A stretch of DNA of 64,000 nt, taken from contig JAJDBV010000028.1 of the NCBI GenBank assembly GCA_029261165.1, forward strand, positions 1 through 64,000. The letters are read 5' to 3'. Both the position numbers and the translations under genes were made by a program. This DNA is from Nitrospirota bacterium. Its GTDB lineage: Bacteria > Nitrospirota > Nitrospiria > SBBL01 > JAADHI01. Within the stretch, counting starts at the first letter, position 1; each line of letters begins with the position of its first letter. The notes under the pieces are model-generated. The model was given only the letters and a program-made list of their open reading frames with translations. It was not told the DNA's origin and searched no databases. Below, piece after piece: positions 1 through 64,000 of this stretch.

Positions 1-1
1 T

Positions 2-21
2 GGTGTGGGACGTCCCACACC
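2..21. promoter_or_regulatory. 20 bp perfect palindrome GGTGTGGGACGTCCCACACC, candidate ParB-binding (parS-like) site or operator
   Basis: Read directly; related copies at 219-234 and 458-475, all upstream of parA/parB. Confidence 0.6.
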
Positions 22-218
22 TTACCTTTAAACATAGGTGCAAGGACCAAAATACGAATACAATCACTATCTGGGACACACGAGCTCATCCTGTCTTTTG
101 AATTTTAAATTTGAAGGGCTGGAAAATATGGATAAGTTCAGACATTACTGAATAGAAGAACCCGCCGCAGACGCATTTGGACTGTGATCGGTATGAGTTT
201 CATGGAATCCTCACAGAG

Positions 219-234
219 TGTCGGACGTCCCACA
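219..234. promoter_or_regulatory. Second copy of palindrome (TGTCGGACGTCCCACA, one mismatch)
   Basis: Read directly; same core as 2-21. Confidence 0.55.
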
Positions 235-457
235 TCTGCAGGCTAGAAACACAGATACACAAAACCATTTAAAGACTCCGCCTAGAAAAGGCGAGAATGG
301 TGAATATCATGCCCCTTTGCTCCTCTCACAGACAACACCAACCAAAGGACATCAATTCAACATCCTACATCTTACGTGTAATTTTACAACTTGATTAATG
401 ACAAAACACAATATATAGTACCGATAATACTTTTAGCGCTACAAAGAATACCATAGA

Positions 458-475
458 GTGTGGGATATCCCACAC
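458..475. promoter_or_regulatory. Third copy of palindrome (GTGTGGGATATCCCACAC, perfect)
   Basis: Read directly; perfect 18 bp inverted repeat. Confidence 0.6.
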
Positions 476-551
476 CCTATATTTTAGGGTAAAAACCAAC
501 ATATTGAAAATCTACAGATAAATACCTACAATATCTACTTACACTATTTAC

Positions 552-580
552 TTGACATCTACTCTTTCCTTTGCTATGTA
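552..580 (+). promoter_or_regulatory. Candidate sigma70-like promoter TTGACA-N17-TATGTA for the par operon
   Basis: -35 at 552-557, -10 at 575-580, spacing 17, about 80 bp upstream of the parA ATG at 662. Confidence 0.5.
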
Positions 581-628
581 GGTAAACATTGTATCTATAG
601 ATGTTTTACATACACCTAGGATATCCTC

Positions 629-1657
629 TTGGAAAGTACTGAATACACACACAATTACACGATGAATCGGCAGGATTTTGCCAATATTCTCGGTGTCTCG
701 CAAAGTACAATAATTAAATGGGAGAAAGAGGGTCTCACCCCGGATAGAATCCCCTGGGGAAAAGCAACGCGTAGACGATACACTATAAACCATGTCCTTG
801 AAGCCCGTAACCGCTATAGACCCCTTCCAAAACTCCCCCCTCTCACACTTCTTTTCTGGCTATTAAAGGGTGGTGTCGGAAAAACAACAATTAGCTTTAA
901 CCTCGCCGGAGCGCTTTCGCGGATGGGCTACCGCGTCTTAGCAATCGATCTGGATGGCCAATCTCATCTCACCACCTGTTTTGGAATTCCCTATGCGGAC
1001 CAGGATAACCTAAACACACTCTATAATATTTTCTACGGTGAAGAAGAGGAGTCGGCAACCCTAAAAGACACAATCATCCAACTATCCCCGACCCTGGACC
1101 TTATCCCATCATCACTTGATACGGCGGCAGTGGATCTATTCCTGATCGGCGAAACTGATATAGAAAAAAGGCTCTACTACTTAAAAAGTTTAATCGACTC
1201 GATTAGCCACAACTACGATTTCATCATAATGGACGCACCACCCAATATTAATCTCCTCAACATTAACGCATTCCTGGCTTCTGACCAGATCATCGCCCCA
1301 ATGCTTACAGACTTCTTATCTCACCACTCTCTGTCCCTCTTGTACGACACAATCGAATCATTAAGCACCACGTTCAAAGATCAACCCGTTCGATTGCCCG
1401 AAATCAAACTTCTGGCAAATAACTTTGACATCCGGAATAACATCTGCCAGGAATCTCTCGGAAGACTCAAAACAGGGGCTCATGCATCACAACTATTAAA
1501 AACCGTGATCAGCCGAAGTACGGCACTGACGGAATCCGGAAAAAACATGACGCCTATCTTCAACTTTTCCCCACGCAGTAATGGCGCTAAAGATATCATG
1601 GCTCTTACCGCTGAAATCAGTGAAAACAGATTAGAGGGATCATCAAATGCCCAATGA
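629..1657 (+). CDS. parA: ParA-family partition ATPase with N-terminal HTH; ATG at 662 is a likely start
   Basis: Deviant Walker A LKGGVGKTTISFNLA, DAPPNINLL motif, N-terminal MerR-like HTH. Confidence 0.9.
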   Translation: MESTEYTHNYTMNRQDFANILGVSQSTIIKWEKEGLTPDRIPWGKATRRRYTINHVLEARNRYRPLPKLPPLTLLFWLLKGGVGKTTISFNLAGALSRMGYRVLAIDLDGQSHLTTCFGIPYADQDNLNTLYNIFYGEEEESATLKDTIIQLSPTLDLIPSSLDTAAVDLFLIGETDIEKRLYYLKSLIDSISHNYDFIIMDAPPNINLLNINAFLASDQIIAPMLTDFLSHHSLSLLYDTIESLSTTFKDQPVRLPEIKLLANNFDIRNNICQESLGRLKTGAHASQLLKTVISRSTALTESGKNMTPIFNFSPRSNGAKDIMALTAEISENRLEGSSNAQ

Positions 1658-2609
1658 CAAAGAAAACCCCACTAATTCTAAATCTACAAAACCCGTTCCG
1701 ACCAAGAAAGCAATCGGAGCAGGCTGGGACGCGCTTGATAAAAAACACACCGCGCCAAGGCCGTGGAATATTGGACTGAGAGGCAGCCTTGGACGGGAAG
1801 ATAAAAAGGAATCACAATCCTCCTATCAACTTATCCCATTAAGTAAGATCCATACCGACCCTCATCAGCCCCGCCGGGTCTTCAACCAAGTCACGATATC
1901 CTCACTCGCCCAATCGATATCCGACCCTGACGTCGGACTAATTGAACCGATTGTCGTTCGCCCAATTTCTCCGCCAGGCCATTATCAATTGATTGCAGGA
2001 GAACGTCGATTCAGGGCATGCCAATCTCTAAAACATGAAACTATAAAATCAGTCATCCTCGATGTGACAGACATTCAAGCCTACAAGATTTCGATTATCG
2101 AAAACCTCAATCGAGAAAATCTAAACCCTATTGAAAAAGCCGTCGCATTTAAGGAACTCCTCAACAAAAACATTTTCAAGAACCAAACAGAGATGGCGAC
2201 TGAACTTTGTGTCACCCGAACATCTCTTGTTAAGTCACTTCGTTTATTAGAACGTCTCAGCGCGGAGGCAATTGGAACTTACTTCACTCATGCTGATTAC
2301 ATCACGGAGGGACACCTCCATGCGGTAATGCGGGCACCCCATACCGACCAAAAGGCCATCATCAAAAAGGTAAAAGCAGAAAACTGGTCTGTTCAACAAT
2401 TGAGAGACTACGTCACATCAACCTACTTTTCCACCACCCGATCCAATACCGTCGGGATCAAGGAAAAACGGCATAATTGGTTCGACCTTGAGATCCACGT
2501 CAGGCCTAAAATCACAAAATCGGAAATTCAAGAGCTTTTAAAAACACTGAAAGGGACAATTGATAAGCTGAAAAAACTTGAAAAAGAGAAAGAAGAACAA
2601 TCGTCTTAA
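1647..2609 (+). CDS. parB: ParB-family partition protein
   Basis: IHTDPHQPRRVF, ELIAGERRFRACQ-like motif (LIAGERRFRA), ENLNRENLNPIEKA; overlaps parA end. Confidence 0.9.
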   Translation: MPNDKENPTNSKSTKPVPTKKAIGAGWDALDKKHTAPRPWNIGLRGSLGREDKKESQSSYQLIPLSKIHTDPHQPRRVFNQVTISSLAQSISDPDVGLIEPIVVRPISPPGHYQLIAGERRFRACQSLKHETIKSVILDVTDIQAYKISIIENLNRENLNPIEKAVAFKELLNKNIFKNQTEMATELCVTRTSLVKSLRLLERLSAEAIGTYFTHADYITEGHLHAVMRAPHTDQKAIIKKVKAENWSVQQLRDYVTSTYFSTTRSNTVGIKEKRHNWFDLEIHVRPKITKSEIQELLKTLKGTIDKLKKLEKEKEEQSS

Positions 2610-2620
2610 CAGGGTAATTT

Positions 2621-2670
2621 AGGGTAGTTGAGAGGAAGACCAAAACACGAACAGGGGAGTTCAAAGGAAG
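2621..2670 (+). repeat. Two outlying iterons (AGGGTAGTTGAGAGGAAG, AGGGGAGTTCAAAGGAAG)
   Basis: Match the consensus of the array at 2834-2959. Confidence 0.65.
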
Positions 2671-2833
2671 GATTTTGTGGCTTTGGATGAGTATCGACCA
2701 ATAAGCCCCTAAATTTCATCGCCCAAACCCTAGGCACCTTTTTGCTTTTGTTTGCTCACAGTCACCACCTTGGAACGCAGAGAAGTCTTCTGGCTATACG
2801 TTCCAAAAGGATTGAATTCAAATAAACGCGGGT

Positions 2834-2959
2834 AGGGGAGTTCAAAGGAACAACAGGGTAGTTCGAAGGAATTAATAGGGGAGTTGAAAGGAAGGGAAGG
2901 GTAGTTCAAAGGAAGCAATCAAGTAGTTGAAAGGCAGGCACAAGGTAGTTGGAAGGAAG
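2834..2959 (+). repeat. Six tandem iterons, consensus AGGGtAGTTcaAAGGAAG, starts 2834, 2855, 2877, 2898, 2920, 2942
   Basis: 21-22 bp periodicity immediately upstream of the replication initiator. Confidence 0.85.
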
Positions 2960-3037
2960 AAGAATCTTGTAAGATTTTGTTTTTGCTGAGCTTTTCGTGT
3001 CCTATAACTATAATAATAAAATAAGTTTTTAAATAGC

Positions 3038-4168
3038 TTGAATATTAAAACAAAAACCAAGGATGCTATTGTGAACAAGTCCTTAAAAACAGTAGATCAA
3101 AATCCAAAAAAAGGGAAAGTTGAATGTAACTTCGAAGAATTTCCTTATTTCATTCCTTCCACTAAAAACCTAAAAGAACAGAAAGAAATTATTTTCTCCA
3201 GAACGGTAACAAACTCTAAAGGTCATACGCTCAGCCAGGAATGGATTGTGCGTGCAGAACACGGGAACCACCTACCAGGAAGTTTTGAAGCAGATGTAAA
3301 ACGTGCATTAGACCAACTCGTCTTCGATATTGGGTTTGAAACTGTTTTACAAACCGGGTCAATAAAGTTTTCCCTCTATCAGATCGCAGATATCCTTGGA
3401 CTTGATCATGGCGGCTGGACCTGGAAAAGGATTCGGGAAGCCCTCGAAAGATTGAAAACGACAAATATCCACTCCAAGCATTCTTTTTATATTAAAGGCC
3501 GAGATACTTACATAGACGACATCTTTACCTTCCTGGAGCAAGTCCGGTTTTTAAAAGTTGTAGAGGGAAAGAGGACAAGGCATGCGACTTGTGAAGTCCG
3601 GTTTTCCAAGTACATTCTCGAAAGTTTAAAAAACCATTACATTAAACCCTTCGACTTCGGGTTTTATTGGTCTCTAAAAGATCCCATCCCAAAAAGACTG
3701 TATTCCCTTTTTGATAAAAGAGGCTACAGATCATCGAAACTCACCTTTGATCTCATCGAACTCGGGCGAACCATCCCACTGACACCACGACCACCTTCAA
3801 AAATTAAACAGGGGATTCTGCCCGGTCTTACCGTTTTAAAGAATCGGGGATATATTAAGGATTTTGCCTTCTTAAAATCGAAACCAATGAAAGATGTCTT
3901 GATGGTTTATTTGAAAAAGAAAGGCGAGGTCGATCCGGAAGTTAAAGAAATTGCGGATTCACTGTACGACGCCATGGTGAGACATCTGGGTGCGTCGGAA
4001 AGCTCTGAAAAACGTTTCCGGAAAATATCGGAAACGATCCCGCCTAATTTGGTTTATCGGGCTATCTCTGAAATTAAGGAAGAAGAAAGAGACGGGGAGG
4101 TTCGATCACCGAGGGGTTTGTTTTTTACGAAGATTGGGAGGTATTTGAAAGAAGCCTCCACCACTTAA
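3038..4168 (+). CDS. repA: Plasmid replication initiator protein (RepA-like)
   Basis: Winged-helix-like initiator sequence (FSLYQIADILGL...WTWKRIREALERLKTTNI); downstream of iterons. Confidence 0.7.
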   Translation: MNIKTKTKDAIVNKSLKTVDQNPKKGKVECNFEEFPYFIPSTKNLKEQKEIIFSRTVTNSKGHTLSQEWIVRAEHGNHLPGSFEADVKRALDQLVFDIGFETVLQTGSIKFSLYQIADILGLDHGGWTWKRIREALERLKTTNIHSKHSFYIKGRDTYIDDIFTFLEQVRFLKVVEGKRTRHATCEVRFSKYILESLKNHYIKPFDFGFYWSLKDPIPKRLYSLFDKRGYRSSKLTFDLIELGRTIPLTPRPPSKIKQGILPGLTVLKNRGYIKDFAFLKSKPMKDVLMVYLKKKGEVDPEVKEIADSLYDAMVRHLGASESSEKRFRKISETIPPNLVYRAISEIKEEERDGEVRSPRGLFFTKIGRYLKEASTT

Positions 4169-4395
4169 AATCTACTGCGAGCGACTAATGCACTCAATGG
4201 ACACGATTTTCCAGAACGTTTCTCTCTCACCGTATGGGCACTCTTTTTATGTAACGGCTCAGCTCGGCCCTCTTTTCCTCCATGCCATCGTTCCTTCGGT
4301 GCTCGTAATCCTCACGTAGGAGAGCTACGCTCCGGTTCCTGTGCGCCTTGTGCCTTGGCCTGAAGGAAAACCCCACCCATCTGAACCGTTACTTG
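4168..4395. repeat. Dispersed repeat family B, copy 1
   Basis: ATCTACTGCGAGCGACTAATGCACTCAATGGACACGATTTTCCAGAACG...CTGAACCGTTACTT; close copy at 40857-41090. Confidence 0.8.
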
Positions 4396-4470
4396 GTTTT
4401 ACTCTCTAACACCGCCTAGAAAGATGGGGGTTGCGCTTGCTATACGTATTCTATATTTTGGAGAAAAATC

Positions 4471-4530
4471 CAGTCGGGTAAGGGAGGCGCAAAAAAAGCT
4501 GCCTTATAGGACGGGGATGATAATGTTAGC
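4471..4530 (+). repeat. R repeat copy 1 (CAGTCGGGTAAGGGAGGCGCAAAAAAAGCTGCCTTATAGGACGGGGATGATAATGTTAGC)
   Basis: Aligns with 9664-9721 and 10734-10790. Confidence 0.8.
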
Positions 4531-4562
4531 TTGCTAAAAAACAAAGAGAATAAGGAGAAAAT

Positions 4563-5333
4563 GTGAGTAACAATAATGCAACACGAAGGAAATATAAAAA
4601 GGATTTTCTAAAAGAAGTGATTGTTAGAATAGATTTTGATACTCCATTGCCTATAGCTATAAAGGGACCTGCGAAAAATATATACGATACAGTGAAAGAA
4701 CGATTTCCTATAACTGAAGAAAAAAAAGTTATGGGAAAAGAGCTTTTGATAGGGCCAGATGTGACAAAAGAACGTTCAATTGAATCGAAGGAATGGCACT
4801 ATTACGGGATAAATAGGGAGAAACACTTAACAATAACGCCTAATATGATGGTTATTGAATACAATAAATACAAATATTACGAAATGCTGCGGGAAGATTT
4901 CTTATCCGTTTCAGACGCTCTATTCAATGCTTACCCCAGATTACAGGTCAAGAGATTAGGGTTACGGTATATTGACAATATTGATATCCCCGGGGGAAAC
5001 CCTACGGAGTGGGATAAATATCTTAAGCCTGAATTAAACACTATATTTACTATCGCCGAAAACAAAGAAACAATATCAAGAGCTTTTCATGTTTTGGAGT
5101 TTAATTATGGAGAGGATTTTCTTAGGTTTCAATTTGGGATGTTTAACCCTGATTATCCGGCTCCAATAAAGAAAAAAATATACACGCTGGATTATGATAT
5201 GTATGTAACAAAATTATTGGACAAAACAGATATAGGGGAAACCCTAGATCATTTTCATGAAAAAGTTAATCGTTTTTTCGAGGAAATAATTACGGGTAAT
5301 TTACGAAAAATCATGGAGCCTTTAGATGGATAA
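4563..5333 (+). CDS. TIGR04255-family-like protein (GTG start)
   Basis: Resembles the sporadically distributed TIGR04255 family (LKEVIVRIDF, VKRLGLRYIDNIDIP). Confidence 0.6.
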   Translation: MSNNNATRRKYKKDFLKEVIVRIDFDTPLPIAIKGPAKNIYDTVKERFPITEEKKVMGKELLIGPDVTKERSIESKEWHYYGINREKHLTITPNMMVIEYNKYKYYEMLREDFLSVSDALFNAYPRLQVKRLGLRYIDNIDIPGGNPTEWDKYLKPELNTIFTIAENKETISRAFHVLEFNYGEDFLRFQFGMFNPDYPAPIKKKIYTLDYDMYVTKLLDKTDIGETLDHFHEKVNRFFEEIITGNLRKIMEPLDG

Positions 5334-5517
5334 AGAATCAGTATTTTCAGCTGAGTATGACATTAACAATACTACCGACTCCCAATCATCTATACAGGAG
5401 AAGAGTCCTGTGTCGAAAGATAAAGAAAAGAATGAAGTTTTAAATAAAATTGAATCGGATTATGACCTCTCCAAACCCAGACGTAAATTAATTCGTGCCA
5501 GGATTATCCGGAGATGA
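5326..5517 (+). CDS. Small hypothetical protein, translationally coupled
   Basis: Overlaps both neighbours; charged, basic C terminus. Confidence 0.5.
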   Translation: MDKESVFSAEYDINNTTDSQSSIQEKSPVSKDKEKNEVLNKIESDYDLSKPRRKLIRARIIRR

Positions 5518-6074
5518 AAAATGTAAGAATTCGGAAAAGAGCGCGAATATCCCAAGGAGATATTTATAAGGATGTTGAATTTATAGAGTATGCAATTGAA
5601 AAAGCGGGCGTGATTGAAATTTCAAAAATTATTTTCCCCTTTGTAGTTGTACTCACGCAAGATTGCGACCTAAATCAAGATTATACAGTTCGTTGGGCAA
5701 AGAACGGGGCTTCTAATCATGATAAAAAAATAATTTCAGTCATTGTTGCTCCTTTATACAATGTAGAATATGTTTATAGTGGCGAGCATCTATCTGAGTT
5801 AAATATGACTATGGCAGAAATTAAGAAAGAAAAAACACCAGGAAATACCCTAAGACAAAATAAAACCCCTCGGTATCATTATCTAGAATTTCCTCCTAGT
5901 GTGCCTATTGTTTCATCTGTATTAGATTTTAAACATTACTTTACAGTAAATGTGGAGTACTTAAAAAAACATAAAAAGGCAAATTTTATTTGTCAGATAG
6001 GGCCACTTTATAGGGAAGATGTGTCACAAAGATTTTCTAGTTATTTATCACGGATAGGTCTTCCAGAAAAATGA
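5514..6074 (+). CDS. Hypothetical protein with FPFVVVLTQDCDL motif, partner of TIGR04255-like protein
   Basis: ATGA overlap with upstream ORF; no recognised family. Confidence 0.6.
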   Translation: MKNVRIRKRARISQGDIYKDVEFIEYAIEKAGVIEISKIIFPFVVVLTQDCDLNQDYTVRWAKNGASNHDKKIISVIVAPLYNVEYVYSGEHLSELNMTMAEIKKEKTPGNTLRQNKTPRYHYLEFPPSVPIVSSVLDFKHYFTVNVEYLKKHKKANFICQIGPLYREDVSQRFSSYLSRIGLPEK

Positions 6075-6078
6075 AACA

Positions 6079-6138
6079 AGCTAACAATATGCTGCACACG
6101 GACTCGCTAACTGCTCGTCAGTGAGCGCACCGTTAGTG
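6079..6138 (+). other. attC-like integron recombination site 1
   Basis: GCTAAC...GCTGCAC...GTGAGC...GTTAG; GCT(G)CAC/GTGAGC pair with one extrahelical base, as in attC L boxes. Confidence 0.5.
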
Positions 6139-6185
6139 TCATATACGAGATTCGTAATACAGGATCGATAGAAGGCACTTATGTC

Positions 6186-9100
6186 ATGAATAGGAGCACC
6201 TTGATCCACAGCGCCCTTCAAGACTTTGCCGCTGCGGTAACGTCCAAGATGACGCAATTGACCGCCGGTGAGCCGGAAGACCAGGTGCGTGGGCCTTTCG
6301 AAAACTTCATTGGGGGCGTGGCTACCGCCTTAGGCTGGAACGTCGTCTGTACCGGCGAAACGCCCTTGCCCGGACGCCTCGGCCGTCCCGATTATGCCAT
6401 CCATCTCAACCAACTGCTCGCCGGATACGTCGAACTCAAGGCCCCCGGCGTGGGCGCGACCGCAAGCCGCTTCAAGGGCCACAATCGCGACCAGTTCAAA
6501 CGATTCTCGGCCATTCCTAATATCCTCTATACCGACGGAAACGAATGGGCGCTCTACCGCGGCGGTGAACTGGTGGACAAAGTCGTTCGTCTTTCGGGCG
6601 ACGTTGCCGCCGACGGCAAGAAGGTCGCCACACCCCAGAACGCCCACGCCGTCGAACGCCTCTTGCGCGTTTTCCTCTCATGGCAGCCCTTCATCCCAAC
6701 CGACCGCAAGGGCAAGATTGACCTCAAGGGCTTCGCCGACCTCATCGCCCCGCTTTGCCGGATGCTGCGCGAAGACGTAACCGACGCGCTCAAAGACCCG
6801 GCATCACCACTCGTCCAGCTCGCAAAAGACTGGCGGCAATTGCTCTTTCCCGACGCGCCGGACCAGCAATTCGCCGACGCCTACGCCCAAACCGTTGCCT
6901 TCGCCCTTCTTCTTGGGCGCAGCGAAGGGGCCGATCCGCTCACGCTTGACAGTGCCGAAGCCGCCCTCGCCGCCCAGCACAATCTTCTTTCCCGCGCCCT
7001 GCAAGTCCTAACCGACCCTAGCGCACGCGCTGAAATCGCCGCCTCGCTCGATCTGCTCCTGCGCGTCATTGCCGTGGTGCCCCCCGCCACGCTCACTGGC
7101 CCTGAAGACCCCTGGCTTTACTTTTACGAGGACTTCCTCGCCGCCTACGATCCAAAATTGCGCAAGGACGCCGGGGCCTACTATACTCCAGTCGAGGTCG
7201 TCCGCGCCCAGGTCCGCTTGATCGATGACCTGCTCGTTAACCGCCTGAACAAGCCGCTGGGGTTCGCCGACCCCGGCGTCGTCACGCTCGACCCCGCAGC
7301 CGGTACGGGCACCTATCTGCTCGGCGTCATCGAACACGCCCTAGGCCGTATCGAAGCCGAACAGGGGGCGGGCGCCGTCGCAGGGCAGGCCACCGCCTTG
7401 GCCAACAACCTCTACGGCTTCGAACTCATGGTCGGCCCCTATGCCGTGAGTGAACTCCGCGTCAGTCGCGCCCTGCTCGACCGTGGCGCGGCGCTGCCTA
7501 AAGACGGAACGCACGTTTATCTGACTGACACACTCGAAAGCCCCCACGCCAAACCACCTCAATTGCCACTGTTTCTCAAACCCATCGCCGAGCAGCACAC
7601 CAAGGCACTCAAGGTCAAAAGCAACGTCCCCGTCATCGTCTGCCTCGGTAATCCGCCCTACGACAGGCACGGTGCGGTGGATAGCGAAAACGAGCACAAC
7701 CTGTCTCGATATGGTGGATGGGTTCGTTTTGACGACCCTTTAGCAGATGATACGAAAAAAGACAAGAGAGGAAAGCAGAGGAAACTCAAAACGGCCCAAG
7801 CCAGGTTGGCGGAAAGACAGCGCCGCTCGATTCTCCGAAGTTTCATTGATCCCGCCACCGCCGCTGGGCACGGCGTCCACGTCAAGAACCTCTACAACCT
7901 CTACGTCTATTTCTGGCGCTGGTCGCTCTGGAAGGTCTTCGAGCATAAGACGGCCCACGGCCCGGGCGTCGTCAGTTTCATAAGCGCCTCAAGTTATCTC
8001 GACGGCGACGCCTTCTGCGGGATGCGCGAGCATATGCGCCGACAGTGTGATGAGGTCTGGATTCTCGACCTCGGAGGAGAGGGGCGTGGCACGCGCCAGA
8101 CCGACAACGTCTTCGCCATCCAGACACCCGTTGCCATCGCCGTGGCGGTCCGCACGAAGAAGGCGAAGAAGGACAAGCCCGCCGAGGTCCATTACGCACG
8201 GATCGAAGGATCGCGCAACGCCAAACTCGCCAAACTCGACGCCATCGCCGATCTCTCGAAAGTGAATTGGAGGATCTGCCACGGCGACTGGCAGGCTCCG
8301 TTCCGCCCGGAGGGCAAGGGCGGTTATTTCGGCTGGCCGCTCCTGACGGACCTAATGCCTTGGCAGCCAACAGGTGTAATGGCTGGAAGAACATGGGTGA
8401 TTGCGCCAACTCATGAGTACCTTCAAGAACGTTGGCGTCGCCTTATAAGTGTGTCGGCCAACGAGAGAGCCACGTTGTTCATCGAAAATGCGACTGGGAG
8501 AAAGATCACAGATAAGGCTCTTGCCTTACGCCCACCTCGTAACAGGCTGCCGGATATCCGATCTCTTCCCAAGAATGCACCCTCTCCAAGCATTGAACCT
8601 TTCGGATTCAGGTTTCTGGATAGGCAATTGATCGTGTCCGATGGGCGATTGATAGACCGCCCATGTCCTGACCTATGGGCCTGTATTTCAGCCAGCCAGA
8701 TATTCCTATCATCGCTTCTAAATCATCCTCTTGGTTCAGGACCGGCTCTGACTGCATTTGCAGATATTCCTGATAAGCACGCCTTTCGTGGTTCATACGG
8801 AGGGAAAAACGTCTTTCCTCTTTACCGCAATGCTGGCGCTTCGGAGGCCAACATCCTGCCCGGCCTGCTCGAATTTCTGTCCGTGACCTACTACAAGCGC
8901 AAGAAGGTGACGCAGGATGATTTTGTGGCCTACGTGTACGGCGTGCTGGCGCAGCCGGACTTTACGGCGCGTTTTCTCAAGGAACTAGAGACGCGCGAGC
9001 TTCGCGTGCCCATCACCAAGGATGCCGCACTGTTCGAGCAGGTCCGCGACGCAGGTGCGCGGCTGCTCTGGTTGCACACCTACGGCGAGCGCTTCGTTCC

Positions 9101-9581
9101 CAAGGGCAAGCAACGTGGCAATGTCCCGGTCGGCGCGGCGAAATGCATGAAGACCGTCCCTGGCCACGCCGACGGCTACCCCGAAGCATTCGAGTACAAC
9201 GACGCGACCCGAACGCTCCACGTGGGCGAGGGCGAGTTCGCGCCCGTCGCGCCGGAGGTCTTCGCCTTCGAGGTCTCGGGCCTCAAGGTCGTGCATTCGT
9301 GGCTCAAGTACCGCATGAAGAAAGGCGCGGGCAAGAAGTCGTCACCCCTCGACGATATCCGCCCCGAACGCTGGACCAGCCAGTTCACGACCGAACTGCT
9401 CGATCTCCTCAGGGTACTGGAAGCGACCATCGAGGGCTATCCCGAACAGGCGAAACTACTGGAAGCAGTCGTCGAGGGCGAATGCTTCCAAGCAGATGGA
9501 CTACCAGATGTTCCACACTGGATGCGCAAGCCACCGACCGACCGCGGAGGCGACCTGTTCGATGGGCTGGATGACAGCTAA
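6186..9581 (+). CDS. Single-polypeptide Type IIG-like restriction-modification enzyme (N6-adenine methylase plus PD-(D/E)xK-like N terminus)
   Basis: GRPDYAIHLNQLLAGYVELKAPG nuclease-like motif; LDPAAGTGTYLLGVIEHAL and GNPPYDR methylase motifs. Confidence 0.8.
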   Translation: MNRSTLIHSALQDFAAAVTSKMTQLTAGEPEDQVRGPFENFIGGVATALGWNVVCTGETPLPGRLGRPDYAIHLNQLLAGYVELKAPGVGATASRFKGHNRDQFKRFSAIPNILYTDGNEWALYRGGELVDKVVRLSGDVAADGKKVATPQNAHAVERLLRVFLSWQPFIPTDRKGKIDLKGFADLIAPLCRMLREDVTDALKDPASPLVQLAKDWRQLLFPDAPDQQFADAYAQTVAFALLLGRSEGADPLTLDSAEAALAAQHNLLSRALQVLTDPSARAEIAASLDLLLRVIAVVPPATLTGPEDPWLYFYEDFLAAYDPKLRKDAGAYYTPVEVVRAQVRLIDDLLVNRLNKPLGFADPGVVTLDPAAGTGTYLLGVIEHALGRIEAEQGAGAVAGQATALANNLYGFELMVGPYAVSELRVSRALLDRGAALPKDGTHVYLTDTLESPHAKPPQLPLFLKPIAEQHTKALKVKSNVPVIVCLGNPPYDRHGAVDSENEHNLSRYGGWVRFDDPLADDTKKDKRGKQRKLKTAQARLAERQRRSILRSFIDPATAAGHGVHVKNLYNLYVYFWRWSLWKVFEHKTAHGPGVVSFISASSYLDGDAFCGMREHMRRQCDEVWILDLGGEGRGTRQTDNVFAIQTPVAIAVAVRTKKAKKDKPAEVHYARIEGSRNAKLAKLDAIADLSKVNWRICHGDWQAPFRPEGKGGYFGWPLLTDLMPWQPTGVMAGRTWVIAPTHEYLQERWRRLISVSANERATLFIENATGRKITDKALALRPPRNRLPDIRSLPKNAPSPSIEPFGFRFLDRQLIVSDGRLIDRPCPDLWACISASQIFLSSLLNHPLGSGPALTAFADIPDKHAFRGSYGGKNVFPLYRNAGASEANILPGLLEFLSVTYYKRKKVTQDDFVAYVYGVLAQPDFTARFLKELETRELRVPITKDAALFEQVRDAGARLLWLHTYGERFVPKGKQRGNVPVGAAKCMKTVPGHADGYPEAFEYNDATRTLHVGEGEFAPVAPEVFAFEVSGLKVVHSWLKYRMKKGAGKKSSPLDDIRPERWTSQFTTELLDLLRVLEATIEGYPEQAKLLEAVVEGECFQADGLPDVPHWMRKPPTDRGGDLFDGLDDS

Positions 9582-9648
9582 CAAGGCAAATCCACTCGGA
9601 CAGCAATTCTGCTGCGCTCCATTTCCGCCGGGAGCTCCGACGTTACAA
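9576..9648 (+). other. attC-like integron recombination site 2
   Basis: AGCTAACAAGGCAAATCCACTCGGACAGCAATTCTGCTGCGC...GGGAGCTCCGACGTTAC; stop codon of the R-M gene lies inside the R box. Confidence 0.5.
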
Positions 9649-9663
9649 TCCCTTGAACGCAGG

Positions 9664-9721
9664 AGTCGGGTAGGGGAGGCGCAAAAAAAGATGCCTATTA
9701 GGACGGGTAGGATAATGTTTT
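9664..9721 (+). repeat. R repeat copy 2 (GAGTCGGGTAGGGGAGGCGCAAAAAAAGATGCCTATTAGGACGGGTAGGATAATGTTTT)
   Basis: Near-identical to copy 1. Confidence 0.8.
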
Positions 9722-9775
9722 GTGTTTTAAGAATACCCGGTTTCGACCCAAAGTGAACACTCATGTACTAAATAA

Positions 9776-10618
9776 ATGGTAATGAAAAAAATGGCAATGG
9801 AAAATTTATCTTCAGTGTTTATTGGTATAGTGGATATTTTAGGGCATAAAAAAGCCGAACAGCATATCGATCAATATGGTCCTCAAGCTGCTTCTGCCAA
9901 ACTTGGGGGAGTGTATAACACCTTGAATAAATATACGTTAGTTTACAATAATAATGATAATGGGGTTCGTTGGTTACAATATCTCGATGGTTACGTTTTC
10001 TATTCTGAAACAAACAATGTAGCGCACCTAGCTACAATGATCAAAGACGCGAGTAAACTAATCGCCCTATCCTTAATTGAATCAATACCGTTAAGAATTG
10101 CGATTACACAAGGTGATATTAAGATTATCAAATCAGATGAGGATGGTCTTTCAGTTACGGGTTCAGGGTGGACTGCGTTACAAAAATTAGAGAATTCCTT
10201 GGATTGGATGGGAGGCTGGTTGTATCTTCCCAGTTATGATAATCACCACCATCCAACGGTAACAAAGTTAATCAGTACGACACATCTCATTGTCCAGCAG
10301 AACTGTTGCTCGGAACCGACACAGAATTTTACAGCGCCGTTTAAAGGGAACAATACATATTCAGAAGAGAGAGCATGGTTCCTTAACTGGCATAAGGTTT
10401 TACATCAACAAAATCATGAAAACGAGAAGCTGATTAAGAATTGGTGGCTAAACTATACGCACGTTAATATTAATGGAAATCCAGATGTGCAACAAAAGCA
10501 AAAAAACACAATTGCGTTTGCACATTATTGCAACATTCTCTACCAGAGTGCCAACTTGATCTATCACTCCAAGGTAGTTCCTGATCTGAAAATAAGTGAA
10601 ATTAGTTCAAGTAATTAA
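9776..10618 (+). CDS. Hypothetical protein with nucleotidyl-cyclase-fold-like motifs
   Basis: FIGIVDILGHKKA, WLQYLDGYVFYSE and PLRIAITQGDI resemble the FVDILGF/FSDSI/RGAIS motif series of cyclase-like proteins. Confidence 0.45.
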   Translation: MVMKKMAMENLSSVFIGIVDILGHKKAEQHIDQYGPQAASAKLGGVYNTLNKYTLVYNNNDNGVRWLQYLDGYVFYSETNNVAHLATMIKDASKLIALSLIESIPLRIAITQGDIKIIKSDEDGLSVTGSGWTALQKLENSLDWMGGWLYLPSYDNHHHPTVTKLISTTHLIVQQNCCSEPTQNFTAPFKGNNTYSEERAWFLNWHKVLHQQNHENEKLIKNWWLNYTHVNINGNPDVQQKQKNTIAFAHYCNILYQSANLIYHSKVVPDLKISEISSSN

Positions 10619-10733
10619 AACAATATTTTCTGATAAATTTAATGGCTGATTTTGGCCTATAGCTGTCATGGGGGCAACATTTGGGCCTCTGGCAATTCCA
10701 TTCGTTTTTTAATCAAAGGGGAAGATCACCTCG

Positions 10734-10790
10734 GAGTCGGGGAGGGGAGCCAGAAAAAAAGGCTATTGAGGCGGGTAGGATAATATTAGG
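10734..10790 (+). repeat. R repeat copy 3 (GAGTCGGGGAGGGGAGCCAGAAAAAAAGGCTATTGAGGCGGGTAGGATAATATTAGG)
   Basis: Aligns with copies 1 and 2 with a short deletion. Confidence 0.75.
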
Positions 10791-10928
10791 CTTATTCGCC
10801 AGAAAAGCGTGAAATGGTTCCAATAGTCCTGATTTTTCTTGTGTTTGTTGTGTCGATGGTCCATTTTCCAAAACATTTCTCTCTCACCGTAAGAGCCAGC
10901 TTAAGATCCCACCTTAATGAATGAATCG

Positions 10929-10960
10929 AGGTACCTGACAGAACTGACAGGTACCTTTTT
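10929..10960 (+). terminator. Rho-independent terminator-like hairpin AGGTACCTGACAGAACTGACAGGTACCTTTTT
   Basis: AGGTACCTG/CAGGTACCT stem followed by T tract. Confidence 0.65.
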
Positions 10961-11099
10961 GTGAGTTAGATGCTATAAGAGTGTTTCTTTTGGAGGTTCC
11001 CAGATTGTCTGCATCCACTTTTTATCAGGCTTATTGTGGTGAATTTGACATTCCGTAATGAAATAAGTAACGTTCAGCAATTGTGCTCAGGAGATTTCC

Positions 11100-14000
11100 A
11101 TGAGTAGTAAGTCGCCACAAGGGACAGTGAAGCAAACGAACAAGGTGTCCCGATCCTTGCGTCGCTCCTCTCTCATCCCAACCATTCTTCTAACATCGTT
11201 CATTACACTCCTCTTGATCATTACATCTTTTGCAACAGCACAAGCGGTGAGTCCTTCAAAGTTTGTTGTCCTGGGCGAAGAATCGGTTCGTATCAGAGAG
11301 GGGAGTTCCATCGCCAGTGGAGATATCGGTGCGAATCTCCCTAGTCCGGGACCACCTACAGGAGTAGGGCGGGTTGTCATCGACCGGGATGTGATCCTCC
11401 TTGACCCGACATCCCGTGTCATGGCCGATACTGTCGTGATAGATGGCGGGGCACAAGTCTATAACGTTCACTATAACGACCTGGTCTCCGATGGCGTGAT
11501 CTTAGGATCACAGATTACCCCGCTTTCCCTCCCACTGACAACCCTCCCGAGCATCCCTGTTTTTACAGAGGGCATCCCGGACATAGAAGTCCCCGATGAC
11601 AGCAGCCTCACGCTCGGAGCCGGAAGTTACGATTCCTTTACAGTCCGTTCGGGGGCGAGTGTCACCTTCACGGGTGGGATCTACAACTTTAAATCGTGGA
11701 ATATCCATAAAGGAGCAAGCCTCAGCTTCAATGCGCCAACCGAGATCCGAATCAAAGAGAAGCTTGAAGTAAAAGAAGGTGCCTCCATAGGGCCATCCCC
11801 AAGCAGTCCGGGCATCACGGGTGCCGATATCAAGATCATCATCACCGGGATCAACGGCCTTCTCGGGGGGGTTAATGAAATCCCTCAAGCCGCTTCCTTC
11901 GAGCGGATGGGATCTCTCCAGGCTAATGTCTATGTGCCCAACGGGACCTTGCTGATCGGGGACAGTTCGGTGATCACTGGGGCCTTCCTGGGTAAATGGG
12001 TTGATATCGGGAGATCCGTCTCACTGACCCATGAGGCGGCACGTTTTACCGGTCCAATGACCACCCCTCGTTCAGCCCACACTGCCACATTACTTCCTGA
12101 CGCTGGCATCCTGATCACCGGGGGTAAAAACGGGACCCTCCCTCTGGTCACCGCCGAACGCCTTGATCCGACGACCCTCACCTTTGGTCCGCTCACAGGC
12201 AACCTGGCAGCGGCACGCTCAGGTCACACTGCATCCGCTCTGGCCGATCAAACACACCTCCTCATTGCTGGAGAGAAAAGCGGGGGTACCCTGACCCTCT
12301 CAGAGCTCTTCCACCCGGGAACAGGCTTATTCTCTAACGTCATGGATACGCTTCGCATCCCCCGCGCCGGCCAGACTGCGACTGTTCTTTTGGATGGACG
12401 GGTCCTGATCATCGGAGGCCAGGAGACCGTCACGACCGATTCCTCAGAAGTCTTTGACGCCCAGAGCGTGATAATATTCAAACCCTCATTTGATCCGACT
12501 GAAGGGAGCTTCATCCTTTTGCCGAATCTCCTCTCCACACCACGTCGGAACCACACGGCGACACTCATGCCGGATGGAAGCGTCTTGATCATCGGAGGAG
12601 AGAACGACCTTGGATTGCTCGGCTCCGCCGAGCGCTTTGATCCAACAACAGAAACCTTTACGCCCTTAACGGCGTTAATGACCACCCCCAGAGCAGGCCA
12701 CACGGCAAACCTGCTGCCCGACGGACGTGTCCTGCTCTTAGGGGGAAGGGGGACAGCAGGCTTCCTGGACACTGCCGAGATATTTGATCCTGTTACCGGG
12801 ACCTTTTCCCCGACCACACCCGGTCTAATCATCCCGAGTGCCGAGCATACCGCGACACTCCTACCCTTTGGCGAGATCCTGATCACCGGAGGGGAGAACA
12901 GCACAGGCACGCTCTCCGCGACAAGCCTTTATGATCCCAAGTTGGTGGATACAACCCTACCCGCGGTAGCGGCACTCAGTCTCTCTGCCGGGGCAACCGA
13001 TGTTGATCTAACCGAAGTGATCGGGCTCCGATTCTCGGAGCCGGTGGATATCACAACACTGACGGGCGTCAACGTCTCTCTCTCAGGGGGTGGATCTCCA
13101 GCAAATGCCACCATAAGTGGCAGCGAAGAAGGCCTACTCGCCTTTATCGTCCCAACGACAAAACTAACTGCCGGGACTGTCTATACCTTGTCTCTTTCCC
13201 CGGCCATCACCGATACGTCAGGAAATTCCCTTGCACCGTTCTCTTCGACTTTCACGACCGTAAACGCCCCGGTCATCGCAACGGTCACGCCCGGTCATGG
13301 ACCGATCGGACAGGCCGTCACAATCACCGGCCAGAACTTTGACCCCTCGGCCCCGACATTGAATGTTGTTTCTTTTGAGGGGATCAATGCCTTGGTGACC
13401 TTGGCCACCGCAACGCTGCTGGAGGTCTCTGTCCCCTCCGGTGTCCCAACTGGGGTGGGAACGTTGACGGTAAAGACACGAGGCGGAACGGCGAGCATTC
13501 CTTTCACTATTGATAGCACGGCCCCCGTTCTGACCTCTCTTTCGCCGGTATCAGTCCCGGCGGGGAGTGCCGCCTTTACCCTGACACTTAACGGTAGTAA
13601 TTTCTTTGCAACCTCGACAGTTCAATTCGGGGCAACGACGCTTACATCAACCTTCATTAGTAACAGCCAGTTACAAGCCAGCATTCCGGCTTCGGCTATC
13701 GCATCTCCCGGAACAGTCCAGGTCACCGTGGTCAATCCGGCCCCGAACGGGGGGACCTCCAACGCGCTTGCTTTCGAAGTGATTGGCCCAGTCATTCAAA
13801 GCGTGACCCCCACAAGCGGTCCCGTCGGGACGCCGGTCACGATCACCGGACTGAACTTCGACCCAACCGCCTCTAATAATAATCTTTCCTTCAATGGTAC
13901 ATCAGCCATCATTACCTCGGCCACGACCACAGAGATCAAGACGACGGTCCCGTTAGGGGCGAGCACCGGTCCAATCTCACTCACCACACCAACCGGGACG

Positions 14001-17000
14001 GCAAGCGGCGGTACCTTTACGGTGGTCTTATCCGCAGACTTCTCAATAACGGCGTCTCCATTGTCCATTGATGTTGCCCCAGGAGGCCAAATTGCCATCC
14101 AGGTCCTCCTTTCTGGAGCGGGAGTTTCCCCTTATTCCGGCCTCGTCGGCTTGACCGTCGGGACCTTGCCCACGGGAGTCACCTCCTTTTTCTCGCCCTC
14201 AATCGGACAAACCGGCCAGGCATCGTTTCTCAACATCTTCACGCCCACAACCTTGGCGGCAGGTGCGTATCCGATAACAATACAAGCACAGGGCAATATC
14301 GACGGCCAGGCGATCACGCGTGTCGCAAATATCACCCTCAATGTCCTTCCTCCGGGAACAACCACCCTTTCGGGCCAGATACTGGCCTCCGAAACGGGCG
14401 ACCCTCTTGCAAATATTCTTGTGAAGACTGGCGGAACTACTGTCACGACCGATAGCGCGGGGAACTTTTTCTTTTCAAATATTTCGACAGGAACGCAGCT
14501 CCTGCTTATCGACGGCACCCCGGCGGGGACGGCTGTAGCTTCTTACCCGATTGATCTACCAGTCCAGGTAGATATCGTTGCAGGAACCAGTAATGTCCTT
14601 TCCTATCCAGTGTATCTGCATGAAGTGAATACAAAAAACTTCACCTTGCTGGATACAAGCCTGGGAGATGTGATTGTCTCCGATCCGGACATTCCTCTCT
14701 TTGAGCTCACCATTCCTCAGGGCACACAGATTATCGGGTGGGACGGGCTTCCGAATACAAAAATGTCGATTAAACGAGTTCCAATTGATCGGCTCCCACT
14801 CCCGCCGGTTTCTGGAGTCGCAACGACTAAAAGCGTCTACATGTTCCACTTTTTCAAAGCCGGGGGCGGGACGCCGACGGTCCCCATCCCCGTAAAATAC
14901 CCGAATGATGCTGGACTCGTACCCGGCACAAGTGTCGATCTTTATTATTATGATGAAGAACCCTTTGCCGATCCGACTTCACACCAGTGGAAAAAATTCG
15001 GGACGGGGACGGTTTCTTCCGATGCTCGCCAAATCGTGTCCGATCCCGGCGTCGGAATTCCAAAATTTTGCTGCGGCGGCGTCTTTGCAACCTGGGTAAT
15101 TGATGTCTTCAACGGTGACCCTACGCCCGACAATCCACCGAAAGGCGGCGATCCAGTTGATCTCTCTACAGGGACCTTCGGGCTCCAGAAAACGGACATG
15201 GTACTTCCGGGAATTTTCCCAACTCAATTGATCCGATATTATACCGCGCGAAACGAACCTCTGAATTCTCTCATACCGGGTCCCTTCGGTCCGGGAACAA
15301 ATCACAACTACAACCATCGACTAATTCCATTTGGAAACACAGATGAAGCCTTGCTCCTTCTCAAGGCTGATGATGGACGAGCGGTCTTTTCGATCAATCC
15401 GGATGGGACTTTCATAAACTTGACCACGCCATCGCTTAACGGGGTCGTCGTGAGTATTGGGGTGGGAGGTATTAGAACCCTCCGCTATAAAGACGGCAGG
15501 AAGTGGATTTTCTCCGACACGGGTTTCCTTATACGCGTTGAAGACCACATTGGGAATGGAGTGGATCTGATTCGCAACGATGGAATCTTAACAAAAATAG
15601 TCCAGCTGGGAGGCCGGGAAATCCTATTGGACTATGATAATTCATCACGCATTATAAGATTGACCGACCCCTTGGGGAGAGTGGTTCAATATACCTACGA
15701 TGGTACCGGGCTCTTAAATGCTGTAATCGATCCTGAGGGCGGGATAACCCGCTATACTTATGATGGAATAAAACGAATGACAACCATCACAGATGCCCGA
15801 GGGATACTCTTTTTGACCAATGAGTATGACAATAATGATCGGGTCATACGCCAGACCAATGCCGAAGGCGGTGTCTTTCAATTCTTCTATTTCGGGCCTG
15901 ATGGTCGTGCGCTACTTGATGTACCAGAAGTTATTTGGCTTCCGTTTAGAAACCCATTTTGCGGCCCCACAGAGGTGATTGATGCAGCAACGGCGATCCC
16001 ACCGGGAAGGCCCTGTGTCATTCGAAAAATTTGGCCCGGCCCAGCGGACAGTCTGGTTACACAGACCATTGTGATCGATCCGAAAGGAACCCCAAGCTCG
16101 TACCGCTTCACTACGGCGGGGTATCCAAGCGAAATCACAGACGCCTCAGGACGAACGACCCAATTTGAGCGGGCGAATGGAACGAATCAACTTATTTCTA
16201 CGACAGATCATTTGGATCGAAAGACAAGCTTTACCTATGATGCGTTTAATAACCTCCTGACCTCGACCGATCCCGAAGGCAATACAACCACCTTTACCTA
16301 TGAACCTAATTTTAATAAAGTTACGACCATTACGGATGCCCTGGCACAGGTGACGTCTTTTACCTACGATTTACAAGGAAATCTCCTGAGGACCACTGAT
16401 CCCTCCGGGGCGGTGACCACAATGACCTACAATGCCAAGGGTCAACCCATCACGGTTACCGATCCTCTAGCGAATATGACCCGCTTTAGTTACGATTCTT
16501 TTGGGGATCTCATCACGACCACAGACCCCCTCGGCAATATCACCTCCCGGGTTTACGATGCCGTCTCTCGACTTTTGGCGGTGACCGATCCGAGAGGAGA
16601 AAGCACCGGATTTATCTACGATAACCTCAATCGGGTCACCACAATAAACGATCCCGGAAACAATGCCACCCAGTTTACGTATGACCCTAATGGCAATCTC
16701 TTAACGGTTTCAGATGCGAATAACAATACAACGACTTATACCTATGACCTGCAAGACCGTCTGGACACAAGGACCGATCCATTATTAAGAAGTGAAACGT
16801 ACGCCTACGACCTCAACGGTAACCTGACAACCTTTACAGATCGGAAGGGACAGGTCACGATCTTTGCCTCCGATCCGCTTGATCGGAGAGTTAGAGCAGA
16901 CTATGCCGATGTGGCACAAACCGGGTTTGTCTACGATACAGCAGGCAGGCTGGATGAGATCATAGAAGGGACATCGACGATTAAATTTACCTACGACAAT

Positions 17001-18443
17001 CTGGATCGGCTGGCCTCGGAGCTCACGTCGCAAGGGGTGTTGTCCTATACCTATGATGCCCTGGGAAGAAGAACCTCCATGGCGGTGAATGGTGGTCTGC
17101 CTGTGAATTATCAGTACGATCTTAACTCCCGCCTGACACAGGTGGCACAGGGGTCACAGATTGTAGGTCTGGGATATGATGTTTCTGGAAGAAGAACCAG
17201 TCTGAGTTATCCAAACGGGACCAGTACGAGTTATGCCTATGACGCGGCCAGTCGAATCACTAATATTACCCATAAGGCAGGAGTAACCCCATTTGAGCGT
17301 TTGACCTATACCTATGATGCGGCGGGCAACCGGACAAGTCTGGATCGGACGAATGGCTCCGCCATCTTATTGCCAGATGCAGTTCAAGCTGCTTATGACG
17401 CTGCGAATGAACAGATCAGGCTTAATAGTACCACACCGAATTTGAATTATGATGCGAATGGAAATTTGCTTTCTCAGACCGATGCGAGCGGGACGACGAA
17501 CTATACTTGGGATGCGCGGAATCGACTGATGGGCATCACCGGGCCGACGACAACGGCCAGCTTTGTTTATGATGCCCTGGGGCGAAGGACGAGTAAAACC
17601 ATCAACGGCGTTAAGACCGATTATCAGTATGATGGGAATGACATTGTTTCTGAGATCGGCGGCGGGGCGGTTGGGGCAAGTTATATAAGATCTTTGAATA
17701 TTGATGAGCCGTTTGTGCGGCAGTCGAGTGGGAATGAATATTATCATGTGGATGCTTTGGGGAGTACGCTGGATCTGACAGATCAGAGTGGTGCTGTTGT
17801 AACGACCTATGAGTATGAAGCATTCGGGAAGACCACGATAAATGGGACCTCATTAAATCCGTTTCAGTATACGGGAAGAGAAAATGATGGTACGGGGCTG
17901 TACTATTATAGGGCTAGGTATCATAGTGGCTTGCTACAAAGATTTATTAGTCAAGATCTAATTTGGTTTGGCGATTTTAATCTTTATGCGTATGTAAAGA
18001 ATCAACCCATCAGATATTTTGATCCATTTGGGTTGGCATATTTTGCAAAGAGACCCTTAAATCCCCTTTTTCTTATGATCAACAGTCCACTGCTTGATTT
18101 GTTAAATCTAGAAGCAAGTCATGAGCAGCTAATATTTGAGGATGGAGAACTGCCTAGCAGTAAAGGACAGCCTAGCAATTTAGGATTTTTCCTGGATGGT
18201 GTGGGCGAAGATCCACATTTTGGGGAATATCAAGATAAATATAAAAAAGTAGGTCGTAAGTATGATGATGCTTTGATGCGTAAGGTTGTTAAAGAAGTAG
18301 AGCCAAAAACTTACTGTGTCGTAAGGAATAATTGTCAAGATTGGGCAGATAAAGTTCGCGAAAAATACAAAGAATTGGAGAATAAGAAAAACCGACGTCT
18401 TTGTTTAAATTTTGGCGGCCGCAAATCTAAGCTTTGTTCATGA
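11100..18443 (+). CDS. Giant exported RHS/YD-repeat protein with kelch-like and IPT/TIG repeats, RHS core and C-terminal tip domain
   Basis: N-terminal hydrophobic segment; repeated LLPDGRVLIxGG; YTYDxxGNL repeats; YYRARYHSGLLQRFISQD and RYFDPFG core; unique tip HEQLIFEDG...NNCQDWADKVREKY. Confidence 0.9.
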   Translation: MSSKSPQGTVKQTNKVSRSLRRSSLIPTILLTSFITLLLIITSFATAQAVSPSKFVVLGEESVRIREGSSIASGDIGANLPSPGPPTGVGRVVIDRDVILLDPTSRVMADTVVIDGGAQVYNVHYNDLVSDGVILGSQITPLSLPLTTLPSIPVFTEGIPDIEVPDDSSLTLGAGSYDSFTVRSGASVTFTGGIYNFKSWNIHKGASLSFNAPTEIRIKEKLEVKEGASIGPSPSSPGITGADIKIIITGINGLLGGVNEIPQAASFERMGSLQANVYVPNGTLLIGDSSVITGAFLGKWVDIGRSVSLTHEAARFTGPMTTPRSAHTATLLPDAGILITGGKNGTLPLVTAERLDPTTLTFGPLTGNLAAARSGHTASALADQTHLLIAGEKSGGTLTLSELFHPGTGLFSNVMDTLRIPRAGQTATVLLDGRVLIIGGQETVTTDSSEVFDAQSVIIFKPSFDPTEGSFILLPNLLSTPRRNHTATLMPDGSVLIIGGENDLGLLGSAERFDPTTETFTPLTALMTTPRAGHTANLLPDGRVLLLGGRGTAGFLDTAEIFDPVTGTFSPTTPGLIIPSAEHTATLLPFGEILITGGENSTGTLSATSLYDPKLVDTTLPAVAALSLSAGATDVDLTEVIGLRFSEPVDITTLTGVNVSLSGGGSPANATISGSEEGLLAFIVPTTKLTAGTVYTLSLSPAITDTSGNSLAPFSSTFTTVNAPVIATVTPGHGPIGQAVTITGQNFDPSAPTLNVVSFEGINALVTLATATLLEVSVPSGVPTGVGTLTVKTRGGTASIPFTIDSTAPVLTSLSPVSVPAGSAAFTLTLNGSNFFATSTVQFGATTLTSTFISNSQLQASIPASAIASPGTVQVTVVNPAPNGGTSNALAFEVIGPVIQSVTPTSGPVGTPVTITGLNFDPTASNNNLSFNGTSAIITSATTTEIKTTVPLGASTGPISLTTPTGTASGGTFTVVLSADFSITASPLSIDVAPGGQIAIQVLLSGAGVSPYSGLVGLTVGTLPTGVTSFFSPSIGQTGQASFLNIFTPTTLAAGAYPITIQAQGNIDGQAITRVANITLNVLPPGTTTLSGQILASETGDPLANILVKTGGTTVTTDSAGNFFFSNISTGTQLLLIDGTPAGTAVASYPIDLPVQVDIVAGTSNVLSYPVYLHEVNTKNFTLLDTSLGDVIVSDPDIPLFELTIPQGTQIIGWDGLPNTKMSIKRVPIDRLPLPPVSGVATTKSVYMFHFFKAGGGTPTVPIPVKYPNDAGLVPGTSVDLYYYDEEPFADPTSHQWKKFGTGTVSSDARQIVSDPGVGIPKFCCGGVFATWVIDVFNGDPTPDNPPKGGDPVDLSTGTFGLQKTDMVLPGIFPTQLIRYYTARNEPLNSLIPGPFGPGTNHNYNHRLIPFGNTDEALLLLKADDGRAVFSINPDGTFINLTTPSLNGVVVSIGVGGIRTLRYKDGRKWIFSDTGFLIRVEDHIGNGVDLIRNDGILTKIVQLGGREILLDYDNSSRIIRLTDPLGRVVQYTYDGTGLLNAVIDPEGGITRYTYDGIKRMTTITDARGILFLTNEYDNNDRVIRQTNAEGGVFQFFYFGPDGRALLDVPEVIWLPFRNPFCGPTEVIDAATAIPPGRPCVIRKIWPGPADSLVTQTIVIDPKGTPSSYRFTTAGYPSEITDASGRTTQFERANGTNQLISTTDHLDRKTSFTYDAFNNLLTSTDPEGNTTTFTYEPNFNKVTTITDALAQVTSFTYDLQGNLLRTTDPSGAVTTMTYNAKGQPITVTDPLANMTRFSYDSFGDLITTTDPLGNITSRVYDAVSRLLAVTDPRGESTGFIYDNLNRVTTINDPGNNATQFTYDPNGNLLTVSDANNNTTTYTYDLQDRLDTRTDPLLRSETYAYDLNGNLTTFTDRKGQVTIFASDPLDRRVRADYADVAQTGFVYDTAGRLDEIIEGTSTIKFTYDNLDRLASELTSQGVLSYTYDALGRRTSMAVNGGLPVNYQYDLNSRLTQVAQGSQIVGLGYDVSGRRTSLSYPNGTSTSYAYDAASRITNITHKAGVTPFERLTYTYDAAGNRTSLDRTNGSAILLPDAVQAAYDAANEQIRLNSTTPNLNYDANGNLLSQTDASGTTNYTWDARNRLMGITGPTTTASFVYDALGRRTSKTINGVKTDYQYDGNDIVSEIGGGAVGASYIRSLNIDEPFVRQSSGNEYYHVDALGSTLDLTDQSGAVVTTYEYEAFGKTTINGTSLNPFQYTGRENDGTGLYYYRARYHSGLLQRFISQDLIWFGDFNLYAYVKNQPIRYFDPFGLAYFAKRPLNPLFLMINSPLLDLLNLEASHEQLIFEDGELPSSKGQPSNLGFFLDGVGEDPHFGEYQDKYKKVGRKYDDALMRKVVKEVEPKTYCVVRNNCQDWADKVREKYKELENKKNRRLCLNFGGRKSKLCS

Positions 18444-18473
18444 CTAAAAGATCTTTAACTAAGGGAAGTCAGA

Positions 18474-19361
18474 ATGAGAATGTTTTTTTTGTGCCTATTT
18501 TTTTTGGACTCAGTATTTTCGAATAAAGTGGCGCACGCAAGTGACTTGTCTGGGAAGTTAATCTACGCGAATGGGACTAATATTATAAGATCGCTTGATC
18601 TATCAACATTGAAGCATGAAATTTTACATAAAGAGCCTTTTGGGATATTCATCAACAATCTAAGCAAGATAACAGAAACAAGATTTATCTATCAAGATTG
18701 CGATGGTACTAGGAAACCAGGTTGCCTGTTGCAGGAATTTGATATTGAGAACAAGTCTGTTAAAACATGGCGTTCGGGTCATATACCTACTTACGTTAAG
18801 GAAAGCAATAGTATATTTTTTTATGAAAGTGCTCCTGATACAGGGGAGGAATGGTTATTTGTCGTAAATTTAGAAGCAATCGGGAATGCGAAAAAAGTGA
18901 TGAGAGCTCCCTCTACACATAAAACCCAGAATGGGATACCATATTCCTATAAGGGACCCGTTGTTCAAATTTCACCTGACCAAGTGATATTTGTCGGTGA
19001 AGATGATGGGATATGGATATATCAGATTTCGAATTCAAAGCTGATATCGACAGATATTAAAAACATCCGTCCTATATTTTGGCTGGACAAAACAAAGGAA
19101 CTTATTGGTTATAACTGGGAATCAAAAGGAATTGTCCGGTATGATTTAAAGTCGAAGAGAATAGAGCAATTACCCCAATTTAAAGCGAGTTCTGGGTTTG
19201 TCTATATCCCGAATTATGACACAGTAATCTCCTGGGAGGGTCGGTTGCATTTTTTTATATCTGAACGATTTGATATTTTTTCATACCATCTTGGCAGTGG
19301 AGAAAGAATGAAAATTGTTCCTAACCATCACATAAGTAGTGGAATCTGGTTCCAGAAGTGA
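18474..19361 (+). CDS. Exported beta-propeller-like hypothetical protein, candidate immunity or accessory protein
   Basis: Signal peptide-like N terminus; 30 bp downstream of the RHS tip. Confidence 0.5.
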   Translation: MRMFFLCLFFLDSVFSNKVAHASDLSGKLIYANGTNIIRSLDLSTLKHEILHKEPFGIFINNLSKITETRFIYQDCDGTRKPGCLLQEFDIENKSVKTWRSGHIPTYVKESNSIFFYESAPDTGEEWLFVVNLEAIGNAKKVMRAPSTHKTQNGIPYSYKGPVVQISPDQVIFVGEDDGIWIYQISNSKLISTDIKNIRPIFWLDKTKELIGYNWESKGIVRYDLKSKRIEQLPQFKASSGFVYIPNYDTVISWEGRLHFFISERFDIFSYHLGSGERMKIVPNHHISSGIWFQK

Positions 19362-19495
19362 TGTTGAGAACGGAGCTACCCTCTTTTATGGGAAATGATT
19401 TCACTTTAAGCGGTTGTGGGTTATGAGGGGTCAAGTCGCTTTTAGTCTAAAGTGAGATAAAATTGATCCAGGCTCAACCAATTGGCTTATAAGGA

Positions 19496-19897
19496 TTGAA
19501 GGCTATGATGACAATTAGCCTCGGGATTCATCCTTCCAGATATGTTAAAAATAATCTCCGGACCACCACGGATCCCCTCGGGAATGTCACCTCCCGGGTT
19601 TACGATACCGTCTCTCGTCTTTTGGCGGTAACCGATCCGAGAGGAGAAACCACCGGTTTTATCTACGATAACCTCAACCGGGTCACCACAATAAACGATC
19701 CCGGAAACAATGCCACCCAGTTTACGTATGACCCTAATGGCAATCTTTTAACGGTTTCAGATGCGAATAACAATACAACGACTTATACCTATGACCTGCA
19801 AGACCGTCTGGATACAAGAACCGATCCATTGTTAAGGAGTGAATCGTATCTCTATGATCTCACAGAAGTGGACCCCGGAAATGGGACAGTGGCATAA
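19496..19897 (+). pseudogene. RHS repeat fragment duplicating 16510-16814
   Basis: Near-identical DNA and protein over about 300 bp (offset 3047), ending at the IS3-like left end. Confidence 0.8.
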
Positions 19898-19939
19898 GTG
19901 ATCTTCCTGAGGTATCTTAAACGACCACAGGAGGAAAAG

Positions 19940-20238
19940 ATGAAAAGGAAAAGGCGGAATCATTTACCCGGATTTAAAGCCAAAGTCGCACTGGCCGCAA
20001 TTAAAGGCGACAGGACGTTATCGGAGCTTTCAGAGCAATTTGATGTCCACCAGAATCAAATTCAAGACTGGAAAAAACAATTACTCGATCAGGCCGCATC
20101 GGTGTTTGGCAGCAGTCAGGATCGTCAGAAGGCCGATGAATCTCAAAGGCCGATGAATCTCATTTGAAGAACCTGCATGCCAAGATTGGAGAACTGGCAT
20201 TAGAAAATGATTTTTTAGCCAAAGCGCTCGGGCGTTAA
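19940..20238 (+). pseudogene. IS3 orfA, frameshifted by a 17 bp tandem duplication at 20131-20164
   Basis: GGCCGATGAATCTCAAA followed by GGCCGATGAATCTCA; deleting one unit restores KADESHLKNLHAKIGELALENDFLAKALGR*. Confidence 0.85.
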
Positions 20239-20240
20239 GC

Positions 20241-21092
20241 ATGTCTGAGCGCAGAGGGAGAATAGACCGTGAGCATGCCCTTCCCGTTATCCGACAATGT
20301 ACGGCACTTGGTCTCTGTCGGTCCTCGGCTTATAGATCGCCCGGCGAGGTAAATGAGGCTGACATTGAGTTGATGCGAAAGATAGATGTATTGCATCTGC
20401 GACATCCGTTTAAAGGGTCGAGGCGGTTGCGTGATGATCTATGGGATGACTATGGCCTGCAAGTTAATCGGAAAAGGGTTCAGCGATTGATGAGAATCAT
20501 GGGGATACGTGCACTCTACCCAAGGGCCAAAACCACCGGCCCCAACCCTCAGCACAAAGTCTATCCCTATTTGTTGCGGGATTTGGAGATTAAGCAAGTG
20601 AACCAGGTGTGGTGTACTGACATCACGTACATCCCCATGCGCAAGGGCTTTTTGTATCTGGTGGTCATCATGGATTGGCATTCCAGGAAAGTCCTCTCTT
20701 GGCGATTATCCAATAGCCTGGATACTGCGCCTTGTATTGAGGCCCTGGAAGAAGCCATTGCAAAACATGGAACACCAAAGATATTCAACAGTGACCAGGG
20801 CTGCCAATTTACAAGTGATGGCTTTACAGGCGTCCTTAGAGACAACGACATAAAGATCAGCATGGATGGCAAGGGACGTTGGATAGATAATGTGTTTATC
20901 GAGCGGCTCTGGCGGAGCCTGAAATACGAGGAGGTTTACCTCAAAGCCTATGACGCGGTAGCACAGGCAAAAAAGAACATTGGGGTTTGGTTGACGTTTT
21001 ATAATCAAGACAGGCGGCATGCCAGTCTGAATAGAATGACACCCGATCAGGTTTACTATGCGTTGCCATCAGGACTCCCAAAGGCAGCATGA
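20241..21092 (+). CDS. IS3-family transposase OrfB (rve/DDE integrase core)
   Basis: VWCTDITYIPM, FNSDQGCQFTS, IERLWRSLKYEEVYLKAY. Confidence 0.9.
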   Translation: MSERRGRIDREHALPVIRQCTALGLCRSSAYRSPGEVNEADIELMRKIDVLHLRHPFKGSRRLRDDLWDDYGLQVNRKRVQRLMRIMGIRALYPRAKTTGPNPQHKVYPYLLRDLEIKQVNQVWCTDITYIPMRKGFLYLVVIMDWHSRKVLSWRLSNSLDTAPCIEALEEAIAKHGTPKIFNSDQGCQFTSDGFTGVLRDNDIKISMDGKGRWIDNVFIERLWRSLKYEEVYLKAYDAVAQAKKNIGVWLTFYNQDRRHASLNRMTPDQVYYALPSGLPKAA

Positions 21093-21182
21093 AACGGACT
21101 CAGGATTTCACTTATAAAAGATAATTCACTGTGTCAGGTATGGGGTCCACTTCTGTGGTCTCTGGGCACAACTCTTCTGGGG

Positions 21183-21428
21183 ATGGGTAAAGCATCGTTA
21201 GCACTAAAGTATTTAGAAGATGCCTTAGAAAATACAAAAAAAAGAGCCGATGTTAATCAAGACGTACTGGATCTTAGATATTCGGACTTAGCAGAGGCGC
21301 TAAATGTATTGGAAAGGTACAAAGATTCATTAAAAGTTATCCAAGAAGGTCTTAAGAAGTTAAAAGGTTCTAAAAGGAAACACTTGGAAGATTTACGAAA
21401 AAAAACTCTTTTATTGGTTAATGGATAA
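21183..21428 (+). CDS. TPR-like fragment
   Basis: ALKYLEDALENTKK and ALNVLERYKDSLKVIQEGLK helical repeat pattern; abuts the IS. Confidence 0.35.
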   Translation: MGKASLALKYLEDALENTKKRADVNQDVLDLRYSDLAEALNVLERYKDSLKVIQEGLKKLKGSKRKHLEDLRKKTLLLVNG

Positions 21429-21478
21429 ATAGTGGTCAAATCGTTTAGGGACGGATCTTCTATTCTGAAAATGAATGC

Positions 21479-22540
21479 ATGAACGAAGGCAGAGGAAGAA
21501 ATAAACCAAGCCAATATAAGGATTGTATGATTCAAAATGATTACATAAGAAAAATCACCCGGCTGGCGATATATAGTTTGGTTGTCTTGTTCCTAGCTTG
21601 CTCAATCACGGCTCACGCTGCTCCCGCCGAATTTTTCTACGATGCTCAGGGGCGGCTGGTTGGCGTAAAAGACGAAACGGGGAGCATGGCTATTCACCGC
21701 TATGATGCTGTTGGGAACCTGCTTTCCATTGATACCTTTTCGCCGACGGCGGGAAACGTCGGGATCTTTCTGCTGCTGCCCGAAAAAGGCGTAGTGGGAG
21801 AGAACATCGATATCCAGGGGTTTGGCTTCAGCAATGTGACCACCTTGAATACAGTCACCTTCAATGGCACCCCCGCCACCGTCGTCGCTGCAAGCTTTGA
21901 TACCCTCACCGTCACCGTGCCCATTGGCGCGACCACCGGTCCTGTTGTCGTGACCAATGCCACCGGGAGCGCCACCAGTCCTCAGCCTTTCACCATTTCG
22001 AACGTACCCACGATTTCCGGCATCGTCCCCGAAGAAGTGCCCCAGGGAACAAGCAATTTTGTTGTGATTTCCGGAAGCAAGCTGACAAATGTGACCGGGG
22101 TTACCTTCCTGTCCACCGGCCTTTCCGCCATCCTCCGATCAGGGGCCACATCCGAATCGATACCCCTTACCCTGCAAGTGGCTATCACGACCCCGCCCGG
22201 TGATTATGGCTTTTCCTTAACAACGTCCAACGGTACAATACAGAGTGGACTGATTAAGATTGGCGTTCGTAATCCCGTCCCAAGGATTACGATGACCAAT
22301 CCAATCAGCGTGTTTCTCCCGAGACCTCCCGCGCCCACTTCCGGTTCCGGCCCGGCACTCAGCACGGCCTCAGGACCAAGCATATTTTTTCCTATTCCGC
22401 CCAGTCCGGTTTCCCCAACGGGTCCGGCAGCCAGTTCAGTCCCGGGACCCAGTGTTTTTTTCCCACCACTATCTGATCCGGTCTCGCCGTCCGGAAGCAG
22501 TATGAGTATTGCGCCGCCTGAAAGTGTATTAATGCCCTAA
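21479..22540 (+). CDS. Exported YD-repeat/IPT-TIG protein
   Basis: FFYDAQGRLVGVKD...HRYDAVGNLLSI followed by TIG-like repeats. Confidence 0.65.
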   Translation: MNEGRGRNKPSQYKDCMIQNDYIRKITRLAIYSLVVLFLACSITAHAAPAEFFYDAQGRLVGVKDETGSMAIHRYDAVGNLLSIDTFSPTAGNVGIFLLLPEKGVVGENIDIQGFGFSNVTTLNTVTFNGTPATVVAASFDTLTVTVPIGATTGPVVVTNATGSATSPQPFTISNVPTISGIVPEEVPQGTSNFVVISGSKLTNVTGVTFLSTGLSAILRSGATSESIPLTLQVAITTPPGDYGFSLTTSNGTIQSGLIKIGVRNPVPRITMTNPISVFLPRPPAPTSGSGPALSTASGPSIFFPIPPSPVSPTGPAASSVPGPSVFFPPLSDPVSPSGSSMSIAPPESVLMP

Positions 22541-22577
22541 TGGTTTATGTCTTACCAAGTATAGAAAGGAGTAGATC

Positions 22578-23948
22578 ATGAGAATAGAACGAGGAAAACG
22601 ATGGTTTCAAGGAATCTGTTTTATTGTAGTGTCCCTCTGGGCGGCTATAGCGACCGCCCAGACCTACAACAGCGGGAGTACCGGCACCCTTCCCTTAAAC
22701 CCGACTGCCAGTATTACACTGAACCTGCCAGCAGACGGTATCCTTAACTATACCAATGTGACCATACCGGCTGGCATTACTGTGACCTTCAATCAAAACA
22801 CAAACAATACCCCCGTAACCATCCTGGCGACGGGAGATGTGAACATTGCTGGAGTAATCAGTGTCAATGGGGTGAATGGGCGACCAATTTCAGAAACACC
22901 CAATCTTGGAAGCGCTGGAGGTCCGGGAGGGTTTGCCGGAGGATCAGGAGGAACCCGTTCGGCAAATCCTGTCCCTGGAGCGAATGGCCTCGGTCCGGGA
23001 GGCGGTGCACGGGGTATTAATGGTATTTATGGTGCCCCGGTGGGTTTTGATTCTCTCATCCCGCTTTTTGGCGGTTCCGGAGGCGGGGGCGGCGGTACCT
23101 TTCCCGGAAACCCACCCTTCGCAGGAGCCTCCGGAGGCGGCGGAGGGGGTGCCATCGCCATCGTGTCCTCAACCCGAATCGTATTAACCGGATCCGTAAC
23201 CGCCAACGGTGGAGACGGCGGGCCCAGAGGTGCATTTATTACCTGTGATTTGAGTGGCGGCGCAGGGTCGGGGGGTGCGATCCGCTTGGTTGCCCCGGAA
23301 ATAACCGGGACCGGTTCCTTGGCTGCTGTAAATGGGAATTTTGGATGTTCTGCTACTTCCACTTCTTCCGGAATCGTCCGACTGGAAGCCTTCAATCTCA
23401 CCTACACCGGTGCCAGCACCCCAATGTATAATACATCGGCTTCTCCCGGACCCGTGACAGCAGCAAGCACACCCCCTTTAATCAACCTGCCGACCCTGTC
23501 AATCACATCGGTGGGCGGGATCGCCTCCTCGGCAAACCCTACCGGATCGTACACGAGTGCAGACATCTCCCTTCCGGCAACAGCGGTCAACCCCGTTCCG
23601 GTGAACCTTACCGCCACAAACACCCCTGTCGGGACAGTCTTTACGGTGAGACTCATCCCTCAGTTTGCTCCTAAAGTAGACGTCACTAGCGCCCCCTCAA
23701 CCGGCACCTTTTCGAGTTCGACCACCACATCCAACGTGAGCTTTCCCGTCGGTCAGGTCAGTCTTATAAACGCCTTTGCGAGTTTTACCCTGACAGCACA
23801 GGTTGCAAGCCTCTACCCCCTGATTGACGGCGAACCGGTCGAGCGCATCATGCTGGCCGCCAACTACGGTGGTCCTTCGACGGTCACACTCATTACAAAA
23901 TCGGGGAAAAAGGTCACAGCAGACCAATTGTTGAGAGGGGGCCGATAG
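22578..23948 (+). CDS. Exported glycine-rich surface protein
   Basis: Signal peptide-like N terminus; GGSGGGGGGTFPGNPPFAGASGGGGGG. Confidence 0.6.
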   Translation: MRIERGKRWFQGICFIVVSLWAAIATAQTYNSGSTGTLPLNPTASITLNLPADGILNYTNVTIPAGITVTFNQNTNNTPVTILATGDVNIAGVISVNGVNGRPISETPNLGSAGGPGGFAGGSGGTRSANPVPGANGLGPGGGARGINGIYGAPVGFDSLIPLFGGSGGGGGGTFPGNPPFAGASGGGGGGAIAIVSSTRIVLTGSVTANGGDGGPRGAFITCDLSGGAGSGGAIRLVAPEITGTGSLAAVNGNFGCSATSTSSGIVRLEAFNLTYTGASTPMYNTSASPGPVTAASTPPLINLPTLSITSVGGIASSANPTGSYTSADISLPATAVNPVPVNLTATNTPVGTVFTVRLIPQFAPKVDVTSAPSTGTFSSSTTTSNVSFPVGQVSLINAFASFTLTAQVASLYPLIDGEPVERIMLAANYGGPSTVTLITKSGKKVTADQLLRGGR

Positions 23949-23990
23949 GAAGGGACAGAAGAATTTAGACTAATCTTTGTTGACTAACTT

Positions 23991-24024
23991 TAAGGGCGGG
24001 ACGAAAGTCTCGCCCTTTCTTATT
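23991..24024 (+). terminator. Rho-independent terminator-like hairpin (AAGGGCGGGACGAAAGTCTCGCCCTTTCTT)
   Basis: Stem-loop with GAAA loop downstream of 22578-23948. Confidence 0.65.
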
Positions 24025-24129
24025 TCCTCTAGTTTTGATACATAAGGACTTCTTTCCAGTAAATTCGGACGGGTAGGGGAGCAGCGAATTCATATGATCG
24101 CAACACATAACCCAATAACGAACCCAGCC

Positions 24130-24460
24130 ATGAAGACCATTCAGGAAACATTAACGGGAATTGTGAATCGGGTGACCTACCATAACCCCGAAAGCGGCTG
24201 GTCCGTCTTGCGTGTCCAGCCTTTCAATCGCCCGGAAGGGCAGGAGACCGTTACCGTTCATCAAACCAAAGTCTTTGCCGGGGCCACGATGGAATTTCGT
24301 GGGGCCTGAACAATCAGTCCCAAATATGGTCGGCAGTTTAAAGCAATCGAAGCCATCGAGGATGGGTCTCGCGAAGCCAAAAACCGGCCACAGCAGCGTC
24401 ACTGGAGAAATACCTCGGATCAGGCATGATCAAAAGTATTGGCCCGGCCATAAAATTACT
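24130..24460 (+). pseudogene. recD2: Decayed RecD2-type helicase N terminus
   Basis: ETLTGIVNRVTYHNPESGWSVLRVQP...EFRGA*TISPKYGRQFKAIEAIE then, in another frame, LEKYLGSGMIKSIGP. Confidence 0.75.
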
Positions 24461-25158
24461 GAAAGAAGACCACAGATAAAAATAAACCCACGTAAAACAA
24501 CCCAAAAACCCCTTACAACCACGCCCTGGCGGGCCGCATTCGCGGTGTTTGTAAGATATCGGGGTTAATATCATTTCCCTTCAATAGAATCAAAGACTTA
24601 GGCCATATTTCAGTGCAGGCATATGTGCGGAACTCGCGTGAAAATAGATGCCTTCGGCGTCCTTCGGACATCATTTCCACGCTTCGCACGGCTGTTTAGC
24701 TGATGAATCACCGCTAAATCAACCTGCTCAGCGCTCGTTCCGCAAGCGGAAAGGTTGTGTAACACATTGAATATATTGGTAAATATCTTTTAGATTCCAC
24801 TGGAAACCCGTATTCCTGTAAACCTTAATATTCTGGAACCCCTCCCTTACACGGAAAAGCTTTAGGTCTATGGTTTGTTAAGATGACTATTTTGAGGTTC
24901 CGCCAGGTGATTACAAAAAAATCACACGAGTTATCATAAAAGATTGATAACATTGACAAATTCTAGATAGATTTCCGTCGGAAACCTATTAGACATTAAT
25001 TCAGATATGATCATAAAGGATGTATTATTTATTAAACAAAAATAAGAGCTTTTTTGACCCGGGAAAAAAGGCTTCCAAAGCATCGGCCTGGAGAAGTTTA
25101 GGCGCTGTAAATTTTTTTCAATAAACCTTAAAATAGTGCTTGCAATGCAATTATTAAT

Positions 25159-25818
25159 GTGATAAATACCTCAGCTATGAAATTTAAGAAGGCCAACCCG
25201 AAAACAAGAAAGCTCCTCAAGATTTCAAATTCCGACCGGAAATTCCGCCTACTTCAAGCGGATCGAGCCTTCCTTCGTGACCTCTCCCGGCTTCACATTC
25301 TTTCGGAAAATCTTGCGGGGGCAAATCATTATCAGCATTTGAAAGGCGGGGCGACACGTTCGTTACGCCGTCTGGAAAGTGCAGGGATCATTCTCAGGGA
25401 AAAACGATATATACCGGGAAGGGGTATAGATTACGTCTGTCAATTTTCAAGTCAGGAGATGGCACGTGCCTGGGGAGGGCGTCTTCCGGCGACAGGCGCA
25501 AGGCGGAATGAATTCCATGAACTGATCACGTCGGAGTTGTACTACAAAACAGGAAGGCCTAAGGATTTCCGATTGGCGGATCAATTAACGCTTTCAGAAG
25601 TTAAAGCCTTTCATGGGCATCGGCCAGACGCGGTCTTTACCGATTCTGAAACAGGTCAACCCGTCGCAGTTGAGGCGGACAGCGGCCATTACAATAAAAA
25701 GCAGATCATGACGAAACTTTCACGGTGGAGAGGCTACCGTCAGGTCTGGGGCCAGCCCGAAAGGGTTTCCGCCCATGTACCGACGAGCGCAAATGTCTAC
25801 GTGCATGTTTTGAGCTAA
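25159..25818 (+). CDS. Replication-relaxation family-like winged-helix plasmid protein
   Basis: N-terminal wHTH and RPDAVF...VEADSG layout, as in PF13814-like proteins. Confidence 0.5.
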   Translation: MINTSAMKFKKANPKTRKLLKISNSDRKFRLLQADRAFLRDLSRLHILSENLAGANHYQHLKGGATRSLRRLESAGIILREKRYIPGRGIDYVCQFSSQEMARAWGGRLPATGARRNEFHELITSELYYKTGRPKDFRLADQLTLSEVKAFHGHRPDAVFTDSETGQPVAVEADSGHYNKKQIMTKLSRWRGYRQVWGQPERVSAHVPTSANVYVHVLS

Positions 25819-25844
25819 TCAGGAAGGGATGAGAAGGAGGGATT

Positions 25845-26696
25845 ATGAAACTTGAAGATAAAATTGCAGAACGACGGCAAGAGGCAGAAGGGAAGGGGAG
25901 AGGGACGAAAAAAGCGAAGGTGATAAAAAAAGAAGCCGAAGCGCCGGCCGGGCAGGAAAAAAAGCTTGTAACCGTGGCAGATGAGAAGGCCTTTATTATT
26001 CCCATTGACCAGATAGAGGTCCAGACTCAAGCGAGAAAGACATTTTTTGACTTGGAAGGGCTTGCCAAGACGATCAATGAACGAGGTCAGCTTCAGCCGA
26101 TTGTTCTCAAAAAGATCGAAGATGAAAAATATCTATTGGTTGATGGAGAGCGGCGCTTGCGTGCCATCCGAGAGATATTGAAGCAAAAAACAATTCGCGC
26201 CGTTTTGCAGGATGTTGAACTCGACGGGTCTGAACTCCGGCTGACCCAGCTGATTGCAAATCGGCAAAGGGACGACTATCCGCCTATGGAACTTGCCGAG
26301 GAATTGAAAGGTTTAAAAGATAAATACAACTTTACCGATTCTGACCTGGCAGATCGGCTTGGCATGAATAAGTCATGGATATATAAACAGCGTTCTCTTG
26401 CTGACGCGCCTCCCGAGATTAAAGATAAAATCCGTAGTGGAAGCCTCGCCGCAACGACATATCTAAACAATAAAATTGCGATGCACGAGAAACGCAGCCG
26501 GAAAGTGTTTTTGAAGCTGCCCTACGATGACGCGGTAAACCTTGCGAAGCTTCTACAAAAGCTGTCAGAGCATATGGACGATACAGCAACAATAGATGTT
26601 GGGGAAAAACCGAGGAAAAAAGAACTGCTTTCTATTCTGACGCAACGCGCAGTCGATTTGCTGGCCCAAATGAGTGAGGAAGAAAAGGATCAATAA
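25845..26696 (+). CDS. Second ParB/KorB-like protein
   Basis: QTQARKTFFDLEGLAKTINERGQLQPIVL, LVDGERRLRAIRE, HTH DLADRLGMNKSWIYKQ. Confidence 0.85.
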   Translation: MKLEDKIAERRQEAEGKGRGTKKAKVIKKEAEAPAGQEKKLVTVADEKAFIIPIDQIEVQTQARKTFFDLEGLAKTINERGQLQPIVLKKIEDEKYLLVDGERRLRAIREILKQKTIRAVLQDVELDGSELRLTQLIANRQRDDYPPMELAEELKGLKDKYNFTDSDLADRLGMNKSWIYKQRSLADAPPEIKDKIRSGSLAATTYLNNKIAMHEKRSRKVFLKLPYDDAVNLAKLLQKLSEHMDDTATIDVGEKPRKKELLSILTQRAVDLLAQMSEEEKDQ

Positions 26697-27350
26697 ATGA
26701 GATTGGCCTGTTTGAGTCCCGCACAGCAGACGGTATTAGAAAGCTTTAAGCGCTTGGGCTATGCGACTTTGAATCAAGTTCAATACTGGTCTGAAAATAC
26801 TTTGGCACATGTTTGGAGGTCATTGGTTTATCTTCAGTCCGGAGGACTAGTGGAGTGTGAGAAACAGGTCCGACCCCATGTCTGGAAATTGTCCCGGATG
26901 GGGTCTCGTTTAGTTGGTCAGCCCTTGCCTTCAGGTTTTCGGCAATCATCCTGGTCTGTGATGGCCCACATCTGCCATCGAAATCAGGTTGAAATATTCC
27001 TAAGGGAAAGCCTATCCGGTTTCCAGTTTCTAAAAAAGACCGCCTTGCTTCGTCTGGGATTAAATCCCTCTCATGGAGAACATGCCGGGAAACAAGAAGG
27101 AAAGATCCTGTTTATTCTCCTTGATGATTTCCTCATGGGTTCAGATCGGATCACAAGGGTATTGTCCCGAGCACATAAGAAAAATCCGAAATATTGCAAG
27201 CTCAACAGATCGGTCAACTGGAGCATGGTTCTCAATGACTACCTGGTTGTTACCACCGACCGATACCAACAGACAAAGCACGAACGATGGATAAATAAAA
27301 AAAACATCAAGGCTGAGCTGATCTATCTTCCGCCTTTGTGGGCCTACTAA
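26697..27350 (+). CDS. Winged-helix plasmid protein, possibly replication-relaxation-like
   Basis: N-terminal wHTH-like segment; within the transfer gene cluster. Confidence 0.4.
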   Translation: MRLACLSPAQQTVLESFKRLGYATLNQVQYWSENTLAHVWRSLVYLQSGGLVECEKQVRPHVWKLSRMGSRLVGQPLPSGFRQSSWSVMAHICHRNQVEIFLRESLSGFQFLKKTALLRLGLNPSHGEHAGKQEGKILFILLDDFLMGSDRITRVLSRAHKKNPKYCKLNRSVNWSMVLNDYLVVTTDRYQQTKHERWINKKNIKAELIYLPPLWAY

Positions 27351-27390
27351 GAATTACGCCGGGATTCCGGCGTTTAATAAAGGAAAAACA

Positions 27391-28980
27391 ATGAAACAGA
27401 TCTTGATGATGATGGTGTCTGTTCTTATCCTGGACCTGGTGATCGCAGCTTCTTTTTTTGACCTGTCCTGGCGGGTTTCTGGACTTTCGCTCTTTATTTT
27501 CACCGTTTCATTTATTCTCTTAAAACCTCGAAAAAGGAAGGCCACGGAGACCGAGGGCTGGATCTTAGGTGAAGCCCAGGAGTTAACTGATCCCAACCAT
27601 CCTGTTTATGTCAAGAAAGCCGTGATCTGTCAGAAGGTCTTGAATTTCGGAGTCCTCGGTATCGGGGCGCAGGGGACCGGAAAAACCGAGTCCGTTATCC
27701 TGGGACAATTAAAAGCCGTGAAAGGATACTCTCCGAACTCCGGTTTTACCCTCTTTGACGGCAAGGGCGATATCGACACCTATAAAAAATTTGTCGCGAT
27801 GGAGGAGAGGCCCGACTTTTTCTTCTCCAGCGAACTTCCCGGTTCTGATTCGATCAATATCCTGTCGGGACAGGTTTCCGATGTCATCGACCGCCTGACC
27901 ACCTTATTGATCGGGGAGACAAGCACAACCAGTTTTTATGCGGATGATCAGCGTGCCGTCCTTTCCCGTATTGTCCCGCTTCTTTTGAATATCGGAATCC
28001 CGGTCAACTTGCGCGACCTTTATGTCGTACTGACCGTGGACGAAGCAGGGGAAGAGTTGCTTAAAATATCCCGTCGCCGGGGCCTAGATGCGTCCGTTAT
28101 TCAATTTGCCGAGACCTGGTTTAATCAAGCGACAAAGACACGGCTGAAAAACATATCGGGCCTCTTGAACCGACTCATGATCTTTATCACCGGGCCGAAT
28201 TCAGACCGGCTCAATTGTTACGCGCCGGATATCTCCATTCATGAGATTGTCGAAACGGGTCAGACCTTTTACGCCCATTTGCCCTTAACGGAATTTTCCA
28301 AAGACGTGGCTGTTGCGATCATCAGCATGTTTGAAGTGGAAGCCCGAAAACGACAACTGGCCGGAAACGAAGGGGTTTATGTTTTTCCGCTTTTTTTTGA
28401 CGATTGGAGCGGATTTTTCCACGCAGGATTTGCGCCCTTTTCGGCGCGGTGCCGATCTGCCGCCATGCCCCTGTCTTTTGGTTTCCAATCCAAGGCGCAC
28501 TTGGACGCCGTGAGTCATACCTATTTAGATGCCCTGGACGATACCATCACCACAAAAATCATCATGCGCATCCAGGGCAGCGGTACAGCCAACTATGTGC
28601 GGAAACTGCTCTGTGAATATGAGACGCCTGAAATCTCACAATCGGATTCTATTATTAAAGGGGAAACAATGTTTATGACAAAACAAGACCGGATTGACCC
28701 CAGAGCATTACGGGAACTTAATCCGGGAGAAGCTTTTGTTTCAACACTGGTTGAAGAAGGCGGAAAGACCAAAAACCCCTTGTGGCGGGTTCAATTAACC
28801 CGACCGGATTTCACAGGCTGGGAAAAAATATCACTCCCGTCTGCCAGAGAACATGAAGAAGGGGAAGGCCTGAATTTCTGGAAGAAATACATGGGCAATG
28901 AAGACTCAAAAATCCTTCAAGGCTTAATTGCAGAGATTACCGAAGCCCAGGCAGAAACACAAAGGGAGGTCACATGCTGA
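27391..28980 (+). CDS. Type IV coupling protein (VirD4/TraD/TraG-like ATPase)
   Basis: Walker A GAQGTGKTES; FDGKGDIDTYKKF; N-terminal TM segments. Confidence 0.8.
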   Translation: MKQILMMMVSVLILDLVIAASFFDLSWRVSGLSLFIFTVSFILLKPRKRKATETEGWILGEAQELTDPNHPVYVKKAVICQKVLNFGVLGIGAQGTGKTESVILGQLKAVKGYSPNSGFTLFDGKGDIDTYKKFVAMEERPDFFFSSELPGSDSINILSGQVSDVIDRLTTLLIGETSTTSFYADDQRAVLSRIVPLLLNIGIPVNLRDLYVVLTVDEAGEELLKISRRRGLDASVIQFAETWFNQATKTRLKNISGLLNRLMIFITGPNSDRLNCYAPDISIHEIVETGQTFYAHLPLTEFSKDVAVAIISMFEVEARKRQLAGNEGVYVFPLFFDDWSGFFHAGFAPFSARCRSAAMPLSFGFQSKAHLDAVSHTYLDALDDTITTKIIMRIQGSGTANYVRKLLCEYETPEISQSDSIIKGETMFMTKQDRIDPRALRELNPGEAFVSTLVEEGGKTKNPLWRVQLTRPDFTGWEKISLPSAREHEEGEGLNFWKKYMGNEDSKILQGLIAEITEAQAETQREVTC

Positions 28981-29330
28981 CCTGGATTCGCTTATGGCCT
29001 GTTTTTGTCTTTCCGGTACTCGGCCTCAACCTGATTGGTTTCTTCCCGACCGGTGGCTATCAAGGCCAATATTATGGCGGAGGTCCGGTTCGGGAATGGG
29101 CGGTAAATACCTTTTTACTGCCTCTTCTTTCTGTACCGCAGGCCGAGAAGGTCGTCGCTTGGTTCTCCCAGGCGACGGTTATGGAAGAATGTTTTTTATA
29201 CGGGATCATTGCATTGAATCTGAACGTTTTTCTAATGCCTGTCTTTTATGGTCTTGGAAATATGATCATAAAAATAAACAACTGGATATCCATCAAGGAA
29301 CTACAACTCAAAAGAAGCGCCGCAAGGTAA
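28974..29330 (+). CDS. Small membrane protein in transfer operon
   Basis: Hydrophobic segments; ATGCTGA overlap with coupling protein gene. Confidence 0.45.
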   Translation: MLTWIRLWPVFVFPVLGLNLIGFFPTGGYQGQYYGGGPVREWAVNTFLLPLLSVPQAEKVVAWFSQATVMEECFLYGIIALNLNVFLMPVFYGLGNMIIKINNWISIKELQLKRSAAR

Positions 29331-29337
29331 AATAATT

Positions 29338-29446
29338 GAAGAACCCCGCCGCAGAGCGGCGAGGATTCTCCGACCCGAAAGGAGGAGTACTTTATTTATA
29401 TTCGCTCTCTAACCCCGCCCTAGAAGGGCGAGGAATGCGCTCGCTA
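29338..29446. repeat. Two G/C hairpins upstream of pilin gene (CCCGCCGCAGAGCGGCGAGG; CCCCGCCCTAGAAGGGCGAGG)
   Basis: Read directly; related hairpins near 268, 4405 and 52039. Confidence 0.6.
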
Positions 29447-29500
29447 TGCGTGTTTAACCGGAATCCTTTAGGGGATTCCATAAAAAAGGAGAAAAAGACA

Positions 29501-29851
29501 ATGAAAAAACATATCTTCTCAGGTATCTTTGCCCTCACGCTTTTATTGACTGCCGTCGCGGTTCCGGTCTCCGTTCCTGTGTTTCAAACGGAAGCTCACG
29601 CCCAGGCGAAACTCCCGACATATATCAAGGGCGGCGGAAATGTAAAAACCCGCATGATGGCAAAAGGGAAAACCGCGACGGAACTCATCTCGCTTTTGGC
29701 CGTGATGCTCGGCACCGCCGCCGTGATTGTCGGCGGCATAAAGCTGGGCATGAACAACAAGCAGGGCGGGAAGGAACTTATTATCGGCGGGGTCTCCTGT
29801 CTGTTGATTGTCGGGATGGCCTATGGTGTCGCCAATCTGGTTGTCAAATAA
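29501..29851 (+). CDS. virB2-like: VirB2-like pilin
   Basis: Signal peptide and two hydrophobic segments; ATG at 29501 follows an AAGGAG-like RBS. Confidence 0.65.
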   Translation: MKKHIFSGIFALTLLLTAVAVPVSVPVFQTEAHAQAKLPTYIKGGGNVKTRMMAKGKTATELISLLAVMLGTAAVIVGGIKLGMNNKQGGKELIIGGVSCLLIVGMAYGVANLVVK

Positions 29852-29865
29852 GAAGGGAAAGTGCC

Positions 29866-30165
29866 ATGAAGCGTTCACGAATGGTAAAGACCATTCTTCC
29901 GGGTCTGTACCTGATAGTAAGCCAGGTCTTTGAAAGAACTGCGGAGGCCGCCGTCAACAATGCGCGGCTTGAGGCGGCGGGGAGAGAAATCACGGAGCTG
30001 ATTGTGCTCTTATCTGTGATCGCTGCAACCATCGGTATCTTGATGGGTGCGATCAAAATCAGAAAAGGCCTGCAGGCTGAGGGAAAAGATGTCATTACCG
30101 GAAGCTGTGTTTGCCTTTTTGTTGCTTCTTCTCTATACATGATCATTTCCCTGGTCTCAGGATAA
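29866..30165 (+). CDS. Second VirB2-like small membrane protein
   Basis: Two TM segments; same layout as preceding gene. Confidence 0.5.
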   Translation: MKRSRMVKTILPGLYLIVSQVFERTAEAAVNNARLEAAGREITELIVLLSVIAATIGILMGAIKIRKGLQAEGKDVITGSCVCLFVASSLYMIISLVSG

Positions 30166-30168
30166 ACG

Positions 30169-30441
30169 ATGCCAGCATTTAACAGCCGGTTGAAGCCAAA
30201 GAAAATAGGACATATGCCTTTGTATTCTGTGATCGGCATGTTAGGCATGCTCATTACGGGGGTGCTTTCCATCGTTCTTCCGATGCTGTTCAAGCTGGTG
30301 ATGATAGTCCTGTTCGGGGCTTGTTTTTTCATGGCCGGATTCTGTTTCTGGGTTGGCGATGAGATTCCCTTTATTCCCATTAAACTTGCAAACAAACGAG
30401 AAAAAAACCGCGTCACTTCAGAAACCTGGACGGACGCTTAG
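30169..30441 (+). CDS. VirB3-like membrane protein
   Basis: Small two-TM protein directly before the VirB4-like ATPase. Confidence 0.5.
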   Translation: MPAFNSRLKPKKIGHMPLYSVIGMLGMLITGVLSIVLPMLFKLVMIVLFGACFFMAGFCFWVGDEIPFIPIKLANKREKNRVTSETWTDA

Positions 30442-32799
30442 ATGCTGACAAATAGAAAACAATACCCTGATTTATATTCCTGGAGCCACCCTCTGGGCGA
30501 CACTGTCCTTGCCCATCAGGACGGAGCCGTCTCCGTTTATATTGATTGGGCGGGTTTTGATGTTGAGATGCTCTCGGAACTTGAACGCAGGAGTGTCTCA
30601 GCGGACTTGTTGTCCGCGCTCAATACCCTTGAGCCGGGATACTGTGCGGAGTTTCATTTCTGGCGCGAGTGGGATGCATCTTTAGCCCAGGACTATCGGA
30701 ATCGGAAGATGAAGCGGGGCAGTGAATTTGCGGCCGCAATCCGAAAGGCCCAGGCAGACCATCTGGCCCAATACGGCATGTCCAACCAGGTGGGGCTTGT
30801 TCTGACCAAAGAGCCGAAGAACTCTTTTTGGGGCGGGGCGAAAACCGCCTTAAAGAATCAAAGCCGGTCCGCTAACGCACTGATGGAGCGAGCGGAGATA
30901 CTGGCCTCAAAGCTACCGGGGGGAAGGCTTGCGCCCTTGCAAACATACTATGACCGTATCACTCAAAGCTATGACCGGAAGCGTTTCAACAAAAAGCGGA
31001 TCTTCCGTTACGATCCAAAATTTTTGCTCTCCGAGTCGATCTTAGCCGAAGCACCGTCCACCAAGGCGGACGATCATATCCTGATTGGCGGAGAGAGAAG
31101 CAAGGTCTTGCTGCTCCACCTCTACCCGGATTCCTATCCTGGATGGTTTTTGTTTTTATCTACACTCAGTATTCCTTTGCATATTTCCTTCATCTTGAGA
31201 TCAACAGATAAAACGGCAACCTTACAACAGGCCGAGCGGGAAAGTCGCCTGGCGGAAGGCACCTTGAGCGAACGAGGAGGGGAGGATCAATCTCATAAGA
31301 TAGAAGCGCTTTCAAACTTCAGGGCCTACATTGTCGCGAATAACCTTCCGGTCTTTCAAAACAGCTTTGTCATTCATCTGCATGGTTCCCTCGAAGAAAA
31401 CAATCGCTACGCCACCATTATTTCGGACTGGATTGAAAAAAATCAGGGCCAAATCCGAGACCAGGATTACATACAGCATCCGTACTGGCGCACTGCCCAG
31501 CCGGGACAGGGCTATCGAAGCTCGATGTGGAGACCCGACGAAGGAGAGCAGATCGCAAACATGATTCCGGCCCAGGTCTTCAAGTCCGGAGAGGCCGACC
31601 CGGAGTCGTTGAGGCTAGGGGAGTCGGGGCAGCTGATCGGTTTTAGCCTGCTAAATCAACCCGTAGCCCATTCACTCACCGTCGCAATGACAGGAGGGGG
31701 AAAAGGAGTCGATAAAATCGCGACCATTGCTGAGACCTATCCCTTTGGTATGGACTGGTATATTCAGGAAGTCGGCCCGACCTATCGCTACGTTGTTGAA
31801 GGTTTCGGCGGCGCTTATACGCAGATCGATCCACGGTATACCGTGGTGAATCCTTTGCCGCCCTATAAACTGGCGGATCACAACGCGAAACGGCCATTAG
31901 ACCCCATCGTTGCGGGGACAACGGCAAATGCCCTGGCCTTTCTACTCACAGACGGTCGTACTACCTTGACTGTACATGAAACCGCCGCTGTGCAATCGGC
32001 ATTGCAGTTGCTTTATTCGGTGCCCTCCTCTGATAAAGCCCCTCTTTTACCAGACTTACTTTCCGAACTTGAATCGTATGATGTTGAGCAAAAAGAACAG
32101 CAAAAGGCGGCTCGGGAAATGGCCGCCAACCTTTCGAGTTTTCTGGAAACCACGGAGGGGCGACTTTTTAGTCAAGCCTCCAATCTGGCGATCACTGAGG
32201 GCATCTGCGGGGTTGACTTGAAGGATGTGGACAAGGCGAACCCGAAATTATTGAAGTTCTACCTGATATTCATCTCTTTGCAGTACAGCCATCTGGCCTT
32301 TTCCGGGAAAAGACCCTCAACATGTCTTTTCGATGAGTTCCACAAATTTATCCGGGTTTCTCCTGAGATTGTCGGGTCGTTTATTTCGATGATCACCCGT
32401 ACCGGGCGGAAGGACTATAACTTTGCCGACATCGTGACGCAGGGGACCAGTGAAATTGATGCGATTGAAAAAGAAGTGATCAACAGTATGCCGCTGAGAT
32501 CTTTACTGTACAGGGGTGATGAATGGGAGGACATTGGAAAACGCATCAACATGCCGGACACGCCTTTAAACATTTGGAAGCAGTTTCCCTATCCCATGAG
32601 GATGGACTGGCGACCGGCCATTCGATCCGTTGCGTCTGATTACTACAATCTACACCTGACCTTTCCCAATATCATCCTCGATCTTGGAAATACGAATCCG
32701 GACGATCTTAAAATAAAAGAGCAAATCGCCAAAGACATAGATGATCCTTTAGAACGCTTAAGCCTGTTCAGACAATACAAAGAGGGGATTTTGAAATGA
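30442..32799 (+). CDS. virB4-like: VirB4/TraC-like T4SS ATPase
   Basis: Length, position, MTGGGKGVDK nucleotide-binding motif, CLFDEFHKFI Walker B. Confidence 0.75.
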   Translation: MLTNRKQYPDLYSWSHPLGDTVLAHQDGAVSVYIDWAGFDVEMLSELERRSVSADLLSALNTLEPGYCAEFHFWREWDASLAQDYRNRKMKRGSEFAAAIRKAQADHLAQYGMSNQVGLVLTKEPKNSFWGGAKTALKNQSRSANALMERAEILASKLPGGRLAPLQTYYDRITQSYDRKRFNKKRIFRYDPKFLLSESILAEAPSTKADDHILIGGERSKVLLLHLYPDSYPGWFLFLSTLSIPLHISFILRSTDKTATLQQAERESRLAEGTLSERGGEDQSHKIEALSNFRAYIVANNLPVFQNSFVIHLHGSLEENNRYATIISDWIEKNQGQIRDQDYIQHPYWRTAQPGQGYRSSMWRPDEGEQIANMIPAQVFKSGEADPESLRLGESGQLIGFSLLNQPVAHSLTVAMTGGGKGVDKIATIAETYPFGMDWYIQEVGPTYRYVVEGFGGAYTQIDPRYTVVNPLPPYKLADHNAKRPLDPIVAGTTANALAFLLTDGRTTLTVHETAAVQSALQLLYSVPSSDKAPLLPDLLSELESYDVEQKEQQKAAREMAANLSSFLETTEGRLFSQASNLAITEGICGVDLKDVDKANPKLLKFYLIFISLQYSHLAFSGKRPSTCLFDEFHKFIRVSPEIVGSFISMITRTGRKDYNFADIVTQGTSEIDAIEKEVINSMPLRSLLYRGDEWEDIGKRINMPDTPLNIWKQFPYPMRMDWRPAIRSVASDYYNLHLTFPNIILDLGNTNPDDLKIKEQIAKDIDDPLERLSLFRQYKEGILK

Positions 32800-33431
32800 A
32801 AAGATCTGGTGCCTTCGTCCTGATAATTCTTTTACTTCTTGTGGCCGTCCCGCCCAGGCCTGCCACAGCAATAATGACCTTTGACCCGACTGCAAACAAG
32901 ACCCTGATGGCGATTTGGGGAAAACTTACCGTGATGTATACGACCATAAAAGGTCATTTGGACACCGCAGTTGAAATGGAAGAGATCATGTCGGACGCCA
33001 ATGCAACTTATCAGACGATTTCCAATCTGGACATCAGCGAAATCGCGGAGGATTTTAAATCAGGCGATATCCTGAACGGCGCGGGGCCGTTTGGAAAATT
33101 AGGGATGCTCCAGCTTGAAATAGAAGATAAGGTTTCGGCAGGGGAGGACCATGTCGATTATGCCGTGGCGCAAAAAAATCGGATTCAAAACTTAAGGCGG
33201 CTGGCAAAGTTAAAAACCGCATCATTCAAGAACATGGGCAAAGCAAGCCGGGATTTAAAAGAGCGAGACTCCAGCCAGATTACCGCGCAATCCACCGCGA
33301 CCCTGGCGGCCTTAGCAACGATTGAAGAAGATAGAAAAGGGAAGAAGGCCATTGCGGAGGCTAGGGCGAAAAATGAGGAACGAAAAACTATCCGACAGCT
33401 GGGGAAAATCTACACGGCGATGGGGAAATAA
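32796..33431 (+). CDS. VirB5/TrbJ-like exported protein
   Basis: Signal peptide, coiled-coil content, between VirB4- and VirB6-like genes. Confidence 0.6.
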   Translation: MKRSGAFVLIILLLLVAVPPRPATAIMTFDPTANKTLMAIWGKLTVMYTTIKGHLDTAVEMEEIMSDANATYQTISNLDISEIAEDFKSGDILNGAGPFGKLGMLQLEIEDKVSAGEDHVDYAVAQKNRIQNLRRLAKLKTASFKNMGKASRDLKERDSSQITAQSTATLAALATIEEDRKGKKAIAEARAKNEERKTIRQLGKIYTAMGK

Positions 33432-34709
33432 TTGAAAGCGATTGAACTTCTGGTCTTATCACTTGATCCGAGTCGGGTTTACCACTTCGGGGAACAAGTT
33501 GCCTGGACGGTCTTCACCTATATTACCCCGGTTCTTTTGGTGATTGCTGTTGCGGTGAGAACCCTCGAAACCCAATTGGATAACACAACCTCCATGGGAA
33601 AATGGGAACGGGCCATCCGGGATTTTTTCCTCTTTGGTTTTTTGATCGGTTCTTATTTCGGCATCATGATGATGTTTAATGTCCTCATGAACGAAATTTA
33701 TGTGTTGACGCATGATCTCGGAAATTTTGAGCTGCTTGCCCAGGAGATGAAACGACTACTCGCAGATGCAAACCAGGGGGAAGAAGGGAAGATCGGCACG
33801 GCCTGGCGTAATTTCAACTTCTGGCTGCGGGATATTTACCGTTTGATCATGACTGTATTCTTTTGGGCTTCAAGCCTTTTTGTGATTACGACGCATGTCA
33901 TCCTGAAAGGGGCGCATGGGATGATCTACACCTTTGTCCTGGTCTATGGGCTGATTGCCATCCCGCTATCCATGACCTCCAATTTTAAACTGCTTAAAGG
34001 CTGGGCCACGCTTCTTGGTGGAACGCTGCTTTGGCCGATTGTGGAAGGTCTGCTCATCGGGTTTTTCGGCGTACTGTTTCAGGATGCCTCCCAGGAGATC
34101 ATCAATATCGGGGGTGTGCGGGCCTATCAAAATGATCGTGATTTCAAGGCCTTTTTTTCCGTCGTCAATGTGACCCTGGCCTTTATGATGATTTTGGCTC
34201 CGGTCATCTCAGCCACCCTTGTCGCAAATGCCAATTCAATGTTTGCCCTTGTTGCGCCCTTCGCGTCCGGGGCCATGTCGGTAGGTTTGGGTGCACTGGC
34301 CGCAGGAAAAGCCGTGGTACCGGGCGGGAAAGGGTTTGGAGTTTTAAGGTCAGGTGCAACAACAATGGGTTTGATCGGTCCCGGTGCCCTGGCAGGAGAG
34401 GGCGGGTCTGCAGGTGGATCTGGCGGAAGTTCAAGTGTGGCGTCTTACAGTGGTGGTCCGAGTGCGCGCGCTGGTGGCGATTCCACTTCATCATCAGGTG
34501 GAGCAACTTCAGTCCGCGGCGCTTCCAGTGCCGGAGTTGAAGCGAGACCGAGTGACAGCGGCCCGTCGGCACGCAGTGGTGATGGGAGCAAGGACGCACC
34601 AGAGGCCTCACTGTCTGCCAAGGAAGAAAAGAGAATAAAGAGCCAGAAAGGACATTTTGTAAATCAGGCGCGGAAAAAGACCAACATCAAAAAGGATGAC
34701 TTATTATGA
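33432..34709 (+). CDS. VirB6/TrbL-like polytopic membrane protein
   Basis: Multiple TM segments and Gly/Ser-rich C terminus. Confidence 0.7.
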   Translation: MKAIELLVLSLDPSRVYHFGEQVAWTVFTYITPVLLVIAVAVRTLETQLDNTTSMGKWERAIRDFFLFGFLIGSYFGIMMMFNVLMNEIYVLTHDLGNFELLAQEMKRLLADANQGEEGKIGTAWRNFNFWLRDIYRLIMTVFFWASSLFVITTHVILKGAHGMIYTFVLVYGLIAIPLSMTSNFKLLKGWATLLGGTLLWPIVEGLLIGFFGVLFQDASQEIINIGGVRAYQNDRDFKAFFSVVNVTLAFMMILAPVISATLVANANSMFALVAPFASGAMSVGLGALAAGKAVVPGGKGFGVLRSGATTMGLIGPGALAGEGGSAGGSGGSSSVASYSGGPSARAGGDSTSSSGGATSVRGASSAGVEARPSDSGPSARSGDGSKDAPEASLSAKEEKRIKSQKGHFVNQARKKTNIKKDDLL

Positions 34710-35023
34710 GCCAGATTGGTAATATTTCCAGAAAAATTGACATTATGAAAGAAAACAGGGAAAATGTATCCCTTTCAGCTCCGGCGAAGATCGAGAAAAA
34801 TAATTTATTAAAAGCCCATGGTCAAACCGGTTGGTTGATTGTGCGCCTTCAGCGCTATGCTTTGCTGGGATGGGGACTTTTTTTCGTTCTGTTTTTTATC
34901 TTACTGGGATCGTATTTTCTAAACATGGTTCTGCCAAGGCCGGTGATGGTGGTAGACAGCGAAGGCCAGTATGTAGGCGATGTGGATTCCTGGAGCCGGT
35001 CAAACGGCATGAGGACGAACTGA
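34706..35023 (+). CDS. VirB8-like, N-terminal TM part (split gene, part 1)
   Basis: TM segment followed by VVDSEGQYVGDV; ends TGATG. Confidence 0.55.
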   Translation: MSQIGNISRKIDIMKENRENVSLSAPAKIEKNNLLKAHGQTGWLIVRLQRYALLGWGLFFVLFFILLGSYFLNMVLPRPVMVVDSEGQYVGDVDSWSRSNGMRTN

Positions 35024-35409
35024 TGAGTGCGGGCAAGAGGTTCCTGTCCTTTTACTTGTCGATGAACAGCGAAACGATTTTTGAAGACTACGCCATTGCA
35101 ATGAATATGATGGAAAAACCACTTTTTGATCAAACAAAGGAAAATATTCAAAAAGACGGATATCTTGCCCGGATTTCAAAGGCAAGATCGAGATCCCACA
35201 TTGAATTTGAGAAGGGCGAGGACGGCACACGGATCATCGAGCGAAAAGAATTGGAATCAACCAGCCGCTATAAAGGGGTCTTGACGATCTTTCCCTTAGA
35301 AGGGCCACCCGTTGAAAGCCCTTACGATATCACCCTATTTATGAAAGCGGTTCCTAGCACGTCATTAAGGACATCGGGCATTGAAATTACTGCGATTCAC
35401 GATAATTAG
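35023..35409 (+). CDS. VirB8-like, periplasmic part (split gene, part 2)
   Basis: AGKRFLSFYLSMNSETIFEDYAIAMNMM continues VirB8-like sequence in another frame. Confidence 0.5.
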   Translation: MSAGKRFLSFYLSMNSETIFEDYAIAMNMMEKPLFDQTKENIQKDGYLARISKARSRSHIEFEKGEDGTRIIERKELESTSRYKGVLTIFPLEGPPVESPYDITLFMKAVPSTSLRTSGIEITAIHDN

Positions 35410-36298
35410 TCTTTTTTTATCTTCTTTTTTTCTGGGAATGGCTTCGGCTGAGCCGAGGGAAAAGACGGTGACCTTAAAAAAGATCACCCATCTGGTGGTC
35501 GAGATTGTGCCGGATCTGGGTACACATTTTATCTTCCCCTTCGTGCTGGACGAGGGGGACAGCGCCATTCCCTTCACGATGGTTTCCACCAACAAGGTCT
35601 TCTCTACCGAGCGAAAAGAAAAACGCAATTCTTTTGTGGTTCTGATTGACCGTGAGAAAATACCTCCTCAGTTTCAGGGTGGAGAAATGCCCCAATATTT
35701 TGGGAATTTATTCCTGACGGTAGGGGATTACATGGTCTCCATCGAGCTTCGTACCACGAATGACCTGACTCGACATTATACGGACATTGTCTTTAAGTTT
35801 GGGGCGATCGAGCAGGAGATCCTGATTCAGAAGGTGATTAAAAAGCGGCTGGAAAAACTGGAAGCGGAACACAGCCAGCGGATGGCCGAGATTGAAAGTC
35901 TCGCTGAGAAAAAAGTGATCGGAAAATTGGGAGCGCTTGCGATTCGCACACCCAGTACCAGGAAGATCAAAGAGGAAACAATTGAACGTTTGGGTGGGGG
36001 CGAAGTTGTCTTATATGTGGACCGATCTTTAAGCTATGGTCCCTTTCTCTCCATCGTCTATGAAATTGAAAACAAGGGGAAGAGTGGTTTGACAATTACA
36101 GATATTAATCTTATGCAGGAAAACACCATATTAGGCAGTAAGGTCGAACTTAAGATAGAGAAGGAATTGCCGCCGAGATTGATGCCCGATCAGATCCATA
36201 AAGGGGTGATCTCCATGACAAAAGATCTTGTCATCCCGGAGGAGTTATTGACTTTACAGGTTTCTACGAATAGAGGAGACATCGAAACCACATGGTGA
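35381..36298 (+). CDS. VirB9/TraK-like secreted protein
   Basis: Signal peptide; beta-rich; position between VirB8- and VirB10-like genes. Confidence 0.55.
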   Translation: MKLLRFTIISLFLSSFFLGMASAEPREKTVTLKKITHLVVEIVPDLGTHFIFPFVLDEGDSAIPFTMVSTNKVFSTERKEKRNSFVVLIDREKIPPQFQGGEMPQYFGNLFLTVGDYMVSIELRTTNDLTRHYTDIVFKFGAIEQEILIQKVIKKRLEKLEAEHSQRMAEIESLAEKKVIGKLGALAIRTPSTRKIKEETIERLGGGEVVLYVDRSLSYGPFLSIVYEIENKGKSGLTITDINLMQENTILGSKVELKIEKELPPRLMPDQIHKGVISMTKDLVIPEELLTLQVSTNRGDIETTW

Positions 36299-37302
36299 TG
36301 GTTTTTCTACTGATATTGCTCTTTCCGCTTCCCGCGCAGGCCATAACGGCGGATGAGTTACGAGAGTTGTCTAATGTCTGGGAGGAAAGCGAACGGGAGC
36401 GGGCCGGGCGGATTGAGACGAGAGACCTAAATAAACTGATCCCGAAGAAACCTGCACAGAAAAGCCCTCCATTAAAACCGGAACAAGCGAAGGAAGATCG
36501 GCCTGTGGCCGTCAAAAAGGATTTGACAGTGATTGTTCAGGAGGAAGTTCAGAAAAAGGTTCCTGATCAACCTAAATCGAAGAAATATGAGAAGGAGGAA
36601 GGTCAGCCGGACGGTATCCAAGAGGGTCACACCTTCATATCCGTTCCTGAGGCGGAAGCGGCTCTTTTGCCAGGGCGGCTTCCGCCTAAAATGTTTAAAC
36701 AGAATATGGACGGGAAATATTTTCCACCGCCGCGTCAAGGCGGGTTCGGGGCCATTACGGATGCCGTGAGCCCGGAACAGACACAGATGTTCGGAATTCC
36801 TATCGGGACGTGGATCAAAGCAGAACTCAAAAGATCGGCAAGCAATGCAGAGCCGGGCTTAATTGAGATTTATACCACGGAAGAAGTCAGTGGGAAGAAA
36901 AAAATATTGCCATCGGGGTCCACCCTTTTTGCCAGAAAAGCGTATAACGCCGGGACGAAAAAACTGGACTTGATCGTGGAAAAAGGAATCACCCCGCAAG
37001 AACTTGAATTTGAAGTGCAGGGGCTGGTGTTTGATCTTCACAAATCAGCGGGTTTGATTGGCAACATTACAACCGATTCCCAGATGATCGTTGAGCGGTC
37101 AACGTCGAAAGGTTTAATTGCGGCAGGGGAGCAAGTGATAGATAACATTGCCGGTTCCACGATCATCGGGGCGGCAGGGTCCGCCGCCGCAGAATCATTA
37201 TTCAGTGACAGTGCAGATGTTGTCCATGAGACAAAAAAGCTGAAGCAGACGATCCGGTCGGCCCCTCAAGCCTTGCTGATCCGCGTGGAGGAAACCTTTT
37301 AG
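36292..37302 (+). CDS. virB10-like: VirB10/TrbI/TraB-like protein
   Basis: IPIGTWIKAELKRS...LPSGSTLFARKAYN...AAGEQVIDNIAG. Confidence 0.75.
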   Translation: MVMVFLLILLFPLPAQAITADELRELSNVWEESERERAGRIETRDLNKLIPKKPAQKSPPLKPEQAKEDRPVAVKKDLTVIVQEEVQKKVPDQPKSKKYEKEEGQPDGIQEGHTFISVPEAEAALLPGRLPPKMFKQNMDGKYFPPPRQGGFGAITDAVSPEQTQMFGIPIGTWIKAELKRSASNAEPGLIEIYTTEEVSGKKKILPSGSTLFARKAYNAGTKKLDLIVEKGITPQELEFEVQGLVFDLHKSAGLIGNITTDSQMIVERSTSKGLIAAGEQVIDNIAGSTIIGAAGSAAAESLFSDSADVVHETKKLKQTIRSAPQALLIRVEETF

Positions 37303-37872
37303 ATGCGGGTTTGGGTTTTTACGCTTCTGTTTATCGGAATGATCCCTGCAATCTCCTCCGCGCGATCCTGGAAGGCCGGGCTGATGATCGGTGGGGGAGT
37401 TGTATCAGTTGATGACCCAGCGGGAAGCACTGAAGTCAAAACACACCTCACTTTTCTAAACGGCATCGCGACGATTCCTTACAGGAGAGATCGTCGGTTT
37501 TTTGTTCATCTTTTTCACAACCGGTTTGATCTCGACACCAGTAACAACAAGGTATCCGGAGAAGTGAAAAGCCTGGGACTCAACACCTCCTACCAAACAA
37601 AACTGAGGCTTTCACGACACTGGAAGCCATGGGTCGGAGGGGGACTCGGATTTTCAAACGACACATTCAAAAACCGGATTCTGCTCGATAATGAAGGGTT
37701 TATCATTAGAGAGTTTCCGAATCGGGAGAAAGAGGCAATCAATCTCCTGCTCAATGCCAGTATGATCTTAAAACAAATGCGTCCTTTTGATCTTGGGGTA
37801 CATTTTCAGTATGAATTTCCGATCTCAGGGGATATCCAGCGATTCACCGTGGCGGCGACAATACTTTATTAA
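37303..37872 (+). CDS. Exported outer-membrane beta-barrel-like protein
   Basis: Signal peptide, alternating hydrophobic strands. Confidence 0.5.
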   Translation: MRVWVFTLLFIGMIPAISSARSWKAGLMIGGGVVSVDDPAGSTEVKTHLTFLNGIATIPYRRDRRFFVHLFHNRFDLDTSNNKVSGEVKSLGLNTSYQTKLRLSRHWKPWVGGGLGFSNDTFKNRILLDNEGFIIREFPNREKEAINLLLNASMILKQMRPFDLGVHFQYEFPISGDIQRFTVAATILY

Positions 37873-37893
37873 AGCTCATATTCATAAAGGACC

Positions 37894-40857
37894 ATGTTCA
37901 TGTTGAGACGACTTAGGACTTTCTCCATCTTGTTTTTCTTATTGACGCTGATCTCTTGTGGAAGTAGCGGTGGGGATGCGCCGTCAAGAAGACCCTCGGC
38001 AACGGTTGACGGCTTTGCTGTCGATGCGCAGATTACCGGCGGGAGCGTTACCGTATATTCATACATAAACGCTCAAAAAGGATCTGTTCTCGGGTCGGCG
38101 GTCACGGATGATACAGGGTTTTACAGCATCACATTGCAGGGACCCGACCAGCCAATTCTGATTGAGGTCAGAGGCGGCTCCTACATCGAGGAGGCGAGCG
38201 GAGCGGGGATTACCCTTAATGATGGCCAGATCCTTCGGGCGGTCACTTTTTACAAGTCAGGGTTCCCTGTCCGTTTGATGGTCACGCCCTTCACCAACAT
38301 TACGGCAGGCTTGATTGAATATCAGACGAAGTCGGGGACACCTGTAGAAATTGCCATTACGGATGCCACGTCAGCGATCTCAGCGATGGCTGGAGTCGAT
38401 ATTCTGACCACCGTACCGCTGAATATTACCGACTTGAAAAATGCAAGGATGAGCTTAACGGCTGGATTAAAGTACGGGTTTCTGGCTGCAGCAATATCAA
38501 GCTGGACGGCTGAAGCGAGTGTGCTCAATGGAGCGAATGTTCATTTAATTTGGAATTCGATCTCCTTATCGCAGGTGATGTATAGGGATATTTCTGAGGA
38601 TGGCTTGCTTGACGGGAAGGGGATCAACCCAAATAGCGGCACAATCGTTGATCTTGGATTTGGGCTCGTTCCGCTTGACGCCAATACCTATCGCGTTGAA
38701 TTCGCCCGGCATTTAATGAAGATGGCCGGAAGTGAAGAGAATAAGACGGGGATTGGATTTTCCGAGGTGCTTTTAGAGGCTGATCGACTGGCCGGGATGA
38801 CACACCAGATATTTAATGGTCTTCCGACAGTTCCCCTGGATACGACAGGGCCGGTCATTGATCCGATTGAGGCAGAGGGGCTGTTTCATAATGACAGCTT
38901 GACCTTTGCTGTGGATGTTTCTGATACCGTCGGGATTAAATCGGTTTTCTTTGACCTTGATGGCGTCGCTATCGGCCAGGCGATTGATCCTCAAAACCCT
39001 GCTGTTTTAATCAATACCAATTTGTACACAGATGGCGGGCATACTATCGGTGTGAGGGCGACTGACAATCTTGAAAACGAAACTTACCGTCAGTTTGCGA
39101 TCAAGTTTGCCAACAGCGGCGCAGTTGTGAACGTTCTCTCCTCCACCACAGTAAATAGTTCACCCGTCATCCTTTCAGGAGATTATATTGATAACGGAGT
39201 AGGGATTCAATCGATTACGGTCCAAGGTTTGCCAGCCGATATCAATGCTGTTGATAAGACCTGGAATGTTTCAATTCCTCTGGTTCCACCGAATCCGACG
39301 CAATCAGCGGCTTTTGTGAAAACAGTGCCGATTGTGATTAAAGATAACCTTGATATTGAAAATACTAAACTCGTCACGGTTACGATGGACACGATTAAAC
39401 CCGCAATTGATCCATTCTATAGTGTTGCTACCTTCGTAGTAGGGACAGATACTTTTACCGAAAGTCTTTCTTTTGCGGCTACATCAGGTATTCCACTCCG
39501 AATTGAGACAGACAAGATCTCCTTGAATGGGGTACCAATTCTTGAGGGGGCTCTCGGGATAAACTTCATTCCATACATTGTTATTCATGTTAATGACCCG
39601 AACGTAAACGCAGTTTTTACCCCAGAGAATGAAATTACAGCGGACATTCAATATAAATTAAAGGGATCTATTGTGGCTCCTTGGCATTCTCTTGTTCCAG
39701 TTGATACTGCCAATAATTATCGGTTTATTATCCCTCTTGTTTCTGAGTTGCTTCATCCAGACTGGCAATTGGCAACACCTCAAGACCAACATGAGATAGA
39801 AATAAGAATTAAAGATAGGGCCGGCAATGCAACTGATCTTAGGTTTCCGTTTCAAGCTGAATTTGTGCCACCGCCCCCGGTGGTCACATCAACTGCAATA
39901 AATGCTTTTAATAAACCGTTTCCTAATCGGGCGGAACTTTACGGGAAAGTCCTTTCGGTTTCAGAACATCTCATTTCAAACAACACAAACTTTCCAATCC
40001 TTTTTTCTCTTTCTGACCCTGCAATCCATACAGTGGTAAAGGTTGCCGAGGAAGCGGTTCGAAAACTTGAAGGCAATAAAATCACGCAAGAAGATTGGCG
40101 GATACAATACCGTTATTGGCTCATAAAGATGTTTGACGTGCCGATTCAAGTAATGGAAGATCCAAACGCCACCTGGCAATCAACCACGAGTGTAGACTTA
40201 AAAAATAAAGACCCGAATACTGGTGCCATCACGCAAACAACGGTCTCCCCAAACCTCCCCGCAACAGGACCCACAATATCATTTCCAACGGAACAACTCC
40301 CTCTCTCTACAAGCACACTCTGGGAATCCTTTCATCCTCCTCTTGCAGATACTACCGGGATGAACTATTTTGGACCAATACCTTCGGGCGACCCTCGAAT
40401 ATTAGCCACATTCGCCTACTTTCCTTCAGCCGGGAATTTCTTGCAAAGGCGGACAGTAACGTCTTATCAATGGGCTACAGGGTCTCCAAGGAATGAATAT
40501 CTTCTCTTTTCCGAAACCAATAATTTCCTAACGGATCATTTTGAAGTAAGAAATAATGTCGGAGAGCGGAAGCTTTCAATAAACGGATTTTATCGAATCC
40601 CGCCAAAAACAACCTATACGATCAATAAATATGTACTAACCCCTCAACTAACATTTTATAATGACACCGAAGTCGGAAACCGCGAAACCTTCGTAAGCGC
40701 CACCCCGAAGAAATATGACCTTTCCATTGCATGGACAATTAACAACCAGATCGACATCAAAATTGTTCACGATACAGGTTTTGAGAAGGCTTTAGAGATG
40801 GTCGCGGTTGATGTGGTTCGGGGGGGTACACCGGCCACATATACCATAACCCGCTGA
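37894..40857 (+). CDS. Large lipoprotein (987 aa) with Ig-like repeats
   Basis: Lipobox LISC; DTTGPVIDPIEAEG and repeated Ig-like segments. Confidence 0.65.
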   Translation: MFMLRRLRTFSILFFLLTLISCGSSGGDAPSRRPSATVDGFAVDAQITGGSVTVYSYINAQKGSVLGSAVTDDTGFYSITLQGPDQPILIEVRGGSYIEEASGAGITLNDGQILRAVTFYKSGFPVRLMVTPFTNITAGLIEYQTKSGTPVEIAITDATSAISAMAGVDILTTVPLNITDLKNARMSLTAGLKYGFLAAAISSWTAEASVLNGANVHLIWNSISLSQVMYRDISEDGLLDGKGINPNSGTIVDLGFGLVPLDANTYRVEFARHLMKMAGSEENKTGIGFSEVLLEADRLAGMTHQIFNGLPTVPLDTTGPVIDPIEAEGLFHNDSLTFAVDVSDTVGIKSVFFDLDGVAIGQAIDPQNPAVLINTNLYTDGGHTIGVRATDNLENETYRQFAIKFANSGAVVNVLSSTTVNSSPVILSGDYIDNGVGIQSITVQGLPADINAVDKTWNVSIPLVPPNPTQSAAFVKTVPIVIKDNLDIENTKLVTVTMDTIKPAIDPFYSVATFVVGTDTFTESLSFAATSGIPLRIETDKISLNGVPILEGALGINFIPYIVIHVNDPNVNAVFTPENEITADIQYKLKGSIVAPWHSLVPVDTANNYRFIIPLVSELLHPDWQLATPQDQHEIEIRIKDRAGNATDLRFPFQAEFVPPPPVVTSTAINAFNKPFPNRAELYGKVLSVSEHLISNNTNFPILFSLSDPAIHTVVKVAEEAVRKLEGNKITQEDWRIQYRYWLIKMFDVPIQVMEDPNATWQSTTSVDLKNKDPNTGAITQTTVSPNLPATGPTISFPTEQLPLSTSTLWESFHPPLADTTGMNYFGPIPSGDPRILATFAYFPSAGNFLQRRTVTSYQWATGSPRNEYLLFSETNNFLTDHFEVRNNVGERKLSINGFYRIPPKTTYTINKYVLTPQLTFYNDTEVGNRETFVSATPKKYDLSIAWTINNQIDIKIVHDTGFEKALEMVAVDVVRGGTPATYTITR

Positions 40858-41090
40858 ATCTACTACGAGCGCCTCATGCACTCAATGGACACGACTTTCC
40901 AGAACATTCCTCACTCACCGTATTAATACCCTTTATATGTAACGGTTCAACTCGGCCCGCCTTTCCTCCATGCCATCGTTCCTTCGGCGCTCGAAATCCT
41001 CACGTAAGAGGACTACGCTCCGGTTCCTGTGCGCCTTGTGCCTCAGCCTGAAGGAAAATCCCACCCATCTGAACCGTTACTTCATTTCAT
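40857..41090. repeat. Dispersed repeat family B, copy 2
   Basis: High similarity to 4168-4395. Confidence 0.8.
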
Positions 41091-41129
41091 AACGACATCT
41101 TAGTGGAACTTCTTAAATTATTTCCTAAA

Positions 41130-41285
41130 CAACCGCTCTCGCTACGATTCCATATTTTCAGGAGCTTGCCCGGCTATTCCTCCAGGCCATCGTTGTTGTG
41201 GTACTCATAATCCTCAAGTATAGACACACACGCTGCGGTTTCTCCGCTCCTCGCCCTGAAGGATGGGTCTCGCGAAGCCAAAATC
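41130..41285. repeat. Dispersed repeat family C, copy 1
   Basis: CTCTCGCTACGATTCCATATTTTCAGGAGCTTGCCCGGCTATTCCTCCAGGCCATCG...; related to 63305-63440. Confidence 0.7.
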
Positions 41286-41532
41286 CCGGCAAGCGGAATA
41301 GCTAAAAGCGGCCTTTTTAAAGAGATTTGGAACTGGGGAGTTATCTTACCTATACGTTAACCTTGGAATGCTGGAGATATATTGATTACGGGATGGAATC
41401 AATAACCGACTCAGCCCTACCATTGATGTCAGACCTAACATCAGAGATGGTACGATTATTGGGGCAGGTCACAGAGAATAGCCCGCTAACGATTATCGTT
41501 AAGGGTTGCAACCATGAATCGATCCGCTGTTC

Positions 41533-44500
41533 CTAAAGCCGCTGCCCTTGCTCCAGGACTTCCCGAATCACACGCCCCATGTCAGAGGGAGTGAAAGGCT
41601 TCGAGAGAACCGTATACAGTTCCAGATTACCCTTTTTTTTGGTTTGATCGGAAATATCGTGACCGGAGGAGATGATCACCTTCAAAGCGGGATCAAGCGC
41701 ACGGAGGCGCCGGAGTACCTCCCAGCCTGACTCGTGAGGCATGGTCAGGTCGAGGATGACAATCTTGATGCGCCTACGTTCTTCTTTGAAGATATCCAGG
41801 GCTTGATTCCCTCCTTCGGCTAACAATACCGTGTGCCCTTGTCGCTCCAGGGCAACTTTGCCGAGTTCCCGTATGAATTCATCGTCATCGACAATCATGA
41901 TCGTCATGGGGTCATGCGTCACAGGTTTATCCGCCAGCTTTTGATGCGTTGCTTCGACAGGACGTCCGGTCCGAGGAAGGTAGACCTCAAAGGTGGTTCC
42001 TTCGTCCTTGGCTGTTCTCAGGTCGATCCATCCTTTGTGTCTTTTAACGATCCCGTGGGTGGACGCCAAGCCAAGACCGGTTCCCTTGCCAATCTCCTTG
42101 GTTGTGAAAAATGGTTCAAAGAGATGAGGGACAGCAGCCTCATCGATACCAGATCCATTATCGGAAACAGAGAGGCAAACGAAATCACCTATTTTTGCAT
42201 TAAGGTGCGCTTTACAATACTCACGATCAAGATGAACATTTTTCAGCTTGATTTCTATCAAAGGCTTAAAATTGTCTCTTGCGAGCATACATTCCTTCAG
42301 GGTATCCCGTGAATTCACGCACAGATTTACAATGACCTGATGGATCTGGTCTGTGTCGATGTGAGCAGGCCACAGATTATCAGACGATTCAACGGTAATT
42401 TCTATTTTCCGGTCAATAGCTTGCCGGAGAAGGTGTTCAACCTCCAAAGTAAGGTCCGACAGAGATTGAGATTTGAGGTTTATGGGGGTCTGGTGACTGA
42501 AGGAAAGAAGTTCTTTTGTCAGTCTGGCCGCACGCTGCGCAGCCTTTCGAACCATGAAGAGGGGGTCTTGTACCTTGGGTTGATTCAAGGTCTGCTCCAG
42601 GAGGATTTCAACATATCCAATGATAGGGGTTAAAAGGTTATTGAATTCGTGTGCGACCCCACCGGCGAGTTGGCCGATGGTTTCGAGTTTCTGGGTCTGG
42701 CGAAGCTGTTTCTCCATTTCCTTCCGTTCCGAAATATCGTTGAAGAGACTTGTGTAATTGGTGGTTTTTCCCGTTTCGTCCTTGATGGCGATGATCGAGA
42801 GCCATTTCGGGTAGACTGTTCCGTTCTTTTTCCTGTCCCAGATTTCTCCCTGCCACTGACCGGTGGCGGAGAGGATGTTCCACATCTCCTGATAAAATGC
42901 TTTGTCATGTTTTCCGGATTGAAACATCCGAGGGGTCTGTCCGATCACCTCCTCCTCCGAATAGCCTGTGACCTCTATGAATGCGGGATTGACTGAGATG
43001 ATTTTTTCGTCGGCGTCGGTGATCAGTACCGCCTCGGCTGCTGAATTAATAACGGTGCTAGAGAGACGGTCTTTTGCCTCTGCCTGCCTCTGTTCTGTGA
43101 AATCATGAATGACCGACAAGAGAAATGGTTTCTCTTTGACCTTAATCACACTTACGGTCACCTCAACATCCCGGGTTAGACCTTCTTTTGTGCGATGCTT
43201 CGTTTGGAAGGTCTTTCTCCTTATGGCCAAGATATCTTCGATATGTTTCTTGGTATCAGCTTCTGTTTTAACGGCTTCAAAATCAGAAATCTTGAACCCA
43301 ATGAACTCCTCCCGGGTGTATCCTAAACTCTGATGTGCTTTTTCGTTGAAAGCAACAATTCGTCCGGTATTCGGCTCAATAAGAAAAATAGAGTCGGTCG
43401 ATTGTTCAAAGATGGTACGGAATTGCACTTCCGAATCTTGAAGGCTTTGTTCTGTTTTTTTTCGCTCAGAGATTTCGGTCATTAAAGTTTCGAGCGCCAT
43501 TGCCCGCTCTTCTCTTTGTCTGATAATCAAGAGCAGATAGGAGGCAAGGAATCCCGCTACGACAAATATGCCGATGGGGGATGCAGTTTCCCACCACTGC
43601 AAGCCTTTTCTGAAATCAAGGGTTGTGCCGGTGGCAAGAATCCGCCACTCATGGCCAGCGACGGAGAAGCGCTTTTCCAGGATCAGTTCATTCGATTCCA
43701 GATTCGTTTCTCGGCTCAGGCCACTTTCACCGCCTTTGAAGGCCTCAGTAAAGAGAAGATCTCCTCCCAAGTCAGTCGTTATACCTTCAATCCGGATCTC
43801 TATCTGTGCTTGAGCAAGAGGATGCAGGGCCTCCTCTAACATGGCACCAATTCGATGCACAGAAAGGACAAATCCCTCCAAATGTGCTTTCCGCTCTGCC
43901 ACAGTCTCAATGGCGGTACCATTTTGATAGACAGGGACGAAGACCAATATTTCTTTCTGATCCTCTTTTTCCTGCATAAGGTTGACTGGCCCGCTCGACG
44001 TTATCTCGCCAGATGCCCAGGCGCTTTTCAAGGTCGCTCTTCTTTCCGGATGAGAAGCAAGATCAAAACCTAATGCTTCTTCGTTCCCTTGGTAGGGTTC
44101 GACATAATAGACGGGAAAATAGTACTCTCTCTCCTCCGCCTGGACCATCCCGCCATCCAGACCCAGTTCTTGGATTTTAAAATCAGGAAAGAGATTTTTG
44201 GCCTTTTCTTCAAAGTCGTGTCGCTTATCCGCGGTGACGTGGGGAATCCATTCGAATGCCTGAATGTTTTTATGAGTCAACAACAGGTTATTGGCGAAGA
44301 TGCCAAATTCTTCCTTTGTGACTTCTTGAGAGGCGCCATAGAATGCATTGAGGGATTCGACGGTCTCTATCGAATGCTTGAAGGTCTCTTCAATAAGAGA
44401 CAGGCGCTCTTGGGAGATCCGGTAAAAACTTTTGCTGGCCCGCTCCGCTTGATGATTATTAATGACTAAGAAGGCGACATAGGCCAGTACGGTACCGGAA

Positions 44501-44586
44501 AGGGCCAGAATAAAAACAGGAAAAAAGGTTCGTAAGTTTTGGCAGGGACGTTTTTGCTGTTGAATGACCTCAGGGATATTATTCAT
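41533..44586 (-). CDS. Hybrid sensor histidine kinase (CHASE-PAS-PAS-HK-REC)
   Basis: H box AGGVAHEFNNLLTPIIG, ATPase motif NGSGIDEAAVPHLFEPFFTTK, C-terminal MIVDDDEFIRELG receiver. Confidence 0.9.
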   Translation of the reverse strand: MNNIPEVIQQQKRPCQNLRTFFPVFILALSGTVLAYVAFLVINNHQAERASKSFYRISQERLSLIEETFKHSIETVESLNAFYGASQEVTKEEFGIFANNLLLTHKNIQAFEWIPHVTADKRHDFEEKAKNLFPDFKIQELGLDGGMVQAEEREYYFPVYYVEPYQGNEEALGFDLASHPERRATLKSAWASGEITSSGPVNLMQEKEDQKEILVFVPVYQNGTAIETVAERKAHLEGFVLSVHRIGAMLEEALHPLAQAQIEIRIEGITTDLGGDLLFTEAFKGGESGLSRETNLESNELILEKRFSVAGHEWRILATGTTLDFRKGLQWWETASPIGIFVVAGFLASYLLLIIRQREERAMALETLMTEISERKKTEQSLQDSEVQFRTIFEQSTDSIFLIEPNTGRIVAFNEKAHQSLGYTREEFIGFKISDFEAVKTEADTKKHIEDILAIRRKTFQTKHRTKEGLTRDVEVTVSVIKVKEKPFLLSVIHDFTEQRQAEAKDRLSSTVINSAAEAVLITDADEKIISVNPAFIEVTGYSEEEVIGQTPRMFQSGKHDKAFYQEMWNILSATGQWQGEIWDRKKNGTVYPKWLSIIAIKDETGKTTNYTSLFNDISERKEMEKQLRQTQKLETIGQLAGGVAHEFNNLLTPIIGYVEILLEQTLNQPKVQDPLFMVRKAAQRAARLTKELLSFSHQTPINLKSQSLSDLTLEVEHLLRQAIDRKIEITVESSDNLWPAHIDTDQIHQVIVNLCVNSRDTLKECMLARDNFKPLIEIKLKNVHLDREYCKAHLNAKIGDFVCLSVSDNGSGIDEAAVPHLFEPFFTTKEIGKGTGLGLASTHGIVKRHKGWIDLRTAKDEGTTFEVYLPRTGRPVEATHQKLADKPVTHDPMTIMIVDDDEFIRELGKVALERQGHTVLLAEGGNQALDIFKEERRRIKIVILDLTMPHESGWEVLRRLRALDPALKVIISSGHDISDQTKKKGNLELYTVLSKPFTPSDMGRVIREVLEQGQRL

Positions 44587-44699
44587 TTACACCATGCCTT
44601 CAGGCTACAATTAAACCAATTTCGGGATGGAATCAAATCTTCGAAACAATTTTCGACAGCCCTAGCTTGCCGGTTCTTCCCCGAAGTTTTTCTGAATGA

Positions 44700-45210
44700 T
44701 CGCCACCTCATCCAGATTCTTGATAAGGGCTTCCTGTCAGGCGAACTGGAATGGCTCAGAGATATCTTTCAAAATCTTATTAGCTACAATCGAAGGCTCT
44801 TTCGTATCAGAAATTTCTGAAAGAATGACTATAAACTCGTCACCTCCTTGGCGGGAAACCGTGTCTGTTTCACGAACGTAATGCAGTAGCCGCCTGGCAA
44901 CCTCTTTTAGAACTTCATCTCCGGCAATATGACCAAAAGTGTCGTTAACCTGCTTAAACCCATCCAGGTCGACTAAAAGAAGCGCTGCTTTTCTATTATT
45001 TCGCTTAACAAATTTCACTGCTTGAGAAATACGTTTAATGCAAAGTATTCGGTTAGGCAACTCTGTAAGTGTATCATAGTGTGCTTGAAGGTGAAGCTTA
45101 TCCGCATCCTCTTTCTGCTTCGTAATGTCACTGAAGAGACCCGTGTACTGGACAACATCTCCCCATTCACGCTTGATTGCTGTGATTGAGAGCCATTATT
45201 GAGTCCCACC
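44700..45210 (-). pseudogene. Decayed PAS-GGDEF diguanylate cyclase fragment
   Basis: WLSITAIKREWGDVVQYTGLFSDITKQKEDADKLHLQAHYDTLTELPNR...RQGGDEF; upstream stop and missing C terminus. Confidence 0.75.
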
Positions 45211-45585
45211 TTGGGCCTATTTCTGTCTTCCTTAACAATTTCTGACAGTACCTTCAGTAAAACGATGAATTCCATCTGAAAGCATGCACAGATTCGAGTG
45301 GATCTCAACGCTCACTTTCAGGGAAAAAGTGATGCTTGGTCTCTTCCTACATCAAGGAGAAGTGGAAGGTCACGGACTTGAGATGTCCGCATCCACATCT
45401 CACCATCGCGGCACAACTCACTTTGGTTGGATCATTGAAGTTGACAATTACTTTGAGGTCATCGCAGTGGCAACTTATAGTCTGATCCCTAATCGACTCT
45501 TCGATATGTTGTTTACAGCGCTCCCTTGTTTCAGGCTTCAAGGTTTCATCTAAAAAACGGTAGCTATTTCCCATAAACTCCTCTC

Positions 45586-45768
45586 TTACTTGCCCCTCGG
45601 AAGGGTAGCTTTCAACCTCTTAATCTCTTCCAAAACTTCCTCTTTTTTTAGGACCCCCTTCGCCTCCAGAAGGTTCATGATTGCCTCTTGAAAAAATATA
45701 TTGCTCATCATCAATTCTTCAAATGAAGCCACTTCTTTTGGATCGAGTTTTTCTGCCATAAAAGTCAC
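45586..45768 (-). CDS. Small conserved-looking hypothetical protein
   Basis: 60 aa helical ORF at the end of the minus-strand block. Confidence 0.45.
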   Translation of the reverse strand: MTFMAEKLDPKEVASFEELMMSNIFFQEAIMNLLEAKGVLKKEEVLEEIKRLKATLPRGK

Positions 45769-45777
45769 TCCTTATTA

Positions 45778-46446
45778 TCAAAAATGCGCATTGATCACTG
45801 GAAGCCATTTCAAGCCATCAGGATTATTCCCAGCATAATTAATTACTCCAATCTGCATGCCATTGAGGTGCTCCGCATAGTTAAACACCCCGATCTGAAC
45901 ACCGTTGACCTGCTTGGCAAAGTTAAGCCCCCCAATGGCTAATCCATTCAAATTCATATTCATAACTGGAAGGAAGCCGGTTATTCCTCCAATAGCAATA
46001 CCATTTACTTGTGAACTTCCTTGGAACGTCCCCCCAATAATAATTCCATTTACTTCATGAGCAAATCCCCATCCGACCCCAATGGCAATACCAGTAACTT
46101 TGTCCTGAGCCATAAATCCCGAAATAGTAATTCCAGTTGTTTCGACATCGGCTCCTTGTAAGAAAACGCTTACCGATAATCCTCGTATCTTTTTTGACAC
46201 TGGCCAAAATGATAACGAGATGCCATTGATTTCATCTAACCATTTTTCTTCTGGTGGCCGAGATCTGCTACTCCCGTCTGCGGTTCCAGTCGCGAGACTG
46301 AAGCCATCAACAATATTCCCATCAGATCTAATATTACCTATCCCTATGCCGTTACCTTTTCTATTTATAGAAACACCCGGATAAGCCGATGCGTCACCGA
46401 CAAAAACAGCCAAAAGAATTGTGAAACCAACAACGAAATTTCTCAT
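45778..46446 (-). CDS. Exported repeat protein resembling LA_2272-type surface repeats
   Basis: Repeats VNGVQIGVFNYAEHLNGMQIGVINYA. Confidence 0.6.
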   Translation of the reverse strand: MRNFVVGFTILLAVFVGDASAYPGVSINRKGNGIGIGNIRSDGNIVDGFSLATGTADGSSRSRPPEEKWLDEINGISLSFWPVSKKIRGLSVSVFLQGADVETTGITISGFMAQDKVTGIAIGVGWGFAHEVNGIIIGGTFQGSSQVNGIAIGGITGFLPVMNMNLNGLAIGGLNFAKQVNGVQIGVFNYAEHLNGMQIGVINYAGNNPDGLKWLPVINAHF

Positions 46447-46447
46447 C

Positions 46448-47080
46448 TCAACTCTCCTCCTCTATTCCTATATCGTCATCTAAGATATCAATTGTTGTCC
46501 ATCCAAGGACGAAATCCAGGAGTTCCGCTATACTAAACCCGAATCGGAGTGTTGGACCAAACCCTGCGGCAACTTCAATTTGAGTAAAGTACCGCCACTT
46601 AGCACTACTTCCTCCAATAAAAGTCCCGAAAAAATAAGCTGCCTCGTATCGATAAGTTTTGTGTCTCAATCTCAATCGGTCTATCTTTTTGAATGAAGGT
46701 TCATGATCGGGAACTGGACCAAAAAAATTTTCAACTATGAGGAAGACAGGGATGGGAATTGGAGGCCAAGCTCCTCCGACAGAAACATCAAAAATATCAC
46801 TGTTGGGCTTCTCCTCATTGATAACACTAGATACGAACTCAGATACTCCCGAAAACCCGACATAAAAAGTCTCACCGCCCCGTAATCCGACGACATCACT
46901 GTTGAAAAGTCCTCCCAAGGGAATGAAGCTGATTCTTGCGTATGTACCGATCCCGCCACCAGCCGAAAGAGAAAAGATATCTGCGGCGTCCCGGCTACGA
47001 TCAGAAAAATATCCTGATGTTGCACATCCACACAATACCGCAACTAAGGCGCATATTAATGTAAGCTTAAGAGCTCTCAT
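46448..47080 (-). CDS. YceK-like lipoprotein
   Basis: Lipobox LCGCATSGYF; GTYARISFIPLGGLFNSDVVGLRGG. Confidence 0.5.
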   Translation of the reverse strand: MRALKLTLICALVAVLCGCATSGYFSDRSRDAADIFSLSAGGGIGTYARISFIPLGGLFNSDVVGLRGGETFYVGFSGVSEFVSSVINEEKPNSDIFDVSVGGAWPPIPIPVFLIVENFFGPVPDHEPSFKKIDRLRLRHKTYRYEAAYFFGTFIGGSSAKWRYFTQIEVAAGFGPTLRFGFSIAELLDFVLGWTTIDILDDDIGIEEES

Positions 47081-47134
47081 CTCATTGCCTCCATTCCTAT
47101 CTTAAATTCCTCTGTCAGAATTTAGTTCGTCTCC

Positions 47135-48073
47135 TTACCAAAGTCCCGGTTGTTTCGTTCTTTCAATCATGGTCTCGATACCATCCTCAATCTCTGAGAG
47201 GAAATCAAATCCAGTACGGCCCTCTATTGCATCAACAGATGTAATATGTTTTGGTAAGTTGTTTGTTTCTAATCTCCTATTCGGCATAACAAAAGCGATC
47301 ACTTCAACTTGAATCGGATCAAAAATGATCTTAAAGAAGTGTGACGGAACCGCAACATTATTCTTTCCGATTGTTTTTGTGGGTCCCTCAAATATCGGTC
47401 CAGTGATAATATATAATTCTCCTCTCTCGGTAGTCCATTTACGTACCCGCTCTTCTAGGACTCTCCAGATCCCACGATTAAACCCTGCTCCAACTTGAGG
47501 AACGATATTAGAGAGCAGGAAACTCTCACTCATTGCCCTTGAACTCCATTTCATCGCTCCGGCAGGGGCCATGTGTCCCCTGTCATAACCACTCTTTTTG
47601 TAATCATTGAGTGCGGCTCGGTTTTTCTTATCTAAATCGGGATCAGGCCTGAAGTGATCAATACGAGGGAACCTTCCAGCCACTCTTCTTCTAGTGAGAT
47701 GATAGATGACCCAGTCTGCAACCTTAAGGTCAGCATCATGAGAAAGTGCATAGCCAAGCCGACAAAGGAGATCCGGTCCTTCGCTTGGTGCTCCATATTT
47801 AAGATGTTCGCAGTCTGAGAGATCCGCTTGAATCGTTGGAGAGGGAGCAGAAGGAGGTACAGCTGGTTTGGGAGGTTCATTAGGACTTCGCAAAGTCCGT
47901 TGCATTTCTGCTTTGCTGGCAAATGATCGACCCGAAAGTTGTCCTTTATGACATTCGTAAATACCTGCCTTCCGGTTGTTGTGACAACCAAAAGTATCAA
48001 GTCTTCCCCGATGTGCAAGGGTAGGGGAGGCAGAGAGAAGGAATGACAAAATTATTATGGATAATGTCCGCAT
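47135..48073 (-). CDS. Exported DNA/RNA non-specific endonuclease (NUC1-type)
   Basis: Signal peptide; YDRGHMAPAGAMKWS catalytic motif; YIITGPIFEG. Confidence 0.85.
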   Translation of the reverse strand: MRTLSIIILSFLLSASPTLAHRGRLDTFGCHNNRKAGIYECHKGQLSGRSFASKAEMQRTLRSPNEPPKPAVPPSAPSPTIQADLSDCEHLKYGAPSEGPDLLCRLGYALSHDADLKVADWVIYHLTRRRVAGRFPRIDHFRPDPDLDKKNRAALNDYKKSGYDRGHMAPAGAMKWSSRAMSESFLLSNIVPQVGAGFNRGIWRVLEERVRKWTTERGELYIITGPIFEGPTKTIGKNNVAVPSHFFKIIFDPIQVEVIAFVMPNRRLETNNLPKHITSVDAIEGRTGFDFLSEIEDGIETMIERTKQPGLW

Positions 48074-48092
48074 CTCAATTGTTCCCTTTAAA

Positions 48093-48509
48093 TTACTTCA
48101 TGTCTTTCAGGAGCAATATGATTCCATCAATCGCTTGCAGGTGTGATTGACCTTGAATCCTCAGTGCGATGTAGGCTGAGAGAGTTACAGCATAGGTGTG
48201 CCTGGTTCTTCGATCTGTGACAATGCGATCCATCCCCTCCATGATCGTCAGGATCTTTTCTTTAATGCCGTTCTCAGTGAGTTGATCTTGGGCCGCCACA
48301 CTCAAACTAGAAATGTCGCGTTTTTCCTCACCGTAAGCGAGCGAAAGGCTTGCCAATAAAGTCCTAAAACTCGCAATTGTGAAGTGATCATCGGAAATAG
48401 GGAAATCAGAATCTTCTACGGCAAGTCTGTGTTCTAACGAGTCGTCGGCAAGGGTAGGGGAGGGAGAGAGAAGGAGGGCAAATAAAATGATCAGGTATTT
48501 ACGTCTCAC
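48093..48509 (-). CDS. Small exported protein upstream of nuclease
   Basis: Signal peptide SPSPTLA; 19 nt before the nuclease gene. Confidence 0.5.
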   Translation of the reverse strand: MRRKYLIILFALLLSPSPTLADDSLEHRLAVEDSDFPISDDHFTIASFRTLLASLSLAYGEEKRDISSLSVAAQDQLTENGIKEKILTIMEGMDRIVTDRRTRHTYAVTLSAYIALRIQGQSHLQAIDGIILLLKDMK

Positions 48510-48570
48510 GGGAAAGATCCTTTTGGGATATTAAAAGAGGAGGTGTGAGGAAACCGCCGACTCGCCTGAT

Positions 48571-48675
48571 GATACTACGTTATCGGTCTTTTTGTCTCCT
48601 CACCGTACGGAAGAGCACGCCTTGATCGCCAAAAAGACATCTAGCCTTGTCTCCCAGGCGACTTGCCGGTTTACC
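48571..48675. repeat. Dispersed repeat family D, copy 1 (ACGTTATCGGTCTTTTTGTCTCCTCACCGTACGGAAGAGCACGCC...)
   Basis: Matches 54129-54235. Confidence 0.75.
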
Positions 48676-48753
48676 AAATCAGAGACGACTTACGGATATA
48701 GAGCTATCAGGGGAAGAGCAAGATCATACAAAAGATGTTTTTCATCCGAACTC

Positions 48754-49803
48754 CTAAACAATCATGACGTTATATCCTTCGGCTAATCGAAACTGCCATT
48801 GGCCCTCAATCTTCCAAAATAAAAAGGTATATCCGTCAATACGTAAATCGTCAAAATATTTGTATTTAATCAGTACAAGGGCTCGCGTACGATCTGGGTT
48901 CAAGGCTACCTCTCCAAAAGTTAAGTCGATCGGAAGCTTCTTCTCCGTCTCCCAAATCTTATCAACGACTCTATGGATGGGGAAATAGGACTCATGGCTT
49001 CCCGGTCTTGCTTCCACATCCCGCTGATAATATGACACTTGGTGGCCCGGTTTGACCGGCTTCCCTTTTTCGGTGTTTTCAAGGACCATCCAGGGGGTAA
49101 GACGTTCAAAGGTGGCCATAAACTCCAGAACGAGCTCTCGGATGGCCTCTTCATCCGGCATCTCCGGAGGTTGCGTAAACTCGGGTCCGCCCCGGTTGAG
49201 CCAGTCCATAGCCCCCTCATATTGTAGAAAGGCCTTGTCGAAGTCTCTTTGCGGGTAGGGGGCATGCTCCGGCGAGGCCATTACAAGCTGATCTTGCCAA
49301 AATTGGAGATACGGGAGATACTCCGATTGGCCTGCAAGGACTTTAGGAATAAAGGCCCGGTTGAAACCTTGTCGCGGTATCGGGAGCTCCTTTTCTATTT
49401 CTACATAATCCTTACACCTTGGGTCGGTGAGGTTCACCACATGAAGGCAGACTTTTAGCCTTGCCAGCATGGTTACGTCAGAGCGATCAAATAAGAGATC
49501 CATTAGCTCAGTCGACCCTCCATCCTCAAAATACATCAGGGTCTCTGAGATCACTCCGACGTCCCACCCGTCCCCTTGTTTTATGGCCTCCTTCAAGCGA
49601 GAATACAGGACCGGAATCATCTCATCTCCAAGACGAAAGAGCTGAAAAAGGCTTTCATCGTGATACTTCTTATAATTATCCCGATCAATGAGTCGGTCCA
49701 CCAGTTGCTCTTCTCTCGTCTTCTCACTCAACTCCTCTGCATGCCCCAGAGATACCGACAGGCTGGCGAACACAAAAACTAGAACCAAGATCCTTCTCAT
49801 CAT
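48754..49803 (-). CDS. Exported hypothetical protein, paralogue of next
   Basis: Signal peptide; long similarity with 49812-50903. Confidence 0.65.
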   Translation of the reverse strand: MMRRILVLVFVFASLSVSLGHAEELSEKTREEQLVDRLIDRDNYKKYHDESLFQLFRLGDEMIPVLYSRLKEAIKQGDGWDVGVISETLMYFEDGGSTELMDLLFDRSDVTMLARLKVCLHVVNLTDPRCKDYVEIEKELPIPRQGFNRAFIPKVLAGQSEYLPYLQFWQDQLVMASPEHAPYPQRDFDKAFLQYEGAMDWLNRGGPEFTQPPEMPDEEAIRELVLEFMATFERLTPWMVLENTEKGKPVKPGHQVSYYQRDVEARPGSHESYFPIHRVVDKIWETEKKLPIDLTFGEVALNPDRTRALVLIKYKYFDDLRIDGYTFLFWKIEGQWQFRLAEGYNVMIV

Positions 49804-49811
49804 TATTATTC

Positions 49812-50903
49812 CTAACCAGTTGTAAGTTTTTCGCCTTGGGCTAATCGAAACCGCCATTCCCCCTCAACCTTCCAAAATAAAAAGGTATATCCGAACCAGC
49901 CATTTTTCTCATACCGACGATACTTAACAAATGCAAGAGCTCGTGTACGATCCGGGTTAAAGGCAATCTCTTCAGAAGTTAAGTCAATCGGAAGCTTCTT
50001 CTCCGTCTCCCAGATCTTACGAACAACTCTATTGATGGGAAAACGGGACTCAGGGCTACCCGGTCTTGCTTCCTCATCCCGTTGATAATAAGATACCCGA
50101 TGGCCCGGCTTGACTGGTTTCCCTTTCTCCGCGTTTTCTAGGATCAGCCAGGGAGTCAAGCGTTCAAAGGTGGTCATGAACTCTAAGATATATTCTCGGA
50201 TGGCCTCTTTATCCGGCATCCCCGGAGATTCCTTGAACTCGGGTTCACCCCGATTAAGCCAGTCCATAGCCCCCTCATATTGTAAAGAGGCCTTATCGAA
50301 GTTTCTTTGGGGGTGGGAGGACTGATTGGGCGGGGCAATTTCTAACTGATCTTGCCGCGATTGGAGGTAAGGGAGATACTCCGATTGGCCAGCAAGGACA
50401 ACGGGGATAAAGCCAAGGTCGAAAAACCTCTGCGGTATCGAAGGATCCTTTTCTTCTTTTACATAGTCTACATACTTCTTACACCTTGGGTCGATGACGT
50501 TCGCCACATGACGGCAGTGCTTATATCTGCGTTCTTCTAAGTATGTGATCTGAGGATTACCCAAAATAAGATCAATTGCCTCATCCGGTCCGCCATCTTC
50601 AAATAAAACCAAAGCCTGTGCCAATCCCAAGACTTTGTAAGAAACCTTGATATTATCTGCCTTCTTCAACTCCTCCTTGAATCGTGAGAGGAGATGTGGA
50701 ACCACCATATCTCCGACACGAAATATCTCCTGAAAGCCAACAGGCGAATCGTTAGATCCACCACCGAGGAACCCATCCACTAGCCTCTCTTCTCTTGTCT
50801 TCTCAATAAACTCCTGCGTATGCCCAAAGTAAGGAACCAGAAAGAGGCTAACGGAGATCATTCCTAGTACAAAGAGGATCAAGATCTTTCTTTTTATTTT
50901 CAT
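49812..50903 (-). CDS. Exported hypothetical protein, tandem paralogue
   Basis: Shared KTREERLVD, LPYLQ, DKASLQYEGAMDWLNRG, GYTFLFWK. Confidence 0.65.
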   Translation of the reverse strand: MKIKRKILILFVLGMISVSLFLVPYFGHTQEFIEKTREERLVDGFLGGGSNDSPVGFQEIFRVGDMVVPHLLSRFKEELKKADNIKVSYKVLGLAQALVLFEDGGPDEAIDLILGNPQITYLEERRYKHCRHVANVIDPRCKKYVDYVKEEKDPSIPQRFFDLGFIPVVLAGQSEYLPYLQSRQDQLEIAPPNQSSHPQRNFDKASLQYEGAMDWLNRGEPEFKESPGMPDKEAIREYILEFMTTFERLTPWLILENAEKGKPVKPGHRVSYYQRDEEARPGSPESRFPINRVVRKIWETEKKLPIDLTSEEIAFNPDRTRALAFVKYRRYEKNGWFGYTFLFWKVEGEWRFRLAQGEKLTTG

Positions 50904-51035
50904 CGGTTCCTTTTGGGCTAAGCCATACCTTTTACGAATGAATATCTTTCACTCTGGTTCCTAACCAGTTGACCATAAGCCATGGATAGACACAGGGATA
51001 CAAGTAAACCATTACTACCAGAAACCCAATATTAA

Positions 51036-51848
51036 TCATCCATAGATGGGCCGATCTTTATCTATCGGTTTCACAACAAACGCTTCGCCCTCTGAATCAA
51101 CCGTCCACTCATTTGGCCCAAGGGGTGTAAAATAAGGGGCCAATTCCTGGATGAGATGCTCACTAAAGTCGAGTGCCTGCTGAATGCGCTGACCGAAAAC
51201 CGCCCCCAACCATGTTCCACCCTTGACTTCAACGCGAAGCCATTTTTCTTGGACTTCTACGGTCAAGATCAGATCAAGATCACTTAATGCGTCGGTTGCG
51301 GCTCGGAGAGCATTATCGAGCGTTCGCCCATTTGTCTGGGAAGAGACTGAGTCCGAGTTCCAGTCTTTCGTCACTTGTCGTTCTGCCGGAGGAAGCTTAC
51401 TGAAATCCCCTAAGCAAAAAAGGTTAACGCGGCTCATTTCGAGCTGATACCATGACCGAAAACCTCCACGATCGGTTTGTTTATAAGGCCAATAGTCCAT
51501 TATCAGGTTCTCGAAATAGGCGAGCACCCATAGTTCCCCCACGCGGGCCTTCATCTTTGGCCTCAGCCAGCGCCGTCGAATATGATATTCTGTCCCCCCC
51601 CTAGCTTGCAGAAGCCTTTGAAGATCGCTTGCTAGAAACCAATACCGCCGCAAGAAACATATAAGGACCCCCATAAAAAGTGAAACCCACGCGAGCAAGG
51701 TCAGAGCTTCCTCTTTTTGGGGCGGAGCCGACTGAAAAACTACTAAAACAGCAAACAAAAATATTGCGAGGCCCATAAAGACTACGAACCAAAATATCAT
51801 TTGAAACCATAGGTCTAATGCAGCTACGTTCTTTCCGCGCCAGTCCAT
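51036..51848 (-). CDS. Membrane hypothetical protein (two N-terminal TM segments)
   Basis: Hydrophobic N terminus, soluble C terminus. Confidence 0.5.
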   Translation of the reverse strand: MDWRGKNVAALDLWFQMIFWFVVFMGLAIFLFAVLVVFQSAPPQKEEALTLLAWVSLFMGVLICFLRRYWFLASDLQRLLQARGGTEYHIRRRWLRPKMKARVGELWVLAYFENLIMDYWPYKQTDRGGFRSWYQLEMSRVNLFCLGDFSKLPPAERQVTKDWNSDSVSSQTNGRTLDNALRAATDALSDLDLILTVEVQEKWLRVEVKGGTWLGAVFGQRIQQALDFSEHLIQELAPYFTPLGPNEWTVDSEGEAFVVKPIDKDRPIYG

Positions 51849-52038
51849 TTATCCAACTCCTATTAGATCCGGTGCCGGTCCAACGGCATAGATCCTCCTC
51901 CGGTAAGGCCATAGAAGACCTGTGGAAATACCTCCATACTAAACAATTTACGATACCTGCCAGAATGACCCGCTTGGAAGAGCGGGGATGGATGCTGCCC
52001 GGAGCAAAACAGAGGCAAAACTTTTTGGTTCAAAAAGC

Positions 52039-52065
52039 CCCGTCCGGAAGGGCGGGGTTCTTTAC
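52039..52065. terminator. G/C hairpin CCCCGTCCGGAAGGGCGGGG followed by TTCTTT
   Basis: Read directly. Confidence 0.5.
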
Positions 52066-52293
52066 TTCTGACAGATGCATCCCAAGCGCTTTCTGTCGAT
52101 AAACTACTATTATACCAGGGGTTTATCTTTTGAGGGTTGCAGGGAACAATAATCCATCTTAGAAAGCGTTAACCTTGGAATGTTGAAGAGTTACTGATTA
52201 TAGGAAGAAGGGAACAACGAATATGAGAGGTTGAGCGCTGAGGATCGGTGCGAAGGCGTGGCCCGACGAGAAGGATTTCGCCCGCTATGCGGG

Positions 52294-52644
52294 TTAAATC
52301 ATACTAAACAATACAACCAGAACCAAAGAAGCATAATACATGTTGAGATACTTTTTATCTCTTGTGCTTAGACCGCCATATTTATTGGGAAATAGATAAC
52401 GACGACTGAAGGAAACGAAATAAAGAAATACCTTTCCGGCAATGACAAGTTGTGGCACAAATAGACCTATCGCGTAGACCATCATTATCCCGCCCATAAC
52501 GTCACCACTGCACCTGAAATCAGTCATAATGCAGCCAAAAGAAAAGATGGCAACATAAACGAGATTATTGATAAACCCCAGACAGAACATCCGAGGCTTA
52601 ATACATCCAGAGACTATTTTATTGTCTATTTCTTCCAACAGCAT
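52294..52644 (-). CDS. Small polytopic membrane protein
   Basis: Hydrophobic segments. Confidence 0.45.
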   Translation of the reverse strand: MLLEEIDNKIVSGCIKPRMFCLGFINNLVYVAIFSFGCIMTDFRCSGDVMGGIMMVYAIGLFVPQLVIAGKVFLYFVSFSRRYLFPNKYGGLSTRDKKYLNMYYASLVLVVLFSMI

Positions 52645-52726
52645 GGGGCGATTCTCTATGTTATTGTTTAATCTGAGTGCTTAAATCCGAATTGACACAC
52701 GCTCGAAGCGTGATTATAATTTAGCT

Positions 52727-53128
52727 ATGAATAAGCGCCCTCCGTCAAAAAGACTATCTTCTATCTTTAGACTACTCCTTGTCTGTTTTTTTATCTGGGG
52801 GATTTGTCCCTGGGATAACTCTTCTGCGGTCGCCCAGCCTTTAAATGCGGCTCAAGTCCGGCACGGCCATCAAGAGGGAGACAATACACATCACGCCTCT
52901 GAGGGGGCCGAACATACCTGCTCCGGGTCGGTATCTGTTTTTAAACAGGAATCAACCTGGGGGGGAAGTTCTCTTAAATCTCTCCCTGAAAATTGTTCTT
53001 TTGTTTCAATCGTTTTTCTACCCCACCTTTATCAACCGTACCTTCTTTCGCTGCCCGTTTCAGAAGCCCCGGAGCTACCTAGCCGTTTTTCTAATCTTTA
53101 TCAATTCAACTCATCCCTTCTTCTTTAG
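52727..53128 (+). CDS. Small exported protein before cytochrome c gene
   Basis: Signal peptide; His/Cys-rich stretch VRHGHQEGDNTHHASEGAEHTC. Confidence 0.45.
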   Translation: MNKRPPSKRLSSIFRLLLVCFFIWGICPWDNSSAVAQPLNAAQVRHGHQEGDNTHHASEGAEHTCSGSVSVFKQESTWGGSSLKSLPENCSFVSIVFLPHLYQPYLLSLPVSEAPELPSRFSNLYQFNSSLLL

Positions 53129-53225
53129 GACCCCTTTTCTAAGCCCAACGAAAGAGCTTCCGGATAACCGTTCACCAACATTCCGGAGATTAATCCGCTA
53201 TTTGAAAAGGAAGAGAGGGGATAAG

Positions 53226-53837
53226 ATGAAAAATGTTATCATCACAATAGGTATTACCATAACAATTTCCACGCTTTTAGGTCTGACGGTGGTCTATGCC
53301 GGACTGTTTAATGTGTCCGCATCATGGAAAGATCCGGCGCTGGTCCGCTGGGTATTGGCCACCACACGGGAGAATGCCGTAAAAAGCCGTGCAGCCTCGA
53401 TCAAAGTCCCGCCCATGAAAGGGGCGCAACAGGTTGAAGAAGGCTTCCGCAGCTTTCGTGAGATGTGTGCAAGCTGCCATACGCCGCCGGGCACTCCCGT
53501 ATCACCGGTCGCCAAGGGATTGAATCCTGAGCCGCCGGACCTTGCCAGACGGGCCGAACAAATGTCTTCCGCCGAGCTGTTTTGGGTAATTAAAAACGGC
53601 ATCCGGATGACTGGCATGCCAGCCTGGGGACCGACCCACGAAGACGCCGAACTCTGGAATATCGTTGCATTTGTAAAGACCTTGCCTGAAATGAGCAGTG
53701 ATGATTACCGGACACTGGATCAGCAAGCTCCAGAGGGACACGGCCATAGTGGCGGTGGACACAACGATAAAGGGAGTGAACCCGGTCTCGGTGATGATTC
53801 GCATCACGATGATTTTGGTGGCGGGCACACGCATTGA
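53226..53837 (+). CDS. Monohaem cytochrome c with His-rich C terminus
   Basis: CASCH haem motif; distal GMPAWG; HGHSGGGHNDKG...HHDDFGGGHTH tail. Confidence 0.85.
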   Translation: MKNVIITIGITITISTLLGLTVVYAGLFNVSASWKDPALVRWVLATTRENAVKSRAASIKVPPMKGAQQVEEGFRSFREMCASCHTPPGTPVSPVAKGLNPEPPDLARRAEQMSSAELFWVIKNGIRMTGMPAWGPTHEDAELWNIVAFVKTLPEMSSDDYRTLDQQAPEGHGHSGGGHNDKGSEPGLGDDSHHDDFGGGHTH

Positions 53838-54128
53838 TGAGTATAGGGGGTGTACTCTTAAAAACATAGGGCCAGAATATTAAGCAGGTGATTTTTCAAA
53901 TAGGATATATGCCGAGAAATATGACCAGCACCATTTCTCGTTAAGGAAGCCTCTATTTCCCACATTTCAGATTGAAGAGTTAGGTTTGTGGATGTGGTTC
54001 AAAAACCGACCTCTCAGAATGCCCCAGGATCGACGATCTCAAACCGTCTGATGGGGTAGGACCCCAATTTCCATCATTATATATAGGGGGAAACCGTCGA
54101 TGGCTAGCGCGAGACCCATCCACCCGAA

Positions 54129-54235
54129 ATACTGCGTTATCGGTCTTTTTGTCTCCTCACCGTACGGAAGAGTACGCCTCGATCTCCAACGAAGACCTCT
54201 GCCTTGTCTTTCAGCCGACTTGCCGGTTTCCAAGA
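54129..54235. repeat. Dispersed repeat family D, copy 2
   Basis: TGCGTTATCGGTCTTTTTGTCTCCTCACCGTACGGAAGAGTACGCCTCGATC...GACTTGCCGGTTT. Confidence 0.75.
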
Positions 54236-54470
54236 TCTCCGTCAATTCACCCCAAAATACAAACTACGCCTTAAACCCCAAAACCTTCTGAAATTGCAAT
54301 TCAAACGATTCTTCGCTTTATAGACCACTACTGACCAACTCATTTACAACTTCAGCCGGCAACGGTGATTTCAATCCGTGTAAAATTAATTTCCTTTCAG
54401 AGCATTATAGACTATCCCATAACGTCGTTTATGAGATATAATAGGTCCTTCATAACAAAAGGGCCTTTGT

Positions 54471-55448
54471 ATGACCGAAGACTTTCCAATCCAAGCATCC
54501 AAACCTTTTTCACAGCTCCCATCAGTCCTGGCCGATCTGGGTGAATCTGCACAGCGGGTCTTTCTTGAGTTCTTTACCGCACAGATCAGAAACGCGAATA
54601 CACGCCAAGCCTACCTGCGCAATGTCTGCCGGTTTCTGGATTGGGTTGAAAGCAGAGGCGCAACGCTTCCAGAGATGAAGGCGATGCATGTTGCCCTGTA
54701 CATCGAGCAGCTCGGGAAACCGAAAGCCGACGGCGGCCAGGGTTACTCTGCCCCGACGATCAAACAGCATCTGGCGGCCTTGCGGGTCTTTGGGGCCTTC
54801 CTGGTGATCCGGCAGATCGTTCCCGCAAATCCGGCCGCCGATGTCCGGGGACCGAAACATGTTGTGACCACCGGCAAAACACCCGTCATGACAGGAGAGG
54901 ATGCCAGGGCTTTATTTGCCTCAATAGATACCTCCAAACCCAGCGGACTACGCGACAAGGCCATAATCGGGGTCATGGTCTACACCTTTGCCAGAATATC
55001 GGCTGTCTGTGATCTGGATATAAGCGACTACTATCAGGTTGGACGTCGAATGATGTTCCGGTTTCAGGAAAAAGGTGGACGCCACCATGTCATGCCCGCG
55101 CACCACACGGCCATCGAGTACATGGAAGCTTATGTGACTGCTCTAGGAGAACAAGATGGGCCGCTTTTCAGGTCCATGACCCGGAAACGAAATGGGTTCA
55201 CCCGCAGACGGCTTGATCGCCGGGAGGCCCTGGCGATAGTAAAGCGGCGCTGCAAGGCCGCCGGCCTTGGAGATCGTTTTACAAACCATACCTTCCGGGC
55301 AACCGGGATCACAGCATATCTGAAAAACGAAGGACAACTCGAACACGCGCAGTACATGGCGGGCCACGCCTCCCCCAGAACCACAAAACTCTACGACCGG
55401 CGGGCACAGGAAGCCAGCCTGGATGAAGTCGAACGGATTATTCTGTAA
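54471..55448 (+). CDS. Tyrosine recombinase/integrase
   Basis: FARISAVCDLD, NHTFRATGITAYL, YMAGHASPRTTKLYDRR catalytic pattern. Confidence 0.9.
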   Translation: MTEDFPIQASKPFSQLPSVLADLGESAQRVFLEFFTAQIRNANTRQAYLRNVCRFLDWVESRGATLPEMKAMHVALYIEQLGKPKADGGQGYSAPTIKQHLAALRVFGAFLVIRQIVPANPAADVRGPKHVVTTGKTPVMTGEDARALFASIDTSKPSGLRDKAIIGVMVYTFARISAVCDLDISDYYQVGRRMMFRFQEKGGRHHVMPAHHTAIEYMEAYVTALGEQDGPLFRSMTRKRNGFTRRRLDRREALAIVKRRCKAAGLGDRFTNHTFRATGITAYLKNEGQLEHAQYMAGHASPRTTKLYDRRAQEASLDEVERIIL

Positions 55449-55539
55449 GGATAAAAAGTCTCAAAACCGCCCTTATGTTGCCGTCACCTTTTTGCCCTTG
55501 AGACAGCGCTTACCCTTTTTAGAAATATCTATTATATGG

Positions 55540-55887
55540 TCAGCCGAAAAAACATGAATATTGATCTTCCCCAACTACATTCAAAAACTCATCAAGTGTT
55601 TTAACTGTAGGGACAGGTTCGTAGGAATGCCACTTTAGGTCTGCTCTTTGCCAATAGACTTTCCATAGTTTCTGCGCCTTAACATATGTGGCTTTAGCGA
55701 CTGGTTGTTCAATTTTATTTGATGGATTATTCCATTGAGGCCGTATTTCAAAAACCTCAACACTTTGATTCTCGATTCGAAAACCAAGGTCAACTTCATT
55801 TCTAATATGAGCAGGTGGCCGATGTTTAGCCATAAATTTTTCAATGGCTTTTTCACACTTTTTAATTTCAAATTCACTTATTGCCAT
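55540..55887 (-). CDS. DUF3024-like protein
   Basis: Resembles DUF3024 (EIRPQW...KATYVKAQKLWKVYWQRADLKWHSYEP). Confidence 0.65.
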   Translation of the reverse strand: MAISEFEIKKCEKAIEKFMAKHRPPAHIRNEVDLGFRIENQSVEVFEIRPQWNNPSNKIEQPVAKATYVKAQKLWKVYWQRADLKWHSYEPVPTVKTLDEFLNVVGEDQYSCFFG

Positions 55888-55921
55888 ACGCCACTTTCTC
55901 CGATGATATTTTACACATTAC

Positions 55922-55992
55922 GCTGAGCTAACCCGCCGCCCACAGACGCGACCCAAAGGCCGCAAAGTCTTGTGCAGTCGAGTTGAACAACT
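55922..55992 (-). other. attC-like site 3 (weak)
   Basis: Minus strand GTTCAACTCGACTGCACAAGAC...GTGGGCGGCGGGTTAGC between two minus-strand genes. Confidence 0.3.
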
Positions 55993-56147
55993 TTTTGCGG
56001 AGAACCTATTTAAGATAGACAAATGTGAAATAGTTATTGTTTTCATAATTTCATCGGCAAGACTGGAGATTTTTTTCCTAGAATCAATTTTGGGGAATTG
56101 CAACAAAATGGGCTCTAATTTGTGAGAAAGGATCCGAGCGATTTTCT

Positions 56148-56534
56148 CTACTTGTTTTTCCATTCAACCATGCCAAATTTTATGGCAAGAGACCTATTCT
56201 TCTTTGCCCATAGTAAACACCATTCATTGATGCCGAGAAATTCACTATACCCATGCAATATTTCAGGGAGAATTTCCTTTACTTTCCCGGTTTCTATTGC
56301 TCTTAATCGATATTGTGGAACATTAAGTTCTTTTGCTACCTCTTTAATGGTTTTTCCAGTTTTCTCTCTCACTTCTTTGAATGTCTGAGAAATAGATAGC
56401 ATCCGAACCGTTGAATCGATGAGGCCCTTCGATAGAACCTGGTCTGCACCCTGAGGGAAAATGCCTCTCAAGTGCCGAGACATCTCCTCAACTTGATCAT
56501 TTTCTAGTATTTGAGTTTTGCTCGTTATCCTCAT
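56148..56534 (-). CDS. HTH (XRE-like) protein
   Basis: FKEVREKTGKTIKEVAKELNVPQYRLRAIETGK. Confidence 0.65.
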   Translation of the reverse strand: MRITSKTQILENDQVEEMSRHLRGIFPQGADQVLSKGLIDSTVRMLSISQTFKEVREKTGKTIKEVAKELNVPQYRLRAIETGKVKEILPEILHGYSEFLGINEWCLLWAKKNRSLAIKFGMVEWKNK

Positions 56535-56958
56535 GGAGTCATTCGGATTTGAAATATAACAATTGAGCTAACTCGCCGATCCTGAATTAAACTCGGACTG
56601 TCGAAGGGACCCTGAGCTCGAACTTAGCAAGGATCAGTCAAAATGACAATTAAAAAAAGAAACCTCAAAAACTGAACCTCGTTGTTGATATCGGAAAGAG
56701 CCAACTCGGTCAAAAAGTAAAATCAGTAAATAACCGAAATACATAAAACCGTCCCTAACTGTCGAACCGTTTCTTCCCGAAATACCCCCCTCTTGCTCTG
56801 AAAAATAATTTCGATAACTTGAACCGTTACAACATTATCCTCCTGATATTTTCCTATAGACAGAACAACCTTAAGGTTGTATGATGATGTTGTTAGCCAG
56901 TGCCCATAGTGGCCCCATCTCAGTGCCCTCAGTGGCCTTTCTATAAAAGGAGAAAGAT

Positions 56959-57141
56959 ATGAAGGGCAAGGAGTTGGTCAGGTTATTAAAAGAACATGGG
57001 TGAGCACTTGATCGCGTTTCAGGATCGCATCACATCATGGTCAAAGAAGGCAGGCGTCCTGTTCCGATTCCGGTACATGGAAATAAAGACCTGAATAAAA
57101 GTTTGCTCCATGGGATCTTAAAAGAGGCAGGAATAAAATGA
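56959..57141 (+). pseudogene. hicA: HicA toxin with in-frame TGA at codon 15
   Basis: MKGKELVRLLKEHG*ALDRVSGSHHIMVKEGRRPVPIPVHGNKDLNKSLLHGILKEAGIK*. Confidence 0.85.
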
Positions 57142-57566
57142 AAGTTATCTATCCATTTCGGATCTGGAAGGAAGAAAAGGATTACCTGGTCCAAGGGTTT
57201 AAGCCATTGGAGAATGTCCTGACCTATGGTGAGAGCATCGAAGATGCCTTAAAAAATGGACGGGAGGCCCTGACTGGAGTTTTAGGAGCCATGTTAGATA
57301 ATGGCCAGCTTATCCCTGAACCCCCAAAAGTGAGAAAGGCAAAAGGTGTCTACGAGATCGAACCGAATCCTTCTGTAGCGATTCCGATCCTCGTGCGCAA
57401 GGCACGTGAAGAGGCGGGGTTGACGCTCGTTGATCTGGCCGAGAAATTGGGCGTGACCTATCAAGCTGTTCAGAAATGGGAACGATCAGGCACTAATCCA
57501 AAAGTGGCAACCCTGAATCGGGTTTTAGAGGCGTTGGGGAAGCGGCTGGAATTGGAAGTGGCATAA
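57138..57566 (+). CDS. hicB: HicB antitoxin with C-terminal HTH
   Basis: GESIEDALKNGREAL and XRE HTH LAEKLGVTYQAVQKWE; ATGA overlap with hicA. Confidence 0.85.
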   Translation: MKVIYPFRIWKEEKDYLVQGFKPLENVLTYGESIEDALKNGREALTGVLGAMLDNGQLIPEPPKVRKAKGVYEIEPNPSVAIPILVRKAREEAGLTLVDLAEKLGVTYQAVQKWERSGTNPKVATLNRVLEALGKRLELEVA

Positions 57567-57599
57567 TGAAACGATCCATGCCGCCTCCCTTCTCCTCCA

Positions 57600-57624
57600 G
57601 TGTAGAAATTGTTGACTATCATTA
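57600..57624 (+). pseudogene. higB: Residual 3' end of higB (SVEIVDYH*)
   Basis: AGTGTAGAAATTGTTGACTATCATTAA matches the canonical HigB C terminus, just before higA. Confidence 0.6.
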
Positions 57625-57644
57625 AAAACCACCTGGAGTAACGA

Positions 57645-57956
57645 ATGGTTAGGATACCGACAAATAGAGCGCCAACCCATCCTGGGGAAATGCTTCTTGA
57701 AGAGTTCTTAACCCCAATGGGGATCACTCAGAAGCAGCTCTCAAAGGAGATCCGTGTCCCCTACCAGCGGATCAATGAGATTGTGAATCAACGAAGGGGT
57801 GTTACCCCTGCAACAGCGCTAAGGCTCTCGAAGTTTTTTGGCACTTCGGAAGGTTTCTGGATGAACCTCCAGCTTCGCTGGGATTTATACAGAGCCAGCC
57901 GTTCCGAGGCCAATGCATTAGCAACCATTCGGCCCTACCGTTTGAAAGCATCGTAA
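57645..57956 (+). CDS. higA: HigA-family antitoxin
   Basis: THPGEMLLEEFLTPMGITQKQLSKEI...RINEIVNQRRGVTPATALRLSKFFGTSEGFWMNLQ. Confidence 0.9.
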   Translation: MVRIPTNRAPTHPGEMLLEEFLTPMGITQKQLSKEIRVPYQRINEIVNQRRGVTPATALRLSKFFGTSEGFWMNLQLRWDLYRASRSEANALATIRPYRLKAS

Positions 57957-58018
57957 GCCGCGCATCAGTATTGAGAATATAACTTCCCCTTACCCCCTCC
58001 CAACACATCGGCATTATT

Positions 58019-58237
58019 TTAGGAAGCCCACTTCATATTTAATTTGCGGTTGTGAACAGCGCAATCACGAAGATAAAGATTGATCAGGCTCTGATAAGGA
58101 ATACCAGTACTTTCTGCCATAGACTTGAAATAAGAAACGGTGTCAATGTCCAACCGCATCGTTACAGGTTGCTTGAGCTGTTTGATGTAGGGGTTTTTTC
58201 GGCCTTTCATTTTTGAAAAATCATAATGGTCTCTCAT
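58019..58237 (-). CDS. brnA: BrnA-like antitoxin
   Basis: PVTMRLDIDTVSYFKSMAESTGIPYQSLINLYLRDCA; adjacent to BrnT. Confidence 0.8.
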   Translation of the reverse strand: MRDHYDFSKMKGRKNPYIKQLKQPVTMRLDIDTVSYFKSMAESTGIPYQSLINLYLRDCAVHNRKLNMKWAS

Positions 58238-58542
58238 TTTTTTAACCTCCGATATTCACGTTCCTCATCCTTATCCGCTTTCCTTGCTGAAATAACTCTA
58301 ATAACTGTCTCACTCTTCCGGAAGCAGTGGCATACAACGAGGACCCGTAACCTGAAACTCATTCCAAATAGAATGAAGCGGTCTTCATCATCCGAATGGT
58401 CCGGGTCGAAGAATTGGACTGCGTTCTCATCATGGAACACTGCACGCGCCTCATCAAAAGAAACACCATGTTTTTTGATGTTACTCTTCTCTTTCTTACG
58501 ATCCCATTCAAACCGCAACTCAGACATATTTACATTGTACAT
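58234..58542 (-). CDS. brnT: BrnT-like toxin
   Basis: FEWDRKKEKSNIKKHGVSFDEARAVF...RVISARKADKDEEREY. Confidence 0.85.
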   Translation of the reverse strand: MYNVNMSELRFEWDRKKEKSNIKKHGVSFDEARAVFHDENAVQFFDPDHSDDEDRFILFGMSFRLRVLVVCHCFRKSETVIRVISARKADKDEEREYRRLKK

Positions 58543-58686
58543 ATGATATAGAAATTGATCAAGAGGCTTTTTGCAGTCAAATAAGAACTGCTCGTGCCAA
58601 CGAATGGAACTGTCCCGCTGTTTGGTAGCGCTCTAGCAAATTTGGATCTTCGATTGAACCGTGGATCGGGTGCAATGCATTGATAC

Positions 58687-59028
58687 TTATGTTCTCTTCC
58701 TCTTTGCACGTAGGGACGCATCAAAACCCTTCTGTGCCCAAAAAGTTAAATCCTCTGAGTTGTCGATGGATTCTTCAGGGGCCATGTAATAAGACATGAA
58801 GCATTTCTTGCCATTTTTTATATAAGAAAATCGAGTCAAACCCCTTTGCTCGAATATTTCTCTACTTTTCTTATCTGCCTTAATATAAAGCGTGTCATCC
58901 ACAACTATCGCTGAAATGAGGCCATTGAGATAAATTCCATGCCCTCCAAACATAGCTTTGGCTCTTACAGTACCGAAGCCTTCCAACATTTCCAATAAGT
59001 ATGAAACAAATTCGTCAGACCTACCCAT
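58687..59028 (-). CDS. TfoX N-terminal domain protein
   Basis: VRAKAMFGGHGIYLNGLISAIVVDDTLYIK. Confidence 0.8.
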   Translation of the reverse strand: MGRSDEFVSYLLEMLEGFGTVRAKAMFGGHGIYLNGLISAIVVDDTLYIKADKKSREIFEQRGLTRFSYIKNGKKCFMSYYMAPEESIDNSEDLTFWAQKGFDASLRAKRKRT

Positions 59029-59032
59029 GAAA

Positions 59033-59737
59033 TTATTCCGTCTCTACCCGCTCCCAACACATCGGCCCATCGTTCTGTGGTGAATTGACTGCTTTTGAAA
59101 CCGGATAATAGACCATCTCATGATCGGGATAGGGGAAAAATCCCCTGGCCACCTCATCCAGAGGAACACCCGGATCCAGCCAGGGATCGATTCCCTCCGG
59201 CCTTAAAATCACCGGCATTCGATTATGCACCTTCTTTAAGAGCGGATTGGCCCATGTCGTCAAGATCGTATAAGACCGAAGCGGCCGCCCTTCGGCATCC
59301 CGCCATTCATCCCAAAGCCCCGCAAAAGCAAAGGGAGCTTCTGATTTCATCATAATCCGCATCGGTGTCTTTGACTTTCCATCCTCTGATTTTTGCCACT
59401 CATAAAACCCGTCCGCCGGAACCAGACAACGCCGCTTGTTCACCAGGCGACGAAAGGAGGGCTTCTCATCGACCGTCTCACACCGGGCATTGATCATCTT
59501 GTTTCCGATCTTCATATCCTTGGCCCAGGAAGGAATCAAGCCCCACCGATAAAGATCCAGCACGCGGGTCCCTTCTACATTAAGAATGACCGGAGCGAGC
59601 TGAGACGGAGCAATGTTATAACCTCTTCCTGCCGGGGAAGCAGGCTGATCTGAACCGTGACCAAGACCTAAAGAAGACACACCAAAAAAAGAGAGGATTG
59701 TTTTAAGGGAGTTTGTTTGAGAATAGCGACCGCACAT
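59033..59737 (-). CDS. yedK: SOS response-associated peptidase (SRAP/YedK/HMCES family)
   Basis: MCGRYSQ, RCLVPADGFYEWQ, HNRMPVIL. Confidence 0.9.
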   Translation of the reverse strand: MCGRYSQTNSLKTILSFFGVSSLGLGHGSDQPASPAGRGYNIAPSQLAPVILNVEGTRVLDLYRWGLIPSWAKDMKIGNKMINARCETVDEKPSFRRLVNKRRCLVPADGFYEWQKSEDGKSKTPMRIMMKSEAPFAFAGLWDEWRDAEGRPLRSYTILTTWANPLLKKVHNRMPVILRPEGIDPWLDPGVPLDEVARGFFPYPDHEMVYYPVSKAVNSPQNDGPMCWERVETE

Positions 59738-59757
59738 GTGGTTTGCTTTGCTCTCCA

Positions 59758-59905
59758 GAATCTACTACGAATGCCTCATGCATTCAATGGACACGATTTT
59801 CCAGAACATTTCTCTCTCACCGTATAGACACATACGCCTCCGCTCAAAACAACCTGGAAAATTCCGTCCCTCAAACACCTTAGTCGCTCTCGCTACGATT
59901 CAACT
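59758..59905. repeat. Dispersed repeat family B/C, copy 3
   Basis: GAATCTACTACGAATGCCTCATGCATTCAATGGACACG. Confidence 0.8.
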
Positions 59906-59987
59906 TTTATATGATTAAAATCCCAACAGAGACCATATATGAACCTCTAGCCCTGAACCAAAATCAATGCAGTCTAAACCGAGGAGT

Positions 59988-60395
59988 CTAAACCGATAGA
60001 TATTCATCGAGGAATTTCCGTGGCTTAATAACTGTAATCCCCCTAAACCCGGACACCGCTAACAATTGTTTGTCCCCACTGATGATCCATTGACATTTAC
60101 AGGAAATCGCACATGCTAGAAACTTGTCATCATCAGGATCTTTGCAGACAGGTTCAGATAAAGAAGGGGCCGAAACGATTTCTGCTCTGATGGTCAATAA
60201 GTCCAGGATTGGTTGAATATTAATAGACGGGAAATCACCGGACAATTCTTCTCCGACCCGTTGGTATTCCTCAAGGATTTCCGGAGAGACATTTAATTTT
60301 ACTTTTCCATCTCGCCATGCTTCAAGGATTTGATAAGGAGGACCGGCAAAGAAAACACCAGAGATCAAAACATTAGTGTCGAGGATGATCCTCAC
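59988..60395 (-). CDS. PIN-domain toxin (COG1569-like)
   Basis: MRIILDTNVLISGVFF...CKDPDDDKFLACA. Confidence 0.85.
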   Translation of the reverse strand: MRIILDTNVLISGVFFAGPPYQILEAWRDGKVKLNVSPEILEEYQRVGEELSGDFPSINIQPILDLLTIRAEIVSAPSLSEPVCKDPDDDKFLACAISCKCQWIISGDKQLLAVSGFRGITVIKPRKFLDEYLSV

Positions 60396-60655
60396 TTCCG
60401 ATTTCTCACCTTAGCAATTGCCGCGGTGATATCCGACTTTTTCAATCCTGCTTTTTTGGCTTGTTTTCGTGCATCGGCAAGTAACTGATCGAACTCTTTC
60501 ATGGATGGAGGGGAAATTGCTTTTAGGATCACAACATCATTATCCCCCACGACCACAAATTGAGCCCCGGTTTTTAACTTCAGCCGCTTACGGATATTCT
60601 CCGGGATAACCACTTGCCCTTTAGAGGACATCTTTGTTGTCGCTAAATCTGACAT
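60392..60655 (-). CDS. AbrB/MazE-type antitoxin
   Basis: MSDLATTKMSSKGQVVIPENIRKRLKLKTG; start near 60655 preferred over ORF start 60769. Confidence 0.85.
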   Translation of the reverse strand: MSDLATTKMSSKGQVVIPENIRKRLKLKTGAQFVVVGDNDVVILKAISPPSMKEFDQLLADARKQAKKAGLKKSDITAAIAKVRNRK

Positions 60656-60838
60656 CGCATCGCTCCTGTCATTAAAGCATCTTACTAGTAAGATTATAGT
60701 ATAGAAGCGAGGACTTAGCAAGAAAGAAAAGAACTCGCTATGTGTAGTCAATCCTTCAACTACCGACAAATACCGGCCTTGTGGCCTCTGTTTTGGATTG
60801 CCGCTGTCCTAGGGAAGAGATTGTGGGGCCACGCCCCC

Positions 60839-60983
60839 TCACAGCGTTTTTTTCAAAACAGTCGAGGGCTTGAACCTGATTGATTTTGATGCCTTGATCT
60901 TAATCGTCTCGCCCGTCTGAGGGTTACGGCCCTTCCGGGCTTTCCGCTTTGTTAAAGTAAACGTCCCAAATCCAGGATAACTA
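60839..60983 (-). pseudogene. hup: HU-family protein, 3' half
   Basis: [46 protein letters not shown]. Confidence 0.85.
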
Positions 60984-61092
60984 GTCGTCCCTGAAAAACA
61001 TATAACATATTGATATTATTGCTTTATATATTCAACAAGGTGTGTCATAATCACCAGGAATTGGCCTAAAACCTTCAAAAAGGTGGTGATTT

Positions 61093-62469
<1,377 letters not shown>

Positions 62470-62998
62470 TCAGCTGAAAAAGGAGGACTGACATGAAAAA
62501 AGAAGACACTGAATTTGATTTTGAAAAGGCCCTTAAGGCCATACAAAGCGGACAACCGCTCCTCGGGAAAGAGGGCATACTCACACCGCTGATCAGGGAT
62601 CTAACGGAAGCAGCACTTGAAGGAGAAATCGATTCCCACCTTGGACAAGAGATTGCGGCGAACCGTCGTAATGGGAAGAGTAAAAAGACAATCAAGGCGC
62701 TTAATGGTAATTTTGAGCTGAACACCCCTCGAGATCGGACCGGGACCTTTTCTCCTAAATTGGTCAAGAAACACCAAACCACACTCAGTGACGAGATTGA
62801 GCAGAAAATAATTGCCCTCTATGGGTTTGGGATGAGCTACAAGGACATCTCCAGCCATCTTCAGGAGATGTACGGGCTGGAGATCTCAAGCGGGACACTG
62901 GCCGCCGTGACCGACAAAATCCTTCACACCGTCCGGCAGTGGCAAGCTCGTCCATTGAAATCAGGGCCTCGCTTAACTTCGGCTTTTTCAGGGACGAC

Positions 62999-63147
62999 TA
63001 ACTACACCGGCCTTCCTTCTTGACTGTTTTCCGAATCGTCTCAAAGGTCTCTTTAAGAATCGCATCAACCTGCTTTTTACTTACTTCTGTTTTCGTACTT
63101 TTAGAAACAGATTTTGAAATCTTCTCGAGTAGAGTGGCTTTGGTCAT
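62999..63147 (-). pseudogene. hup: HU-family protein, 5' half
   Basis: MTKATLLEKISKSVSKSTKTEVSKKQVDAILKETFETIRKTVKKEGRCS, interrupted. Confidence 0.85.
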
Positions 63148-63176
63148 GTGGGTTTCTCCTATTATTATGTAACGGT

Positions 63177-63440
63177 TGAATCTACTGCGAGTGCCTCATG
63201 CACTCAATAGAAATGATTTTCCTGAACATTTCTCACTCACCGTATAGACACATACGCCTCCGTTCAAAACAACCTATAAAACCCCGTCCCTCAAGCACCT
63301 TAGTCACTCTCGCTACGATCCTATATTTTGCAGGTGCTTACCCGGCTTTTCCTCCATGCCATCGTTTTTGCGGTGCTCATAATCCTCACGTATAGACCCG
63401 CACGCTGCTATTTCTCCGCTCCTCGTGCCCTGCCCTGAAG
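63177..63440. repeat. Dispersed repeat family B/C, copy 4
   Basis: GAATCTACTGCGAGTGCCTCATGCACTCAATAG... and family C tail. Confidence 0.8.
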
Positions 63441-63543
63441 AAAATTTTACTTAAGCGGAATATTTAAAAACGGCATTTTTCAAGCACTCAAGAACTGAGG
63501 ATTGATCTTACAAGTCAACAATTTTGAGGATTTCGATAAGAAA

Positions 63544-64000
63544 TCAATGGCCGAGTAGAATGTCATCAAGTCGGCGTTCAGCATCCTCGTAGCCTGGCAT
63601 TACAGGTACATGAGCATGGGCATACTCCTCTGCCGTAACGGCATCGGCGAGTTGGTCAATGTCTGAATACTCTACAACAACTCTTGCAAAGTCTGAGTCG
63701 CTAGAGTCCGGCGTAAGACCAAGAAGGGAAGGCATTTGCAAAGGGAGCGCGCATCCCGAGAGAACTCGTTGTTTCAACGCTTCAACTTGAACGTCCTGGT
63801 CTGGTAGATGACGTGCTTGGCTTCTGATTGCCTGGCACGCATGACGTAGTACCCTCCTCGTTGTAGTGCGATGACCTAAAACGAAAAAAGTGATATCTTC
63901 ATGGCTAAAGGCGTATTCGCATCGCACCTTTTCGATGGCAGCGATTTCTTTCCTTGACGGCCGGATTTCCTTTAGCAGAGAAGCTGCCCATTGAGGCGTT
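63544..64000 (-). CDS. Hypothetical protein, probably runs off the window end
   Basis: Frame stays open upstream of 63927 (TPQWAASLLKEIRPSRKEIAAIEKV). Confidence 0.4.
   Translation of the reverse strand, partial: TPQWAASLLKEIRPSRKEIAAIEKVRCEYAFSHEDITFFVLGHRTTTRRVLRHACQAIRSQARHLPDQDVQVEALKQRVLSGCALPLQMPSLLGLTPDSSDSDFARVVVEYSDIDQLADAVTAEEYAHAHVPVMPGYEDAERRLDDILLGH

Follow-up and report, generated by a model that had tools for sequence, protein, structure and literature searches.

The window, the 64,000-nucleotide stretch of DNA analyzed here, belongs to a 68-kb contig that carries genes for ParA, ParB and a RepA-type initiator, for a TraC/VirB4-like protein and, with a weak match, for a VirD4-like protein. 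The ends of the contig show no overlap; it is likely a plasmid. On the forward strand, three copies of a ~56-bp repeat, called R1, R2 and R3 here, flank two blocks of cargo genes (Table 1), as an earlier note made from the letters of this DNA had described. A model of the repeat family finds exactly these three copies and no fourth in the 64-kb window. The common ending GATAATRTTA claimed for them is present in two of the three, while R2 ends in GATAATGTTTT. R1, used as a query against the whole genome, matched R2 (E 6.8e-15) and also a copy located on contig C42 (E 1.7e-6). R3 scored E 1.8e-8 with the family model, a value inflated by the inclusion of R3 in the training set. Folded as single strands, the repeats are not significantly better than shuffled sequences on either strand, an Rfam scan of the window gave no match, and neither did a blastn search of R1 against a plasmid collection.

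Table 1. Features of the repeat-flanked region, in positions of the window; a slash within a sequence marks the crossover.
Feature	Position	Strand	Remarks
R1, putative attI copy 1	4472-4527	+	crossover G at 4525; 89% identical to R2 over 56 nt (ungapped comparison), 81% to the copy beside intI on contig C42
Cassette 1, 1607 bp	4526-6132	+	TIGR04255 gene and two smaller ORFs
TIGR04255 family protein, 256 aa	4563-5333	+	NCBIfam TIGR04255, 126 bits (cut-off 30)
186-aa protein	5514-6074	+	ORF; no family match
attC of cassette 1	6077-6138	+	bottom strand folds; circular form -17.4 kcal/mol, long R''/R' stem
Cassette 2, 3510 bp	6133-9642	+	Type ISP restriction-modification gene
Type ISP/IIG restriction-methyltransferase, 1131 aa	6186-9581	+	Type_ISP_C, 245 bits; PADLOC REase_MTase_IIG, 1119 bits
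attC of cassette 2	9571-9648	+	circular form folds at -18.2 kcal/mol, bottom strand
R2, putative attI copy 2	9664-9719	+	crossover G at 9717
Possible cassette 3 or attI-gene-attI unit	9718-10704	+	boundaries uncertain
280-aa protein	9776-10618	+	ORF; no family match above cut-off
R3, putative attI copy 3	10735-10787	+	A replaces the crossover G (ATAATA/TTAGG); ~74% identical to R2 (74% over 47 nt, ungapped comparison)

The first block had been described as one operon around a TIGR04255-like gene followed by a restriction-modification gene. These contents were correctly labeled, the first by the score given in Table 1 and the second as a single-chain Type ISP/IIG enzyme, whose relatives in the PDB include LlaBIII and LlaGI, but the division of the block into two separate cassettes had been overlooked. 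The first bases of an integron cassette are the TT that follows the crossover G, and at its other end is an attC site, whose first arm is complementary to the start of the same cassette because both arms lie in one hairpin of the free circle. Such a cassette start is found directly behind R1: GTTAGCTTG at 4525 is an exact 9-nt complement (9/9) of CAAGCTAAC at 6077, right after the last ORF of cassette 1. Similarly, the start of cassette 2, GTTAGTGTCAT at 6132, pairs with ATGACA(G)CTAAC at 9571 through eleven pairs with one bulged base. Both attC sites, whose hairpins are long and imperfect, were recognized by this arm complementarity and by folding of scripted circles, not by a published attC profile such as that of IntegronFinder. 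The same rule is obeyed by the cassette on contig C42 (GTTAGATTT and AAATCTAAC), by the first cassette of another genome of the family, G003 (GTTAGAGGT and ACCTCTAAC), and by two copies of the repeat in G003 that have no intI. As a control, the start was shifted to 91 other positions: a complement of at least 8 nt is present at the true crossover in 7 of 14 copies, whereas the shifted positions averaged 0.7 such copies and reached 5 at most. For two of the 14 copies the downstream search was limited to 99 bp, and one of the seven (on contig C4 of this genome) has its complement inside an ORF, where it may be chance.

The attI site of an integron is located between intI and the first cassette, and this position is held by the repeat in two intact loci, on contig C42 of this genome and on contig C36 of G003. 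On C42, a small ORF follows the copy immediately, and the start of a divergent ORF of 350 aa immediately precedes it. The 350-aa protein is an integron integrase (IntI), matching TIGR02249 over the full profile length with 492 bits against a cut-off of 265; it is the only integron integrase over the cut-off in this genome, and its best solved relative is IntI4 (PDB 2a3v). The IntI of G003 is 75% identical to that of C42, and the corresponding place there is occupied, in the same orientation, by CGCAATTAAATACGGCAATTGGGCCGTATAGTATATG/TTAG, an R-like but diverged sequence; the match is weak by sequence alone (E 0.46 over 66 kb), and the site is regarded as the attI counterpart from its position and from the cassette behind it, not from its score. 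In an alignment, nine copies have in common an A-rich block, a GGC-type block and a CG, and they end in TATA(A)TG/TT, with few exceptions. The G/TT crossover with a cassette joined to it is seen at R1 and is uncertain at R2, and R3 has lost the G to an A. Taking these likenesses and positions together, the repeat is best read as the attI-type integron site of this lineage. The earlier note, which had proposed a modular insertion or cassette site with defense-like content, was essentially right, and the repeat that it did not recognize can now be named. Random scatter of the repeat, by which its author would have abandoned the idea, is not what is seen: the copies lie at the crossover edges of cassettes in the window and beside integrase genes. 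When the attI model was compared with 80 distant integron-integrase loci, no convincing match was found, which indicates that the site is lineage-specific; attI sequences outside the order are too diverged for matching.

Other origins of such an array have to be considered. Copies in a single orientation around cargo might be transposon ends or remnants, or members of a MITE-like dispersed repeat that flank cargo by chance, and a separate dispersed repeat family is indeed present at 4169-4394; the block has, however, no transposase and no matching inverted ends around it, and the rule relating cassette start and attC arm holds exactly at the repeat edge, with G/TT junctions, so that this origin appears very improbable. 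Iteron-type repeats of a plasmid origin are another candidate, as the array is located ~300 bp behind repA and thus consists of direct repeats near a replication initiator gene. This candidate is hardly tenable when it is considered that the same sequence also neighbors intI elsewhere, on a second contig as well as in related genomes, that the copies are kept apart by kilobase cargo, and that contigs of G003 and G014 with repA homologues have no R copy behind them. On those two contigs ParA-ParB-RepA is conserved (RepA identity 77% in G003 and 64-66% in G014) and the sequence behind repA is unrelated; the region is thus not syntenic everywhere, whereas it was synteny everywhere that had been named beforehand as fatal to the idea of a cassette site. 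Comparison with the window gave no clean empty site holding just one copy, the sequence behind the repA homologues being not alignable. At a copy on contig C55 of genome G006, HIT and LapA are conserved in all of the family genomes (8/8); farther out, the four genomes inspected differ from one another, with no clean junction at the copy.

The dispersed repeat family has 226-bp copies at 4169-4394 and 40857-41082, which are 89% alike, and partial copies at 10863-10894, 59759-59831 and 63179-63251; genome-wide, at least 41 sites match one of its two halves. The widespread half, which starts at ~4251, has hairpin-like ends. Contigs C19, C21, C27 and C64 have the first 73 bp, and a truncated copy lies just behind R3. 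There are two further duplications in the window. In the large RHS-repeat gene (11100-18443), a 287-bp stretch at 16515-16801 recurs downstream of the gene at 19562-19848 with 94% identity, a pattern suggestive of displacement of an older RHS end, and 48754-50903 contains two adjacent paralogous genes, with no function assigned, that share ~80% identical DNA over 689 bp.

A profile search found no integron integrase over the cut-off on the contig, and a search of 4170-4600, around R1, for a Pc of the sigma-70 type found no such site. Of the parts of a complete integron, the locus has an attI heading cassettes and lacks an integrase in cis and a recognizable sigma-70-type Pc; like a CALIN, it has at least two attC sites close together, as judged from arm complementarity and folding, and no integron integrase nearby. 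The best explanation, to which a probability of about 0.88 is given, is that the repeats are three attI copies of the lineage's integron, sited on a plasmid-like contig that has no gene for an integron integrase, and that the cargo was captured as circular cassettes. As far as can be judged from its sequence, the window holds an integron cluster that lacks an integrase, and the contig around it has genes for conjugation and for plasmid replication. In such a cluster, IntI would join the folded bottom strand of the attC of a cassette to attI at G/TT, and a captured cassette would then begin right behind the attI core and end in its own attC. Because no integron integrase is encoded on the contig, the IntI encoded on C42 would have to act on the window sites in trans, or to have done so in an ancestor. 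The three copies would have arisen from a single attI: they differ from the other attI copies in having no promoter and in a private 5' part common to them (AGTCGGG...), from which it appears that they probably multiplied locally. R3, which has no evident cassette behind it, is probably inactive.

Alternatively, the cluster may be a fossil of a full integron that once resided on this replicon, from which intI was deleted and in which attI and a few cassettes were later duplicated, with no service in trans today. The two explanations agree on the attI identity of the repeat; what separates them is solely whether the sites are active at present. The family does provide cases of intI loss. Beside hemC, the probable ancestral position of the integron, G007, G005 and G002 have a neighboring intI (loci L178, L180 and L181), whereas the attI copy of G003 there, on its contig C42 (L177), has a cassette and no intI; G006 has a decayed intI remnant on contig C43. 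Within the window, the decayed look of R3 and attC3 speaks for a fossil. Against it, R1, attC1 and attC2 look intact and the genome has an intact IntI; an intI remnant was not found in the window, where only an unrelated tyrosine recombinase matched weakly. On balance, a fossil is a serious possibility, with somewhat less than an even chance.

The second block, between R2 and R3, is more ambiguous. Its 280-aa protein had been called cyclase-like, a label that found no backing in Pfam, PADLOC or PHROG, and the only NCBIfam hit is sub-threshold and to an unrelated family. No convincing attC was found in 9718-10704, where only a 7-nt complement appears if the start is shifted to 9725. The block may be a decayed cassette, or else an attI-gene-attI unit as described for class 1 integrons (PMC12901181). 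The attI-gene-attI architecture is present at R2-gene-R3, and no circle or empty site was seen. Excision of an attI1-gene-attI1 unit reached 100% in an assay (PMC12901181); the A that R3 has in place of the crossover G may thus be the reason why the array is stable.

Copies of attI are not restricted to this contig. A sequence-only model built from nine attI copies was run on 18 genomes of the order and detected five more genuine-looking copies beyond the training set: two in genome G004 and one each in G006, G012 and contig C4 of this genome. E-values of the copies used for building the model are inflated by construction, and the five new copies are independent support; three of them are at E 0.009 to 0.03, and the case for them rests also on their structure. 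In all five, the crossover is preceded at ~75 bp by a -35/-10-like element (TTGAC...TATAC type, degraded to varying extents). In G004, the search for IntI relatives gave no hit. The copy on C4 (L175 2345-5497), the fifth attI-like copy of this genome, has the promoter-like element and heads an Mrr-type restriction gene; in G003, the copy on contig C32 heads a GmrSD-type gene and that on contig C42 a gene without assigned function. Most copies outside the window's contig also have the motif GCCGTATTT 119-123 bp before the crossover. This motif lies in the first codons of intI at intact loci and has unrelated sequence to its left in the intI-free copies; it is a poor match in the C4 copy and has no match in the C42 copy of G003. 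G012, from another family of the order, repeats the layout of the window: next to a decayed start of intI, its contig C88 (L147 316-1545) has three tandem Pc-attI units, the first two of which are separated by gene-like DNA.

These dispersed copies could represent a multiplying module, or repeated loss of intI. In a more specific form of the former, a ~122-bp Pc-attI module with GCCGTATTT at its left edge would multiply as intI-free landing pads on chromosome and plasmid, which take up and express cassettes via IntI in trans, and the triple attI of the window would be a plasmid version without the promoter; this form is, at present, rather unlikely. The three copies in the window, which have captured cassettes, one with a restriction enzyme, on a contig where no integrase gene is nearby, suggest that docking sites (attI) can multiply apart from the enzyme using them. 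The two attI copies of G004, on contigs C35 (end of L173) and C65 (start of L174), are 95.7% alike over 233 bp and each lies ~97 bp from a contig end; the assembly of G004 probably breaks in repeated cassette DNA. Two other candidates were rejected: an R-like hit at C67:47396 is attributed to chance, being inside a 760-aa ORF and not reaching the crossover, and a match in IMG/VR to a fragment of R (L120) extends over ~22 nt at most, inside a coding region, and looks like chance.

The usual view is of attI as one site with a fixed place next to intI. A lineage in which defense-like cassettes are headed by tandem and scattered attI copies would be a direct test case for a split integron, in which the integrase is in one place and several landing sites are elsewhere, including plasmids that possibly carry cassettes between hosts. 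Searches restricted to attC and intI would overlook the attI sites that head clusters of this kind. Among the open-access papers searched, which are a part of the literature, no report was found of tandem full-length attI without an integrase or of genome-scattered attI, such as the copies described here, most of which carry a promoter-like element when outside this contig.

Several known systems resemble parts of this arrangement. Clusters of cassettes (CALIN) and single cassettes (SALIN) without an integrase are established (PMC9024848, PMC9229058, PMC12444791, PMC12690207), and integrase-less cassettes have also been reported on a conjugative plasmid (PMC12444791). The window resembles them in that its cassettes have attC sites and an integrase in cis is absent; the definition of CALIN and SALIN, however, concerns attC only, whereas the cluster in the window is headed by and interspersed with three attI copies. 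Class 1 and class 2 integrons are known to contain cassettes with attI remnants at their boundaries (PMC12901181). In these attI-gene-attI or delta-attI cassettes a gene is located between attI sequences, as may be the case for R2-gene-R3, but the integrase is in cis and the attI remnants are mostly short, while the window has three diverged copies of 53-57 bp without an integrase. Off-target recombination by integrons is also known, and insertion at attG-type secondary sites likewise places cassettes outside the integron platform (PMC10127599); those sites are short chance sequences, whereas the site in the window is a homologue of the host's own attI. With the ordinary chromosomal integron on C42, finally, the cluster shares the attI sequence, the cassette start rule and the attC hairpins, and it differs in having neither intI nor a recognizable Pc in front of R1. 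The repeat is not a new kind of element, and its arrangement is an unusual variant.

What the first reader, a model, noticed from the sequence alone, without database searches (positions are those of the whole stretch)
4563..6074. Translationally coupled three-gene operon with a TIGR04255-like protein
ORFs of 256, 63 and 186 aa overlap by 8 and 4 bp, so stoichiometric expression is likely. TIGR04255 is a sporadically distributed family of unknown role. The third protein carries a distinctive VVVLTQDCDLNQDY motif, and the operon sits next to an R-M gene in a cargo region. This is a reasonable candidate for an uncharacterised defence or toxin system.
Basis: partly seen in the sequence, partly recalled or inferred. 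Interest (0 to 1): 0.72.

Follow-up and report, generated by a model that had tools for sequence, protein, structure and literature searches.

The report
Three-gene toxin module with swappable toxins
The three overlapping genes form a compact, horizontally moving toxin-antitoxin-like unit: a common first protein of unknown role (TIGR04255), a small two-part linker that looks like an antitoxin, and a toxin-fold protein that relatives exchange for quite different toxins, which suggests what a widespread 'unknown' protein family is for.

Summary
In detail: ORFs of 256, 63 and 186 aa overlap by 8 and 4 bp, and the first is TIGR04255. The module recurs across bacteria, archaea and CPR: 70 of 74 testable relatives of the third gene have TIGR04255 just upstream, usually with a ~60-aa ORF between. 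AlphaFold2 gives the third protein ('C') a confident MazF/CcdB toxin fold (Z 10.7) that no sequence profile detects. Other TIGR04255 loci are also three-gene operons, with HEPN, PIN, zeta or canonical MazF toxins third. In two sets of close relatives the toxin is replaced while TIGR04255 (68-74% identical) and, mostly, the first part of the middle protein are kept. Where the third gene is canonical MazF, the middle protein ends in an ordinary MazF-antitoxin tail (E 7e-12, 1e-10). Best reading: a three-component toxin-antitoxin module; the middle protein joins a TIGR04255-binding part to a toxin-neutralising tail, and TIGR04255 stabilises it or senses a trigger. Toxicity, neutralisation, trigger and phage defence are untested.

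The parts
4552..4557 (+). AAGGAG, likely ribosome-binding site of the first gene
   Evidence: read in the sequence
4563..5333 (+). T: TIGR04255 family protein, 256 aa; predicted duplicated alpha+beta fold; proposed shared stabiliser/sensor of the module
   Evidence: NCBIfam TIGR04255 E 2.2e-36, 125.9 bits; AF2 pLDDT 94.4; weak fold matches, Z <= 8.2
5326..5517 (+). M: 63-aa low-complexity protein with conserved N-terminal tyrosine region and C-terminal KPRRKLIRARI tail; proposed two-part antitoxin/linker
   Evidence: homologue in the same place in 65 of 73 loci with T and C; alignment A8; role inferred
5514..6074 (+). C: 186-aa TQDCDL protein with MazF/CcdB toxin fold; proposed toxin
   Evidence: AF2 pLDDT 94.4; Foldseek prob 1.00 to MazF; VIA-align Z 10.7, 111 of 112 MazF-mt3 residues, rmsd 2.9; invariant Q49 C51 D52 L53 D138 F139 R180 P184 in 71 sequences

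Best explanation
It is a three-component toxin-antitoxin-type module on a plasmid. C (186 aa) is a toxin of the MazF/CcdB fold, of a sequence family not described in Pfam or NCBIfam. M (63 aa) is its antitoxin: its C-terminal tail (KPRRKLIRARI) would bind and block C, and its N-terminal part would bind T. T (TIGR04255) is the constant component of the platform: it would hold or protect M, and its loss or diversion by a trigger would expose M to proteolysis and free C, much as the SecB-like chaperone does in TAC/CmdTAC systems. Related modules keep T and the first part of M and exchange the toxin together with the M tail that fits it (C, canonical MazF, PIN, HEPN, zeta). Shown here by computation: the conserved three-gene operon, the predicted fold of C, the toxins at the third position, the exchange events, and the MazF-antitoxin tails. 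Inferred: that C is toxic, that M neutralises it, that T binds M, and the triggering step. Whether the benefit to the carrier is plasmid stabilisation or phage defence is open.
For: (1) Conserved module: a genome scan found 255 relatives of C; of 74 kept loci with at least 1 kb upstream, 70 have T within 450 bp on the same strand, and 65 of 73 have an M ORF, 52 of them overlapping T's stop. (2) Fold: all 50 rows of the structural comparison are MazF/Kid/CcdB toxins, Z 10.7-8.2. (3) Toxin slot: among loci found with the T family model, third genes hit Pfam HEPN (7), PemK/MazF (2), PIN (2) and Zeta_toxin (1); 25 of 89 carry the C superfamily (profile links Prob 90-94). (4) Exchange: L193 carries canonical MazF and L191/L195/L200 carry C, while T is 69-74% identical and the N-terminal part of M still aligns (E 1e-11 to 1e-22); L015 carries PIN and L006/L017 carry C with T 68% identical, M aligning N-terminally with L006 (30%, E 8e-7) but not significantly with L017; the third genes show no similarity. 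(5) M tails: the last 41 aa of L156 M are 54% identical to the end of an ordinary MazF antitoxin in L140 (7e-12), and the last 31 aa of L193 M are 65% identical to that of L143 (1e-10). (6) Toxin type follows the T tree: 20 changes against at least 53 in shuffles and a floor of 12. (7) Modules are intact in Gracilibacteria-type contigs only when TGA is read as Gly.
Against: No toxicity, binding or phage data. C has no sequence-level match to MazF, and the position of MazF's catalytic Arg appears to be F/I in C (my hand alignment), so the activity may differ or be lost. The tail of the window's own M is not similar to a known antitoxin tail; its role is by analogy with other modules. M clusters are not all related to one another. 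In one Methanosarcina-phylum clade T seems to stand alone (L181-L190). The largest third-gene class (20 loci, X12) has no known fold. L017 versus L015 gives no significant M match.
Confidence: 0.7

Rival explanations
1. The same three parts act as a dedicated anti-phage abortive-infection system: T is a phage sensor that binds a virus component and releases C, with no role in plasmid maintenance.
For: Some neighbours are MADS genes, SNF2/DpdE/ZorD-like helicases, type I R-M and, in Methylocystis, an abortive infection family protein; the window module sits beside a type IIG R-M gene; CmdTAC works in this way (PMC11618068).
Against: Neighbours are heterogeneous and many are ordinary genes; enrichment was not measured; the window module lies beside parAB/repA, where addiction modules are common; no phage data.
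Confidence: 0.35
2. A pure plasmid-addiction module: labile M keeps C in check and plasmid loss frees C; T only tunes this.
For: Plasmid setting with parA, parB, repA; also on a Methylocystis plasmid; overlapping gene layout typical of toxin-antitoxin operons.
Against: Several relatives lie on long contigs that look chromosomal (for example L037, 646 kb; L074, 947 kb); simple addiction modules do not need a conserved 256-aa third protein.
Confidence: 0.25
3. C is not a toxin. The MazF-like fold has been taken over for binding, and T-M-C is a stable regulatory or enzymatic complex.
For: C lacks sequence similarity to MazF and apparently its catalytic Arg; it has its own invariant polar set Q49/C51/D52/D138/R180.
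Against: C sits in a slot that canonical MazF, PIN, HEPN and zeta toxins occupy in sister modules; sporadic, mobile distribution.
Confidence: 0.15
4. T merely hitch-hikes beside an ordinary two-gene M-C toxin-antitoxin pair.
For: One locus keeps an M tail and C without detectable T (L044).
Against: 70 of 74 C loci have T directly upstream; T heads operons with unrelated toxins; N-terminal parts of M are shared between modules with different toxins.
Confidence: 0.06

Closest known systems
Toxin-antitoxin-chaperone (TAC) modules, including CmdTAC
   Same: Three genes; a third protein beyond toxin and antitoxin; an antitoxin with a dedicated segment for that protein that can be moved between unrelated toxin-antitoxin families (PMC5105189); trigger by diverting the third protein (PMC11618068).
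   Different: The third protein is TIGR04255, not seen to match SecB; it is the first gene; the shared segment of the antitoxin appears N-terminal, not C-terminal (ChAD); toxins are MazF-fold, PIN, HEPN or zeta rather than HigB/HicA/MqsR.
MazEF / PemIK and CcdAB (type II toxin-antitoxin)
   Same: C shares the MazF/CcdB fold; antitoxin gene directly upstream with overlap; some sister modules carry canonical MazF with canonical antitoxin tails.
   Different: C is not detected by PF02452; M has no recognisable DNA-binding domain; a conserved 256-aa protein precedes the pair.
PanAT / NetFlax hyperpromiscuous antitoxins
   Same: One protein family associated with many unrelated toxins (PMC8832971, PMC10440598).
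   Different: Panacea is itself the antitoxin in mostly two-gene modules; here the constant protein is a separate gene and the neutralising tail seems to be on M. NetFlax states that it only addresses two-gene systems.

Membership tests
TIGR04255 (NCBIfam, subfamily model) | score above the curated cut-off of 30 bits over the full length | tested here: met
   125.9 bits, residues 10-251 matched to 1-251 of 252
MazF/CcdB fold superfamily | shared three-dimensional fold over most of the toxin | tested here: met
   pLDDT 94.4 model; MazF-mt3 Z 10.7, rmsd 2.9, 111/112 residues; CcdB Z 9.9; predicted structure only
PF02452 PemK/MazF family | sequence match above the Pfam gathering score | tested here: not met
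   no PF02452 hit for C; profile-profile comparison with MazF homologues Prob 0.7
PF02452 PemK/MazF family | catalytic Arg of the RP motif and Ser/Thr of the next strand | tested here: inconclusive
Type II toxin-antitoxin | antitoxin and toxin genes in one overlapping operon | tested here: met
   4-bp overlap M/C here; conserved in relatives
Type II toxin-antitoxin | toxin inhibits growth and antitoxin neutralises it | not testable with these tools
   needs expression assays
Type II toxin-antitoxin | antitoxin with DNA-binding domain for autoregulation | tested here: inconclusive
   M has no Pfam, NCBIfam, PADLOC or PHROG hit; some other T modules have an HTH in M
TAC (toxin-antitoxin-chaperone) | SecB-like chaperone gene in the operon | tested here: inconclusive
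   T gave no Pfam hit; fold matches were AdoMetDC, guanidino kinase and TBP-like at Z <= 8.2, which does not exclude others
TAC (toxin-antitoxin-chaperone) | HigBA, HicAB or MqsRA toxin-antitoxin pair | tested here: not met
   M and C match no such family; C has a MazF/CcdB fold
CBASS HORMA proteins | significant HORMA match | tested here: not met
   E 0.07, 23 residues, 13.4 bits against a cut-off of 27.3; the fold matches MazF instead
PanAT (DUF4065 antitoxins) | Panacea/DUF4065 domain | tested here: not met
   no such Pfam hit for T or M

The most novel reading that the evidence does not exclude
TIGR04255 is the constant core of a previously unrecognised three-component platform in bacteria and archaea: one sensor/stabiliser protein, an antitoxin with a platform-binding half and a toxin-specific half, and an interchangeable toxin (MazF-fold, PIN, HEPN, zeta and several unknown families), working in phage defence or replicon maintenance.
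Probability: 0.55. Interest if true: 0.85.

Novelty: new variant of a known kind. Interest (0 to 1): 0.72.

Why it matters
TIGR04255 occurs in 54 of 290, 30 of 398 and 42 of 294 genomes sampled from three phyla, and no paper in the searched open library names it. Tying it to exchangeable toxins gives this orphan family a testable role, adds an unrecognised MazF-fold toxin family, and points to a class that two-gene toxin-antitoxin surveys such as NetFlax state they cannot see. The natural exchanges suggest a clean experiment: which half of M confers dependence on T and which fits the toxin.

Tried and rejected
HORMA/CBASS: the weak HORMA hits to C cover about 23 residues below cut-off; rejected. 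Sequence link between C and MazF: no Pfam hit, and hhalign against MazF homologues gave Prob 0.7, so the relation is claimed at fold level only. Viral scan with C: 12 pattern matches, none a relative; phages held only a marginal match. PDB sequence searches with C and T profiles: nothing usable. A fourth conserved gene: neighbour clustering gave only small, unrelated groups. Fusion of M and C in L054: M turned out to be a separate ORF and C has an extra N-terminal domain. Search for the PIN-type M tail of L026 in plasmids: none; the L193 tail matched a MazE-annotated protein at E 0.4 only. For T, TBP, AdoMetDC and guanidino-kinase folds are tied, so no fold was assigned; SecB was not among the rows shown, which does not exclude it. 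A wrong set of coordinates was corrected.

Full report
What is there. The three ORFs are exactly as described. T, 4563-5333, is TIGR04255 (125.9 bits, cut-off 30). M, 5326-5517, is 63 aa without any family match. C, 5514-6074, holds VVVLTQDCDL and has no Pfam, NCBIfam or PHROG family. The module follows parA (629-1657), parB (1647-2609) and repA (3038-4168, PF10134), and precedes a type IIG R-M gene (6186-9581) on a 68,348-base contig whose ends do not overlap exactly. Its GC (34%) differs from the backbone (43%) and the R-M gene (60%), and the DNA flanking it is not clearly shared with the nearest relative L036: the three genes travel together. All three are under purifying selection (dN/dS 0.06, 0.22, 0.08 against L036; dS is saturated).

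It recurs. A Methylocystis plasmid holds the same order, with C 53% identical. A scan of genomes found 255 relatives of C and kept 80, from Proteobacteria, Deltaproteobacteria, Bacteroidetes, Chloroflexi, Patescibacteria, methanogens, Methanoperedens and others. Of 74 loci with at least 1 kb upstream, 70 have T within 450 bp on the same strand; 65 of 73 loci with both have an M ORF (median 63 aa), 52 overlapping T's stop. Of the four exceptions, L112 and L115 have T a little further upstream, L044 keeps C and an M tail, and L110 has an upstream protein that looks to me like a divergent T. In two Gracilibacteria-type contigs the genes seem broken under table 11 and are intact when TGA is read as Gly. 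M keeps an N-terminal tyrosine and a tail YGxxKPRRxxIRAxI, with a variable, low-complexity middle. The T tree groups sequences from different phyla, which fits horizontal transfer.

C has a toxin fold. From 71 sequences AlphaFold2 gave a confident model (pLDDT 94.4). Foldseek's best matches are MazF (prob 1.00), and all 50 rows of the second comparison are MazF, Kid or CcdB toxins (MazF-mt3 5hkc: Z 10.7, 111 of 112 residues, rmsd 2.9; CcdB Z 9.9). Sequence profiles do not see this. Invariant residues are Q49, C51, D52, L53, D138, F139, R180 and P184. By strand order (my hand alignment, not computed), P42 matches the P of MazF's RP motif, its catalytic Arg is F/I here, S75 matches the MazF Ser/Thr, and D138 lies near the MazF DQ motif; so RNase activity is possible but not established, and a CcdB-like action is not excluded. 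T also gave a confident model (pLDDT 94.4), a duplicated beta-alpha-beta arrangement with weak, tied matches to AdoMetDC, guanidino kinases and TBP (Z at most 8.2).

T heads modules with other toxins. TIGR04255 occurs in 54 of 290 genomes of the window's phylum, 30 of 398 and 42 of 294 in two other phyla, and in none of 14 control genomes. Of 94 T loci examined, 76 are tight three-gene operons. In 89 not reached through C, the third gene belongs to the C superfamily in 25 (TQDCDL, SQSCDI and NTCDM groups, linked by profiles at Prob 90-94), to a HEPN cluster in 12 (Pfam HEPN at E 0.01 or better in 7), PIN in 2, canonical MazF in 2, zeta toxin in 1, DUF7689 in 2, and an unknown family 'X12' in 20; 9 near-identical loci of one clade appear solitary. 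These Pfam toxins are the strongest sign of what the third slot is. Toxin type mostly follows the T tree (20 changes; shuffles 53 or more; floor 12), with a few exchanges.

Exchange events and the two-part M. L193 has canonical MazF; L191, L195 and L200 have C. Their T proteins are 69-74% identical and the N-terminal parts of M align (E 1e-11, 1e-22, 3e-16), but the third proteins show no significant similarity. L015 has PIN where L006 and L017 have C; T is 68% identical. M of L015 aligns over its first 77 residues with L006 (30%, E 8e-7) but has no significant match with L017. The HTH-type M of the zeta module L034 aligns with those of C-superfamily modules L004 and L020 (E 2e-7, 6e-7). Where the toxin is canonical MazF, the end of M is an ordinary MazF-antitoxin tail: L156 M residues 55-95 are 54% identical to the antitoxin upstream of MazF in L140 (7e-12), and L193 M residues 101-131 are 65% identical to that in L143 (1e-10), while their N-terminal parts are not shared with those antitoxins. 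The simplest reading is that M joins a part that belongs to T with a part that belongs to the toxin.

Mechanism proposed. C is the toxin, M the antitoxin, and T the constant partner of M. Losing or diverting T would expose M to proteolysis and free C. This is modelled on TAC systems, in which the antitoxin carries a chaperone-dependence segment that can be grafted between families (PMC5105189), and on CmdTAC, in which a phage capsid protein takes the chaperone and the antitoxin is degraded by ClpP (PMC11618068). Differences: T gave no SecB match, it is the first gene, and the shared segment of the antitoxin is N-terminal. Shown: operon, predicted fold, third-slot toxins, exchanges, tails. Inferred: toxicity, neutralisation, T-M binding, trigger, benefit.

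Defence or addiction. Neighbours include MADS genes, SNF2-type helicases, type I R-M and, in Methylocystis, an abortive infection family protein, but also many ordinary genes and recombinases. I could not measure enrichment. The position next to parAB/repA suits an addiction role equally well.

Novelty. No paper in the searched library names TIGR04255, PADLOC has no significant match for T, M or C, and NetFlax says that it covers two-gene systems only. Supplementary tables and papers outside the library were not searched, so an earlier mention cannot be excluded. I rate it a new variant of a known kind: a tripartite toxin-antitoxin with an unrelated third component and exchangeable toxins.

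Noticed in passing
L098:4900-6600 and L099:4950-6560: The same module in Gracilibacteria-type contigs is intact only if TGA is read as glycine (open frames of 252/238 codons for T and 192/190 for C).
   Followed up: yes
L012, L014, L016, L018, L019, L021, L023, L025, L027, L031, L032, L035 and others: The commonest TIGR04255 module (20 of 89 loci) has a ~165-aa second protein (GWDGYDA motif) and a ~130-aa third protein (GRADI...HANI motif), both without Pfam hits where tested: possibly another unknown toxin/antitoxin pair.
   Followed up: partly
L181-L190: In one clade of the Methanosarcina phylum TIGR04255 seems to stand alone next to housekeeping genes.
   Followed up: partly
L054:5702-6537: C carries an extra N-terminal domain of about 100 residues, with M still a separate ORF before it.
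   Followed up: partly
L011:2681-3121 and L028: DUF7689 protein in the third slot of TIGR04255 modules; by position a candidate toxin family.
   Followed up: no
window 11100-18443: 2447-aa RHS/YD-repeat-like protein with a distinct C-terminal end, followed by a 295-aa ORF at 18474-19361.
   Followed up: no
window 9776-10618: 280-aa ORF of low GC (37%) without Pfam or NCBIfam family, right after the R-M gene.
   Followed up: no
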